Source of the DNA: Neoarius graeffei
Taxonomy: Eukaryota > Chordata > Actinopteri > Siluriformes > Ariidae
Reading direction: 5' to 3'
Length of the DNA stretch: 64,000 nt
Assembly: GCF_027579695.1 (NCBI RefSeq)
Contig: NC_083582.1
Span: 32,122,464-32,186,463 of the forward strand
Shown here: positions 1-64,000 of the stretch, piece by piece
Layout of the letters: each line of letters starts with the position of its first letter
Position numbering within the stretch: position 1 is the stretch's first letter
Notes under the pieces: generated by a model
Databases searched by the model: none
Seen by the model: the letters and a program-made list of their open reading frames with translations, nothing else
Told to the model about the DNA's origin: nothing
Translations under genes and position numbers: made by a program

Positions 1-181
1 ACAGCAACACATCTCAAAAAAGTTGGGACAGGGGCAATAAGAGGCTGGAAAAGTTAAAGGTACAAAAAAGGAACAGCTGGAGGACCAAATTGCAACTTGT
101 TAGGTCAATTGGCAATAGGTCATTAACATGACTGGGTATAAAAAAAGCATCTTGGAGTGGCAGCGGCTCTCAGAAGTAAAG

Positions 182-1185
182 ATGGGAAGAGGATCACCAA
201 TCCCCCTAATTCTGCGCCGACAAATAGTGGAGCAATATCAGAAATGAGTTCGACAGTGTAAAATTGCAAAGAGTTTGAACACATCATCATCTACAGTGCA
301 TAATATCATCAAAAGATTCAGAGAATCTGGAAGAATCTCTGTGCGTAAGGGTCAAGACCGGAAAACCATACTGGGTGCCCGTGATCTTCAGGCCCTTAGA
401 CGGCACTGCATCACATACAGGCACGCTTCTGTATTGGAAATCACAAAATGGGCTCAGGAATATTTCCAGAGAACATTATCTATGAACACAATTCACCATG
501 CCATCCACCGTTGCCAGCTAAACCTCTATAGTTCAAAGAAGAAGCCGTATCTAAACATGATCCAGAAGCGCAGACGTCTTCTCTGGGCCAAGGCTCATTT
601 AAAATGGACTGTGGCAAAGTGGAAAACTGTTCTGTGGTCAGACGAATCAAAATTTGAAGTTCTTTATGGAAATCGGGGACGCCGTGTCATTCGGACTAAA
701 GAGGAGAAGGACGACCCAAGTTGTTATCAGCACTCAGTTCAGAAGTCTGCATCTCTGATGGTATGGGGTTGCATTAGTGCGTGTGGCATGGGCAGCTTAC
801 ACATCTGGAATGACACCATCAATGCTGAAAGGTATATCCAGGTTCTAGAGCAACATACGTATGTTCCCATCCAGACGACGTCTCTTTCAGGGAAGACCTT
901 GCATTTTCCAACATGACAATGCCAAACCACATGCTGCATAGAAGAAGGGTCCGGGTACTGAACTGGCCAGCCTGCAGTCCAGCTCTTTCACCCATAGAAA
1001 ACATTTGGCGCATCATAAAACGGAAGATACGACAAAAAAGACCTAAGACAGTTGAGCAACTAGAATCCTACATTAGACAAGAATGGGTTAACATTCCTAT
1101 CCCTAAACTTGAGCAGCTTGTCTCCTCAGTCCCCAGACGTTTACAGACTGTTGTAAAGAGAAAAGGGGATGTCTCACAGTGGTAA
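182..1185 (+). pseudogene. Tc1-like transposase, inactivated
   Basis: The original reading begins with MGRGSPIPLILRRQIVEQYQ at the ATG at 182. An in-frame TGA follows at about 245, then a long open segment (275-916) with the helix-turn-helix region and the first catalytic motif WSDE. A frame change with loss of the central HDNDPKH-type motif lies near 900-930. The last segment (to 1185) keeps SPIENIW, which holds the third acidic residue, and ends KGDVSQW. A DDE transposase of this family normally cuts and pastes at TA dinucleotides. This copy has at least one stop and one frameshift or deletion, so it cannot be functional. The copy at 18148 is a close relative with different lesions. Confidence 0.88.
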
Positions 1186-1257
1186 ACATGGCCTTGTCCC
1201 AACTTTTTTGAAATGTGGTGTTGTCATGAAATTTAAACTCACCTAATTTTCCTTAAA

Positions 1258-1410
1258 GATTTTTTTGGGGCTTTTTTTCACTGGATAGGACAGTGTAGAG
1301 ACAGGAAATGAGCTGGGGGGAGAGATAGGGAAATGACCTCAGGTCAGAATCAAACCTGGGTCCCCGGATTTATGGTACGGCGCCTTAGTTGACTGAGCCA
1401 TGGTGCCCCC
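1258..1410 (-). mobile_element. tRNA-derived SINE (family 2) inside Tc1 copy A
   Basis: Read on the minus strand it starts GGGGCACCATGGCTCAGT and has a tRNA-like A box (TGGCTCAGT) and B box (GGTTTGATTCT), then a pyrimidine-rich body ending in a poly-A-like stretch. It is flanked by imperfect direct repeats, CTAATTTTCCTTAAA (1243-1257) and CTAATTTTTCTCCTTAAA (1411-1428). The copy at 10500-10657 is the same family. The related Tc1 copy at 19.2 kb lacks it, giving an empty-site comparison within the window. Confidence 0.8.
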
Positions 1411-2198
1411 CTAATTTTTCTCCTTAAATGATACATTTTCTCAGTTTAAACATTTGATATGTCATCTATGTTCTATTCTGAATAAAATATGGAATTCTGA
1501 AACTTCCACATCATTACATTCCGTTTTTATTTACAATTTGTACTTTGTCCCAACTTTTTTGGAATCGGGGTTGTACATTATGTGAAAAAGTCTGTTGTTA
1601 TGAACACATGATTCTGGTGGTCTAAACTTTCTTGATTTTACTATGTTTGATAATACCTTTAAAATTAATTGGATAAAACAGTTTCTACATAATCCCACAT
1701 CCACATGGAACTTTATACCCAGGTACATTTTCTCTCTGATTGGAGACCTTGAATATGTACGCTTATGTGATTATAAAATAGAGAAACTTCCCCTAATCCT
1801 GTCCAATTTCCATAAACCAAATGTTCTTGGCATGGTCATTAATTTATAAACACAACTTCTCCCCACATAGATGTTTCAGCTGGAATAATCAGCACATTAA
1901 ATATAAAAATAAGTCCTTATTTTTCCAGTCCTGGTTCAATAATGACATTCTAGTAACCCAGCTACTCAATGATAATGGAAATCTGTTAAATTATACTGAA
2001 TTCCTTCAAGCATTTGGTATTCCTGTTATCCCAAAAGAGTTTGCCATTGTAATGAATGCCATTCCCTCTGGTATCCTAACTCTTCTAAGAGGGGCTGAAA
2101 AACCAGTTTGTTTACCATCTCTGGACCCTGTGGGTCATGTATGCTTCTCTGTCACATCCATGAACAATAATTGCAATACTCGCGCCTTATTCCAGGCA

Positions 2199-2500
2199 GA
2201 GTGGCACGGTGGTGTAGTGGTTAGCACTGTTGCCTCACAGCAAGAAGGTCCTGGGTTCGAGCCCAGTGGCTGGCAAGGGCCTTTCTGTGTGGAGTTTGCA
2301 TGTTCTCCCCGTGTCCGTGTGGGTTTCCTCTGGGTGCTCCGGTTTCCCCCACAGTCCAAAGACATGCAGGTTAGGTTAACTGGTGGCTCTAAATTGACCG
2401 TAGGTGTGAATGGTTGTTTGTCTCTGTGTCAGCCCTGTGATGACCTGGTGACTTATCTAGGGTACCCTACAGATAATGGACGGATGGATGGATGGATGGA
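2199..2500 (+). mobile_element. tRNA-derived SINE (family 1) with 11-bp target duplication
   Basis: It starts with tRNA-like GTGGTGTAGTGGTTAGCACT (A box) and GGTTCGAGCCC (B box), followed by the conserved body with CAGTCCAAAGACATGCAGG, and ends in a short (GGAT)n tail. The target duplication TATTCCAGGCA is at 2188-2198 and 2501-2511. The LINE coding sequence resumes after it. Confidence 0.92.
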
Positions 2501-2876
2501 TATTCCAGGCAAGTATCCACCACTATCCCCGCTGTGGTTCAGTACTGGACTGGTCTTGTTGGTGACCTGAACTGGAGCAGTGTGTGGAACCTCCCATAAA
2601 CAAAATAAGGGAGGTGTCTTTCAAACTGATTCATAGATACTATCCTACCAAGCATTATATGCTTAAGTTTAAGAGAGATATTTGTGTGGACTGTTCGTTG
2701 TATGAGACGGACCCGGAAACAATAACGCACCTGTTCTGGCAATGTCCTTTTACCATCACATTCTGGATAGAAATAACCCGGTACATTACAGCCAAGCTTG
2801 ACTCTGATTTTTCTCAGTGTTGGAAATATGCACTGTTTAGTTTCCATAACAACAAAAGCAAAAAACAGAAAGAGTT

Positions 2877-3206
2877 CCATCCATCCATTATCTGTAGCCA
2901 CTTATCCTGTTCTACAGAGTCACAGGCAAGCTGGACCCAACCCAGCTGACTATGGGTGAGAGGTGGGGTACACCCTGGACAAGTCACCACAGGGCTGATA
3001 CAGAAACAAGCAACCATTCACACCTACGGTCAATTTAGAGCCACCAATTAGCCTAACCTGCATGTCTTTGGATGAAACCGGAGCACCCGGAAGAAACCCA
3101 CGCAGACACGGGGAGAACATGCAAACTCCACACAGAAAAGCCCTTGCTGGGCTCGAACCCGCAACCTTCTTGCTGTAAGATGACAATGCTAACCACTACA
3201 CCACCA
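2877..3206 (-). mobile_element. tRNA-derived SINE (family 1), minus orientation
   Basis: Same family as 2199-2500, reversed, with the (GGAT)n-like tail at its left edge. It is flanked by CAGAAAGAGTT (2866-2876) and CAGAAGGAGTT (3207-3217), a slightly diverged target duplication in the host LINE. Confidence 0.88.
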
Positions 3207-3219
3207 CAGAAGGAGTTAT

Positions 3220-3576
3220 CTCATCTCATTATCTCTAGCCGCTTTATCCTTCTACAGGGTCGCAGGCAAGCTGGAGCCTATCCCAGCTGACTACGGGCAA
3301 AAGGCGGGGTACACCCTGGACAAGTCGCCAGGTCATCACAGGCTGACACATAGACACAGACAACCATTCACACCTACGGTCAATTTAGAGTCACCAGTTA
3401 ACCTAACCTGCATGTCTTTGGACTGTGGGGGAAACCGGAGCACCCGGAGGAAACCCACGCGGACACAGGGAGAACATGCAAACTCCGCACAGAAAGACCC
3501 TCGCCAGCCTTGGGGCTTGAACCCAGGACCTTCTTGCTGTGAGGCGACAGCGCTAACCACTACACCACCGAGCTGT
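3220..3576 (-). mobile_element. tRNA-derived SINE (family 1), second insertion at same site
   Basis: A second reversed copy next to the previous one. It has its own duplication CAGAAGGAGTTAT at 3207-3219 and 3577-3589, so it inserted into the right-hand target duplication of the first SINE. Ends, tRNA boxes and the internal CATGTCTTTGGACTGTGGG block are intact. Confidence 0.9.
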
Positions 3577-3892
3577 CAGAAGGAGTTATATATAACAAAT
3601 TTGTTGATCATTTTAGGAAAATACCATATTCATAAAGCCAAGTTTAGTCATTCAAAACCTTCATTCATAGCATTTGAAAAGGAAACTGAACAGTATATCA
3701 AAATCATCTCTGACTCTAAAACCAAGAAAGCTGCTAAAACTTTTCATTTGTGCTCATTATTCAATATTTTTATTTGAAAAAAAAAAACTCCCCCTGGCTC
3801 TTGGTTTGTTGTTTGTGTTTGTATTAATTACTGTATTTGTATTTTGTTGCTGTTGTTTTCAATAAAGATTATTAAAAAAAAAAAAAAAAAAA

Positions 3893-4478
3893 GTTTCGGA
3901 TAGCACTACAAAATGGCGTCCTCACTATATAGTGCCCTATATAGTGAGTAGGGAGTGATTTGGGACACAGGGACTAGACCGAGCTCAGTGCTTCAAACAC
4001 GCCCGAAATTTAAATACCGGATGTGACGCAGCAAGACACAGCGCGAGGTTTAAACTTGTTTTCAACAAGGAAGTGGGACAGGAAGTGTGAGGGAGCGCGA
4101 GCGGTTCTTTCATCGATGGATGTTGTCCTATCGTTAGCAACAAACTTCTGGAATAAACACCACAGTCATAAGTACTATTTTTATTTGTTATTTAAAACAG
4201 AGTTAGAGTGAGTTATTAGCTTTAGCAGTGAAGCTTCTGAGTTATATTCTGTTACACCCACTTGGGTTAGAGCTTTCACTGTAGCGGGTTGGTCTGGTAG
4301 AAAGTTTCTATATCAACATCATAGAAATGGCGTTTGATTTCGGTTCATTAAAGGGCAGTTTGGTGATTTTAATATAAATATTTCTGTTAAACACATGGAC
4401 AGTGTGCAAGGTGGCAGTATGTGGATAAACTGTACAGTGGTACTATATGTGTATATGATTTATTTAAAAAAAAAAAAG
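3893..4478. other. Unclassified stretch, probably DNA-transposon remnant
   Basis: No coding region is recognised. The start carries a repeated CTATATAGTG motif followed by TTTGGGACACA, which resembles the terminus of a non-autonomous fish transposon. No second end was found. Confidence 0.3.
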
Positions 4479-4582
4479 TAATTAGTGGTGCTTGAAAGTT
4501 TGTGAACCCTTTTAGAATGTTCTCTATTTCTGCATAAATGACCTAAAACAACATCAGATTTTCACACAAAGTCCTAAAAGTA
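4479..4582 (+). mobile_element. Solo left end of Tc1-like family C
   Basis: AGTGGTGCTTGAAAGTTTGTG followed by AGTCCTAAAAGTAGATAAA matches the terminal region of the Tc1-like element at 44724-46292. No transposase or right end follows. Confidence 0.75.
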
Positions 4583-4827
4583 GATAAATGCCCCTTTTCC
4601 ACCAAAGCAGTTCCAGGGCTGGTTTGGGGCCAGTGCTTAGTTTGGAACCGGGTTTCCTGTTTCCACTGACAAAGAACTGGGTCTGGGGCCAGAAAAACCG
4701 GTTCCATGCTAGCACCAACTCTGCTGGGCCAGAGGAAAGAACCGCTTACGTCAGCGGGGGGCGGAGTTAAGACCAACGTTGTTGTTTCGATGTTCGCGCT
4801 AATGTTTATGCAAACGCAGCGACTGTG

Positions 4828-5474
4828 GGTGGTAAAAGAGAGCAACTGGACTTGCTTGAAGATTCTTGAAGACGTTTCACCTCTCATCCGAAAGGCTTCT
4901 TCAGTTCTGTCTCACTGGTAGGGAGTATCAGGTATTTATCCTCTCATGGATGAAAAGCTCATCTAAGGTGTGGTTGAGTCATCCTGTTGGTGTGGGTCAC
5001 TGGGGGCTGGGTGTGAACGGCCTCGAGAGTCGTTAGGGTGATCAATGGATTGCCCATTAAGGTGATCAATGGAATGCTGATTCTCTCTGTCCTCCTGTAT
5101 GCCACTGAAAACAACTGAGTTTTGGTGTGCATTCAGGCCCTGTCCACACGGCAACGGATTCAGGTGAATCTGATAAAATTGTTTATCGTTTCGGCCTGGC
5201 GTCCACACGGCACCGGCGTTTTGGGTGCCCCAAAACGCAATCTTTTGAGAACGGGTTCCAGAGTGGAAAGATCTGGCAACGTTGCCGTTGCGAAGTTGTC
5301 TGGATGAGTAGAACGGATTTGTTTACGATGACATCACAACCACATGACTGTCAGTGCTTCACGCCGGGTAGAAGTGTAACGAACTCGATGCGAGTTGTCA
5401 ACAAATCCTATAACTTGGTTCATGAAACATGCTTACAAAATATTTTCACTGTGAATATTTGTGTAATGGTGCAA

Positions 5475-5510
<36 letters not shown>

Positions 5511-7481
5511 TGGCCCTTAGGGCAGAGTCAATCCCGCCAGCAAAAATAGGGAAAAAAAGGAGCGATCTCACCTCTTCAGATGTTGGTTTAAGTCCTACAA
5601 TACATTCCTCAAAAAGGGCATAGAAGAACAAATTAATCCATCAACGTGTAGCATTCAATTTATTCCGGACCATTAAAGACGCCGCCTTCCGCGTCATCCT
5701 CGCCGCCATATTGGATAGGTCAAAGCGGAGAATAAAGATTCATGTGCTGCGTTTAACTGTACCAACAGGTTTACCGTCCAAACGAGATCACATGGGATTA
5801 CCTTTCACAGGTGAGACTGGAAAAATACTTTTCATTGTATTTGGTCATTATAACGTAATTTTACGAACAGATTTTCCTGACTTTGTGGCTAATATGAAGT
5901 CTCGCGCATAATAGTTTATGCGCATGCGTCCTTACTTCTGTTGTTCTGGTGTCTCCGAAGGGACCGTCTTACAGCGCCCCTAGAGGTGTGACGTGTATTG
6001 CATCGTTTTCAGCAAGCGTTGCGTTGCCATATGGACCTGATATTTTACTGATCGTTGCCCATTTGGACGCGATATTTTTTTAAATAACATCTCGTTGCCG
6101 TTGTCGTGTGGATGTAGCCTAAAGGCCTCTGCATGCTCTTGCGACAAGGCTTTCGCAGATAGCTTTTCGCAGACAGTTGTAATTTATTGTTGAGCGGGGA
6201 GTATAGGCGTGTGCGATGTTATTCACCGGCACAACGCAAGGGGGTGCGAAGTAGCTAGGAGTAGTTGGTGGGTGTGGTTAGTGGCGTGTTTATGGTTAGT
6301 GGAGTGTTTATCCTCCGGTTACTTATAATGACTAGAACTTTTTTTTACAATGACTAGAACTGGAGTCGTATAGATGTACGTACTTCCTCAATCAACCGCT
6401 CTTCGTGCTGCTCCATCTTCGCTCGTGTTTTTAAAAATGCCGGTCGTGAAAACAAAACAAACCGGGAGAGTAGGGAAGCGGAAGTGCGTGTACAGCGGAT
6501 GTAGAGTGGACCAATCAGAGCCCTCTTGTCTGCGAGGCTTCTGCGGTGGTCACAATTTTTGGGAGGTGCGCGCAGAGCGTCTGCGAAGGTGGGGGGGGGC
6601 TACGCAGACGCTATCTGCGACACCGTCTGCGAGGACTGGGTTGTCAGCATAAATTGGCCTTAAGGCTACATCCACACGACAACGGCAACGAGATGTTATT
6701 TAAAAAAATATCGCGTCCAAATGGGCAACAATCAGTAAAATATCAGGTCCATATGGCAACGCAACGCTTGCTGAAAACGATGCAATACACATGCCACACC
6801 TCTAGGGGCGCTGTAAGACGGTCCCTTCGGAGACACCAGAACAATAGAAGAAGTAAGGACGCATGCGCATAAACTATTATGCGCGAGACTTCATATTAGC
6901 CACAAAGTCAGGAAAATCTGTTTGTAAAATTACATTATAATGACCAAATACAATGAAAAGTATTTTTCCAGTCTCACCTGTGAAGGGTAATCCCATGTGA
7001 TCTCGTTTGGACGGCAAACCTGTTGGTACAGTTAAACGCAGCTAATCTTTATTCTCCGCTTTGACCTATCCAATATGGCGGCGAGGATGACGTATGATTC
7101 TACGCGGAAGGCGGCGTCTTTAATGGTCCGGAATAAATTGAATGCTACACGTTGATGGATTAATTTCTTGTTTCTCACCTGTGAAAGGTAATCCCATGTG
7201 ATCTCGTTTGGACGGTAAACCTGTTGGTACAGTTAAACGCAGCACATGAATCTTTATTCTCCGCTTTGACCTATCCAATATGGCGGCGAGGATGACGCGG
7301 AAGGCGGCGTCTTTAATGGTCCAGAATAAATTGAATGCTACACGTTGATGGATTAATTTGCTCTTCTACGCCCTTTTTGAGGAATGTATTGTAGGACTTA
7401 AACCAACATCTGAAGAGGTGAGATCGCTCCTTTTTTTCCCTATTTTTGCTGGCGGGATTGACTCTGCCCTAAGGGCTATTT

Positions 7482-7518
<37 letters not shown>

Positions 7519-8171
7519 CTTTGCACCATTACACAATAAATATTCACAGTGAAAATAATTTGTAAGCGAGTTTCATGAACCAAGTTATAGGATTTGTTGA
7601 CAACTCGCATCGAGTTCGTTACACTTCTACCCGGCGTGAAGCACTCACAGTCATGTGGTTGTGACGTCATCGTAAACAAATCCGTTCTACTCATCCAGAC
7701 GACTTCACAACGGCAACATTGCCAGATCTTTCCACTCTGGAACCCGTTCTCAAAAAGATTGCGTTTTGGGGCACCCAAAACGCCGGTGCCGTGTGGACGC
7801 CAGGCCTAAACGATAAGCAATTGTATCGGAGTCACCTGAATCCGTTGCCGTGTGGACAGGGCCTGAATGCACACCAAAATCCAGTTGTTTTCAGTGGCAT
7901 ACAGGAGGACAGAGAGAATCAGCATTCCATTGATCACCTTAATGGGCAATCCATTGATCACCCTAACGACTCTCGAGGCCGTTCACACCCAGCCCCCAGT
8001 GACCCACACCAACAGGATGACTCAACGACACCTTAGATGAGCTTTTCATCCATGAGAGGATAAATACCTGATGGTCCCTACCAGTCAGACAGAACTGAAG
8101 AAGCCTTTCGGATGAGAGGTGAAACGTCTTCAAGAATCTTCACGCAAGTCCAGTTGCTCTCTTTTACCACC
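4828..8171. repeat. Large palindrome (inverted duplication), arms about 1.3-1.5 kb
   Basis: The left arm (about 4828-6122) and right arm (about 6661-8171) are reverse complements. Paired landmarks: CCGAAAGGCTTCTTCAG (left) with its complement near 8098-8114; a (GA)n tract at about 5478-5507 with (CT)n at about 7488-7514; and the end GTGTGGATGTAGCC before 6120 with GGCTACATCCACAC after 6662. Without the central insert the middle would read GTAGCCTTAAGGCTAC. The right arm has an additional ~190-bp direct duplication (6974-7165 repeated at 7174-7360). Each arm contains an element with related ends AGGCCCTGTCCACACGGCAA and AGGCTACATCCACACGACAA. Confidence 0.85.
6123..6660 (+). mobile_element. PIF/Harbinger-type non-autonomous element (copy 1)
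   Basis: The ends AGGCCTCTGCATGC and GCATAAATTGGCCT are flanked by a 3-bp TAA duplication (6120-6122, 6661-6663). A second copy at 38856-39265 has the same ends and a TGA duplication. T-N-A duplications are the signature of the PIF/Harbinger superfamily. No transposase is encoded. It sits at the centre of the palindrome. Confidence 0.78.
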
Positions 8172-8289
8172 CACAATTACCATGACCTGGATGACTGAGA
8201 ATCTTCACAGACAAACGCAGCGACGTAATAACGTGGCTCCCCTTAGCACCCCGAGCTATGGAAAAGCAAACTGGTTCTCAGCTGGCTCA

Positions 8290-8430
8290 TACGGAGCCCC
8301 TCTGGTGACATGGGTGCAAAAAAAAAAAAAAAATTCCATGTCCCGAGTTAATAATGCGTGGGAACGAGATCCTATTCCGTGGCCACAACTTGTTTAATGC
8401 GTGGGAACGAGATGATTATTATTAGGTGGC
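8290..8430 (+). repeat. Inverted repeat arm, partner at 11040-11195
   Basis: GGAGCCCCTCTGGTGACATG, a poly-A run and tandem GCGTGGGAACGAGAT units recur in reverse complement at 11040-11195. The unit with GTGGCCACGAGTTAATAAC looks like a short tandem repeat internal to a transposon. Confidence 0.7.
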
Positions 8431-8457
8431 TACGAGAAGTGTCAGTCTTTTCATCAC

Positions 8458-9957
8458 TCAGTACGTTTACATGCGCATCCAAATCGAGCTGCTGTCGGTA
8501 ATCGAGCAAAGAGTCCCAGCAGGGGTGCCAGAGAAATCCAATCCTACATGCATACTGTGAAATCGAGCTATTGAGTGAGGTGCATTGTGCACCCGAACCA
8601 CAGGTGGCGCTACACGCCCCATCGTGTTGGTACACTTCCGGTTGTCGTCATGAAGAAGAGCTATTCAAGAGTATAAACAAAGGGACTACAGGCGGAAATT
8701 AGCGTGTACTGCTATAACCTGGTACAGACATCTGTCCTTACCACAAGGATAATGTTTAATTTGTACACTGTCCCTTTTAAAAATAAAATAAACTCTAAGG
8801 CCCAATCCCAATTCTAATTTCTACCCCTCCCCCTTCCCCTCCGCCTTCCCCTTGGCCCTTCCCCTTGAAACTGAGCTACAAGGGATAGGGCTTGAAATTC
8901 AACCCTTACGTATTGGGATAGCCCTTCAACGATCGCATACGTCATCGCGTACCTCCGTCAGCGTTTACGTTAGCAAAACGCGACCAAATGCGTCATTGGC
9001 TGCGACCAGCCGCTACAGTCAGAGCCAGAAATCTCTGCTGGCAGGGTGTGATTTGTTAACTAACACCACTGAATGGGATATCTTTGGCGCTTCGTGCACC
9101 ACATCCGACAGAATGAGGTGTCAGAACACTCATGTAAACAATAAAAGCGAGAATAACAGAACAAAACGTACGCAGTAAAGCAACCGAAAACAATACTCAC
9201 TCCCAAAGCTTTTTAGCAGCAGCTTGGATTTCAGAAATCGCTGCTCATTCTCAGCTCGAAAGCGAATCAAGCGGCGTGTTTCCTCTGGATAACAACTTAA
9301 AACACGTAAATAATGGAGAAAATACATTTATGACAATCTTTCGCCGCGGGAACCGCCATCTTTCTGAAATCCGCATGAAATCTCGCTGAAATCCGCATGG
9401 CATTGTGGGAAATCACTCAAACCCCTTCGTTCGGAGTCTGCTCCAGGAAAATCTCCGTTTGGAGGGGTACAGAAGCCCTCCCCCTTCCCCTACCCCTCCG
9501 CGTTAACTGGGATTGGGATACCCCTACCCCTTCACGTGAACGCGCAAAATGGAGGGGAAGGGCCAAGGGGTTGGTCCAAGGGGTGAAATGGGATTCGGCC
9601 TAAGAAGAGTGTTTGTAGTTTGTATGTACGAACAGAAGTGTTCCTAATAAAGTGGGCGGCTAAGGTGAAGTGTCATGCCGACCGAGGCTGTTGTGTTTCC
9701 CGCTTGTGGTCTCGTCACTCGTCACTTCCGGAAGGGGCAGTGCTGAAGTAAGTAGATCGAATACGTAGCTCGATAGGGTTTACATGCACTAAGTAGCTCG
9801 GCAGAAATCGCATAATCTAGGTCGTGTAGCTCGATTGCGAGAAGTCAAGTTCGGTTCAATTTCAGCCGAGCTAAGGTGTTTACATGCCATTTAGAACTTC
9901 GATTTCAGACGAGCAACGGCAGAAATTCGATTTCCTCTATGTGCATGTAAACGCACT
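8458..9957. mobile_element. Non-autonomous DNA transposon with terminal inverted repeats
   Basis: The left end reads TCAGTACGTTTACATGC and the right end GCATGTAAACGCACTGA, an inverted pair with one mismatch. The subterminal parts share several ATCGAGC/GCTCGAT motifs in mirrored order. No transposase. A second element (8799-9600) is nested inside it. I see no clear target duplication. Confidence 0.7.
8799..9600. mobile_element. Harbinger-like non-autonomous element with TAA duplication
   Basis: GGCCCAATCCCAATTC at the left and GAAATGGGATTCGGCC at the right form imperfect inverted ends, flanked by TAA at 8796-8798 and 9601-9603. The interior is rich in CCCCTTCCCC and its complement. No long meaningful reading frame. 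Confidence 0.68.
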
Positions 9958-10194
9958 GAGTGAGACTGTTGACTTTCTGGCATCAGTAGCTTCAGCCACA
10001 AATATGGACAAGTTTGATCTGATTTCGTTTTAATCTAGGAATGAATTATAATGATATCCTTAAATCACTTGCAGTTAGACATGGAGTAATTCTGAGCAAG
10101 AGACACTTAATTCGGCTGCTCAAAAAGCACGAGCTCAAACGTAGACAATATGCTGACCTCGGGGAAGTTATAGATTTCATCATGCAAATATGGT

Positions 10195-10975
10195 AAGGCA
10201 AGTTTATTTATATAGCGCATTTCATACACAGTGGCAGTTCAATGTGCTTTACAGAGGTAAAAGCAAAACAGTAAACAATAGAAAATAAAGTTACATAAAA
10301 TAAAGGGGGAAGAAGAGAGAAAAAAATAAGAATTAAACAATAGTAGAAATAAAATGAAGTAAAAGGTCAGTAAAAAACAGCAGAATAAAATGGAATAAAA
10401 GTTAAAGTTTAAAACATGCAGAGGCTGTAAAAGTTAAGTTTAAAACGTAAAGATGATATTTATCAGTTAGCAGGAAGTATCTGAGAACAGCCTGGTCTTT
10501 GGTGGCTCAGGTGGATAAGGCGCCATACCATAAATCCGGGGACCTGGGTTCGATTCTGACCCAAAGTCGTTTCCTGATCCCTCCCCGTCTCTCTCCTGCT
10601 CGTTTCCTGTCTCTATACTGTCCTATCCAATAAAGGTGAAAAAGCCCAAAAAAAAAGTCAATTCTGTAGCTTACTGGAAGCCAGTGAAGGGACCTTAGAA
10701 TTGGAGTAATGTGCTCTGTTCTTTTTGTTCGTGTGAGAACCCTCGCCGCTGCATTTTGAACCAGCTGAAGTCGTTTGATGGTCTTTTTTGGCAGGCCTGT
10801 GAAAAGCCCATTGCAGTAATCAACCCTACTAGAGATGAAGGCATGTATAAGTTTTTCCAGATCATTTTTTGACATAAGTCCTCTTAGTTTGGAAATGTTT
10901 TTTAGGTGATAAAATGCCGATTTAGTGATTGCTTTCATGTGACTGTCAAAGTCACATGCAAATATGGACGGCAAA
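10195..10975 (-). mobile_element. L2/CR1-group LINE fragment, 3' end
   Basis: On the minus strand 10975-10660 encodes the C-terminal reverse-transcriptase region of an L2-like LINE, with SSRVDYCNGLFTGLP, LQLVQNAAARVLT and ILRSLHWLPVSYRI. The 3' untranslated part continues to about 10195, where AAATGCGCTATATAAATAAA (minus strand) resembles the typical L2 3' tail. A SINE at 10500-10657 interrupts it. The 5' two thirds are missing. Confidence 0.8.
10500..10657 (+). mobile_element. tRNA-derived SINE (family 2)
   Basis: Same family as 1258-1410, forward. A-box-like TGGCTCAGGTGG, B box GGTTCGATTCT, body CGTTTCCTGTCTCTATACTG, and poly-A end at 10649-10657. It interrupts the L2-like LINE. Confidence 0.85.
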
Positions 10976-11275
10976 TTTGATGGCCGCTTAAAAACTGGAC
11001 ATCATCCCATCAGGCTGGAACTTGAATCATCTCGTGGTCACGCGTTATTAATTCATGGCCACCCAATAATCATCTCGTTCCCACGCATTAAGCAAGTCAT
11101 GGCCACGGAATAGGATCTCGTTCCCACGTGTTATTAACTCGTGGCCACGGAATTTTTTTTTTTTTTCACCCATGTCACCAGAGGGGCTCCGTAGGGGCTC
11201 GCAAGTTGAACGAGTTGTGCACCAGCACTGGCCCCGAACCAGCCCTGGAACTGATTTGGTGGAAAAGGGGTAATA

Positions 11276-11529
11276 GACTACAGGGACCACTTGCTGTATC
11301 CTATGTAACAAGTGGAAAGTTTAGGCCAGAGTTTCTAGACTAGTGTAATGTATGTTTCTTTACAAATGTTTACCTAAGACAAGTAGTAGACTCAGCATAT
11401 ATCCTATGTAACAAGTGGGAAGAAAGTTTGAAAAGAGAGTATATTTTGGTTTGTCTTTGGTAAATTTGTAGACACAAGTCTAATAATAAACCGGACAAGA
11501 CAAGTTTGAATTTGAGTTGATTTTGAATT
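11276..11529. other. Short unclassified stretch with a direct repeat
   Basis: TATCCTATGTAACAAGTGG occurs twice (about 11296 and 11400). Nothing else recognised. Confidence 0.4.
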
Positions 11530-11533
11530 TATT

Positions 11534-12062
11534 TCAGTTGACAATTAGCTTAGACAGCAATACTGTACTCTGACTCAGCTTTATTGTTGTTGTAATACAT
11601 ACTTCCTGAAAACCAGGTTGGGACAGTCCATCCTCACTTTGGGACAGTTGGAATTTATTTTTGGGACATTTTTGGGACAATAGGGGAAAAAAGTTAATTT
11701 CAAGGCCTGGTTGCAGGTCTGCTCTAATGTTATTGTTTAAAGGAATGTAATTTAGGTCAACCAGTTTCTTAATGTCCTTGGGAATATTAACTCCCAGGTA
11801 TTTTATGTAGTCTGCATCCCATCTCAGATCATACTTTTTTGATAAGTGGTCGGGTGGGACATAGTTGAAAGTGAGCACTTGGGTTTTTTCTATATTCAGT
11901 TTATATCCTGAAATTGTCCCGTATTTGTCTAATGTGGATGTTAATGTTAATGTGGGTTGTACTAAATAAACTAAGACATCGTCTGCAAATAATGCAAGTT
12001 TATGTTCATCAGTGTTCATTATTATGCCTTTAATATTACCATTTTGCCTAATCCACTGACTC
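11534..12062 (-). pseudogene. L1 ORF2 reverse-transcriptase fragment with FADD motif
   Basis: Minus-strand residues read LSQWIRQNGNIKGI then LALFADDVLVYL, the RT active-site block C, then LNIEKTQVLTF and IKYLGVNIPKDIKKL. After RADLQ the frame loses family resemblance near 11690. It joins the endonuclease part only through the interrupted junction at 12064-12921. Confidence 0.82.
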
Positions 12063-12063
12063 A

Positions 12064-12921
12064 GGCTACGTTTACATTACGTCGAATCAGCGGATCATCA
12101 GATTAACGTTCTTAAAACGATTCGCGTTTACACTAAAACCGTTAGCCGTGCACACAGCAACGCCAATACGCGGATACGCTAATCACATGACTTTAGACGG
12201 CGCGTAACATGATCCCAGTGCATTTCAGACGGCGCGTAACATGATCCCAATGCATTTAGGGCATGCGCAAGGCTCACCACTTGCAAGTAGAAGGATGGCA
12301 AGCCGCGCAAGGCTCACCACTTGCAAGTAGAAGGATGGCAAGCCTAATACACAGATACGCTCGGCTCCGCAGGCATCCTGCGCTCCAAATCACTCCGCCC
12401 TGAACAGCGAGTGCCCTCTGGAGGGTGCGCACTCCGGCCCTGCGCAGCTCACAGAGCGCGCGAGTGAAGTGAACAAGCTGTGATTCGGGACTGAGCCGCT
12501 GTGTGTGTGATCCCAGCGCATATCACTTACCACTTGCAAGTGGAAGGATGGCAAGCCTAAAGACAATCATAACTACACAATGGGCAGTATTTGCAGTATT
12601 TTCATACTTTTATACTCTTTAATGAAAGGTGATACAAGGCAGAAGTCCGCGCCGTTTTTCAGCAGTCGCGTCACATGACCAACGCCAGCGAATCAGGAAG
12701 GTGGATGTCAGTGACGTTGTCCAATGAGACGCCAGCTAGAGCTCAGCACAGCATATCCGCGTATTCTCAATGTTTACACAGCACCGGAGCTGACACGATC
12801 TGGATTGAATACGTGGACGCTGGCGGATTCCTGTTTCCCGGCGTTTCCAGGCGGTTTAATGTAAACGGACAGTGCATCCGCGAAGAAAACGAGACAGATA
12901 CGGTCTAATGTAAACGTAGCC
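12064..12921. mobile_element. Non-autonomous TIR element inside L1
   Basis: The ends GGCTACGTTTACATTA and TAATGTAAACGTAGCC are perfect 16-bp inverted repeats. Flanking trinucleotides are TCA and TTA, compatible with a diverged T-N-A duplication. The interior contains tandem copies of a ~38-bp unit (AGGCTCACCACTTGCAAGTA at about 12270 and 12310, with a partial copy at 12528). No transposase. Confidence 0.78.
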
Positions 12922-13062
12922 TTAGACTTTCTTTTGTGGCTGTATTATTCAAAATTGCTGAGTTTAGTCTCCACAATGTTTCTCTTCGTTCTCCATTAAG
13001 GCTTAAAGACAGATATATAGGGCTGTGATCAGATAGTCTCATGGACCCTATGTTACACTGTT

Positions 13063-13722
13063 CTACCATATGCAAACGCCTACTAAAGGTAAAAAAAAAT
13101 AATCTATTCTAGTGTACACTGCATGCGGTGTGGAGTAGTATGTGTAGTTGCGCCTGGTTGGGAAAAACTCTCTCCAGACATCCACTATGCCCATTTCCTT
13201 CATTAATGTGTTTGCTCTCTTGCTTATAAGTTTTAACTCAGAATTACCACATGAAACATCCAATTTAGGATTTAGGTGTAGATTAAAATCACCTCCACAG
13301 ATAACTATTCCCTGCGTTTTTGTAGCCATTAGATCAAATATTCTCCTATAGAATTCCCAATCACTATCTGGGGGGGGGGGGGGGGAGTATACATTTAAGA
13401 AAGTGATTACTGTTCCCTCCAGCTTTCCTATTATCATGACAAATCTGCCCTCTGAATCTGAGACCCTTGTTAAGTGCTCATAATTTAGCCCCTTAGCCAG
13501 TAATATTGCCACCCCCCTTCTACGTCCCGATCCATGGGACGAGGAATATACATGTTTAAAACCCATTCTATTTAATTTGGCATGTTCCAAATTATTCAAG
13601 TGGGTTTCTTGTAAAAAATCTATCTGTATTCTCTCCTTCCTCAATTGTGACAATATTTTCCCCCTCTTAATAGGACTGTGCATTCCATTAACATTATAAG
13701 ATGCTATTCTTATGCCCTGCAT
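13063..13722 (-). pseudogene. L1 ORF2 N-terminal endonuclease domain
   Basis: An open segment of about 215 residues matching the APE-like endonuclease of L1: IASYNVNGMHSPIKRGKI at the start, FLQETHL (catalytic Glu), GVAILLAKGL, VYSPPPPPD, ICGGDFNLHLNPKLD (catalytic Asp/Asn), and RNYTYYSTPHAVYTRIDYFF (the last is normally S-R-I-D-Y). The final H motif is not reached. A G/C homopolymer of about 14 at 13372-13385 encodes the Pro run and may be a length-variable site. Frame disruption follows directly downstream, so no full ORF2 can be made. Confidence 0.85.
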
Positions 13723-13999
13723 TTAAGTTATATCTGCTGGCATATCCTCAGTGTAAATGAATAACTTCGCCTTTACAGTAAAGAACGACTGTAAATATAA
13801 AACAACATAAACCTTTGAAAAAATAACAATCAAGAAAAAGGGACAATACAAAGAAAGGTCTTCCACATTATGGGTCTGTTTCATGACCCTCCACCAGGTG
13901 GTAGTAGGTGGCTTTAAGGGAAAGCCCCCCTCTCGGTATTGAGAAGGAGGGCCCTCGTGAATGACAGGACAAAAAAGGTCCAGTGTCCATAGTTGGCCC

Positions 14000-15195
14000 C
14001 AGGGCTCGAAATTAACTTTTTTTCTTTGTGTCCCCCAGTGGTCCCGAATTCTGTGTTGTATTGTCCCGAATGGAAGCAAGTGTGTCCCCATTTTTTTCCT
14101 CTCTGAAATAACCAGTGGTTAATATTATCATATGAAGTTACTATTATATTTGTAACTATGCGATTTTGAACCCTTTATATCATTTTTACAATAAGACACA
14201 AGCGACACATGTCCTATACATCATCTACTTCAAAATTAGTTATTGCATTTTCAGTTTATTAAACTTTGGCGATCTCACTGTATGAATAGATACCCGTTTA
14301 TTTAAAGGGGCCAACTAGCTCATTCAGAAAATGTTTCAACTCCCTACATCTGCAGTACACTTTAGTTGAAAATAAGACCCCTTTTATGTTCATTTCATCT
14401 ACTTATACCTTGAATATCTGTTGGCACTTATAAGGCCAACTTATAATTTTCACCATTACCGTTATCCATTTTTATGAACTTTCCGTTATCCATTTTATGA
14501 ACTTTCGCTGCTGAAACGTGGGTGCAAATGTTAGCAACATCAGCATAGTGGCAGGTCCGAGCCTAGTTGTGCTGCTGACTGACTAAACTTTCTGAACTAG
14601 AAAGACACCAAGAAAACTCACTTATTCTGTTGAACGGTATCTTCCGTCAATATCATCCACATCATTCCTGTTGTATTTTATAACGTGTCTAACAGTGTTC
14701 ATTAAGTTCATTCAGTTGCTAGCGTTGCCTGCAGACCAGGCGATGACACTTTGGATCCTGAAGGTCCCGGAGACGTTATGTCTGGGCTTTCAGTTTCTTC
14801 CCCGCGGTCGGTCCGCTTCAACCACTTCAGCATTTTTGTTCTGGCAAGAGTCGGCGCAGCGTGTGCGGTAGCAATTCCATTCCAAGTCCATATAATGCGG
14901 ACTCCGGCCGAAGATTCTAGAACAGAATGCGCTGCTCTGTAGCCTACGGATGCAGGTGCATCGAAAGTGAAGCTACTATGTATTTTTCGCTGTTAACGTT
15001 TTAAAATTAAAATTGACAAATTAGGTGAATGTCTACGTATGTGTTACGGCTTTGTAAATAATATTAATGTAGAACTTTTTTTCTAGATCTATTTTTTCCA
15101 TTGTCCCGGGATTGTCCCAGATATGATATTTTTGTGTCCCGATGACATTTTTTATGGTCCCCGGGACGTCGGGACACTGTTAGTTTCGAGCGCTG
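14000..15195. mobile_element. Non-autonomous hAT-like element with 8-bp duplication
   Basis: CAGGGCTCGAAATTAAC at the left and GTTAGTTTCGAGCGCTG at the right are 17-bp inverted ends with two mismatches. GTTGGCCC is duplicated at 13992-13999 and 15196-15203, the 8-bp size typical of hAT. TGTCCCGA/TCGGGACA motifs repeat in the subterminal parts. It interrupts the ORF1-ORF2 spacer of the L1. Confidence 0.88.
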
Positions 15196-15271
15196 GTTGG
15201 CCCGAATCGTATTTAGATTCAACAGTCTCTAGGCAGTCAATAAAGTAAGCGTCCATGTATCTTCAACAACA

Positions 15272-16348
15272 TCACAGTCTGATAAGACATAACTCACCGT
15301 TTGTGGCATGATAAATACTCTCGTTAATCACCGCCACTGTCTGCAACTGATGAAGACTCCCTTCTAAATGTTTGTAGTTTCGCCTTGTATGTGGGAATTC
15401 TGCCAGTCGCTCGTCGTGTTTTTTTTTCTGCCAGGTTAGTTGTTGCAGTCGCTCCATTAGTGTCTCGGGAGGTTTGATTATTTCGACCGGGAAGCCCCTC
15501 TCGTGCATGTCGCGCGTCGCCTCTTCCACTGTCTCATAAGTCTTGGGACCATCCGTGTATTTTACGCGCAGTTTAGCTGGGAAGACCGTGTTGAACTTGA
15601 TGCCTCGGTCTTTCAAGATCCTCCTGACCTCGCCATATTCTTTCCTCTTTTGGATTATGCGTGGCGGGTAGTCATTGTCCACATTAACTTTCGCACCTTG
15701 CCAGAGCAGCCCCTTCTTCTGCCAGATATTGCTTAGAATAGTGTCTTTCACTCTGAAACTGGCAAACTTAACCAGGATTGATCTTGGTGAGGCATTAGAA
15801 GGTGGTTTAGGACCGAGCGACCGGTGTGCCCTCTCGATTTGGAGGGCCGCGGCATCAGTAATGTCCAGATTGTCACCAAGCAACTTTTCAACAAACTCAA
15901 TCATAGTCGGGAACTCATTTTCGGCTTCCTCTGGTATCCCGTAGATGCGGATATTATCTCGTCTTGAACGGCTCTCTTGATCAGTTATCTTAGCTTCCAT
16001 CTGCGCTTGGAGTTTTATCATTTCTAGCATTATGTCTTCTGCATTTTGAAGTCTGTCCTCGGCTCTAACAATTCTTTCCTCGGCCTCATCCAGTCTGGTG
16101 TTTGTCTTCGTTATTTCCTCCTTTATGTCGTCTAGTTGCGTCTTGTTGTCCCGGCGAAAATCTCGCAATTGCTGTAGTATCATGCTAGTAGTATCCTCAT
16201 GTTGACTAGCCTCGGTTTCAAGGGAAGCCATGTTGGTATTCGGCGAGCGAGCTTGATTTTGTATCGTTGCTGAACGTAATTCCTTCTTTTCTTTCTTTGC
16301 CCTAGTGTTCATTATCGTCCCTTTCATGTAAAAATACGACTCGGTCAC
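15272..16348 (-). CDS. L1 ORF1 protein, apparently intact
   Basis: A 358-residue open frame with the standard ORF1p layout. A basic N-terminus (MNTRAKKEKKELRSA, a likely true start 12 residues inside the longest frame) is followed by a coiled coil of heptads over about residues 55-130 (DIKEEITKTNTRLDEAEERI). Next comes the RNA-recognition domain, starting RRDNIRIYGIPEEAEN and including IERAHRSLGPKPPSN, and a C-terminal domain (about 230-310, KVNVDNDYPPRIIQKRKEYG, ATRDMHERGFPVEI). In the L1 family ORF1p trimerises, binds element RNA and acts as a nucleic-acid chaperone. The frame has no stop although its ORF2 is ruined. That suggests a fairly recent insertion or chance survival. I infer no host role. 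Confidence 0.88.
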   Translation of the reverse strand: MTESYFYMKGTIMNTRAKKEKKELRSATIQNQARSPNTNMASLETEASQHEDTTSMILQQLRDFRRDNKTQLDDIKEEITKTNTRLDEAEERIVRAEDRLQNAEDIMLEMIKLQAQMEAKITDQESRSRRDNIRIYGIPEEAENEFPTMIEFVEKLLGDNLDITDAAALQIERAHRSLGPKPPSNASPRSILVKFASFRVKDTILSNIWQKKGLLWQGAKVNVDNDYPPRIIQKRKEYGEVRRILKDRGIKFNTVFPAKLRVKYTDGPKTYETVEEATRDMHERGFPVEIIKPPETLMERLQQLTWQKKKHDERLAEFPHTRRNYKHLEGSLHQLQTVAVINESIYHATNGELCLIRL

Positions 16349-16450
16349 ATTTCTCAGATTAAGGACGCATAAATCATTTAGTTATTCGGGAGCTGGTTTC
16401 TCAGGCTGCCATCTTGTAAGCGTCTCTGCCGGAAGCCCCAAATGTTAAGT

Positions 16451-17040
16451 TTTTAATAACTGTTGCAAAAAATAAGATTGTCCCTCACTGACTATTCATT
16501 ATGCATTTAAGGGCTTTCCCCACCACTGGGTTCAGCAGAAGATTGGCATGGGGAAAAATATCAACAGCAAAAGAACAAATAAAATGCTTAAACAGTAAGC
16601 AAAATGTGCAAGAAACGTTAAAATGATTAAATTTGAACAGTATTGAAACACAAAAAGCTGAACCTTGGCCATAGGTGGGAATGTGCACACAAAGTTGGGC
16701 TTAAAAATTTGTCATACTTAACTAAGCTATATTAATATATTTCTTATTAATTTATTTCTTATCTATGTTTCTTATTAGTAATAGAGCATTCGTCAGGGCC
16801 TGTTATCTGACAAATATTCTCTACGTGTCTTGCCCTCTTTGAAACCCTGTCTCCTCCAGTATATTGTTCTCTGTCTTTTTTTTTAATTATTCACAAGTTC
16901 AAGTTCTTTGATATTACAGGTGACCATGCTTTATTTACTTTAACTGAGCAATTACATACAACATAAATAATTAAAAATAAATACCCTGTAAATAAACAAT
17001 AGGTATGGTGGCTAATGGCTCTTCTTGCATTTGTAATATT
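16451..17040. other. No recognisable feature
   Basis: AT-rich DNA. The few open frames are short and show no domain. Confidence 0.4.
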
Positions 17041-17053
17041 ATCTCTTACTTGC

Positions 17054-17424
17054 GGCGGCACGGTGGTGTAGTGGTTAGCGCTGTCGCCTCACAGCAAGAA
17101 GGTCCTGGGCTCGAGCCCCGGGGCCGGCGAGGGCCTTTCTGTGTGGAGTTTGCATGTTCTCCCCGTGTCCGCGTGGGTTTCCTCCGGGTGCTCCGCTTTC
17201 CCCCACAGTCCAAAGACATGCAGGTTAGGTTAACTGGTGACTCTAAATTGACCGTAGGTGTGAATGTGAGTGTGAATGGTTGTCTGTGTCTATGTGTCAG
17301 CCCTGTGATGACCTGGTGACTTGTCCAGGGTGTACCCCGCCTTTCGCCCGTAGTCAGCTGGGATAGGCTCCAGCTTGCCTGCGACCCTGTAGAAGGATAA
17401 AGCGGCTACAGATAATGAGATGAG
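17054..17424 (+). mobile_element. tRNA-derived SINE (family 1), full length
   Basis: The cleanest copy in the window: GGTGGTGTAGTGGTTAGCGC (A box), GGGCTCGAGCCCC (B box region), CAAAGACATGCAGGTTAGG, then GGCTCCAGCTTGCCTGCGAC near the 3' end and a GATAATGAGATGA tail. Target duplication ATCTCTTACTTGC at 17041-17053 and 17425-17437. Confidence 0.94.
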
Positions 17425-17437
17425 ATCTCTTACTTGC

Positions 17438-18087
17438 TTTATTTTACAACATTTCCAGTATGGCTTCAAATAAAGTCATAAAGTATGATAACATACAGTA
17501 AACAAACTAAAAATGCACCTTAATAAATGTGTGCTAAGGAGGTGCTCTCCCATGCTGCTTGTTGGGGAAGATAGAGGCTGTGGCACGGCAGGAGGCCTAT
17601 AATGATTTAGCATGCCTAGTACACAGCTCTCGATATGGCATTAAATATTTTCACAACACTTATAGGCTAAAACAATTAAGAAACTTTATATAAGTTCATA
17701 ATTACGCCAGTAACACCACACATTGGCGTGCATATGTACAAACCTGTCTGAGACACCCGTCTTCAACTCGAATACCTTCTTCTCTCTCCTCTTCCTCTAA
17801 ATTGACGGTAGGCGATTATCCAACTTCCGGCGAGTGCAGCATCATTAGATGCGCCACCTACCATAGGGGAGTGTGTACAGAAGGGAACACCTCTCTGCCT
17901 GTTTAGCCGTGCGTAAGGCATAACTGATCGATCGCAAGTGGTTGGCGCGACGCAATGGGTAGCCTAGATCAGATAGATAAAATAGATTTTTTTCTAGCGT
18001 GAGAAATCGGAGGTATGGCGTGTGAGCATGTGAAGACAATCAAATGCGTGTGTCTCACGCTCATTGCATGAGAGTTGGCAGCCCAGC
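17438..18087. other. No recognisable feature
   Basis: Mixed sequence without coherent reading frame, inverted ends or tRNA boxes. Confidence 0.35.
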
Positions 18088-19393
18088 ATTAACATGACTG
18101 GGTATAAAAAGAGCATCTTGGAGTGGCAGCGGCTCTCAGAAGTAAAGATGGGAAGAGGATCACCAATCCCCCTAATTTTGCGCCGACAAATAGTGGAGCA
18201 ATATCAGAAAGGAGTTCAACAGTGTAAAATTGCAAAGAGTTTGAACATATCATCACCTACAGTGCATAATATCATCAAAAGATTCAGAGAATCTGGAAGA
18301 ATCTGTGCTTAAGGGTCAAGGCCGGAAAACCATACTGGGTGCCCGTGATCTTCGGGCCCTTAGACGGCACCGCATCACATACAGGCATGCTTCTGTATTG
18401 GAAATCACAAAATGGGCTCAGGAATATTTCCAGAGAACATTATCTGTGAACACAATTCACCGTGCCATCTGCCGTTGCCAGCTAAAACTCTATAGTTCAA
18501 AGAAGAAGCCGTATCTAAACATGATCCAGAAGCACAGACGTCTTCTCTGGGCCAAGGCTCATTTAAAATGGACTGTGGCAAAGTGGAAAACTGTTCTGTG
18601 ATCAGACGAATCAAAATTTGAAGTTTTTTATGGAAATCGGGGACGCCGTGTCATTCGGACTAAAGAGGAGAAGAACGACCCAAGTTGTTATCAGAGCTCA
18701 GTTCAGAAGCCTGCATCTCTGATGGTATGGGGTTGCATTAGTGCGTGTGGCATGGGCAGCTTACACATCTGGAAAGACACCGTCAATGCTGAAAGGTATA
18801 TCCAGGTTCTAGAGCAACATATGCTCCCATCCAGACGACGTCTCTTTTTCAGGGAAGACCTTGCATTTTCCAACATGACAATGCCAAACCACATACTGCA
18901 TCAATTACAGCATCATGGCTGCATAGAAGAAGGGTCCGGGTACTGAACTGGCCAGCCTGCAGTCCAGATCTTTCACCCATAGAAAACATTTGGCGCATCA
19001 TAAAACAGAAGATACGACAAAAAAGACCTAAGACAGTTGAGCAACTAGAATCCTACATTAGACAAGAATGGGTTAACATTCCTATCCCTAAACTTGAGCA
19101 ACTTGTCTCCTCGGTCCCCAGACGTTTACAGACTGTTGTAAAGAGAAAAGGGGATGTCTCACAGTGGTAAACATGGCCTTGTCCCAACTTTTTTGAGATG
19201 TGTTGTTGTCATGAAATTTAAAATCACCTAATTTTTCTCTTTAAATTATATATTTTCTCAGTTTAAACATTTGATATGTCATCTATGTTCTATTCTGAAT
19301 AAAATATGGAATTTTGAAACTTCCACATCATTGCATTCCGTTTTTATTTACAATTTGTACTTTGTCCCAACTTTTTTGGAATCGGGGTTGTAC
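18088..19393 (+). mobile_element. Tc1-like DNA transposon copy B, 5' truncated
   Basis: Homology to copy A begins at about 18088 (TAACATGACTGGGTATAAAA), and the right end GGAATCGGGGTTGTA stops at 19393. The left inverted repeat is missing. The transposase start ATG is at 18148. A frameshift near 18305, a TGA replacing the Trp of the WSDE motif at 18599-18601, and further changes make it dead. The central YxxHDN-type region is degraded, and LSPIENIW is kept near 18970. Unlike copy A it has no SINE. Confidence 0.9.
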
Positions 19394-19844
19394 CTCTGCA
19401 GATGGACATCAGGAAATTCTTCATCCAAAACAGAGGCAGGGAGAGAAGCAGTAAGGAGAGATGTGGATAAGGTGGAGGGAGGTAAGATGATCTAGCTGTA
19501 TGTTAATATTATCATCATTGATCTATGCTCGGTCAGCTGGCAACAGTGATGCTACTGTAGTTGTTGATGCTGTATGCATTTGATTTACGGCTGTCAACCT
19601 TCAGTAAGTTCACTGCATTGTCAAAAGTAGTTAGTTAATTCTAATCTACAGAATCCCATAGCACTCAAGTCAGTGCATACTAGCATTTATATAAGCTACA
19701 AAAACTATGCAGTCTTGCCAGGGTGAAAATCAATAACTACCATGAACCTTTGATATGGGGGGGCTGTGACCCAATAGAGCTTTATGTCTAGCAATGCCCC
19801 GGGTCTGTATTCATCTTCTAAAAATTAAAAGTGGAGCATAACTT

Positions 19845-19916
19845 GGTTCCATGGTGTAACGGTTAGCACTCTGGCCTTTGAATCCAGTCATCCGAGTCCA
19901 ATTCTTGGTGGAACCT
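19845..19916 (+). tRNA. tRNA-Gln(UUG)-like sequence, possibly pseudogene
   Basis: 72 nt with a perfect 7-bp acceptor stem (GGTTCCA with TGGAACC), A box TGGTGTAACGGTTAGC, and anticodon loop CTTTGAA with anticodon TTG. It closely resembles eukaryotic tRNA-Gln. Changes against the usual form: the last anticodon-stem pair is mismatched (C opposite T), and the T loop reads TCCAATT, so the invariant second T of the B box (TTCRA) is C. A TTTT follows at about 19926. The B-box change suggests weak Pol III transcription or a decayed copy. Confidence 0.6.
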
Positions 19917-20592
19917 TTAAAAGCTTTTGCCCACTTTGAATGATGGACAAAGAAATAAGTTTTGTTAAAGATGAAAATGGGTCATGGCTGTGAATTTTGG
20001 TCCATGCAGTTAATGTGCGCATTGGGTGCAACATGGTGGCTCGGGGAGCATTAGAACAGAGCTCTGATGGTGGCATGGTCGGGCTTGTTCTACGAACGTG
20101 GTCATCAGACAAAATGGGATTCACCTTGCTCCTGGACCAAGCGTCTGATTTTTGCCTCATACGTTACTGATTTTCAGGTAAAGCAGCTCAGTTGGGAGAG
20201 CATTGGAACGCTATATGGACGAAATCTCAGCAAAGCTGCAAAGTCACATAATTCACTGTCACAATATTCATGCAGCTTGTGACCAATAAATACTGTTAAA
20301 ACCTGACTGTAAGAATGAAGTGAAAATGGCAAATAACATGAGAAAATATTCCTGTTTCAGCAGCTGTCCTAAACAGAAAGGAAGGATAGCCTTTGTGTTG
20401 GTATTTAAATAAACAGATAGAAAGGAAGGAAGAACTATACAAAAGAAAAAGATAAACTGAAATAATGTCTGTAAAAATAATTATAGTAGTAAAAGAGCTG
20501 TTCATAAAATGACAGACTGAAATGGAAAAGAAAAAAAAACAGTGAACGGGAGCGCTATAAAGATATAAGGAATGGGGGTAAAGTTGAGAAAA
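19917..20592. other. No clear feature
   Basis: GCAGCTCAGTTGGGAGAGCA near 20174 looks like a tRNA D-arm, but no matching B box or cloverleaf follows. The rest is unassigned. Confidence 0.3.
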
Positions 20593-20595
20593 TAA

Positions 20596-21244
20596 AGGGC
20601 CCCATACACGTTCAAAAAAGTCGTCAAAATTTTGATAAAGTTTGATCGTGTGTAGGGTGTTTTGATGTCAAAAATTTGATGTCAAACTTTTGAACCCAAA
20701 TTTTGACATATCAGATCACTTTGATATTTTTTGAAGAGTCGTCAAATCATTGATGCGTGTGTGGGGGGCTTAACTATCTTTCCAATTGCTTGCGGAGACG
20801 TTGCAGTCAGGAATTTCAAGTCTTCAAAAGAATTTCCAGATGCCAGGTACCTCAGTGTGATGGACAAGCGTTCACTTGGTGGTATAGATGAACGCATCAC
20901 AGTGTCTTCTTTCAATATCAATGGCTTGACAAGGTCCAATAATTCATCGAAGGATGGGGCATCCATCCTAAGGAAATTACGGAAGTCCTCTGGTTCTTTG
21001 AGACGAAGTTCTCTGAGGAGGTTGACGTGACCGTACGTTCGCCGTTTCAAAAACCAGTCTTTCGACCATTTCCGTCGATGCCGAGGCGGTTCATTGTCCA
21101 AAGCGAACACAAGTGCTACGGCCACTGCTGCGTCCATGTCAAAGTTTTTGACAATACTGAATTTTTGATAGAAAAAACATTGAATCGTGTGTGGACATTT
21201 TGCATCAAAATTTTGACGACTTTTTTGAACGTGTATGGGGCCCT
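20596..21244 (-). mobile_element. PIF/Harbinger-derived element with perfect 40-bp ends
   Basis: The left end AGGGCCCCATACACGTTCAA and its continuation to 20635 are matched exactly in reverse complement at 21205-21244. TAA is duplicated at 20593-20595 and 21245-21247. 649 bp long, it keeps the N-terminal part of a HARBI1-like transposase on the minus strand, so it is an internally deleted derivative of an autonomous element. Identical ends imply recent mobility. Confidence 0.92.
20742..21137 (-). pseudogene. HARBI1-like transposase, N-terminal part only
   Basis: An open frame of 131 residues starting MDAAVAVALVFALDNE. It contains WFLKRRTYGHVNLLRELRLK, FRNFLRMDAPSFDELL and IPPSERLSITLRYLASGNSF, then LKFLTATSPQAIGKIV. 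These are the conserved N-terminal features (HTH-like region) of Harbinger transposases and the vertebrate HARBI1 family. The catalytic DDE domain is missing: the frame runs into the terminal region after IGKIVK. No internal stop. It could at most give a DNA-binding fragment. Confidence 0.88.
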
Positions 21245-21508
21245 TAAGAGGAGGTAATGGGGATGGGGGTCAGGAGATACTTGTCTTGGGGACCAGTTTG
21301 ATCGGATATGACGGTTTAACACACAAACCAAATCCACGCGGTGTGAGGGGTAAGATGGCGGCCAGATGGCTTCACTCTGACGAGCCTATGAGCTCTCGGT
21401 CTGGGAGAGAAGATGTAAAGCCACACACACAGAACACTGAATGGGCTACTGAGCAACACAGAGCGATCAGAATGCGCTCTCTCTCTCTCTCTGGGAGGTG
21501 ATGTCATC

Positions 21509-21561
21509 TGGTCACATGACCTGGGTTTTCCCCTAAAGTTTAGGGGAAAACCCAGGTCACA
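21509..21561. repeat. Short perfect hairpin
   Basis: ATGACCTGGGTTTTCCCCTA is followed after a few bases by TAGGGGAAAACCCAGGTCA. Possibly a fold-back joint between two repeat copies. A TATATAAG-like box lies downstream near 21661 but no gene could be tied to it. Confidence 0.7.
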
Positions 21562-22257
21562 TGATTCAGACAATTTAATTAGTTCAATTAGTTTAAAAGA
21601 AGACAGTTTAATTAGTTTAAATGAAAACAGTTTAATTAGTTATGTTTCAAAATCCGCAGCTATATAAGAGCCACCCATCCACACAGAGCTTCAGAGCGAC
21701 ACAAACCTTCACAGCGAGCAACAGCGAGTTTCCAGCGATCATCAGCGACTTATCAGCAATTCATCAGCGGTTTAATCTTCTAAGTAGTAAGTCACCTTGT
21801 ACTAACTGAGTGATTTTTGTATTTTTTTTTTTTAAGTTTTAATAATCTACTAACACGACACACACTAATCGCATGACTGTCTACAGGGCCGTAACTACCA
21901 CTGAGGACACCGAGCTCATGTCCTCGGCATTTTTTTTTTCCCACGGTATTTTTTTTTTCACTCAGAAATGTGAAATTAATATACGATGAAAATCGTTCTG
22001 ACTTTGATCGGTGGAAAATTCTAAATTCAGCTTGCATCCCCCTGTTCTCATTTGTTTGTCTAAAAATAAAGTCCACATAATTATTTTTAAACGAAGCTGA
22101 AATATCCGACATTGGAAACATTTCATATTAGTCAGCTGTCGCGATAGTCAGCTCAGCACCCCGGGATACACAAGAGCTGAGAAGTGTTCTCATCAAGGTC
22201 CGACTCCGCAGCCAGGCAGTTTGTCAGTTAGTCGTGGAATCTGAAAATTGACATAAG

Positions 22258-22377
22258 ATGAAGTCTAGTACACTAAAACAAACCAAACTCAGCTCTGGAA
22301 AGTCAGCAAGTGAGAGAAAAAGAAAGAGGGAAGAAGGGGAGTTAATTTTGCCAGTCCGGAATGCTTATGATCATTAA
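22258..22377 (+). pseudogene. Short basic ORF, possible hAT transposase first exon
   Basis: 39 codons. The sequence begins MKSSTLKQTKLSSGKSASER and continues with a KRKREEGE basic stretch. Such K/R-rich starts are common in hAT/ZMYM-type transposase proteins, but the match is weak. It lies near the left hAT-like end. No downstream catalytic region was found. Confidence 0.35.
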
Positions 22378-22816
22378 CAGTGCAATTTTAATTAGCATTT
22401 CAAGCAACAACAGTCGAAGCCACTTAGCTAGATAGGATTTTCGTTTTCCAGGCGGCACAAACTCTTTTATTCTCTCTCATCTCGATTTGATTTGGTGCGT
22501 TTCAGATCAGAAAAGGCTGGACAGTCGGGACCTGTTGTTTATGAAGTTATTGGGTGCTGACGAGACTTGAGCTAGTTTGCTAACTTACCAGACTATAGGC
22601 TAACGAACACAAGACACTATTGTTTTGATCATTGGTTGTATTTTCGAACGGAAATGAAAACGGGTAGCAAACTTATGTTCACATTTTATTTACAACATGA
22701 TGTACCGCCTCTGACTGCTTTCTGTCAATTATGAGCAGCCCAGCCGCGTTCACAGCTCCTCCTCCAATCAGCAGCTGGAGATGAGCCTCCTCTCGGGAAG
22801 TCTTGTCCCGCCCCTC

Positions 22817-23685
22817 GCCGGTCACACCGCCCGAACTTTGCTGGAGCGTTCCTGGAGCGGGGAAAAAATTCATCACCGCTCGTAACCGTTCACCACCGTT
22901 TAACAAAAGTTGGCCCCCGTTAAAGCAACGCCGTATACACTCGGCCACCGCTGATGTTTCTGGAGGGGCCCTCCTACCGCTCCGAAAGTTTTGAGCTGCA
23001 CAAAATATTGCGAGCGGTGAGGAGGGGGCAGTTTTCCGCTCCACCAGCGCCCAGTCAAAGTTTGGCACCGCTAGACGCAAGTTCGTGGCCGCTTGGGTCC
23101 GCTAGGCCAACGCAGAAATCTTGAACGCTGGACCACCGCTGCTTCGCCAGCGTTGATCGGGCGGCGATTAAACGTTGCACAAACCTCGGTGGAGCGGTTG
23201 TAAGCGTTTTACGAGCGGACACGGGGTTGCTGGAACGGTGTCGGGCGTTGAAGCAGCTATCCATGGCGGCGATGAACTTTGGTTTGGCGTTGGTATAGAA
23301 TTTGGCTATAAATACGGGGAGAAATGGACCAGGAGCTCATCTGGAATCGAGCTGCCGTTGAGTTCAGACCTCATCTATATCGAATTTGCTCAAAGTTACA
23401 GTAAAACTGTATCACCATGGATGCTGGGAGACTTGCTATGATTGGTGCTAAACCAACTTTATACCCCCGCCGAGCCAAAGCCCGCATGCGCAGAACGCCG
23501 CTAAACCAACGCTAAAGCAACGCCGGCTTCAGTGGTGCACCGCTAAGCCAACGCCCGTGCTTTCGATTTTTTTTTTTTCCCCATTTTGTGCCGCGGTGAC
23601 GAGCGTTGTCGAACTTCGGCCCCCCCTCCCTACCGTTCAAGGAACGCTCCAGCAAAGTTCGGGCGGTGTGACCGGGCCATTATTG
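22817..23685. mobile_element. Non-autonomous TIR element, unclassified
   Basis: GGTCACACCGCCCGAACTTT (left) and AAAGTTCGGGCGGTGTGACC (right) are perfect inverted repeats extending about 33 bp. The interior is GC-rich with repeated GCTAAACCAACGC-like words. Superfamily and target duplication are unclear. Confidence 0.75.
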
Positions 23686-23832
23686 ACTCCCATCTCCAGT
23701 GAGGCTCAGTCTCCGAATGTAGCGTTTTAGTCGGTTTTGTCCAATAACCGTCTAGTATTTTGCTATTGAAAAGGGCATACATTTTTTTAAAAAAGCAATT
23801 GAAGTCCATTCAGGCTCGGCTAGATTGCGTTG

Positions 23833-26800
23833 TCACACTCTCTCACACTAACTCACTCTCACTCACACTAACTCACTCACACTAACTCACTCACACTAAC
23901 TCACTCACTCTCACTCACACTCACTCACTCACTCACACTCTCATTCTCACTCACTCACACTAACTCACTCACACACACACTCTCTCTCTCACTCACACTA
24001 ACTCACTCACACTCTCATACTCACTCACACTCTCATTCTCACTCACACTAACTCACTCACTCTCATTCTCACTCACACTAACTCACTCACACTCTCATTC
24101 TCACTCACACTAACTCACTCACACTCATTCTCACACTAACTCACACACTCTCACTCACACTCTCATTCTCACTCACACTCTCATTCTCACACTAACTCAC
24201 ACACTCTCTCTCACACTCTCATTCTCACTCACTCTCTCTCTCTCACTCATTCTCACTCACACTCACTCACTCACACTCTCATACTCACTCACTCACACTA
24301 ACTCACTCACACTCTCTCACTCATTCTCACTCACACTAACTCACTCACACACTCACTCTCTCTCTCACTCACACTAACTCACTCACACTCTCATTCTCAC
24401 TAACTCACTCACACACTCACTCTCTCACTCACACTAACTCACTCACACTCTCATTCTCACTCACACTAACTCACTCACACTCTCTTTCTCACTCACTCAC
24501 ACTAACTCACACACTCACTCTCTCACTCATTCTCACTCACACTAACTCACTCACACTCTCTCATTCTCACTCACTCACACACTCACTCTCTCACTCATTC
24601 TCACTCACACTAACTCACTCACACTCTCATTCTCACTCACTCACTCACACTAACTCACTCACACTCACTCTCACTCACTCACACTCTCATACTCACTCAC
24701 ACTAACTCACTCACACACACACTCTCTCTCTCACTCACACTAACTCACTCACACTCTCATACTCACTCACACTCTCATTCTCACTCACACTAACTCACTC
24801 ACACTCTCATTCTCACTCACACTAACTCACTCACACTCTCATTCTCACTCACACTAACTCACTCACACTCTCATTCTCACACTAACTCACACACTCTCAC
24901 TCACACTCTCATTCTCACTCACTCACACTCACTCACTCACACTCTCATTCTCACTCACTCACACTCACTCTCTCTCTCACTCATTCTCACTCACACTCAC
25001 TCACTCACTCACTCACTCACACTCTCATACTCACTCACTCACTCACACTAACTCACTCACACTCTCTCTCTCACTCATTCTCACTCACTCACACTAACTC
25101 ACTCACACACTCACTCTCTCACTCACACTAACTCACTCACACTCTCATTCTCACTCACTCACACTAACTCACTCACACTCTCATTCTCACTCACTCACAC
25201 TAACTCACTCTCACTCACACTAACTCACTCACACTCACTCTCACTCACTCACACTCTCATACTCACTCACACTAACTCACTCACACACACACTCTCTCTC
25301 TCACTCACACTAACTCACTCACACTCTCATACTCACTCACACTCTCATTCTCACTCACACTAACTCACTCACACTCTCATTCTCACTCACACTAACTCAC
25401 TCACACTCTCATTCTCACTCACACTAACTCACTCACACTCTCATTCTCACACTAACTCACACACTCTCACTCACACTCTCATTCTCACTCACTCACACTC
25501 ACTCACTCACACTCTCATTCTCACTCACTCACACTCACTCTCTCTCTCACTCATTCTCACTCACACTCACTCACTCACTCACTCACTCACTCACTCACAC
25601 TCTCATACTCACTCACTCACTCACACTAACTCACTCACACTCTCTCTCTCACTCATTCTCACTCACTCACACTAACTCACTCACACACTCACTCTCTCAC
25701 TCACACTAACTCACTCACACTCTCATTCTCACTCACTCACACTAACTCACTCACACTCTCATTCTCACTCACTCACACTAACTCACTCACACTCACTCTC
25801 TCTCACTCATTCTCACTCACACTCTCATTCTCTCACTCACACTAACTCACTCAGACACTCTCTCTCTCACTCACTCACTCACACTCTCATTCTCTCTCAC
25901 TCATTCTCACTCACACTAACTCACTCACACTCTCTCACTCACACTAACTCACTCACACACTCACTCTCTCACTCATTCTCACTCACACTAACTCACTCAC
26001 ACTCTCATTCTCACTCACTCACACTAACTCACTCACACACTCACTCTCTCTCACTCATTCTCACTCACTCACACTAACTCACTCACACACTCTCTCACTC
26101 ATTCTCACTCACTCACACTAACTCACACACACTCTCTCACACACTCTCATTCTCACTCACACTAACTCACTCACACTCTCATTCTCACTCACTCACACTA
26201 ACTCACTCTCACTCACTCACACTAACTCACTCTCACTCACACTAACTCACTCACACTCTCTCATTCTCACTAACTCACTCACACACTCACTCTCTCACTC
26301 ATTCTCACTCACACTAACTCACTCACACTCTCATTCTCACTAACTCACTCACACACTCACTCTCTCACTCATTCTCACTCACTAACTCACTCACACTCTC
26401 ATTCTCTCTCACTCATTCTCACTAACTCACTCACACACTCACTCTCTCACTCACTCTCACTCACACTAACTCACTCACACTCTCATTCTCACTAACTCAC
26501 TCACACACTCACTCTCTCACTCATTCTCACTCACACTAACTCACTCACACTCTCATTCTCTCTCACTCATTCTCACTCACACTCTCTCATTCTCACTCAC
26601 TCACACTAACTCACTCTCACTCACACTAACTCACTCACACTCTCTCATTCTCACTAACTCACTCACACACTCACTCTCTCACTCATTCTCACTCACACTA
26701 ACTCACTCACACTCTCATTCTCTCTCACTCATTCTCACTCACACTAACTCACTCACACTCTCTCATTCTCACTCACTCACTAACTCACTCACTCATTCTC

Positions 26801-29800
26801 ACTCACTCACACTCTCATTCTCACTCACTCACACTAACTCACTCACACTCACTCTCTCTCACTCATTCTCACTCACACTCTCATTCTCTCACTCCACACT
26901 AACTCACTCACACACTCTCTCTCTCACTCATTCTCACTCACACTCACTCACTCACACTCTCATTCTCTCTCACTCATTCTCACTCACTCACACTCTCATT
27001 CTCACTCACTAACTCACTCACACTCTCTCTCTCTCACTCATTCTCACTCACTCACACTCTCATTCTCACTCACACTAACTCACTCTCACACTCTCATTCT
27101 CACTCACTCACACTAACTCACTCACACTCTCATACTCACTCACACTCTCATTCTCACTCACACTAACTCACTCACACTCTCATTCTCACACTAACTCACA
27201 CACTCTCACTCACACTCTCATTCTCACTCACTCTCATACTCACTCACTCACACTAACTCACTCACTCACACACTCACTCTCTCTCTCACTCATTCTCACT
27301 CACACTCATTCTCACTCACTCACACTAACTCACTCTCACTCACACTAACTCACTCACACTCTCATTCTCACACACTCACTCACTCTCTCACTCATTCTCA
27401 CTCACACTAACTGACTCACACTCTCATTCTCACTCACACACTCACTCACACACACACTCACTCTCTCTCACTCATTCTCACTCACTCACACTAACTCACT
27501 CACACTCTCATTCTCTCTCACTCATTCTCACTCACACTAACTCACTCACACACTCACTCTCTCTCTCACTCACTCACTCACTCACACTAACTCACTCACA
27601 CACTCACTCTCTCTCTCACTCATTCTCACTCACACTCTCATTCTCACTCACTCACACTAACTCACTCTCACTCACACTAACTCACTCACACTCTCTCATT
27701 CTCACTAACTCACTCACACACTCACTCTCTCACTCATTCTCACTCACACTAACTCACTCACACTCTCTCATTCTCACTAACTCACTCACACTCTCATTCT
27801 CTCTCACTCATTCTCACTCACACTAACTCACTCACACTCTCTCATTCTCACTCACTCACACTAACTCACTCACACACTCTCTCACTCACTCACACTCTCA
27901 TTCTCACTCACTCACACTAACTCACTCACACACTCTCTCTCTCACTCATTCTCACTCACACTCACTCACTCACACTCTCACTCACACTAACTCACTCACA
28001 CTCTCTCTCACTCATTCTCACTCACACTAACTCACTCACACTCTCTCATTCTCACTCACTCACACTAACTCACTCACACACTCACTCTCTCTCACTCATT
28101 CTCACTCACTCACACTAACTCACTCACACTCTCATTCTCTCTCACTCATTCTCACTCACACTAACTCACTCACACACTCACTCTCTCTCTCACTCATTCT
28201 CACTCACACTAACTCACTCACACACTCACTCTCTCTCTCACTCATTCTCACTCACACTCACTCACTCACACTCTCTCTCTCACTCACACTAACTCACTCT
28301 CTCTCTCACTCATTCTCACTCACACTAACTCACTCACACTCTCTCATTCTCACTCACTCACACTAACTCACTCACACACTCACTCTCTCTCACTCATTCT
28401 CACTCACTCACACTAACTCACTCACACTCTCATTCTCTCTCACTCATTCTCACTCGCACTAACTCACTCACACTCTCTCATTCTCACTCACTCACACTAA
28501 CTCACTCACACACTCTCTCACTCATTCTCACTCACTCACACTAACTCACTCACACACTCTCTCTCACTCATTCTCACTCACACTCACTCACTCACACTCT
28601 CATTCTCACTCACACTAACTCACTCACACTCTCTCATTCTCACTCACTCTCTCTCACTCATTCTCACTCACTCACACTAACTCACTCACACACTCTCTCA
28701 CTCATTCTCACTCACTCACACTCTCATTCTCACTCACTCACACTAACTCACTCACACACACTCTCTCTCTCACTCACACTAACTCACTCACACTCTCATT
28801 CTCACTCACTCACACTAACTCACTCTCACTCACACTAACTCACTCACACTCTCATTCTCACTAACTCACTCACACACTCTCTCACTCACACTAACTCACT
28901 CACACTCTCTCATTCTCACTAACTCACTCACACTCTCATTCTCTCTCACTCATTCTCACTCACACTAACTCACTCACACTCTCATTCTCACTCACTCACA
29001 CTAACTCACTCACACACTCTCTCTCTCACTCACACTCACTCACTCACACTCTCTCTCTCACTCACACTAACTCACTCACACTCTCATTCTCACTAACTCA
29101 CTCACACACTCTCTCACTCACACTAACTCACTCACACTCTCTCATTCTCACTAACTCACTCACACTCTCATTCTCTCTCACTCATTCTCACTCACACTAA
29201 CTCACTCACACTCTCATTCTCACTCACTCACACTAACTCACTCACACACTCTCTCTCTCACTCACACTCACTCACTCACACTCTCTCTCTCACTCACACT
29301 ACTCACTCACACTCTCTCTCTCACTCATTCTCACTCACACTAACTCACTCACACTCTCTCATTCTCACTCACTCACACTAACTCACTCACACACTCACTC
29401 TCTCTCTCTCATTCTCACTCACTCACACTAACTCACTCACACTCTCATTCTCTCTCACTCATTCTCACTCGCACTAACTCACTCACACTCTCTCATTCTC
29501 ACTCACTCACAAGTAACTCACTCTCACACTCTCTCACTCATTCTCACTCACTCACACTCTCATTCTCACTCACTCACGAACTCACTCACACACTCTCGTC
29601 TCACTCATCTCACTCACACTCACTCACTCACACTCTCATTCTCACTCACACTAACTCACTCACACTCTCTCATTCTCACTCACTCTCTCTCACTCACTCA
29701 CACTAACTCACTCACACACTCTCTCACTCATTTCTCACTCACTCACACTCTCATTCTCACTCACACTAACTCACTCACACTCTCTCATTCTCACTCACTC

Positions 29801-30767
29801 TCTCTCACTCATTCTCACTCACTCACACTAACTCACTCACACACTCTCTCACTCATTCTCACTCACTCACACTCTCATTCTCACTCACTCACACTAACTC
29901 ACTCTCACTCACACTAACTCACTCACACTCTCATTCTGCACTAACTCACTCACACACTCACTCTCTCACTCATTCTCACTCACTCACACTCATTCTCTCT
30001 CACTCATTCTCACTCACACTAACTCACTCACACTCTCTCATTCTCACTCACTCACACACTCACTCTCTCTCTCACTCATTCTCACTCACACTAACTCACT
30101 CACACTCTCATTCTCACTCACTCACACTAACTCACTCTCACTCACACTAACTCACTCACACTCTCTCATTCTCACTAACTCACTCACACACTCACTCTCT
30201 CACTCATTCTCACTCACACTAACTCACTCACACTCTCATTCTCTCTCACTCATTCTCACTCACACTAACTCACTCACACTCTCTCATTCTCACTCACTCA
30301 CTAACTCACTCACACACTCTCTCACTCATTCTCACTCACTCACACTCTCATTCTCACTCACTCACACTCACTCATTCTCACTCCCACTCTCATTCTCTCA
30401 CTCCCACTAACTCACTCACACTCTCTCTCACTCATTCTCACTCACTCACTCACTCACTCACTCACTCACTCACTCACTCACTCACTCACTCACTCACACT
30501 CTCTCATTCTCACTCACTCACACTAACTCACTCACACTCTCTCATTCTCACTCACTCACACTATCTCACTCACACTAACTCACTCACACTCTCATTCTCA
30601 CTCACTAACTCGCTCACACTAACTTGCTCACTCTCTCATTCTCACTCACTCACACTCTCATTCTCACTCACTCACACTAACACACTCACTCTCTCACTCA
30701 TTCTCACTCACACTAACTCACTCACACTCTCATTCTTGCTCACTCACCCACACTCACTCACGCACAC
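23833..30767. repeat. 6.9-kb CACT-derived simple-sequence array, + strand almost free of G
   Basis: Built from irregular mixtures of CACT, ACTCACACTAACTCACTCAC, CTCT and CTCATTCTCAC words. Only about ten G residues occur on the + strand (for example near 25853, 27412, 28454, 29468). Higher-order structure is visible: a block from about 24661 recurs at about 25231, an offset near 570 bp, and another recurs with an offset near 230 bp around 28.87-29.26 kb. Scattered substitutions and indels cluster in the last third. Confidence 0.95.
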
Positions 30768-31352
30768 AAAATACTTTTGTGATCGTGCAGTTTTGAAATT
30801 GTTAAAATAAACATGTTCACCTACATGTTCATCTTGTTGGGCTTGTGATTTTGACTTTCCAAAATGTATGAAAAGTCACCATATTAGGACTTTTTTTTGG
30901 CAAATAAGATGTATCGCAATGTTTGACCTCGGTATTTGAAAAATCCTGGTTACGGCCCTGCCCGCAAGCCATATTTTGAAAAGAAACACTCCCACCCCCC
31001 GCGTCTCCACCCCTCCTCCCCCTCATAAAGCCTGAGAAATTCTGCTTTATAATGGGCGTCTATTGCGTTACACACCAGTGGAGCTCGTTAAGTTAGAGTG
31101 TAGAGAGCTTGGAAAAATAGCTCAAACTTTCTCATTTAAACTGTGTTTTCAGCCCCAATTTTCACTCCACACACAATTTTCTCAAAAGTAGTAGCCACAC
31201 TTGTCCTGATTCACACAATGTGTCTACCTGAGCGATAGGATTTACAGTTTTTGCTCTGGGGTGGATATCAACCAAAATGAAGAAAAGCTGAGGGAATTCC
31301 CTGGGGAGGTAGAAAGGGCGCAGGGAGACAGAAGTTCTGTGTCAGTTAAATT

Positions 31353-31717
31353 CTCATCTCCTCTCATCTCTAGCCGCTTTATCCTGTTCTACAGGGTCGC
31401 AGGCAAGCTGGAGCCTATCCCAGCTGACTACGGGTGAAAGGCGGGGTACACCCTGGACAAGTCACCAGGTCATCACAGGGCTGACACATAGACAACCATT
31501 CACATTCACACCTACGCTCAATTTAGAGTCACCAGTTAACCTAACCTGCATGTCTTTGGACTGTGGGGGAAACCGGAGCACCCGGAGGAAACCCACGCGG
31601 ACACAGGGAGGACATGCAAACTCCGCACAGAAAGGCTCTCGCTGGCCACGGGGCTCGAACCCAGGACCTTCTTGCTGTGAGGCGACAGCGCTAACCACTA
31701 CACCACCGTGCCGCCCT
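31353..31717 (-). mobile_element. tRNA-derived SINE (family 1), minus orientation
   Basis: A complete reversed copy with GCGCTAACCACTACACCACC at its right end and GGTCGCAGGCAAGCTGGAGC at the left. Target duplication TGTCAGTTAAATT at 31340-31352 and 31718-31730. It lies about 170 bp upstream of the first coding exon of cep55. Confidence 0.93.
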
Positions 31718-31887
31718 TGTCAGTTAAATTAATACTATTAATTCATATCCAATGTTAAATTACTTTTTGTATATGTCTAACTCTGTGCTGCTGTAACAGG
31801 TGAATTTCCCTCTAGAATGAATAAAGTTGGCTGGCTGGCTGTCTAAAATAGTAAATACTTGGTTGTTTTCCAGGGAGCAATTCAGTG

Positions 31888-34800
31888 ATGGCATCTAAGG
31901 GACCCAAGGAAACATTGGCAAGTAAACTAGGATTTAAAAGCGGTGGCTCCAAGGCCTTGGAAGCGGCGCTTGAGAAACTGAAAAAGGAAAATGCCCAGTT
32001 GAAGAAGACTTTGGATGAAATGTCAAAACGACAGGGAAGGCATCATCCTGCACCTCCTGATTCAGATAAATCCAAGCTGTTGGAGGTGAGTCTCTTTCCG
32101 TCTGTAGAAGACAGACAATGAACGATGCAGCCCTTACGAGTTGAGGAACGTCAACTTAACCAGCCATTCTTTTTCTAACACAACTGAATGTGTGTTTTTT
32201 GGCACCACAGAGAATTCTGTCACTGGAGACGCTGAGGGAGAGAAACACCCAGCAGCTGCTGGCTAAAGAACAGGAGCTCTCCATCATGAAGCAACAGCTG
32301 CGGGCTGAAGGTGGAGAGGTGGTGGCCTCGCTGCAGAACCAGCTGGATCAGAAAAGGCAGGAGGCAGAACAGAGAGAGAAACTCTTTCAAAACCTTTCAC
32401 AGGAGACCGAGGACCTGAAAAACAAATTGCTGGCTGTCACCGAGAAGTGCCAAACACTTGAAAAATGCAGTACTGACATGCAGGTCGGTGACTTTCTGTC
32501 TAACCCCATATCCTTCTGATCTAAAAAAGAAAAGGGGGGGGAGAGAGAAATCTAGTATAATTTCTTTCTGTGTTGCAGGAATATTTCATGCATCATATCA
32601 GATACGTTATTGAAGTAGCTTTAAATCTTTTCATAATCTTAAAGTTGTTCTGGGTACATACATGGTTAGAACCGATATGCAGGGTATTTATTTATTTTAA
32701 TATATGAGTATAAAGGAACTTATTTACATCATTTGGCATACACCCATCTCCAAAGTGACTTGCATCATCTCCATCAAATCCCCTGCTAGTACAAAAGCTA
32801 AAACTTTGAGAGGAGTTAGTACAGCAAGAATAACGGCCAAGTCACTATCCTTTTCATAAGGAAACGCCAAACAGTTTAGTACAATTCTCCTGAACAGGTA
32901 CGTACGTGCTACACGAGTGAGCAAAGACTTGTGTATTAGAGATGCGTTCGTAGTTAGAAGACATGATTATTAGTTAGTTGTGCGACTTCAGTGTTTTTGA
33001 TCCAGTATGGAAACTATTCCACTGTTTCAGTATAACTTCAGTTAAAGACTTTTTTTTTTTTTTTTTAATTAAGGTCAGAACTCCTGTTCACTTTATTCAT
33101 ACTAATCACATCATGTTCGTATGGAAAGGGCACAGGCTCGCTGATCCAGGATCCCAGGTTCGATCCTGCGCTCAGGTTGCTCTGTGTGGAGTTTCTCTCC
33201 ATGTGTCCACTTTTTGGTTTTCTTTGTATTCTCTGGTTTCCTCTCATCTCTGAAAACCAGCCCAGTAGATGGATTAGCTGTGCTAAGTGTGTGTGTGTGT
33301 TCGTTCCAGTCGTGCTTCCAGGGTTCTAGGAATAGGCTCAGGATCCACCTGGGCTCTGACCAGTAAACACTTACTGAAGATGGAGGGTTTAATTTATAGA
33401 GGATATTATACAGTTGCACAAAGATATGAAGTTTATCTTCGAGTGGTGAATGTATATTTCACGAGCGAGTGAAGTGAAAGCATGAAAATATTTTTCAACA
33501 TGAGGTAGGGCTGGGCGATATGAGAAATTATATCACGATATATTTTTTCAAAATTTTCGATAACGATATATATCACGATATAAATCAAATCACCATTTTT
33601 GTATTTTCTTTAATTTTCTGCTCAAAATATGAACATTACAAATTAGTAGTTCCTTCCTAATTAACAAAAATAGCTTAACAAGCCTTCAAGTTTCACAGAA
33701 CCAAAACAAACTGGATGCACATTCTTTTGTTCTTTTTATTCAAATGAATAAACTGAAACTGAAAAATAAAAACTATATACCATTGTTAATCATTTGTGCA
33801 AATTCTAGCAGCTTTCAAATAAACAAAGACATATTGACATGTAAACCTTATGCTGCACGGAGAAAAAAAGTGCAATCCTGTACGTCAGTGTGTTTGTTTT
33901 GTGTAACACTTTGTTGTATGTCCGATTTTAAATATCCAAAATACCTCCACACAACCGAAGATCTCTGGCCCTTCTTTTCAACGATGTCCTCCAGGGCAGT
34001 GCTCTGACTTTCCTGTTCAGAACTCCGGTCAGTCGGCTTCTCGCTCATTTTTACGATCGCTTTGTTTCACGCTTTGTTGGAGAAATGCCGCGCTCCTGCA
34101 AACTTCACCACAGCCATGCTGTGCGTTGCTGCTACACGTGTTTGTGTGTGTGCACGCAACCTAACATGACGTGGCTCTCTTCCCAACTGATTGGTTACGT
34201 ACGGTACTGTTTAGTTATGATTGGCTATTCACGTGTCTGTCAAAACTTCGGATGAAGTAGTTTTATTGAAGGCGTAGGCTTATCGTAGGCATATCGTACG
34301 TGTCTAATTTCTAATCGTAGGAGATTTTATATCGTGAATAACCTCGTAATCGTAAAATTGCCCAGCCCTAACATGAGGAAATAAACTTTGATCTTCGTGC
34401 CACTGTGTAATGTTCTTTATATTATATGGACACAGCCACAAAAAATATACACAAATTAATCAAAAGAATTTTAATTTTGGATCGGTTCACCATTTTGACA
34501 ATGCACGTCTTGTCCGTGAGAACACTGGGAGGGATGTTATCGGAGTGAGATGTTATACATACAGGACACTTTTTTTGTTTTTTTGGATGGAATAAAAATG
34601 TGTTCTATTCCCTTCTAGTGGGTTTCATTCATTTGGTTTGATGGCATGCAATATTGTTAGCGTATCGCTTATCCTATGTGTATTACGTCACTCTACGTAA
34701 TGGAGAATGAGCGTTGAGCATGGTTGTCAAGACAACATGACGTCATATGTCGGAGACGTAAAACTTTTGCACTAGCGAGCGACTGTGACAATTGGTGGAC

Positions 34801-37800
34801 AAACATGGCCACCACGTTTGCTTTATTAAATACGGAAGATTTTGAAAGAAGAGGACACATTGAACACCCGAAAGGAATGTGTATGAATAATAAAAATAAT
34901 ATTGGCTGGCTTTTTGTCATGGTATATCAGATATATTCCATTCAGCTACTCGTCTTCGACGCGTTCAGTATCATGCTAGCTGAATGGAATATATGATATA
35001 CCACTCAACGCCAGCCAATATTATTTAAATATGTCTCTCAGATCTGTGATGTATTTTGTATGAAAGATGTGAGTTTTTCAAGACAAGAAGATAAACTTCA
35101 GTGTTTCCCACAGAATTTTCGGAGACTATGGTGGGGGGTGTAAATCTTCAACTCACTGTAACTGACTATGTTTACATGCACTTCAGTGTACCGAATATGA
35201 GGCTTATCCCGGGTTTTGATCATATTCTGGATAGTGTTTATATGAATAAATACATGATAAATACTTATATTCTGGTTACTGGTTATAGCATTCAATTGTC
35301 AGAAATCAGGATAAGGTGTTTACATGCTACAGTATCCCGGTCTCTTTCAGAGTACTCCACCTAGTATTTCCTGATTTCTCAGAAATGGGGATAAGGGCTT
35401 ATTCGGCATACTGGTTTTGGGAAAAGGTGTTTACATGCGCAAACGCAAAGCCGGGATACTTAATATCCTGAACATATCCAGGATACTTGGGTGCATGTAC
35501 AGTTGTGCTCATAATGCTGCTTTTCCACTACCAACGCGGCTGAGTCGGGCTGAGCCGTGCCGTGCTGAGTGGGGCTGTTGGAGTTGCATTTCGACTACAA
35601 CCGCGCTGAACCGTGCTGGTTGGAAGTGGGTGGGCACATTGGGTGGAGTTAGCGAAAGTGGGTGGACGTCACGTGATGTCGTTAGGCGGCGCAAACAGTG
35701 ACATCAGTGACCTTTTAAGCGGTAGCCTCACGACCCGGATAGTAAACAATAAACATGGAGGACATGGAGTCGTTAGTGTTGCTGGTCTTGGTGCTGTGGC
35801 TTGTTACCGACAACGCGGACAGATACTGGCAAGAACGTATAGATGAGGCGAGGCGCATAAGGCTTCATAATTCTTGTAATTCTTCTTCCGGGTTTACGGT
35901 GTATACAGATCCCAGCGTGCTCGCGGGGCATGTGAGGACACGCCTCCTCACCAATCAGTGCACAGGGGAGTGTCTCCTCACGCCCCCAGCCCCACTCGGC
36001 TCGGTTTGGCTCGCTTCAGCCCCACTCCAAAACCGTGCGAGTTTTGGGTGCTAAGCAGGGCTGAAGTGAGCTCAGTCGTGCTGCTCTGAGGTAGTCGAAA
36101 CGCGAGCCGTGTCGGGCTGAAGCGAGCTGAAAAAGGGTAGTGGAAAAGGGCCATAAGTTTACATACCCTGGCAGAATCTGATTCTTTGACAATTTTTCAG
36201 AGAATATGAATGATAACACAAACATCTTTTCCACTCATGCTTGGTGGTTGGGTGAAGCCATTTATTGTCATACGACTGTGTTTTCTCTTTTTAAATCATA
36301 ATGACAACAGAAACTACCCAAATGACCCTGATCAAAAGTTCACATACCCTGGTGATTTTGGCCTGATAACATGCACAGAAGTTGACACAAATGGGTTTGA
36401 ATGGCTGCTAAAGGTAACGTCCTCTCCTGTGATCTGTTTGCTTGTAATCAGTGTGTGCGCATAAAAGCTGAGTGAGTTTCTGGGATCCAGACAGACTCTT
36501 GCATCTTTCATCCAGCCACTGACGTTTCTGGATTCTGAGTCATGGAGAAAGCAAATTGTCAACGGATCTACGGGAAAAGGTAGTTGAACTGTATAAAACA
36601 GGAAAGGGATACAAAAAGATATCCACGGACTTGATAATACCAGTCAGCAGTGTTCAAACTGTGATTAACAAATGGAAAATCAGGGGCTCTGTTAAAACCA
36701 AACCACGGTCAGGTAGACCAACAAAAATTTACACCAAACAGCACAGAGACAGGCGTCAAAACTTCTGGAACAAGGTAATTTGGAGTGATGAGACCAAAAT
36801 TGAACTTTTTGGCCACAACCATAAACGTTACATTTGGAGAGGTGTCAACAAGGCCTATGATGGAAGGAACACCATTCCTACTGTAAAGCACGGAGGTGGA
36901 TCGCTGATGCTTTGGGGATGTGTGAGCTACAAAGGCACAGGAAACTTGGCCAGAGTTGAAGGAAAGATGAATGCAACACGTTATCAGCAAATACTGGAGG
37001 CAAATTTGCACTCATCAGCCTGGAAGCTGCACACGGGACGTACGGACGTTCCAACATGACAACGATCCAAAACACAAGGCCAAGTCGACCCGTCATTGGC
37101 TACAGCAGAACAAAGGGAAGGTTCTGGAGTGGCCATCTCAGTCTCCTGACCTCAATATCATTGAGCCACTCTGGGGAGATCTCAAGCGTGCAGTTCATGC
37201 AAGACAGCCCAGGAATTTACAGGAACTGGAGGCTTTTTGCCAAGAAGAATGGGCAGCTTTACCATCTGAGAAAATAAAATAAAGAGCCTCATCCACAACT
37301 ACCACAAAAGACTTCAGGCTGTCATTGATGTTAGAGGGGGCAATACACGGTATTAAAAACTGGGGTATGTAAACTTTTGATCAGGGTCATTTGGATGTTT
37401 TTTGTCATTATGATTTAAAAATAGAAAACACAGTTGTTTATCAATAAATGGCTTCAACCAACCACTAACCATGAGTGGGGAAAAAAGTTTATCATTCATA
37501 TTCTCTGAAAAAAGGCCAAGAAAGCAAAAATTCTGCCAGGGTATGTAAACTTATGAGCACAACTGTAAACGTAGTCACTGTCAGTCATAGGTGACATCCT
37601 TTTCATCTAATTTATGGCTGCTTTGGAGTGGCACACAGACGCACCATCTTTCACCGTGTATGTGCATGCGTGCGCAAGTGGAGGAGCCTCCAAGGGTGTG
37701 CAGCGCACTGCTGTAGGTTCCAAAACAGATTCATGTTAATTTTTTTTTCTAGACCAAAACAGGCCTGAATTTGCGGTAGGGCCTACTTAAGTAATTAAAA

Positions 37801-40800
37801 GTAACGCAAACAAAAGAGACTGACTGACTGAGACGTCAGTATGGCAGAAATATTTTTTCACGTTCCAAATTTAGACTATTGCGGGCCACCATAGTCTCGA
37901 CAATGTATGGGAAACACTGCGTCATACCTTCAAGCCAACATATGATTTTCTTTTTATTATATAGACACATTCACAAACGATGTACCCAAATTTATCAAAA
38001 CAATTCATCGATTTCCTCCCGATTGACCTATAGAAGTTTGTCACTGTTTTGGTTCTCCATCTCCCGGATGGAGCTCTGATGCAAGGACGCGTTATCCTAA
38101 TGGGCTTCATGGGCAGCTGCCCAGGGCCTCGGAGGTAGCGAGATCGGAAAATATGAAACGATATTTTCCGAAGTTTTGATCATATAACATTTTTGATGCA
38201 TTTCGCCACCCGTAAGGAAGCCCACCTTGTCCCGTCGCATAAATCACCCGTCATTGTCAATATGATCACTGTCCACCATGTCTTCAGACGCTACGCTAGC
38301 TTGAGTTCGATGATTTAATGAATGACTTCACGTTCCAGAAAAGTAGGAAAGTGCCCTTGTAAGTTGACCCATGGCTGTCAAACTGAATGCGCAAAGCTGT
38401 GTGCCACTGCTGTCTGGGACATTACATGTGTGAAAGGATGAAATGTTTCACATAGCCGAACATTTTGAGATTTATTTCTGAGAAGCAAGATATTTTTCTT
38501 TGTTATCGCTCTTTGTTTTCACAAGTTAAAAAGTCGCCTGGATTCCAAAATGAAAACGAACGGTTATATACCAAATGAATGTTCTTGTTCTGAATACTAA
38601 AGAAACTGTTGTAGGCCTAGGTTATGTTCTTGACTCACTCATTCAAAGGCTTCTTGAGGCTAAACTTTAGTTAACCAGACTTGTTAACCGTGATGTCTGA
38701 TGGATTTTTTTCACCATACAATTGCCTATTTCACCATTGCTTTTTCTCGATTAAATAGGTGTTGATGGATATAAAGTTTTATCGTTCAATAGTATTTCTA
38801 ATTGTGCCACTGGCATTATTTAAGTTTCTGTGCCTAGTTAGACAGGCACATCTGAAGGCATCTGCGTGCTCTTGTGACAAGGCTTTCGCAGATAGCTTTT
38901 CGCAGACAGTTGTAATTTATTGTTGAGCGGGGAGTATAGGCGTGCGCGATGTTATTCACCGCCACAACGCAAGGGGGCGCGAAGTCGCTAGGAGTAGTTG
39001 GTGGGTGTGGTTAGTGGAGTGTTTATCCTCTGGTTACTTATAATGACTAGAACTGGAGTCGTATAGATGTACGTACTTAATCAACCGCTCTTCGTGCTGC
39101 TCCATCTTCGCTCGTGTTTTTAAAAGCCCTCTTGTCTGTGAGGCTTCTGCGGTGGTCACAATTTTTGGGAGGTGCGCGCAGAGCGTCTGCGAAGGTGGGG
39201 GGGGCTACGCAGACGCTGTCTGCGACGCCATCTGCGAGGACTGGGTTGTCAGCATAAATTGGCCTTGAGGGGGTGAATTTGCTGAGCGCAGTTGACAATA
39301 GGCGGGGGTGGGGCCTCGGGGGGGTGTCTGCCCAGGGCCTCGGCAAGGGTTAACATGGCCCTGCTCTGATGAAAAATGAGTGGTGTATTTTCCAGTAAAA
39401 CGCTTGTTTCCATATAATTGAGATTCATATAAGGTCTATAATGGGCACTGTTCCTGACTGAATCGCTAATTCCTACTGTTAGAACACGTATGGACGGTTG
39501 TTTCAAAGCATGTCATTCAGGGAAGACCTCAGTCCTCAGGTGAACAGGCTGCGATGTTTGTTTGATGAAACCAGGCATCAGTTTAAGGTTGCACATTAGC
39601 AAAATTCCACTTACACCAAATAGGGACTGTGCAGGTGCGAGTGTTGCAGATGCTAATTTTAAACACGCCTTTTCCCATCATTTGAAGTCATTGCTTTTTA
39701 TTAAATACAGATTTTATGGGAGATGCGTGTATGAAACAGTTCTTCTATTCTTAGTACGCATCAACTTTGTAGAGTTCATATAATTCATATGCATCTGTAC
39801 AAAACGTGCAACCAGAGATTTATTCAGAGGAAACAGTTTGATTAAAGCTGGACGGCCTTTCGATTTCATAAAATCGGTGAAATTTAGTTCGCTCTGAAAT
39901 GTGGTCATTGTAAGATGTTTATTTCTGTAATCTCTCACAAAATATCAGGCCAATCTGTGGCTGGGAAGTTCTTTTTAATTTGAGGCGATTCCTGAGCAAA
40001 TAATGCGCATGAAATCGCTTGCTTCGCGCAGTCGAAGTCCGTGTGCGCATGCGCAGGTTCTTTTGGGTTTTACGGCAGCTGGCATCCACAGTGTTGCATT
40101 ACTGCAATCTACACGTTTTTGATGGTGCACTGACTTCCATCATTCTGTCGCTAAACGAACAGCTGATCACACCGAGGTGCTCGCTGAGCGTCGATATTTT
40201 AGTTTGATCCTGCGTTTCCTTTCCTTCGTGTATATAACACACTTTTTTTTTTTCTCGCTCTCCGTTACTGTAGTCGGTCTTTCATGATTCAGTCTCGCGC
40301 TTGCGTCTTCCATTTTTCTCTCCTGTTTCAAATTTGTATCCCACAATGCCTTATGTGAACGGGGAAAGCCCACCACGTCATGTATGACGTAATATCTTGA
40401 ATTGGGTCATGGTGAAGCAGGAAAAAATAGCGGAGAATTTAGGGCCACATGGCCCTAAATTCATTAATTGTTCTATTTAAAAACCAAATGAAATTTGGAA
40501 GTCTGTGATTCAAATTGAGTAGCTTTCGGTCCACTAAACACAAATAATCGGGTGTTGGGAAAATTATTTTTATGACCTTTTTATGTGTTTCTGTAGGATC
40601 GTTTGAATAACCAGAGTATTGCTTAGTCTGCACAGATTCATTTTATCTTGATTTTTATCATTTCCAAAAAGCTTTTGTTTTTTTTTTATGACGTATAGCT
40701 CACAGAATTTGAATAAAGTCTACTTTAGGCCATTCTGTTGATGTATTTTCTGTAACCCGATGCTCTCCCTAATGGCCCCAGTCTACCTGGTGTTTGTAGG

Positions 40801-43800
40801 GCTTCACTCCACTAGATGGTAGTATTTTCCCAGAAACGCTCACACTTGTCCATGCAACACACACCCCTGCCTGGCCTTTGTCTGTTGTTTGTCAAGCAAA
40901 GTTTCTAAAATTCAGTAGTAATATCCATCCATCCATCCTCTATTTAACAGTTATTCCACGAAATCGAGTCATACATGAGCTGATGAGGCGCGTAGCACTG
41001 AGTAAGCTATAAGCCATGTACGACAAGATTGAGTGGAATAACTGTTTCATTTTATGCACATTCACTGGATTTTGAGAAACGGAGCATTTTTATTTTTTGC
41101 AAATTTGATAAATAAAAACTTTATACGAAACGTCCGACAAAACAATTTTAAACAAACCTAGCCTGGCAAGCCAGTCTAAATGTGAATATTTATTCTGGCC
41201 TCGATCCGTAGACATTTCCGAAGCGTTAGGAGGAACAAACCGCTGTCTTTCAAATGGTCTCTGTGCGTATAGGCCAACGCTCTGACCAATCAGCGCAACA
41301 GTGACTGTGACGTAGTCAGAGCGACAGAAAGCAGTGGGGGAGGCCTTGAAATAAATAATTTTTCAAAATGCGTATTAATTAATAAACAGGTTCTAGATAT
41401 TAAGAAGTTTGGAGATAATGACCACAAGTTTGGAGTCTGTACCACATGCACATTTTTTTTTCCAAGTGTTTTTCAAGGGTTTGCTTAAACTGTTTTTGAG
41501 AGTTTTTATTTAGTGGTGTTTGGTGAAATAATTTCCCTTAAATTTAAAATAACGGGAAAATAAGAAACAATCAAAAAGTAATGTTTCAAAGCTGTTTATT
41601 AATTCTTCGTACTGCACAAACTAGCCCCATCCTTTCGGCTACGAGCGGAGCCAGCTGGTAGATCAGACTTTTGCCATAGCTGGTCGGCAAAACAGCGAAA
41701 ACGTCCTTCTTGAAAAGGAATGAGCGGAGAGCCTCTTCCTGCTCATGTTTCAACGAAAACTCCAAGTCTAATTCTTCTAAAACTGATTCCAAAGCGGAGT
41801 CAAACGCGCGCTGTTCACTAGCCCGTAGCCATCTTTCCTGCTGTGCTTTCTCCAGCGTCGCGCAGCTTTGTCGTCACTCCTGCAAAAGCCCGCCCAAAGA
41901 ATCCAAACAAAAACCTTGCGTTGTGATTGGCGGGCACGATTTGATGCCCGGGGTGTTTTTGTTTATATGGTGTGAGGCTAGACCCATTCGCTAGGCAAAA
42001 ATATTTTTGGCCGCTAGGTGGGTGGGTCTAGTTTACTAGGCTAAAACAAACCAGCGAAATGACAGTAGCAGTTTGTGAAAAATGTGTTAATTCTTGAAAA
42101 ATACTTTTCATTCCACATTTTGTAGCTTTTTTTTTTGGTGGGGTTTGTTTTCAAGTAGTTTTTATTTCGTCCTCGGTTGGTTCAGCAACACACTCCGCCA
42201 TTTTGTTTTTCTCTACTCACTGTATATGAGCTGATAGCCTAGTAGTAAAGTAGCCAATCGGAGTACACGATTGCTCATATCCAGTGAATGTGGATCAAAT
42301 AACATCCGTTATCCGCTTATCCGTCAGGGTCGCAGGGGAGGCCGGAGTCAATCCCGAGAGGCGGGACACACCCCGAGCAGGTTGTCAATCAATTGCAGGA
42401 CTAACACAGAGACACACACCCATTCACACTCTCTCATTCATACCTGTGGGCAATTTAGAGTAGCCAGGTGACCTACATGTCTTTGGACTGTGGGATGAAA
42501 CCCATGCAGACACAAACTGAATTGAAACACGAGTGCTAACCACCATGCTGCCCACCCCCTCAGATATCCGCAGTACAAATCAACAGATGTTCTAATCTGA
42601 TTTTAATGGTTAGCACAGATGCTTGGTTGATCCCAGTGTCCAAGAAGGTTTTGACTTCAAATTCCAGGACTGTCCAACAGCCACAAAGCCCTTAACTCCT
42701 GTGTTCTATGCTTGCGTGAGTCACTTTGCAGAAGAGTGTTGGCCAAATGAATAAATAACAATCGGCAAAAATACGGAAGTAAATATATATATTTTTTTAC
42801 CTCGTAGTGCTAAAAAGAGAAGAAACTGAACAGATGCAAATAACTGCTCTTTCTGTTAATATGGTTTAACCTTTACTGGAAGCCAGCAGACCTCGTGTCG
42901 TAAGTTTATCTATTTCCCTCTGCAGGCTGGACCACTGTCTAGATAGATTAACCCTTTCATCACTGCATACCACCATTCTGGTCTTATTGTAGTAAAGAAA
43001 CCCTTTCTGGAAAAATTATGCAGTGATGAAAGGGTTAATTAGTATTGAATAATTGAGTGTCTTTTTGTGGTGGTTGAGACCATTTAAAAAGTTGCAAGTA
43101 CAGTACATTAAGACTGGGCATTAGATTTGCGTATTCAACATCATGGTATAAAAATGTTTTAATATGCAGTTGTAGGTTTGTGTATGAGTTGAAGAATCAC
43201 ATAATTGATGTATTTTAATAGGTTCCTTCAAGTGAGGTTGCCATGGTCCAGGAGCAACTGCGAGATGTGAGTGGAGACACCTCATGACCCTCAGATTTTC
43301 TTCTGTTGCTTTTCAGCATAGCTGAGCATCTTAAAGGAACAGTCCACCGTACTTCCATAATGAAATATGCTCTTATCTGAATTGAGACGAGCTGCTCCGT
43401 ACCTCTCCGAGCTTTGCGCGACCTCCCAGTCAGTCAGACGCAGTCAGACGCGCTGTCACTCCTGTTAGCAATGTAGCTAGGCTCAGCATGGCCAATGGTA
43501 TTTTTTGGGGCTGTAGTTAGATGCGACCAAACTCTTCCGCGTTTTTCCTGTTTACATAGGTTTATATGACCAGTGACATGAAACAAGTTCAGTTACAGAA
43601 ATTGAAACGTAGCGATTTTCTATGCTATGGAAAGTCCGCACTATAATGACAGGCGTACTAACACCTTCTGCGCGCTTCGGCAGCGCATTGATACGGAGCT
43701 CAGATATCAATGCGCTGCCGAAGGTGTTAGTACGCCTGTCATTATAGTGCGGACTTTCCATAGCATAGAAAATCGCTACGTTTCAATTTCTGTAACTGAA

Positions 43801-46800
43801 CTTGTTTCATGTCACTGGTCATATAAACCTATGTAAACAGGAAAAACGCGGAAGAGTTTGGTCGCATCTAACTACAGCCCCAAAAAATACCATTGGCCAT
43901 ACTGAGCCTAGCTACATTGCTAACAGGAGTGACAGCGCGTCTGACTGACTGGGAGGTCGCGCAAAGCTCGGAGAGGTACGGAGCAGCTCGTCTCAATTCA
44001 GATAAGAGCATATTTCATTATGGAAGTACGGTGGACTGTTCCTTTAAAGGCAAAAGCATTACATACTGATGTTTCCTTCCCCCCCCCCCCCCCCCCCCCC
44101 CCCCCCCTTTCTCCTTGTGTAAGGCTCTGGAAAAAAATCAGCACTGGCTTGTTTATGACCAGCAAAGAGAGGCCTATGTTCAGGGGATTCTGGCCAGAAC
44201 TGCAGAGCTGGAGCAGCAGTTAAACCAAGCCAAGCAAACACTCCAACAACAGCACAAAGAGGCCAATTCAGAAGGTAGGGCCTCACCAGATATCCAGATG
44301 TTTTTAAAGGTCCACTTCACATCTGCATTTTTTCTTCCCTAATGGCAAAGTTCTTCTATTATAAAAACGGTGACCTTGTTCTTCCCTGTACCTGCTTTAT
44401 CAGTTGGTCATTGATGGTTAGTAAATTTACTCTCGCTGACCTCTCAAGCCACCGTCCGTACATTTCCTGATTTTCTGTTGTCTTATCTACATGACTCTCA
44501 AAAAGCATTCAGCATGTTAACTTCAGATCAATTCAGCTGGTGCACAGTACAACAAACAGCTAAAGGACAGGGATATTTACCAAGAAAAGCAGGTTGCATA
44601 AGCTATAAACAAACATTTTGGCATGTAGCAACAGCAGTCTATCAGCCATAAGGCCCAACAATAACTAGATTTAATGGACTACACTGGACAGGACTTGTAT
44701 AATGTGTACACACACAGAGCATCCAGTGGTGCGACACCCATTTGTGAATCCTTTAGAATTTTCTATATTTCTGCATAAACATGACCTAAAACATCAGATT
44801 TTCACACAAGTCCTAAAAGTAGATAAAGAGAACCCAGTTAAACAAATGAGGCAAAAATATTATACTTGGTCATTTATTTATTGAGGAAAATGATCCAATA
44901 TTACATATCCGTGAGTAGCAAAAGTCTGTGAACCTCTAGGATTGGCAGTTAATTTGAAGGTGAAATTAGAGTCAGGTGTTTTCAATCAATGGGATGACAA
45001 TCAGGTGTGAGTGGGCACCCTGTTTTATTTAAAGAACAGGGATCTATCAAAGTCTGATCTTCACAACACGTTTGTGGAAGTGTATCATGGCACGAACAAA
45101 GGAGATTTCTAAGGACCTCAGAAAAAGCGTTGTTGATGCTCATCAGGCTGGAAAAGGTTACAAAACCTAAAGAGTCTGGACTCCACCAATCCATAGTCAG
45201 ACAGATTGTGTTCAAGTAGAGGAAATTAAGACCATTGTTACCCTCCCCAGGAGTGGTCGACCAACAAAGATCACTCCAAGAGCAAGGTGTGTAATAGTCA
45301 GCGAGGTCATAAAGGACCCCAGGGTAACTTCTAAGCAACTGAAGGCCTCTCTCACATTGGCTAATGTTCATGAGTCCACCATCAGGAGAACACTGAACAA
45401 CAATGGTGTGCATGGCAGGGTTGCAAGGAGAAAGCCACTGCTCTCCAAAAAGAACATTGCTGTTCGTCTGCAGTTTGCTAAAGATCATGTGGACAAGCCA
45501 GAAGGCTATTGGAAAAATGTCTTGTGGACAGATGAGACCAAAATAGAACTTTTTGGTTTAAATGAGAAGCGTTATGTTTGGAGAAAGGAAAACCCTGCAT
45601 TCCAGCATAAGAACATGGTAGTATCATGGTTTGGGCCTGTTTTGCTGCATCTGGGCCAGGACGGCTTGCCATCATTGATGGAACAATGAATTCTGAATTG
45701 TACCAGCGAATTCTAAAGGAACATGTCAGGACATCTGTCCATGAACTGAATCTCAAGAGAAGGTGGGTCATGCAGCAAGACAACGACCCTAAGCACACAA
45801 GTCGTTCTACCAAAGAATGGTTAAAGAAGAATAAAGTTAATGTTTTAGAATGGCCAAGTCAAAGTCCTGACCTTAATCCAATGGAAATGTTGTGGAAGGA
45901 CCTGAAGCGAGCAGTTCATGTGAGGAAACCCACCAACATCCCAGAGTTGAAGCTGTTCTGTACGGAGGAATGGGCTAAAATTCCTCCAAGCCGGTGTGCA
46001 GGACTGATCAACAGTTACCACAAACGTTTAGTTGCAGTTATTGCTGCACAAGGGGGTCACACCAGATACTGAAAGCAAAGGTTCACATACTTTTGCTACT
46101 CACATATATGTAATATTGAATCATTTTCCTCAATAAATAAATGACCAAGTATAATATTTTTGTCTCATTTGTTTAACTGGGTTCTCTTTATCTACTTTTA
46201 GGACTTGTGTGAAAATCTTATGATGTTTTAGGTCATATTTATGCAGAAATATAGAAGATTCTAAAAGGTTCACAAACTTTCAAGCACCACTGGGTATGTG
46301 TGGTAGATTTTGGACTTGAGCAGCCACAGTGGCAGGTGGGTAAAACAGTTATTTTCCACCCCTGATGTATGGGCAGGGTGTATGCTGCGTCTCGTTGGTC
46401 TACCTGCCTGTCCACCTTTCAGTCATTTAATTCGGACTGAATGAAATGATTGGAGGAGCTTTTTCCAGCCCGATGATTGATTGATTTTTGATGCAATTGA
46501 TTTATTCATTGCGATCAGGATGTAAAGCGAATTTCAAGAAATATAGCACGTTTCTCAAAAATAACATACCCTGCCTTTAAAGATTAATGGATGCTTCAGG
46601 TTTCTCTTAACTTCACGAAAGGTAATATCCAGAGGTCTGTGTTCCAAACTCCTGTGATCCAGGTCAGTCATCTGCCTCCATGCAGCAGGAGAAGCAGCTG
46701 CAGGAGAGCCAGAGGGAGATGGAGGAGGAACGCAAACGGGCGTGCCACCTACAGGCCGAGCTTGACGAGCTGAAGGCCAGGTATGAAGGGAAGAGCCGCG

Positions 46801-48508
46801 AAGTGGTGCGAGCCCAGGAGGAGCTGCAAGAGGAGCGCAGAAGTGGCCGACAGATTCTCGCAGAGGAAAGAAAGCTGAATATGGAGCGAGTAGCCAGACT
46901 GCAGTGCGAGATCGACGCAGCTGATATAAGGATCGAGGAGGAAAGGAAGAGAGCGGCCGAGTTGCTACTGCAGGTACGCTGAACTCCGCACCGCAGCATG
47001 GGTCGTACAGTAATGTTGTATATTTGTAATAAATACAAGATCAAATTGTTGGATCCTCTTCCAAGCATTTTTTTTTCAGTGCATGCACTGCAGGTCAACT
47101 GCACTATCCCTGTCTCAGCTACAAGCCTCATGTTTTCTCCTTTTGAAAGGTGAACCTTCTTCAGAAACCTCTCCTGACTCAGCATGAAGATCAGAAAAGA
47201 ATAGCCGTTTTAGAGCAACAGGTATAAAATGTTGTTTCGGTGAACATTATAATACCAGAGACGTGTTGGAAAGCTTCTCTAAAGTATTTCTAACTTTATT
47301 ATGCAGATCCATTTGGTTGCTGGAAACTGTGAGAATGAGGAACGGGACCGTCAACGTCTTGAGCGCCAGCTCCATAAAGTACTGAAGGAGCTTCGCAAGG
47401 CCCGAGACCAAATCACACGCTTGGAGACAGCAGTAAGTCCACTCTCAACACTGACGGTTCGATCAGCTAAAGAGTTAATTTGCAGCATACGATGTTCATC
47501 AGAACGTAGCAGGTGTTACGATGAAGGATCAGTGGTTCAAAACGCACTTCAAGACCCTGTTCTTCTCTTGAGCAAGACACTTGATGATCCGTAGCTCTTC
47601 AGTTGTATATTTATGTTCATTTATACAGTACTGTGTAAAAGTCTTAGGCGCCCTATGGTTATGGTTTTGTGGTGGGGTTTTTTTTTTTTTCATACAAGCA
47701 TTTATAGATTTCTATTTTATGACTCTTACATTATCGAGTCAGTACAAAAACATTTTGGAGTCCAAACATTCGTTTTCCAGCACAAAATTAAATGTCACAG
47801 GAAAAAAAAAAGTTTGTATCTGAGCAGCATGTTACATAAGCGCACACTTTTCAGATTAAAAAAGACATCATGAAGGCAACTGGGTTTTGGTGCAAAATGA
47901 AGACGCGAGTGTGACAGTGTCCAGAAGAACTGTGGCTGGTTCTGTAAGATGCTCAGTAAAACCTACAGCTCATTTCCGCATAAAGCTGCACTCACTGTAC
48001 CCTTTTTTTAACACAAAGGGTCGTCTCACACCAAACATTGACGCTTTCATTTATTATGGCTTACTGCTTACAGTATTTATTTATTTTTAAATGTTAACAT
48101 TTTCATTTATTTATTTATTTATTTATTTATTTATTTTTCCTCAGCCATTTTTGGTCTCCAGCATTTCTTTACACGTGCCTAAGATTTTTGCACAGGACTG
48201 CATGTTCAGTATCACTTTTAGGGAAAAGTTGCTTTTATAAATGTAATTGAATCAATCCAAACCAATGAACCTGTTGGGGTTTTATTTTCTAGAAACAGCA
48301 CCGAGAAACTCGGTTCTCTGAGCCGAGCTCATACAGGCTGGATTTGGACAAGATGACCATTCAAGACCGCATCCTGAACCCAACATCTCCAGTAAAGAGC
48401 TCCAGCATGTTGGATGAGAGCTTTCTGGAGTGTCCCAACTGCAGGGCCTCGTACCCTACAAGCCAGCACCGAGAGCTCCTTGCACATCTTGACTACTGCT
48501 TTAGTTAA
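31888..48508 (+). CDS. cep55: Centrosomal protein 55 (midbody abscission scaffold)
   Basis: Eight coding exons: 31888-32085, 32211-32483, 43222-43266, 44124-44274, 46663-46973, 47150-47221, 47307-47432, 48293-48508. All have AG/GT borders and the frame holds throughout, giving 463 residues (human 464). Residues 1-157 begin [20 protein letters not shown], then coiled coil. Exons 3-4 (about 158-223) hold the ESCRT/ALIX-binding hinge [20 protein letters not shown]. Exons 5-7 are coiled coil (about 223-392). The C-terminus has the UBZ-like zinc finger [20 protein letters not shown] followed by LDYC. In vertebrates Cep55 sits at the midbody and recruits ALIX and TSG101 to complete cytokinesis. An acceptor AG at 31872-31873, 14 nt before the ATG, implies an upstream non-coding exon that I cannot place. 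Intron 2 is 10.7 kb of transposons; intron 3 is almost entirely a palindrome. Confidence 0.96.
32484..33080. other. Start of cep55 intron 2, no element recognised
   Basis: Only short open frames and a T run (33050-33066) are seen. Confidence 0.4.
33085..33365 (+). repeat. Diverged tRNA-derived SINE-like copy
   Basis: A B-box-like CAGGTTCGATCCTG is followed by GCTCTGTGTGGAGTTTCTCT and GGATCCACCTGGGCTCTGAC, which recall the family 1 SINE body with many changes. A (GT)n tract lies near 33290. Confidence 0.55.
33506..34370. mobile_element. hAT-like non-autonomous element with 8-bp duplication
   Basis: TAGGGCTGGGCGATATG at the left and TTGCCCAGCCCTA at the right are inverted ends. ACATGAGG is duplicated exactly at 33498-33505 and 34371-34378. 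The interior is AT-rich with CACGATAT motifs near the left. 865 bp, no complete transposase. It lies in cep55 intron 2. Confidence 0.9.
34379..34895. other. Intronic repeat, related piece at about 37930-38060
   Basis: The ATTATATGGACACAGCCACA segment near 34420 is echoed by ATTATATAGACACATTCACA at 37957, and the AAATTAATCAAAAGAATT-like text also recurs. Probably fragments of one unnamed repeat. GAAGTTTATCTTC at 33429 and GAAGATAAACTTC at 35088 may be its outer ends. Confidence 0.4.
34896..35027. repeat. Imperfect inverted repeat (hairpin)
   Basis: AATATTGGCTGG and ATATTCCATTCAGCT on the left pair with AGCTGAATGGAATAT and CCAGCCAATATTATT on the right, around a short centre with TCGACGCG. Likely a transposon terminus folded on itself. 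Confidence 0.75.
35515..36153. mobile_element. Harbinger-like element, innermost level
   Basis: TGCTGCTTTTCCACTACC (left) and GGTAGTGGAAAAGGGCCA (right) are inverted ends with three mismatches, flanked by TAA (35512-35514, 36154-36156). It holds a short open frame beginning [20 protein letters not shown] at 35755, which might be the first part of a Harbinger-type transposase. I do not recognise it firmly. Confidence 0.78.
36556..37282 (+). pseudogene. Tc1-like transposase (family D), internally deleted and shifted
   Basis: [20 protein letters not shown] at 36556 begins the paired-like HTH region, with [15 protein letters not shown] as the linker. About 75 residues between the HTH and [17 protein letters not shown] are missing, although the frame stays open. 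A frameshift near 37057 separates it from [31 protein letters not shown] (third acidic residue) and the end at 37282. The active-site residues survive in pieces only. Confidence 0.88.
37920..38855. other. Intronic stretch with repeat fragments
   Basis: GGCAGCTGCCCAGGGCCTCG near 38111 recurs as GTCTGCCCAGGGCCTCGGC near 39327 in the same orientation. A small hairpin CGGAAAATATGAAACGATAT lies at about 38145. No gene is seen. Confidence 0.35.
38856..39265 (+). mobile_element. PIF/Harbinger-type non-autonomous element (copy 2)
   Basis: Same family as 6123-6660: AGGCATCTGCGTGCTCTTGT at the start and CAGCATAAATTGGCCT at the end, with duplication TGA at 38853-38855 and 39266-39268. It lacks about 130 bp present in copy 1, in the middle and left. 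Confidence 0.8.
39269..40945. other. Rest of cep55 intron 2, nothing firm
   Basis: No recognisable protein, tRNA boxes or element ends. A perfect 12-bp-arm hairpin GAATTTAGGGCC/GGCCCTAAATTC sits at 40434-40461. Confidence 0.4.
41159..42043 (-). mobile_element. hAT-like element carrying a RecQ-helicase-like fragment
   Basis: The ends TAGCCTGGC and ACTAGGCTA are short inverted repeats, flanked by AAACAAACC (41150-41158 and 42044-42052; 8 or 9 bp). The reversed copy at 52.5 kb shows the empty site (AAACAAACCGGTGAAATGAC on its minus strand), which confirms the insertion. On the minus strand it contains helicase-like coding sequence. Confidence 0.85.
41586..41859 (-). pseudogene. RecQ-family helicase motor fragment (motifs 0 and I)
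   Basis: The minus-strand frame reads ...[20 protein letters not shown], then [20 protein letters not shown] and [20 protein letters not shown], then [16 protein letters not shown], with a stop soon after. [18 protein letters not shown] matches the Q-motif region, and [14 protein letters not shown] the Walker A of RecQ helicases (usually TGYGKS or TGGGKS). There is no in-frame ATG. The Asp-Glu box and later motifs are absent. It looks like one exon of a RecQ-like gene captured by a transposon, or the remnant of a transposon family that once encoded a helicase. Not functional as it stands. Confidence 0.72.
42300..42556 (-). repeat. Diverged tRNA-derived SINE copy
   Basis: CAGGGTCGCAGGGGAGGCCG, CAATTTAGAGTAGCCAGGTG and ACATGTCTTTGGACTGTGGG correspond to the reversed family 1 SINE body with many differences. 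The right end is CGAGTGCTAACCACCATGCT. Confidence 0.7.
42952..43034. mobile_element. 83-bp MITE with TTAA duplication
   Basis: CCCTTTCATCACTGCATA and TATGCAGTGATGAAAGGG are perfect 18-bp inverted ends, flanked by TTAA (42948-42951, 43035-43038), as in piggyBac-type elements. It lies 184 bp before cep55 exon 3. A lone TTAACCCTTTCATGC end is near 50149. Confidence 0.88.
43335..44043. mobile_element. 709-bp palindromic transposon filling cep55 intron 3
   Basis: The arms are near-perfect reverse complements from AGGAACAGTCCACCGTACTT (left) to AAGTACGGTGGACTGTTCCT (right). TTAA flanks it at 43331-43334 and 44044-44047. Arm differences: a 10-bp CAGTCAGACG duplication and a short TGCGCGC insertion in the left arm, plus one substitution. 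The same peptide ([14 protein letters not shown]) reads outward on both strands, a by-product of the symmetry. It encodes no transposase. Confidence 0.93.
44079..44107 (+). repeat. Poly-C tract of 29 before cep55 exon 4
   Basis: A run of C followed by TTTCTCCTTGTGTAAG, which ends at the exon 4 acceptor (44123). It probably serves as the polypyrimidine tract. Confidence 0.9.
44275..44723. other. cep55 intron 4 start, nothing recognised
   Basis: Ordinary intronic sequence. No inverted ends or reading frames of note. Confidence 0.4.
44724..46292 (+). mobile_element. Tc1-like transposon (family C) in cep55 intron 4
   Basis: The left end CAGTGGTGCGACACCCATTT is a mutated version of the right end, which reads CAGTGGTGCTTGAAAGTTTG in reverse complement. 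Inner repeats GATTTTCACACAAGTCCTAA (left) and its complement near 46200 agree. The flanking TA is kept on the right side only approximately. A solo end of the same family lies at 4479-4582. Confidence 0.9.
45087..46072 (+). pseudogene. Tc1-like transposase (family C), inactivated
   Basis: It starts [20 protein letters not shown] at 45087, with a stop after GKGYKT at about 45168. HTH and linker remnants ([11 protein letters not shown]) follow, then an open part with [21 protein letters not shown] frameshift near 45630 leads to [56 protein letters not shown] and a normal end GGHTRY at 46072. The three acidic catalytic residues are present but in different frames. At least one stop and two frame changes. 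Confidence 0.9.
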
Positions 48509-48597
48509 GACTACCAAAAAAAAAAAAAAGAAGAAACAGGAATGGTTTAGGTCCGTGTACTTTTTTTTTTTTTTGTTCATTCATTATTCTATTTTGG

Positions 48598-48603
48598 AAT
48601 AAA
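48598..48603 (+). terminator. Likely cep55 poly(A) signal
   Basis: AATAAA lies 90 nt after the stop codon. It overlaps the inner edge of an inverted repeat that belongs to a transposon-like unit (48575-49374). Confidence 0.65.
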
Positions 48604-48871
48604 AGATGAAATTAAAAAAAGGGTGCAGCTTGGTGTTTTTATTTAAAACAATACAAGCAGAAATGGCTCTATTTTGTTTTTGAAATGTATTGCCATCAAA
48701 TAGTAGTATTAGAAAAGTGGACATTTCTGATCGTTTTCTTATTTTGTAATATTCATTTATTCCTTTATTGATTCAATTCATTTGACTGATCCTATATTTC
48801 ACCCGGAAGTAAATTACACCGCCTGGCTCGTGCTCACTCATGTCTCACTTATAGATCAACCTCCAGCGAGT

Positions 48872-49156
48872 TCATGGATCATGGATGCGATGCAGTACAT
48901 GCTCTTCCAATTGTGCATCAGATACCACTCTCGTAAGGTTGTGAGCGTCACAAAACCTCCGTACACTCATAACAGAACAGCCATGTCCTGCGCCAATGTC
49001 TTTGAGGTGCTCTGAAATATCTGCATGCGTAGCATGCCTTCGCAACATTTTGCAAATTAAGTCGGAATATGCCTCCAAAGACGCCATGTCATGCGGATGA
49101 GAATAAACAAACCATAACGCTCCCAACCCGCCCACAAGCTTAGGCTTCCAGGTCAC
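48872..49156 (-). pseudogene. Fragment of transposon-type HTH protein
   Basis: It reads SLEAYSDLICKMLRRHATHA then DISEHLKDIGAGHGCSVMSV and RRFCDAHNLTRVV. The pattern 'YSDLICKML...HADISEHLK...SVMSVRRFCDAHNL' recalls the N-terminal helices before an integrase core domain in IS3EU-like fish transposons. No catalytic core is seen. The identification rests on pattern memory only. Confidence 0.45.
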
Positions 49157-49376
49157 CCAAAACCTAAGTTCTAAATAAACTCAAACGCAATTCAGAACGG
49201 CATTTTTCAAAATTGCTTTTTCCCTTTTTCTGCTGTTCAATGACTCATTTTCAATAACTAAAAATACATCAAAACATGGCTCTGGATTCCATTTCACAAG
49301 TCATACACAAGTGTAAAAATTCATAAACGAGTCCTTTTTCATTTCTCATGTGACTTCCAAAATAGAATAATGAATG

Positions 49377-49904
49377 AGCGAAAAAGTAGGGGTCGATATT
49401 ATCAGAATTTTATTTTTGTATTCCAAAGAAGTTTGTGGCATTTTAGTTTTACTTTAATCTATGGTGTGCTGCTTGTTGTTTGGGCTTTTGAGGATTTACA
49501 GAAGTATTGGCTTTTCATTTATGTGAAACATATTTAAGGTACATTTTAATTTAGCTCTTTTGGGGTAACATGCTGTAATGTACCTTTTTGTTCATAATGT
49601 GTTTGCCTGCTTTGAATACATTAAAACCACCTTACTTCTCATAATTTTGTATTTTTTCTCCTATCCTGATAATATCTCAAAGGTGTTGAAGTGGCACAGG
49701 ACTCCCTTTCAGTGGTCCTCATGCTGGAAATCAGATCTGTCTTGAATTAGGCTGCGTATGTGTAAATCCTTGTATTAGACCTATTTAAAGCATGGAGATT
49801 ACGGAGAGTGCAGGGGAAAGGAGGCTATTGATGCCTCAATTCAGAAAACACACCCAGGTGGAATGCCTCACATGTAAAGGCCAAGTAAATTTACACAGAG
49901 AGCC

Positions 49905-49936
<32 letters not shown>

Positions 49937-50432
49937 TAATCTTTTGAATTTTCTTACTAAGTCTTGTTCTTATTTATAAATCTTCTTTGGTGACAAAATG
50001 CAATTTACTTTCAGGGCATTTGTTACTATATCCTGTATTTCTTCTTATTGACATCAGAACATCATGTTCCGACTTCTACCATAAACAGCAATGTAAATAA
50101 ATAAATATAGCCTCATTACGCTAAATGTCTAGATTGGACGCGCTATTAACCCTTTCATGCGATGTTAGCCAAGCTCTTAAATGTTCAGGTTGTAGTGCTG
50201 TATGTTGATTTACATTAGCAATAAAACCCAATCATATCTAATATGAACATTTTTATTTTAAAACGTTCAGGTTACAGAATATAATCATGGTAGAAGAATC
50301 ATTTATACCCTTCAGTGCTATAATTCTACTGTCGATTATTAATTAGGCTACATATTCAGATTTTTAATTTACACTTGTATTGACATGAAATTAAAAAAAA
50401 AAAATGACTAGTGGCAATCCTTGAGCAGAGAA
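49377..50432. other. Intergenic between cep55 and rbp4
   Basis: A T-run at 49907-49928 is the only repeat. TTTATT at 50252-50257 (AATAAA on minus) could be the rbp4 poly(A) signal, about 180 nt beyond its stop. No receptor gene is visible. Confidence 0.5.
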
Positions 50433-51511
50433 TCAGGCAGCACAGAAACCTGCAAAAATGGAGAAAAATGCATAGTAATCCAGTAGATTAGGTTACTGGA
50501 GTACATCTTTATTTACGCAGCCATGGTCACAAACTGTCACTTACCGGTGTGGGCAACCCGCCTGTATTTACCGAGAAGACAGAGTTCTTGCTTCTTCTGT
50601 GTCACAATCGCTTGGTCCTGAGGCCTCAAACCATTTGGGTGGCGAGAGAAGATAAAGGAGTAACCATCGAGGCAGGTGCCATCTGTGTCCACTACTCTAC
50701 AGGCGTAGTGCACGGCGTAGTTGTCATAATCGGTATCAATGATCCAGTGGTCATCACCTAGTTGGGCAATCAGAAACAAGACGAGTTCAACCTTGAACTG
50801 TGTACAGGGTTAAAGTACAGCGTTTTATTTTGGTGTGAGGGTTTTTTGCACTTAAAATCTTCTCACTGAGAAAAGTCCTCCTATGACCAGACGTCCTTGT
50901 AAATCCTTTGTCAATATAGGATGGGTTTGGGGTTTTTTTCCCCCTAAATTAAATAGCTCCCGTGTCACTTACATCCACTCTGGAGATATGTAGCTGCACC
51001 CCAGTATTTTAGCCTGAGCTTGGCAGGGTGTGGGGTTTCTTCAAAAGTGGAAAACATTTGGGCACACGTCTCCCAGTTACTGAAAAGTGAAATAAGAGAG
51101 AGAATTTCATTTAGAAGTATGATTAATGAAATTTGAAACTTTGAAATGTTTTGAACTAACTTGAGAATGTTGACTCTGCCTTGAGCAGTGGCTGTTAGTT
51201 TGCCGTCATCCTCCACAGTGTAATGGGCAACAATGTTATCCAGAAGGAAAAGTCCTGATGGATCTTTCTTGGCTACAGCAAACCATGTTCCTTGGAACTG
51301 CAACACGCACAGTGAATAGTGACCACAGAATGGCAAAGCTCGAACAGAAAACTCTTTCAACGGTACACAAAGAATGAATAGATTTTAAAAAAACTAAAAC
51401 TTGACTTACCTTGTATTTGTCAAAGTTCTCTTTTACTGGGATGTTGCTAACTTGGCAGTTTTGTGCCCAGCCAAGGGCCAGGACGCAAAGAGCAATAGTG
51501 AGCCTCAGCAT
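50433..51511 (-). CDS. rbp4: Retinol-binding protein 4 (plasma)
   Basis: Five coding exons on the minus strand: 51511-51410, 51297-51161, 51079-50973, 50757-50545, 50449-50433. All borders are GT-AG and the total is 191 residues. The signal peptide is about 1-17 (MLRLTIALCVLALGWAQ). The mature part begins NCQVSNIPVKENFDKYKFQG, and GTWFAVAKKDP is the lipocalin G-x-W motif. HWIIDTDYDNYAVHYACR and DGTCLDGYSFIFSRHPNG are typical RBP4 barrel strands, and the end is HTGFCAA. The six cysteines of the three RBP4 disulfides are present. An extra Cys (codon 116, split by intron 3) replaces the Asn of the mammalian GNDDHW motif. The protein is secreted, mainly by liver, and carries all-trans retinol in plasma, in most vertebrates bound to transthyretin. 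A non-coding first exon precedes it (donor at 51686-51685, acceptor before 51530). Confidence 0.97.
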
Positions 51512-51731
51512 GTTGCTGTCTATCGAACCTGCAAAACAGTATGAAAGTTAGGGCGAGTTGAATTTTTCAAAGGACCCAATTGAACAGACTAGTATTAAAA
51601 CATGCATTCTTTCTGATTTGTCCAAACAGTAAAGTAATAGCCTAGCAAATTTTTCCAGATGTTTTCCTGACTAGACCATACCTTACCAGATGTTCTGGGT
51701 GAGTATCAGTGCAACACTCTTACAGACTGAG

Positions 51732-51739
51732 CTTATATA
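51732..51739 (-). promoter_or_regulatory. TATA box of rbp4
   Basis: TATATAAG on the minus strand, about 45 nt before the donor of the non-coding first exon. That places transcription start near 51705. Spacing and strand fit rbp4. Confidence 0.75.
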
Positions 51740-51744
51740 AGGCT

Positions 51745-52530
51745 GTTTCACTGCAGACAGTTTCGCAATCCTACCCAGAGACTGAAAACCCTTTCTCTGA
51801 GCATTTTGTTCACTGGACAGTATTTTTCCATAACTACAAGGCTCATATATCCAAAAAAATTTGATTTGACCATTTTGTCCCTCCCCAGAGGACTTGCATA
51901 ACTGTTACAAAACATTAAAGGTAATAAAACATCTGGAAAACACCATATTAAACATTGTTCCCGTATATATGGGCTACATTTTGTCTCAAAGTGAAAAGCA
52001 ATGAACGGACAACGGGCTACTCCTGTTTTTTGGGTTTTTTAGCTCTTTATTTCAATTGCTATACAGAACAAACATCCCTAAATGTACGTCCATGTACAAC
52101 AGTTTCACGGACTTTGAAAGTTTACTGAACTCACTCCGATTTCTCATATCTGTGTTTCATCGTATATACTCACAAGAACAGTGCTGTGGGTTTGTTTGGT
52201 TTTTTTTGTTTTTCCAGGGAAGAAAAACACTGACTGCATGTTCTGACTTGTGCTGCCTGTTTCAGTGCTCATGTTTACATTTTTAAACATGTTTTTTTTT
52301 CTCTTGCTGTGATGTGATTAAGAATCAAATCTCAATTAATAAATGCTATACATGACTTACACAGTCTTTTTGGGGAAAAGTATTCATGAAAAAAGATCAC
52401 TCACACTGTTATACCGTACCGATATGAACCAAGATAAACTTATTCATTCATTTATTTAAGTACTTTATCCTGGTCACAGGGATTCAGATCCTATCCTGGG
52501 AACACTGGGCACGAGACAGGAAATAAAGTA
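51745..52530. other. Upstream of rbp4, no element recognised
   Basis: AT-rich. A weak SINE-like scrap (TACTTTATCCTGGTCACAGG, about 52460) is present. Confidence 0.4.
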
Positions 52531-52534
52531 CATT

Positions 52535-53025
52535 GTTCCCCGGATATGAGCAATCGTGTGCTCTGATTGGCTACTCTACTACTAGGATATCAGCTCATAT
52601 ACGGTGAGTAGAGAAAAACGAAATGGCGGCGGATGTTGCTGAACCAACCGAGGACGAAATAGAAACTCGACTCGAAAACAAAACCCCAAAAAATACAAAA
52701 AAAAAGCAACAAAATATGGAATAAAAGTATTTGATGGTAAGAACGTATCGTTTTTATTTTTCAAGAATTATTATTATAGCATTTTTCACAACTTGCTCCT
52801 GTCATTTCACCGGTTTGTTTACATTCTAAGTGGAAATTATTTTGTCGGATGTTTTGTATAAAGTTTTTATCGAATTTGCAAAAAAATAAAAATAAAAACG
52901 CTCTGTTTCTCAACATCCAGTGAATGTGGACAGAATAAAACAGTTATTCCACTCAATCTCATTGTACATGGCTTATAGCCTCAGCTCATGTATGACTTGA
53001 TTTCGTGGAATAACTGTTATTGTCC
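52535..53025. mobile_element. Non-autonomous element with terminal hairpin (copy 2, reversed)
   Basis: It matches 40946-42290 in reverse, without the inserted hAT-like element: GGATATGAGCAATCGTGTGC at the left, CATCCAGTGAATGTGGACAG in the interior, and the hairpin AACAGTTATTCCACTCAATC to GATTTCGTGGAATAACTGTT at 52939-53020. Confidence 0.8.
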
Positions 53026-53214
53026 CTTTAGGGGTACAACAGTTGGTTTGTCACTGGGGCAGCACCTTCTAAAATACTTATTTTTACACTTTACATACTG
53101 TTTTGGAACATATATGCACCTTTTTGCCCTAAAATGGTACACATAGTTACCTTGAAGTCCAATAATGAGCCCTAGGGGGTACATTAGTGTAGATTGTACC
53201 TTGGGGGACAGAAA

Positions 53215-53500
53215 TGGACTCCTACGGTACCCCTAGTTCTGACAGTGTACTGTAGATGGGATACCATCTATTGCACATTACACAGCGTATACACACACAT
53301 TCAAAATTAGGGGCACTTTTGTTGTTAGCCCATTCACATACCAACATGTTTTTGGGATGTGGGAGTGAACCACAGAACCCAGAAGAAACCCAGCTGGACA
53401 TGGAGAACATGTGGCACTCTGTACAGATAGTAACCCGTGCTCAGGATCAAACCAGGGATCCTGGAGCTGAGACAGTAATGCTATCTACTGTACCAGTACT
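53215..53500 (-). repeat. Diverged tRNA-derived SINE copy
   Basis: ACATGTTTTTGGGATGTGGG, AGAAGAAACCCAGCTGGACA and GTGCTCAGGATCAAACCAGG follow the reversed SINE layout, including a B-box remnant, with high divergence. Confidence 0.6.
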
Positions 53501-54166
53501 TTCAAAAATATTTCTAATGTTACTAAATATTCCTTGTACTCAATTAATGTTGTCAAATTTGCTGTATTGCTTCATTCGAAACACAGATTGATAGAGCTTT
53601 GACAGTCCTGGGTAGTTGTTGTCCCCCTATGAAGATGTACCTTTGGATGACTTCAGCAATGATGGTGTAATGTTATAGAAGCAAGTACTTGAAGTAGGAA
53701 CGTTAAATATGTTTTGGCAATTGTTTTGTATAAATCACCTAGAGATGCCAAAACTCCAAAGGCTATTTCCTCTACTAGCTTTAGATCGAGGAATACCATA
53801 ATCCTCCAAAGTAATGATGGGTGGACAGACAGGCTTTCCAGAGGAGATGTTTGGATCCTCCAGCAGCAAAAGACATTGATATAATCAAAAGACTTTTGCA
53901 AAGAAAAGAGGCAAAGGTATTTTTTTAAAATCAAGAGTTCCATCTGAACACATTGGGTACTGTCATTTAATCTTGGTTTATCATATACATGTGTACTTTA
54001 GTGTAAAAACAATTTTTCTTGGGGCTAGATTAGCTATTATTTATGATCAGCCTTCAAGAACCTTAATCATGGTAGTGACAATCATAGTACACTGTGTGGT
54101 AGGTTGCATTTTTAAAGCACCAAGTTCAAAACATCCATTGGTCTACCCAGTTCACCTTGGAGGAGA
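53501..54166. other. No recognisable feature
   Basis: Open frames are short and lack domains. Confidence 0.4.
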
Positions 54167-54496
54167 TACAGTCAAGCCAGAAAGTCTGCACACCCCTTTC
54201 ACCTTCTCCACGTTTTATGTTACAGACTTATTCTACAATAGATTTTCATTTTTTGTCACAAAATTCTACACAAAATGGCCCATAATGACAAAGTGAAAGC
54301 AGGTTTTTAGACATTTGTGCTAATTTATTAAAAATCTAAATCTAAAATATCATATGTACACAAGTGTGCACACCCTTTGATATGACAGCCAAAAGTGAGC
54401 TGAGGTGCATTTTGTTTCCACTGATACTGCTTGAGATGTTTCTACAACTTAATTGGAGTCCACCTGTGGTAAATTCAATTGATTGGACATGATTGG

Positions 54497-56172
54497 ACAA
54501 ACTCAATAACTTCTTTGGGAGGTTTGAGGCACTAAATAACACTCCTGCAGTGAAAGCTGTTCCTCATCAAGATGAAAAGGCACTCTGTCTTGATACAGCG
54601 GCGGTGCAGAGGACTCTGAGGAGAGTCAACACACGAAAGGCCCCAGGCCCCAATAATATTCCTGGTCGGGTGCTCAGGGAATGTGCAGGCCAACTGGCTC
54701 ATGTTCTAACGGACATCTTCAACACCTCACTGGATCAAGCCAAAGTCCCATCATGTTTCAAGACTGCCACCATCATCCCAGTGCCAAAAAAACCTCATAT
54801 CACATCATTCAATGACTACTGGCCTGTCGCACTCACTCCCATTATGATGAAGTGCTTTGAGAGGCTGGTAAAGGAGTACATCACCTCCAGGTTCCCGCCC
54901 ACATTTGACCCCTTCTAGTTTGCCTACCGGCCAAACCACTCCACTGAAGATGTCATCTCCTCTGCTCTTCACCTGAGCCTTGCACACCTGGAGGAGAACA
55001 ACACTCATGTGCGGATGCTGTTCCTGGACTTCAGTTCAGCATTCAATACTGTATCATTCCACAGCATCTGATGAACAAACTGGGTCCCCTGGGCTTCAGC
55101 ACCCCCCGATACAACTGGCTGCTGGACTTCCTCACTGAAAGACCACAATCAGTGCAGGTCGGACAGAATACCTCCAGTGTCATCACCCTCAGCACAGGCT
55201 CCCCTCAGGGCTGTGTCCTGAGCCCTCTGCTGTTCACTCTGATGGCATACGACTGCGTCCACAGGGCTACCAGCAACCACATTGTGAAGTTTGCGAATGA
55301 CACAACAGTGGTGGGCCTCATCAGGGACAATAACGACCTGGCCTATAGAGAGGAGGTGGAGCAGCTGGTGAGCTGGTGCAGGGAAAACAACCTGTTCCTG
55401 AACATGGACAAAACTAAAGAGATCATTGTTGACTTCAGGAAAAACCAACCCAGCCACGCTCCACTTCTCCTCAACAACACGGCCGTGGAGGTGGTCAATA
55501 GCACCAAGTTCCTGGGGGTGCACATCACAGACAACTTCACCTGGTCTGTGAACACCGCGTCACTGGTCAAGAAGGCACAGCAATGTCTGCACTTCCTGCA
55601 TAGGATAAGAAGAGCCCACCTGCCCCCTCCCATCCTCACTACATTCTACAGAAGCACCATAGAGAGCCTTCTAACCAGCTGCATCTCTGTGTGGTGTGGA
55701 GGCTGCAGTGCCTCTGACTGGAAGAATGTGAGGAGAGTGGCGAGGACAGCAGAGAAAATCACTGGGACTTCTCTTCCCTCCATTCAGGGCATTACACCAA
55801 GGTGTTGCATGTCTCGAGCCAGAAATATCATCAGTGACCCCTCACACCCTCACTATAGACTGTTCTCCCCTCTGGCCTCTGGAAAGAGGTTCCGCAGCAT
55901 TAGGTGCAGGACCACCAGGTTCTGTAACAGCTTATTCCCCCAGGTCACCAGACTGCTGAACTCCAAACCCAAATTCTAAACTTCTATTTATAACTTGAAC
56001 ATTCCTAATTCCACAGGTCACTTTATACTATTGCACTTTATAATATTTTTGCTGCTGCATAATTTAATTTAATACACTTCATATTTATTTCTGTGCTGAG
56101 CCAAATTGCAACGAAATTTTGTTCGGTGTACACTTGTTGCATACTGAATGACAATAAAGGTTGTCTATGTCT
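54497..56172 (+). mobile_element. Rex1/CR1-group LINE, 5' truncated
   Basis: RT blocks in order: [51 protein letters not shown] (about 55020), [18 protein letters not shown] and [14 protein letters not shown]. The tail contains [40 protein letters not shown] and the normal end LLNSKPKF at 55979. The 3' UTR ends TGACAATAAAGGTTGTCT. A target duplication ATGATTGG is at 54489-54496 and 56173-56180. The endonuclease is missing. A stop (TAG, 54916) and a frame change near 55050 break the RT, and its active-site FADD is FAND. Confidence 0.9.
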
Positions 56173-56246
56173 ATGATTGGGGATTGCCAAGACTTGCCTA
56201 TATAAGGTTCACAGTTGACAGTGCATGTCAGAAACAACTCCAAGCC

Positions 56247-57263
56247 ATGTGGTCAAAGGAATTATCTGCAGACCTCAGAAACAGGATTGTGTCAAGGCAT
56301 AGATCTGAAGAAGGGTACAGAAAAATTGCTGCAGCTTTACAGGTCCCAAAGAGCACAGTGGCCACCATCATTCGTAAATGGAAGAAGTTTGGAACCACCA
56401 AGAACCTTCCTGGACCTGGCCGCCCGGCCAAACTGAATGATCGGGGAAGACGGGCCTTGGCCAGGGAGGTGAGCAGGAACCCGAGGGTCACTCTGACAGA
56501 GCTCCAGCGTATCCTTGTGGAGATGGGAGAACCTTTCAGAAGATCAACCATCCAGGCAGCACTCCACAAATCAGGCCTTTATGGTAGAGTGGCCAGACGG
56601 AAGCCAGTCCTTAGTAAAAGGCACATGACAGCCCGCTTGGAGTTGGCCAAACGGCACCTAGAGGACTCTCAAAACATGAGAAACAAGATTCTCTGGTCTG
56701 ATGAAATCAAAATTGAACTTTTTGGCCTGAATACCAAGCATCACGTCTGGAGGAAACCAGGCACCACTCATCACCTGGCTAATGCCATCCCTACAGTGAA
56801 GCATGGCAGTGGCAGCATCATGATGTCGGGATGTTTTTCAGCAGTGGGAACGGGGCAACTAGTCCTGATAGAGGGAAAGATGAATGCAGCTAAGTACACC
56901 AAGATCCTTGAAGAAAACCTGCTCCAGAGCGCTCTGGACCTCAGACTGGGGCGAAGGTTTACCTTCCAACATGATAACGACCCAAAGCACACAGCCAAGA
57001 GAACAAAGGAGTGGCTTCAGAGAAAGTCTGTGAATGTCTTTGAGTGGCCCAGCCAGAGCCCAGACCTGAATCCAATTGAACATCTGTAGAAGGAGCTAAA
57101 AATGGCTGTACCAATGCTCCCCACCCAACCTGACGGAACTTGCAAGGACGTGCCAAGAGGAATGGGCAAAAATGCCCAGAAACAAGTGTGCCAAGCTCGT
57201 AGCTTCTTTCCCAAGACACCTTGAAGTTGTAATTGCTGCCAAAGGTGCATCAACCAAGTATTA
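56247..57263 (+). pseudogene. Tc1-like transposase (family E), nearly complete
   Basis: MWSKELSADLRNRIVSRHRS starts at 56247. The paired-like HTH domain covers about residues 1-115 with GPGRPAKL as linker motif. The catalytic domain has [37 protein letters not shown] and QSPDLNPIEHL. A TAG at 57087 replaces the Trp that follows HL, just after the third catalytic residue, and at least one frameshift lies in the last 60 codons. This is the best preserved transposase of the window, with 280 residues open before the stop. Confidence 0.92.
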
Positions 57264-57489
57264 GGCTAAGGGTGCATACAGATATGTAACCCCTAAATAA
57301 CCTGTTTTTGTCAGTAAAATAAAACTGTATATTTTCTAAAAACCTGCTTTCACTTTGTCATTATGGGCTATTTTGTGTAGAATTTTGTGACAAAAAATGA
57401 ACTCAATCTATTGTAGAATAAGTCTGCAACATAATAAAATGCTGAGAAGGTGAAAGGGGTGTGCAGACTTTCCAGCTTGACTGTATACG

Positions 57490-57750
57490 GGAACTTGCTG
57501 CTAGTCACAATGAGACTCAAATCAAGAAGAATCCTCTTTGTGGGGCACTGTTTTAGAGCCAAAAGGGGAGGTGATATCCTGCCTTCTCCTCTGGAGCCCG
57601 GAGCACTGCTCGGTGAGGTCAAGAAAGTTAACCTACCCCGTCCTAATATCAAGGGACACTGGAATCAGGGTACAGGACCTGAAATTTGCAATGGCTGACA
57701 GGAATGTGTGGAAGAACATTGGACGATTTATCTCGGCCAAAGTCCAATGA
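57490..57750 (+). pseudogene. Non-LTR retrotransposon C-terminal scrap
   Basis: MWGTVLEPKGEVISCLLLWS followed by RDTGIRVQDLKFAMADRNVW resembles the 'DEVISDLLLW...DTG...DL..AM.DR..W' tail found after the RT domain in several animal LINEs. It is frame-disrupted, and there is no RT. Starts right after the Tc1 element. Confidence 0.5.
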
Positions 57751-58798
57751 TGATTTCAAGCATCAGTCCAAATTTATTCTACACTAGTTTATTTGCTAGA
57801 CCATTTCTGGTGGCTCCGGCCTGCAAATTTCAGTGGGTAACCAATGAGCTGTGCAAACTCTCTTCAAGAAAGGACATCATAGTAATCACCTCTTACTTAA
57901 TCTTGGATTTTCTGTGCCAAGTACCAAAGTTGCAAAGCCTTCTGCTGTCTGACTCTTATCTATTCTCTTCCTCCTTGTCAAGATAAAAAAAAACAACAAC
58001 ATTCGTACCTTGTTTTACATTCAGCAGCATAATGAGTCAGGCTTAATCCTATTGTCGGAAATAGATCCTTGGCACTGCCTTGCAGTCAGTGCAAAATGGC
58101 TAATTATAGCACAATTTTTTGAAGGTCACTTCTCATTGCTGTGCTTCAGCCAAAACAGTACAACAATAGATTCTTAGTAATTTATAGTTTCATGTACTAG
58201 TGTCTAGTATTATCAATTCAAGGCTGCTAAACATAGCTGGGATTATCTGGATGGATAAAGAAGTATCAAAGACATTCAGTGTTCAGTTCTTGATTGCTCA
58301 GTTCAGATAAGTGATGAACATACCTGAAGGACTGAAGGACCAGAATGAGGAAAACTGGTCTACGCAGGTTCATTACCCTGGTATAAGTATATAGATTATT
58401 CATATTTAAGCATCGCGCCAGAGAAATGCTTGATGTATAGCATATCACATCATGACATTTACGGCACAAAAAAAGACTTGCCACTGATTGGATTGTCGAA
58501 TGTAAAATGATCAGTGTGGGGATTTGCAGGTTAAGAAAGCTTAGGAGGTTTAATGTCATGACGTCACTTTAATTAGCAGTTGCTTTGATCCCTTCAGCCT
58601 GTAAGCCACCATAGTCTTCCAGCTTGATGGAGGAGACCAGGAGCCTTTAGTGCTTTATGCAGCACTACAGTGTAGGATGCAACTGGGTGAAGGGAAGATC
58701 CAATAAAGCAAGCAACACTGTTTTTCTTCTCCTTCTAGCTTTCTGCAGGTGATGCATCTCCTTTAAGGACGTCTTTACAATTACACACCGGATACAAG
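57751..58798. promoter_or_regulatory. Upstream region of pde6c with OTX/CRX-like motifs
   Basis: TAATCC at 58044-58049 and GGATTA at 58240-58245 match the homeodomain site used by the photoreceptor factor CRX/OTX. TTTAATTAGC lies near 58570. Such short motifs are frequent by chance. An AG at 58738-58739 or 58747-58748 could end a 5' intron. No transposon seen. Confidence 0.3.
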
Positions 58799-61700
58799 AT
58801 GGCAGACAAGGACAGTGTGGAAAAATACCTGGAGAATAACCCACAGTTTGCAAAAGAGTATTTCGATAAGAAGATGAGGCCTGAAGTCATCACTGCTGCT
58901 TTCACAGAGAAGCTTGAGATCAAAGATCCATCCTCCTACAAAGATGTCTCACAGATCCAGGAGGCTGAGATCATATTTGATCTGGTCTTGGAATTACAGA
59001 GCGAATCAGTCATGGAGAACAGCATGCACAAGGTTCTCCAGAGAATATGTATGCTGGTGAACGCAGATCGATGCAGCTACTTTATATCTCGAGCGAGGAA
59101 TGGAATCCCAGAGCTTGCCACGTGTCTTTTTGATGTTACTCCTACCTCCACATTTGAGAGCAATTTGGTCAACCCATTTTCTGAAATTGTGTTCCCCACT
59201 GACATCGGCATAGTTGGGCAAATAGCCACAAGCAAAAAGGGAGTTAACGTTCCTGATGTGAAGCAGGTGAGTGCATATCAAAAGTTTTAGAAAAATCATT
59301 GTAATGACCCTGTATTTTTTTAACTGCTATGTTTAATGTGTACAACGAATGTTTATTAATTGTAAACATACAGTAGTAATTGGCCAAACAAACAGACACA
59401 CCACTTTTAGTACAAAAATTTGAAGAAAAAAAAAATCCAAATTTTAGGTGAACACTTTTAAAATCAGGAGCTGTTTTTACTGTTTAAGGCCCTGCTTTAC
59501 AGAAGTATTCAAATAAAACCAAACCCTTACACATACATGGATTAGTCACTCTTGTTTTTCAGTCATCGCAAGTGATAGTAAGTATCCTGTAAAGCAAATT
59601 ACTTTTCTCTCTTGAACTATTCCATGTATACAAAATTAAGATTTTGAGTTTCAGAATAAAATTAATTCGAGGATACTAGCTGTCCTTGCAAACAGCGTCA
59701 TAATGGTATGGTGGTTTTGTTCATGTTTATTAGAGGAGAGTGTCTAAAATATGAGGAGATAAATTGTTTTCGAGAAAAGTGATTTGCTACAAAATATAGC
59801 ACGCCCACTTTTACACCATTACATAATATTGGAACATTTTTAAACTATTTTTAACTTTAAATAGCCAAAGCCAATTAGATTAGACACCGTTTGAGGTACA
59901 GCCAACAAGCGGACATATATAGCCACTAGATCTTAACAGGCATAAGTAGAAATCGGTATTCAGTCTGCAATCTTGTTCAGTCATAGTTGTGTGAATGTGA
60001 TGTTGGATACATAAATAAGGCATATAAAAATTGTCACGTTTTTCCCTTCATAATTTGTTCGGTCTACAATTTTGATTGTGGTCTTCATTAGGCATCTCGT
60101 TGTTTATAGACAACATTCACGTGTACTCACAGGCTTGGTTCATTTCCATAATTACCACCAATCTATATTTTACCAACGTAGTTTGCAAACAACAACATAA
60201 TTTATTCAAATCAACATTTAAATAAAATAAATCAGTAATTATCATGAAGACGAAGAAGAAGATTCACTTTCTCTCATTATTCATTCCTCCATTCGAATAG
60301 CTGTTCATTTATTACAGCTCTTTTACTCAGACAAGACATAACTGAATTGTTATCCAGTGATCATGAAGCTATCTGTTAAGTTCAGTAAATGTTCATGTGA
60401 ATCTTTCTTCTCTTTTAACAAGAACCCCAAGTTCAGTGACTTTGTAGACAACCAGACAGGATACACCACCAAAAACATGATGGCTGCTCCCATTGTGAGT
60501 GGAAAGGATCTGCTGGGGGTCATCATGGCATTAAACAAAGTTGGAGCAACAGAATTCTCCAAAGCAGATGAAAATGTAAGTAGTTTGGACACTAACAGAC
60601 AAATTAGCAGACAATTGCACATTACAAAACATTTACATGACATTCATGTTTCTTCATTTGGCATATACTGTTATCCAAAATAACGCAGAATAATAATCCA
60701 TCTAGCTTTTAAAGGTCATTAAGTGCAAGAAACAGCCTGCAGGAAGAACTTTGGGACATGTAACTAAACACTAGAGTGCTACAGTCACATTACTGTCACA
60801 AAGCAGGTCAATCTGCAAATTAGAAGGCTAACTTGCAATAATGGTAATATACAGTGTAACAATGCAGCAGTATACACTGATCAGCCATTACAAAACCACT
60901 GACAGGTAAAGTGAATAATATTGATTATCTCATTACAGTGGCACCTGTTAAGGGGTGGGATACATTAGGCAGTAAGAGAACAGTCAGTTCTCAAAGTTGA
61001 TGTGTTCGAAGCAGGAAAAATGGGCGAGCGTAAGGATCTGAGTGACTTTGACAAGGGCTAAATTGTAATGGCGAGACGACTGGGTCTGAGCATCTCCAAA
61101 ATGGCACATCTTATGGGCTGTTCATGGTATGCAGTGGTTAGTACCTACCAAAAGTGGTCCAAGGAAGGTCAACCGGTGAACTGGCGACAGGGTCATGGGT
61201 GTCGAAGGCTCATTGATTCCCATGGGGCACGAAGGCTAGCCCATATGGTCCAATCCCATTGAAGAGCTCCTGTAGCACAAACTGGTGAAAACATTAATGC
61301 TGACTCCTTTCTGTTTTAGCCAGCATTAACTTTGTCAGCAGGAGCTCTTCTGTGGGATTGGACCATATGGGCTAGCCTTCATGCCCCATGCAAATCAACA
61401 AGCCTTCGACAGTCATGACCCTGTCTCTGGTTCACCAGTTGTCCTTCCTTGGACCACTTTTGGTAGGTACTAACCCCTGCATACCGGGAATACCCCACAA
61501 GATGTGCCATTTTGGAGATGCTCAGACCCAGTCATCTAGCCATCACAATTTAGCCCTTGTCAAAGTCACTCAGATCCTTACGCTCGCCCATTTTTCCTGT
61601 TTCCAACACATCAACTTTGAGAACTGACTGTTCTCTTGCTGCCTAATATATCACACCCCTTGACAGGTGCCATTGTAATGAGATAATCAATGTGATTCAT

Positions 61701-64000
61701 TTTACCTGTCAGTGGTTTTAATGTTAAGGCTGATCAGTGTATATTATGTGCAATTAAAAGATCAAATTGATGTGACAACATTTATATTAATAGTGGCGAT
61801 TCAGGTGAACTACAGCTTCCTTGTTCTAAAGTCATGTTCTTGTCATATACGTTTGACATGGGAAGTGACCTCATCACCACACAAAAGTTCTTTTATGAAT
61901 CCACCAAGAACTGGAAAGTTGCTGACTCAAATTCCAGACAGGCTGCCACAGAAATGAATTTAGTCCCATTACGCCTTTCTGTTTTTCCCCCTGACTTTGT
62001 AAAGTATCCTTGTGTTTGTGAAAGGCGCAATATAAATTAAACTTTTTATTCATAGTGCTGCAGTTGCACCATTTAGCAAAATGCATAAGTACCAAGTGTC
62101 TTCAGGAATGCTGCAATGTGTCCTCCAATAGTTTAGTAAAACTTTAACATGTTTAACATTTAACATTTGATTTTGCTTTGCTTGCCACCAACAAGCAATC
62201 TATTTTAAAAAAACATACATTTTACTCTCTTCAAAGCTCTTCAACAAGTACGTAAATTTTGCCTCAATCATCGCTCTTCAGCATTACACCAATTATATGT
62301 GGAACGTAGAATCCAGAAGAAGTCAGGTAACTCATCAATGGAAAAGAACATTCTGTAATGTTCTCATGATGTTTAAAACCAATGGCAAGGCCACATAGGT
62401 GTTGTTCGCTCACTTGTACTGCAGGTTCTTCTTTGGTCTGCCAGCAAAGTATTTGAAGAGTTGACGGACATTGAGAGACAGTTTCACAAAGTTTTGTACA
62501 CTGTGAGAACCTACCTCCAGTGTGAGAGGTACTCTGTAGGGTTACTGGACATGACCAAAGAGAAGGTACGTCATCCATAGTAGAAATACATCACTCACTC
62601 ATTATATGGACCTTTCTAGCATTATCCCATTCTACATGTATTCTTGCTACCCAATCATTGTGTTGTTCTGGTTTAGGAATTCTATGATGAGTGGCCGATT
62701 AAACTGGGAGACGTGGAACCGTACAAGGGCCCCAAGACACCTGATGGCAGGGTATGTGTCTTTTCACTACCATTTTATACTATTTAAAACTGTTAAATAT
62801 GAACTCAGGCAATCAGTATGGCTGATAAACTTCTTTGTATGCTTCACAGGAAATCAACTTCTACAAAATCATTGATTATCTTTTAGAAGCGAAGGAAGAA
62901 ATCAAAGTCATACCGTAAGCACTATTTGTATTTTTACCAGAACCATTGTGTTTATTGTACACTGCACATGTTCACCTACAATGTGTTGCATAGTAAGCTG
63001 AATTGTGCTTGCAATTTCATTTCTTCGCAGGGGACCGCCTGCAGATCACTGGGCCCTTGTTAGTGGACTCCCCACTTATGTAGCTGAAAATGGCTTTGTA
63101 AGTTCTTTTCCTATAAAATATTACCCTCATACACATCTTACAATCCCAATTCCAAAAAAGTTGGGACACTGCGTGAAACATAAATAAAAACAGAATGTGA
63201 AGATTTGCAAATCACAGAAACACTATATTTCATTGAAAATAGTACAAAGATAACATATCAAATGTTGAAACTGAGAAATGTTATTGTTTTTTGAAAAATA
63301 TATGCTCATTTTGAATTTGATATCAGCAACATGTTTCAAAAAAGTTGGGACAGGGGAAACAAAAGACTGAAAAAGTTGTTGCTAAAAAATTAATTAGGTT
63401 AATTGGCAGGTCAGTAACATGATTGGGTATAAGAAGAGCATCCCAGAGAGGCGGAGTCTCTCAGAAGTAAAGATGGGGAGGGGTTCACCGCTCTGTGAAA
63501 GACTGCGTGGGGAAACCGTGCAACAATTTAAGAATAACGTTCCTCAATGTACCGTAAAATTGCAAAGAATTTGGGGAATCACATCATCTATGGCAGTGTT
63601 TCTCAACCACTGGGCCGCAGCCCATTAATGGGCCACGAAGCGCCATCTAGTGGGCCGCAAATTTTTTTCAAGTGGAAGCTAATTTTTACTCGTAGTAGGG
63701 TGCAATTGCTGGGTTGCATCTGATGTCACATTAAGCTACAGTCACGTTACAGCTCGTGATGCTTTGCGATGGGTTATCGATGAAAATGAGGCATTTTGAT
63801 GGCGATATACATGTGAGCTAAAAGTTGTGGTCACACAGCAGGTGAACACTTGACTGTCGCGCCTTTGTGCGCTTGAGTCTGGTGCAGCTCGAGCTGCCGT
63901 GCGCGCTCAAGGAGCGCATTGTGTACGCACTTGGGACCCAGTCATTATGGGAAACACCTGATACTGATTGAGCGCAAATCAGCACACATAGATACAGAAG
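58799..64000 (+). CDS. pde6c: Cone cGMP phosphodiesterase alpha' (5' part)
   Basis: Coding exons in the window: 58799-59266, 60423-60575, 62237-62326, 62425-62565, 62677-62751, 62850-62914, 63031-63097. All have GT-AG borders and the frame is kept, giving about 346 residues; the rest lies beyond the window. The N-terminus is [24 protein letters not shown] spans about residues 75-225, with [20 protein letters not shown] and [20 protein letters not shown]. The start of GAF-B follows: [60 protein letters not shown]. The family hydrolyses cGMP in cone outer segments after transducin activation. The GAF domains bind cGMP and the inhibitory gamma subunit. The HDc catalytic domain and prenylated C-terminus are not included. 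No disruption is seen. Confidence 0.97.
59267..60422. other. pde6c intron 1, nothing recognised
   Basis: AT-rich intron without repeat ends or frames of note. Confidence 0.5.
60873..61741. mobile_element. Head-to-head foldback of a Tc1-like 5' half
   Basis: The left arm starts TACACTGATCAGCCATTACA, and the right arm ends with GGCTGATCAGTGTA. TA flanks it at 60871-60872 and 61742-61743. Both arms encode the transposase N-terminus ([20 protein letters not shown] and [20 protein letters not shown] on the left arm, the same region in reverse on the right). Arms meet near 61300-61325. The catalytic half is absent. It lies in pde6c intron 2. Confidence 0.9.
61744..62236. other. End of pde6c intron 2, nothing recognised
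   Basis: No element ends or frames of note. Confidence 0.4.
63141..63593 (+). mobile_element. Tc1-like fragment of the copy A/B family, in pde6c intron 7
   Basis: The left end CAATCCCAATTCCAAAAAAG follows TA at 63139-63140. A second AAAAAAGTTGGGACAGGGG is at 63337. The transposase start [20 protein letters not shown] (ATG at about 63473) runs to about 63590, where a hAT-like end interrupts it. Confidence 0.85.
63594..64000 (+). mobile_element. hAT-like element, left part (continues past window)
   Basis: CAGTGTTTCTCAACCACTGG with GGCCGCAGCCCATTAATGGG is a typical CAGTG hAT terminus. It begins inside the Tc1 fragment. The right end is outside the window. Confidence 0.65.

Follow-up and report, generated by a model that had tools for sequence, protein, structure and literature searches.

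Teleosts harbor short elements with inverted repeats, Angel among them, that are non-coding, palindromic and hairpin-forming; in these respects they resemble the insert in the fish gene cep55 that is described here. The T2-MITEs of Xenopus carry TTAA together with AGGRR in their terminal inverted repeat (available text of PMC6004289), and Kolobok elements combine a TTAA target with RR...YY ends, the mark that distinguishes them from piggyBac (available text of PMC9587614). We analyzed a stretch of 64,000 nucleotides from Neoarius graeffei, called the window below, and consider it very likely that cep55 intron 3 holds a recent palindromic insert of the Kolobok/T2-MITE type, that the gene is spliced normally and that the arms of such elements are sometimes corrected. 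This reading is built on the family of copies in the genome, the TTAA flanks and empty sites, the splice signals outside the insert, the open frame of the exons and the mirrored mutations of the arms.

The cep55 gene and the inverted repeat in intron 3

The window occupies positions 32122464-32186463 of its contig in a genome assembly of 2.34 Gb in 38 contigs. The cep55 exons, mapped partly with a human query sequence, are given with the other features in Table 1. Together, exons 3 and 4 match the EABR domain of CEP55 (PF12180, E 6.5e-19), which according to Pfam binds TSG101 and ALIX, and human CEP55 (3e1r) aligns to the same two exons without a gap across their junction (E 4.3e-14). The initial annotation had placed an 857-bp intron 3 behind a 45-bp exon 3; both the numbering, counting coding exons, and the length agree with our gene model.

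Table 1. Features of the cep55 locus, in window positions
Feature	Position	Strand	Remarks
cep55 coding exons 1-4	31888-32085, 32211-32483, 43222-43266, 44124-44274	+	single open frame when joined
cep55 exon 3, 45 bp	43222..43266	+	in frame; codes first EABR residues
cep55 intron 3, 857 bp	43267..44123	+	begins GTGAGT, ends TAAG; 144 bp without insert
TTAA target site, left	43331..43334	.	
Left arm including its TTAA	43331..43693	+	both 10-bp segments present
Palindromic non-autonomous transposon, 709 bp	43335..44043	.	ends AGGAAC...GTTCCT
Loop between arms, 11 nt	43694..43704	.	
Right arm including its TTAA	43705..44047	-	both 10-bp segments absent
TTAA target site, right	44044..44047	.	
Branch-point-like CTGAT (A at 44069)	44066..44070	+	outside element
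Run of 29 C	44079..44107	+	ahead of exon 4 acceptor
cep55 exon 4	44124..44274	+	codes most of EABR domain

The intron had also been described as containing a 709-bp near-perfect inverted repeat with TTAA flanks, and alignment of the arms bears this out. Counted with both TTAA sites, the repeat spans 43331-44047 (717 bp), and its arms differ by one substitution (C/T) in 338-339 aligned columns plus two 10-bp indels. In the arm alignments, one of these 10-bp segments is the unit of an exact tandem pair and the other sits between CTTC repeats. Across 43 complete palindromes, the window copy included, the inner asymmetry was found in 36/43 and the outer one, in the same orientation, in 9/43. Because they occur in other copies, the two asymmetries look inherited rather than the product of damage at the cep55 locus. 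The longest stretch without a stop in the element is 76 codons, and the element is non-coding.

Long palindromes are hard assembly targets, and the second arm could in principle be a false inverted copy made during assembly, the artefact against which the initial annotation had cautioned. This explanation is disfavored because 42 further complete palindromes exist at other places in the genome. They have the same architecture, each with 2-15 arm differences, and the arm asymmetries are common to several of them; we find an assembly origin hardly credible.

A family of spacer-bearing and spacer-less copies

The palindromic transposon proposed for this intron can now be assigned to a genome-wide family. 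When most of the left arm was used as a query of the element's own genome, 23 matches were obtained from 14 candidates, and 12 places were retrieved. Two complete copies, L059 and L061, had about 270 and 240 bases separating the arms. This spacer-bearing form is ~980 bp long, with arms of ~360 bp and a spacer of ~266 bp, and the L059 spacer gave 1371 first-look candidates. The 40 of these that were scored were 95-100% identical to the query, and in one of them an additional, shorter stretch matched at 94%. Complete copies were recovered at 38/41 loci (951-996 bp), leaving out L094, L103 and L109, in which an arm is missing or incomplete.

The spacer-less palindromic subfamily was represented by 87 first-look candidates in a query with the center of the window copy; among the 40 scored, 10 besides the window were identical over 80 bp. 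Of 39 loci retrieved in this second set, 36 were complete palindromes (704-728 bp) and three (L120, L137 and L144) were partial and left out; the 25-base flanks were all different (36/36). A first set held six complete palindromes of 727-737 bp, among which L054 and L055 have identical flanks because a larger unit occurs twice. The 43 palindromes thus consist of the window copy, the 36 of the second set and the six of the first, and L062-L065, partial or interrupted, are in neither final set. Both copy sets were drawn mostly from the candidates with the highest scores (40 of the 1371 and 40 of the 87), and so lean to copies near the queries.

Three arm sites separate most of the 86 palindrome arms from most of the 76 spacer-bearing arms, the remainder carrying neither form. 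At site one, the palindrome form was present in 73 palindrome versus 6 spacer-bearing arms and the other form in 0 versus 56. The corresponding counts were 83 versus 20 and 0 versus 54 at site two, and 70 versus 14 and 3 versus 47 at site three. Since these sites split most palindrome arms from most spacer-bearing ones, the palindromes look mostly like a single lineage, probably derived from the commoner long form through loss of the spacer, a direction that we infer.

The copies represent a known kind of transposon, as a family or subfamily within it. The element had no match in phage and plasmid collections, and two of its internal words gave 0 matches in IMG/VR. A 16-mer of its end had 2 matches in IMG/VR and 43 in bacterial and archaeal genomes; these are isolated words of 16-22 bases and were taken as chance. 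A 13-letter piece of the end did not occur in the open literature, and a word search there on intronic inverted-repeat transposons and looping gave no papers. Titles and abstract starts, with few subscription journals among them, did not describe the family under palindromic Kolobok MITEs, fish inverted repeats or TTAA with AGGRR.

Target site and ends

TTAA was present on both sides of 35/36 palindromes of the second set, 6/6 of the first set and 35/38 spacer-bearing copies, in keeping with the TTAA duplication of Kolobok elements. For the comparison with empty sites, joined flanks (95 sites, the loci partly overlapping) were matched to all retrieved DNA. Matches crossing the junction were obtained for eight elements, and six were inspected, L107 and L154 being left out. 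The palindrome L148 had clean empty sites with a single TTAA at L066:8826-9070 (89%) and at L147, and the spacer-bearing L102 had one, again with a single TTAA, at L120:1371-1501 (98.5%, with 33 bases of left flank). The other matches carried TTAA with an extra A in neighboring repeat units (L089), TTAT or TTTT in place of TTAA (L095), ATAA or an unclear junction (L074), or were not clean (L151). Together, the flank counts and the clean empty sites of L148 and L102 support insertion at TTAA with duplication of the TTAA.

Both ends of the window copy carry TTAAAGGAAC, that is, TTAA with the AGGRR of T2-MITEs, and the element ends AG...CT conform to the 5'-RR...YY-3' of Kolobok. A piggyBac-type MITE would also use TTAA and duplicate it, but piggyBac elements have ends other than RR...YY, and AG...CT bears the very mark that separates Kolobok from piggyBac in the available text of PMC9587614; we regard such an origin as very unlikely. 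The ends and the target site fit a Kolobok-type, T2-MITE-like element, and it is from these two features alone that we infer the type of transposase.

Age of the insertion

The arms of the window copy differ less than those of any other of the 43 palindromes (1/339; the others have 2-15 differences, and the median is 1.7%). Its CpG observed/expected ratio is 1.00, compared with 0.55 in the window, and within a near group of 20 copies it departs from the majority by 4 differences, the joint lowest value with L128, L136 and L139 (4 each). These three lines of evidence suggest that the cep55 insertion is recent. Arm differences by themselves need not date an insertion, since those of the parent are inherited and arms may be corrected afterwards. 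We had also considered that the low arm difference is private to the window copy, and rejected this because the larger set contains relatives with almost as few, and most of its copies have the inner 10-bp asymmetry; L136 and L139, which are 1.1% from the window copy, have 2 arm differences each.

Mirrored mutations in the two arms

If the arms mutate independently, a private mutation almost never recurs at the mirrored position. In the 43 palindromes, however, 7/22 alleles seen exactly twice were located in both arms of one copy, whereas random pairing of arms (300 trials) gave a mean of 0.32 mirrored alleles and a maximum of 2 (binomial 5e-9). The 38 spacer-bearing copies had 0/22 mirrored alleles against a chance expectation of 0.12, and the two forms differed at p 0.009 in Fisher's test. 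Five of the seven mirrored palindrome alleles were at non-CpG sites and two at CpG sites. Palindrome arms had a median difference of 1.7% within a copy compared with medians of 2.4-2.6% between copies; in spacer-bearing copies the means were nearly equal (2.7% within and 2.9-3.0% between). An early count on the first nine copies, 7 mirrored versus 32 and partly of CpG type, is superseded by the 43- and 38-copy sets. These data, although the counts are small and come mostly from best-scoring copies, point to occasional copying from arm to arm when almost nothing separates the arms. Subfamily history could contribute to the mirrored-allele counts.

A less probable reading, which we nevertheless take seriously, is that the low arm difference of the window copy reflects youth alone and that subfamily history or mutation hot spots produced the mirrored mutations, with no copying between arms. 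L136 and L139, so close to the window copy and with so few arm differences, make a well-matched parent possible, and CpG sites account for 2/7 of the mirrored positions. In a mixed set of the 38 spacer-bearing copies and 7 palindromes, only 2 doubletons were mirrored within one copy versus 24 shared between different copies; moreover, with 0.12 expected, the zero of the spacer-bearing set denotes a lack of excess and no more. Against this stand the excess of mirrored private alleles over the permutation maximum, their absence from 38 spacer-bearing copies with the Fisher result above, and the non-CpG majority among them.

Arm-to-arm copying, which we favor, could have a wider consequence, although we think this rather unlikely: near-perfect palindromic transposons may evolve in concert, with repeated recopying of one arm from its partner within a copy, through cruciform or hairpin repair, keeping the hairpin perfect after insertion. 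If this were true, introns such as cep55 intron 3 would contain a source of long double-stranded RNA that maintains itself. Within titles and abstract starts of mainly non-subscription literature, arm conversion or homogenization in palindromic or foldback elements was not described for this family.

Predicted hairpin and splicing of cep55

Folding of the intron 3 RNA gave -696 kcal/mol, whereas 20 shuffled sequences had an average of -231 (z -65), and chance is therefore ruled out as the origin of the fold. The predicted stem contains perfect duplex runs of 179, 105, 41 and 17 bp. The hairpin of about 350 bp announced by the initial annotation is thus the right size for the whole stem, which is broken by two 10-base interruptions and one mismatch. 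Judged from the sequence and its predicted fold, the pre-mRNA hairpin would shorten the distance between the splice sites, the spacing outside it being 144 nt.

A long stem of this kind would, on general grounds, be a good ADAR or Dicer substrate. It is conceivable that the hairpin alters cep55 RNA processing, by improving splicing through closer splice sites, by causing exon 3 to be skipped or by attracting ADAR editing. A predicted stem of ~340 bp with long perfect runs does sit in a transcribed intron, and loss of exon 3 would, from the sequence, preserve the frame at a cost of 15 residues, among them the start of the EABR domain. Editing of intramolecular Alu pairs, within one transcript, has been reported (available text of PMC526178). 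The gain in spacing would be small, however, since the intron without the insert is already short (144 bp), and the splice signals all lie outside the insert; we therefore think an effect of this sort unlikely.

The insert with its TTAA starts 64 nt past the start of the intron and stops 76 nt short of its end. With the element and a single TTAA taken out, the intron measures 144 bp and keeps GTGAGT, the CTGAT and the acceptor; branch-point motifs have the form yTnAy. Because the 5' splice site, the CTGAT and the acceptor are all outside the insert, ordinary splicing of cep55 is expected, and the insert probably affects the gene little, a near-neutral effect that is deduced from these positions. 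The run of 29 C beside the acceptor may be as relevant to splicing as the predicted hairpin.

Relation to described elements

In the sequence of events that we propose, a non-autonomous MITE of a spacer-less subfamily with very long inverted arms would have entered a TTAA of a 144-bp cep55 intron, moved by a transposase supplied in trans from elsewhere, and its insertion would have duplicated the TTAA. In the pre-mRNA the element would fold as a long hairpin and leave with the intron, and at the DNA level one arm of a near-perfect palindrome would sometimes serve as the template for correcting its partner, a mechanism deduced from the mirrored alleles.

Taken singly, the cep55 insertion is ordinary. 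The family, whose spacer-bearing and spacer-less forms share their arms, supplies a natural pair of data sets for testing arm-to-arm conversion, and so bears on the question whether palindromes only some hundreds of base pairs long undergo gene conversion outside sex chromosomes. In addition, cep55 intron 3 is a clean natural setting in which to see what a long intronic hairpin does to splicing and editing beside a short in-frame exon.

Tetris of Drosophila virilis is termed a foldback element (available text of PMC4079207), a name that stands for long inverted arms. With the T2-MITE families of Xenopus, which belong to the Kolobok superfamily, the family shares the TTAA target, the terminal AGGRR, the non-autonomous state and the many copies (available text of PMC6004289). 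It differs from them by its arms of ~360 bp and by its spacer-less, almost fully palindromic subfamily.

Other fold-back structures and repeats of the window

Besides the 709-bp palindromic transposon of cep55 intron 3, the window holds a second palindromic element, which has TACACTGATCAGCC ends with TA adjoining and lies downstream of a first exon that we take to belong to a pde6c-like gene. It seems to be a fold-back element derived from a transposon that we presume to be Tc1-like. A third large fold-back structure is an inverted repeat with nested arms. A repeat with GGTGGTGTAGTGGTTAGCAC at one end is present at several places in the window, and it also adjoins two fetched copies of the 709-bp element's family (loci L056 and L058). 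Immediately upstream of cep55 lies an array of CACT / TCACACTCACTCAC-like units, whose + strand is nearly without G (GC skew about -0.99 across most of the array).

Coordinates of the features (window positions unless a locus is named)
Feature	Position	Size or arms
Repeat with GGTGGTGTAGTGGTTAGCAC end	2204-3573, 17054-17425, 31348-31717	
Third fold-back structure	4824-8175	3.35 kb; complementarity 94-98% in longer arms
CACT / TCACACTCACTCAC-like array	23833-30767	6.9 kb
Intron 2 inverted repeat	42947-43039	23-nt arms, perfect
C run	44079-44107	29 C
First exon	58739	
Second palindrome	60873-61741	arms 2 x 381 nt, 91%
Unit with palindromic copy, L066 (contig C4)	4553-6933	2.39 kb
Unit with palindromic copy, L067 (contig C10)	4520-6898	2.39 kb

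Copies of the family that seem to lie within larger repeats

At loci L066 and L067 a palindromic copy sits at an identical site within what looks like another transposon, presumably also Tc1-like, and the entire 2.39-kb unit of palindrome and surrounding transposon occurs twice (96.6% between the two loci). The palindrome thus seems to have hitch-hiked inside this transposon. At L062 (contig C15) and L063 (contig C8), read by eye, an arm piece plus spacer adjoins sequence common to both loci, as if it lay inside a larger repeat.

Introns 2 and 3 of cep55

A run of C, likely variable in length, stands ahead of the intron 3 acceptor. Intron 2 carries a small inverted repeat about 180 bp upstream of exon 3, with TTAA close to each end, followed by CCCTTT. 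We take these ends to be piggyBac-like, and they contrast with those of the 709-bp element, which carry AGGAA.
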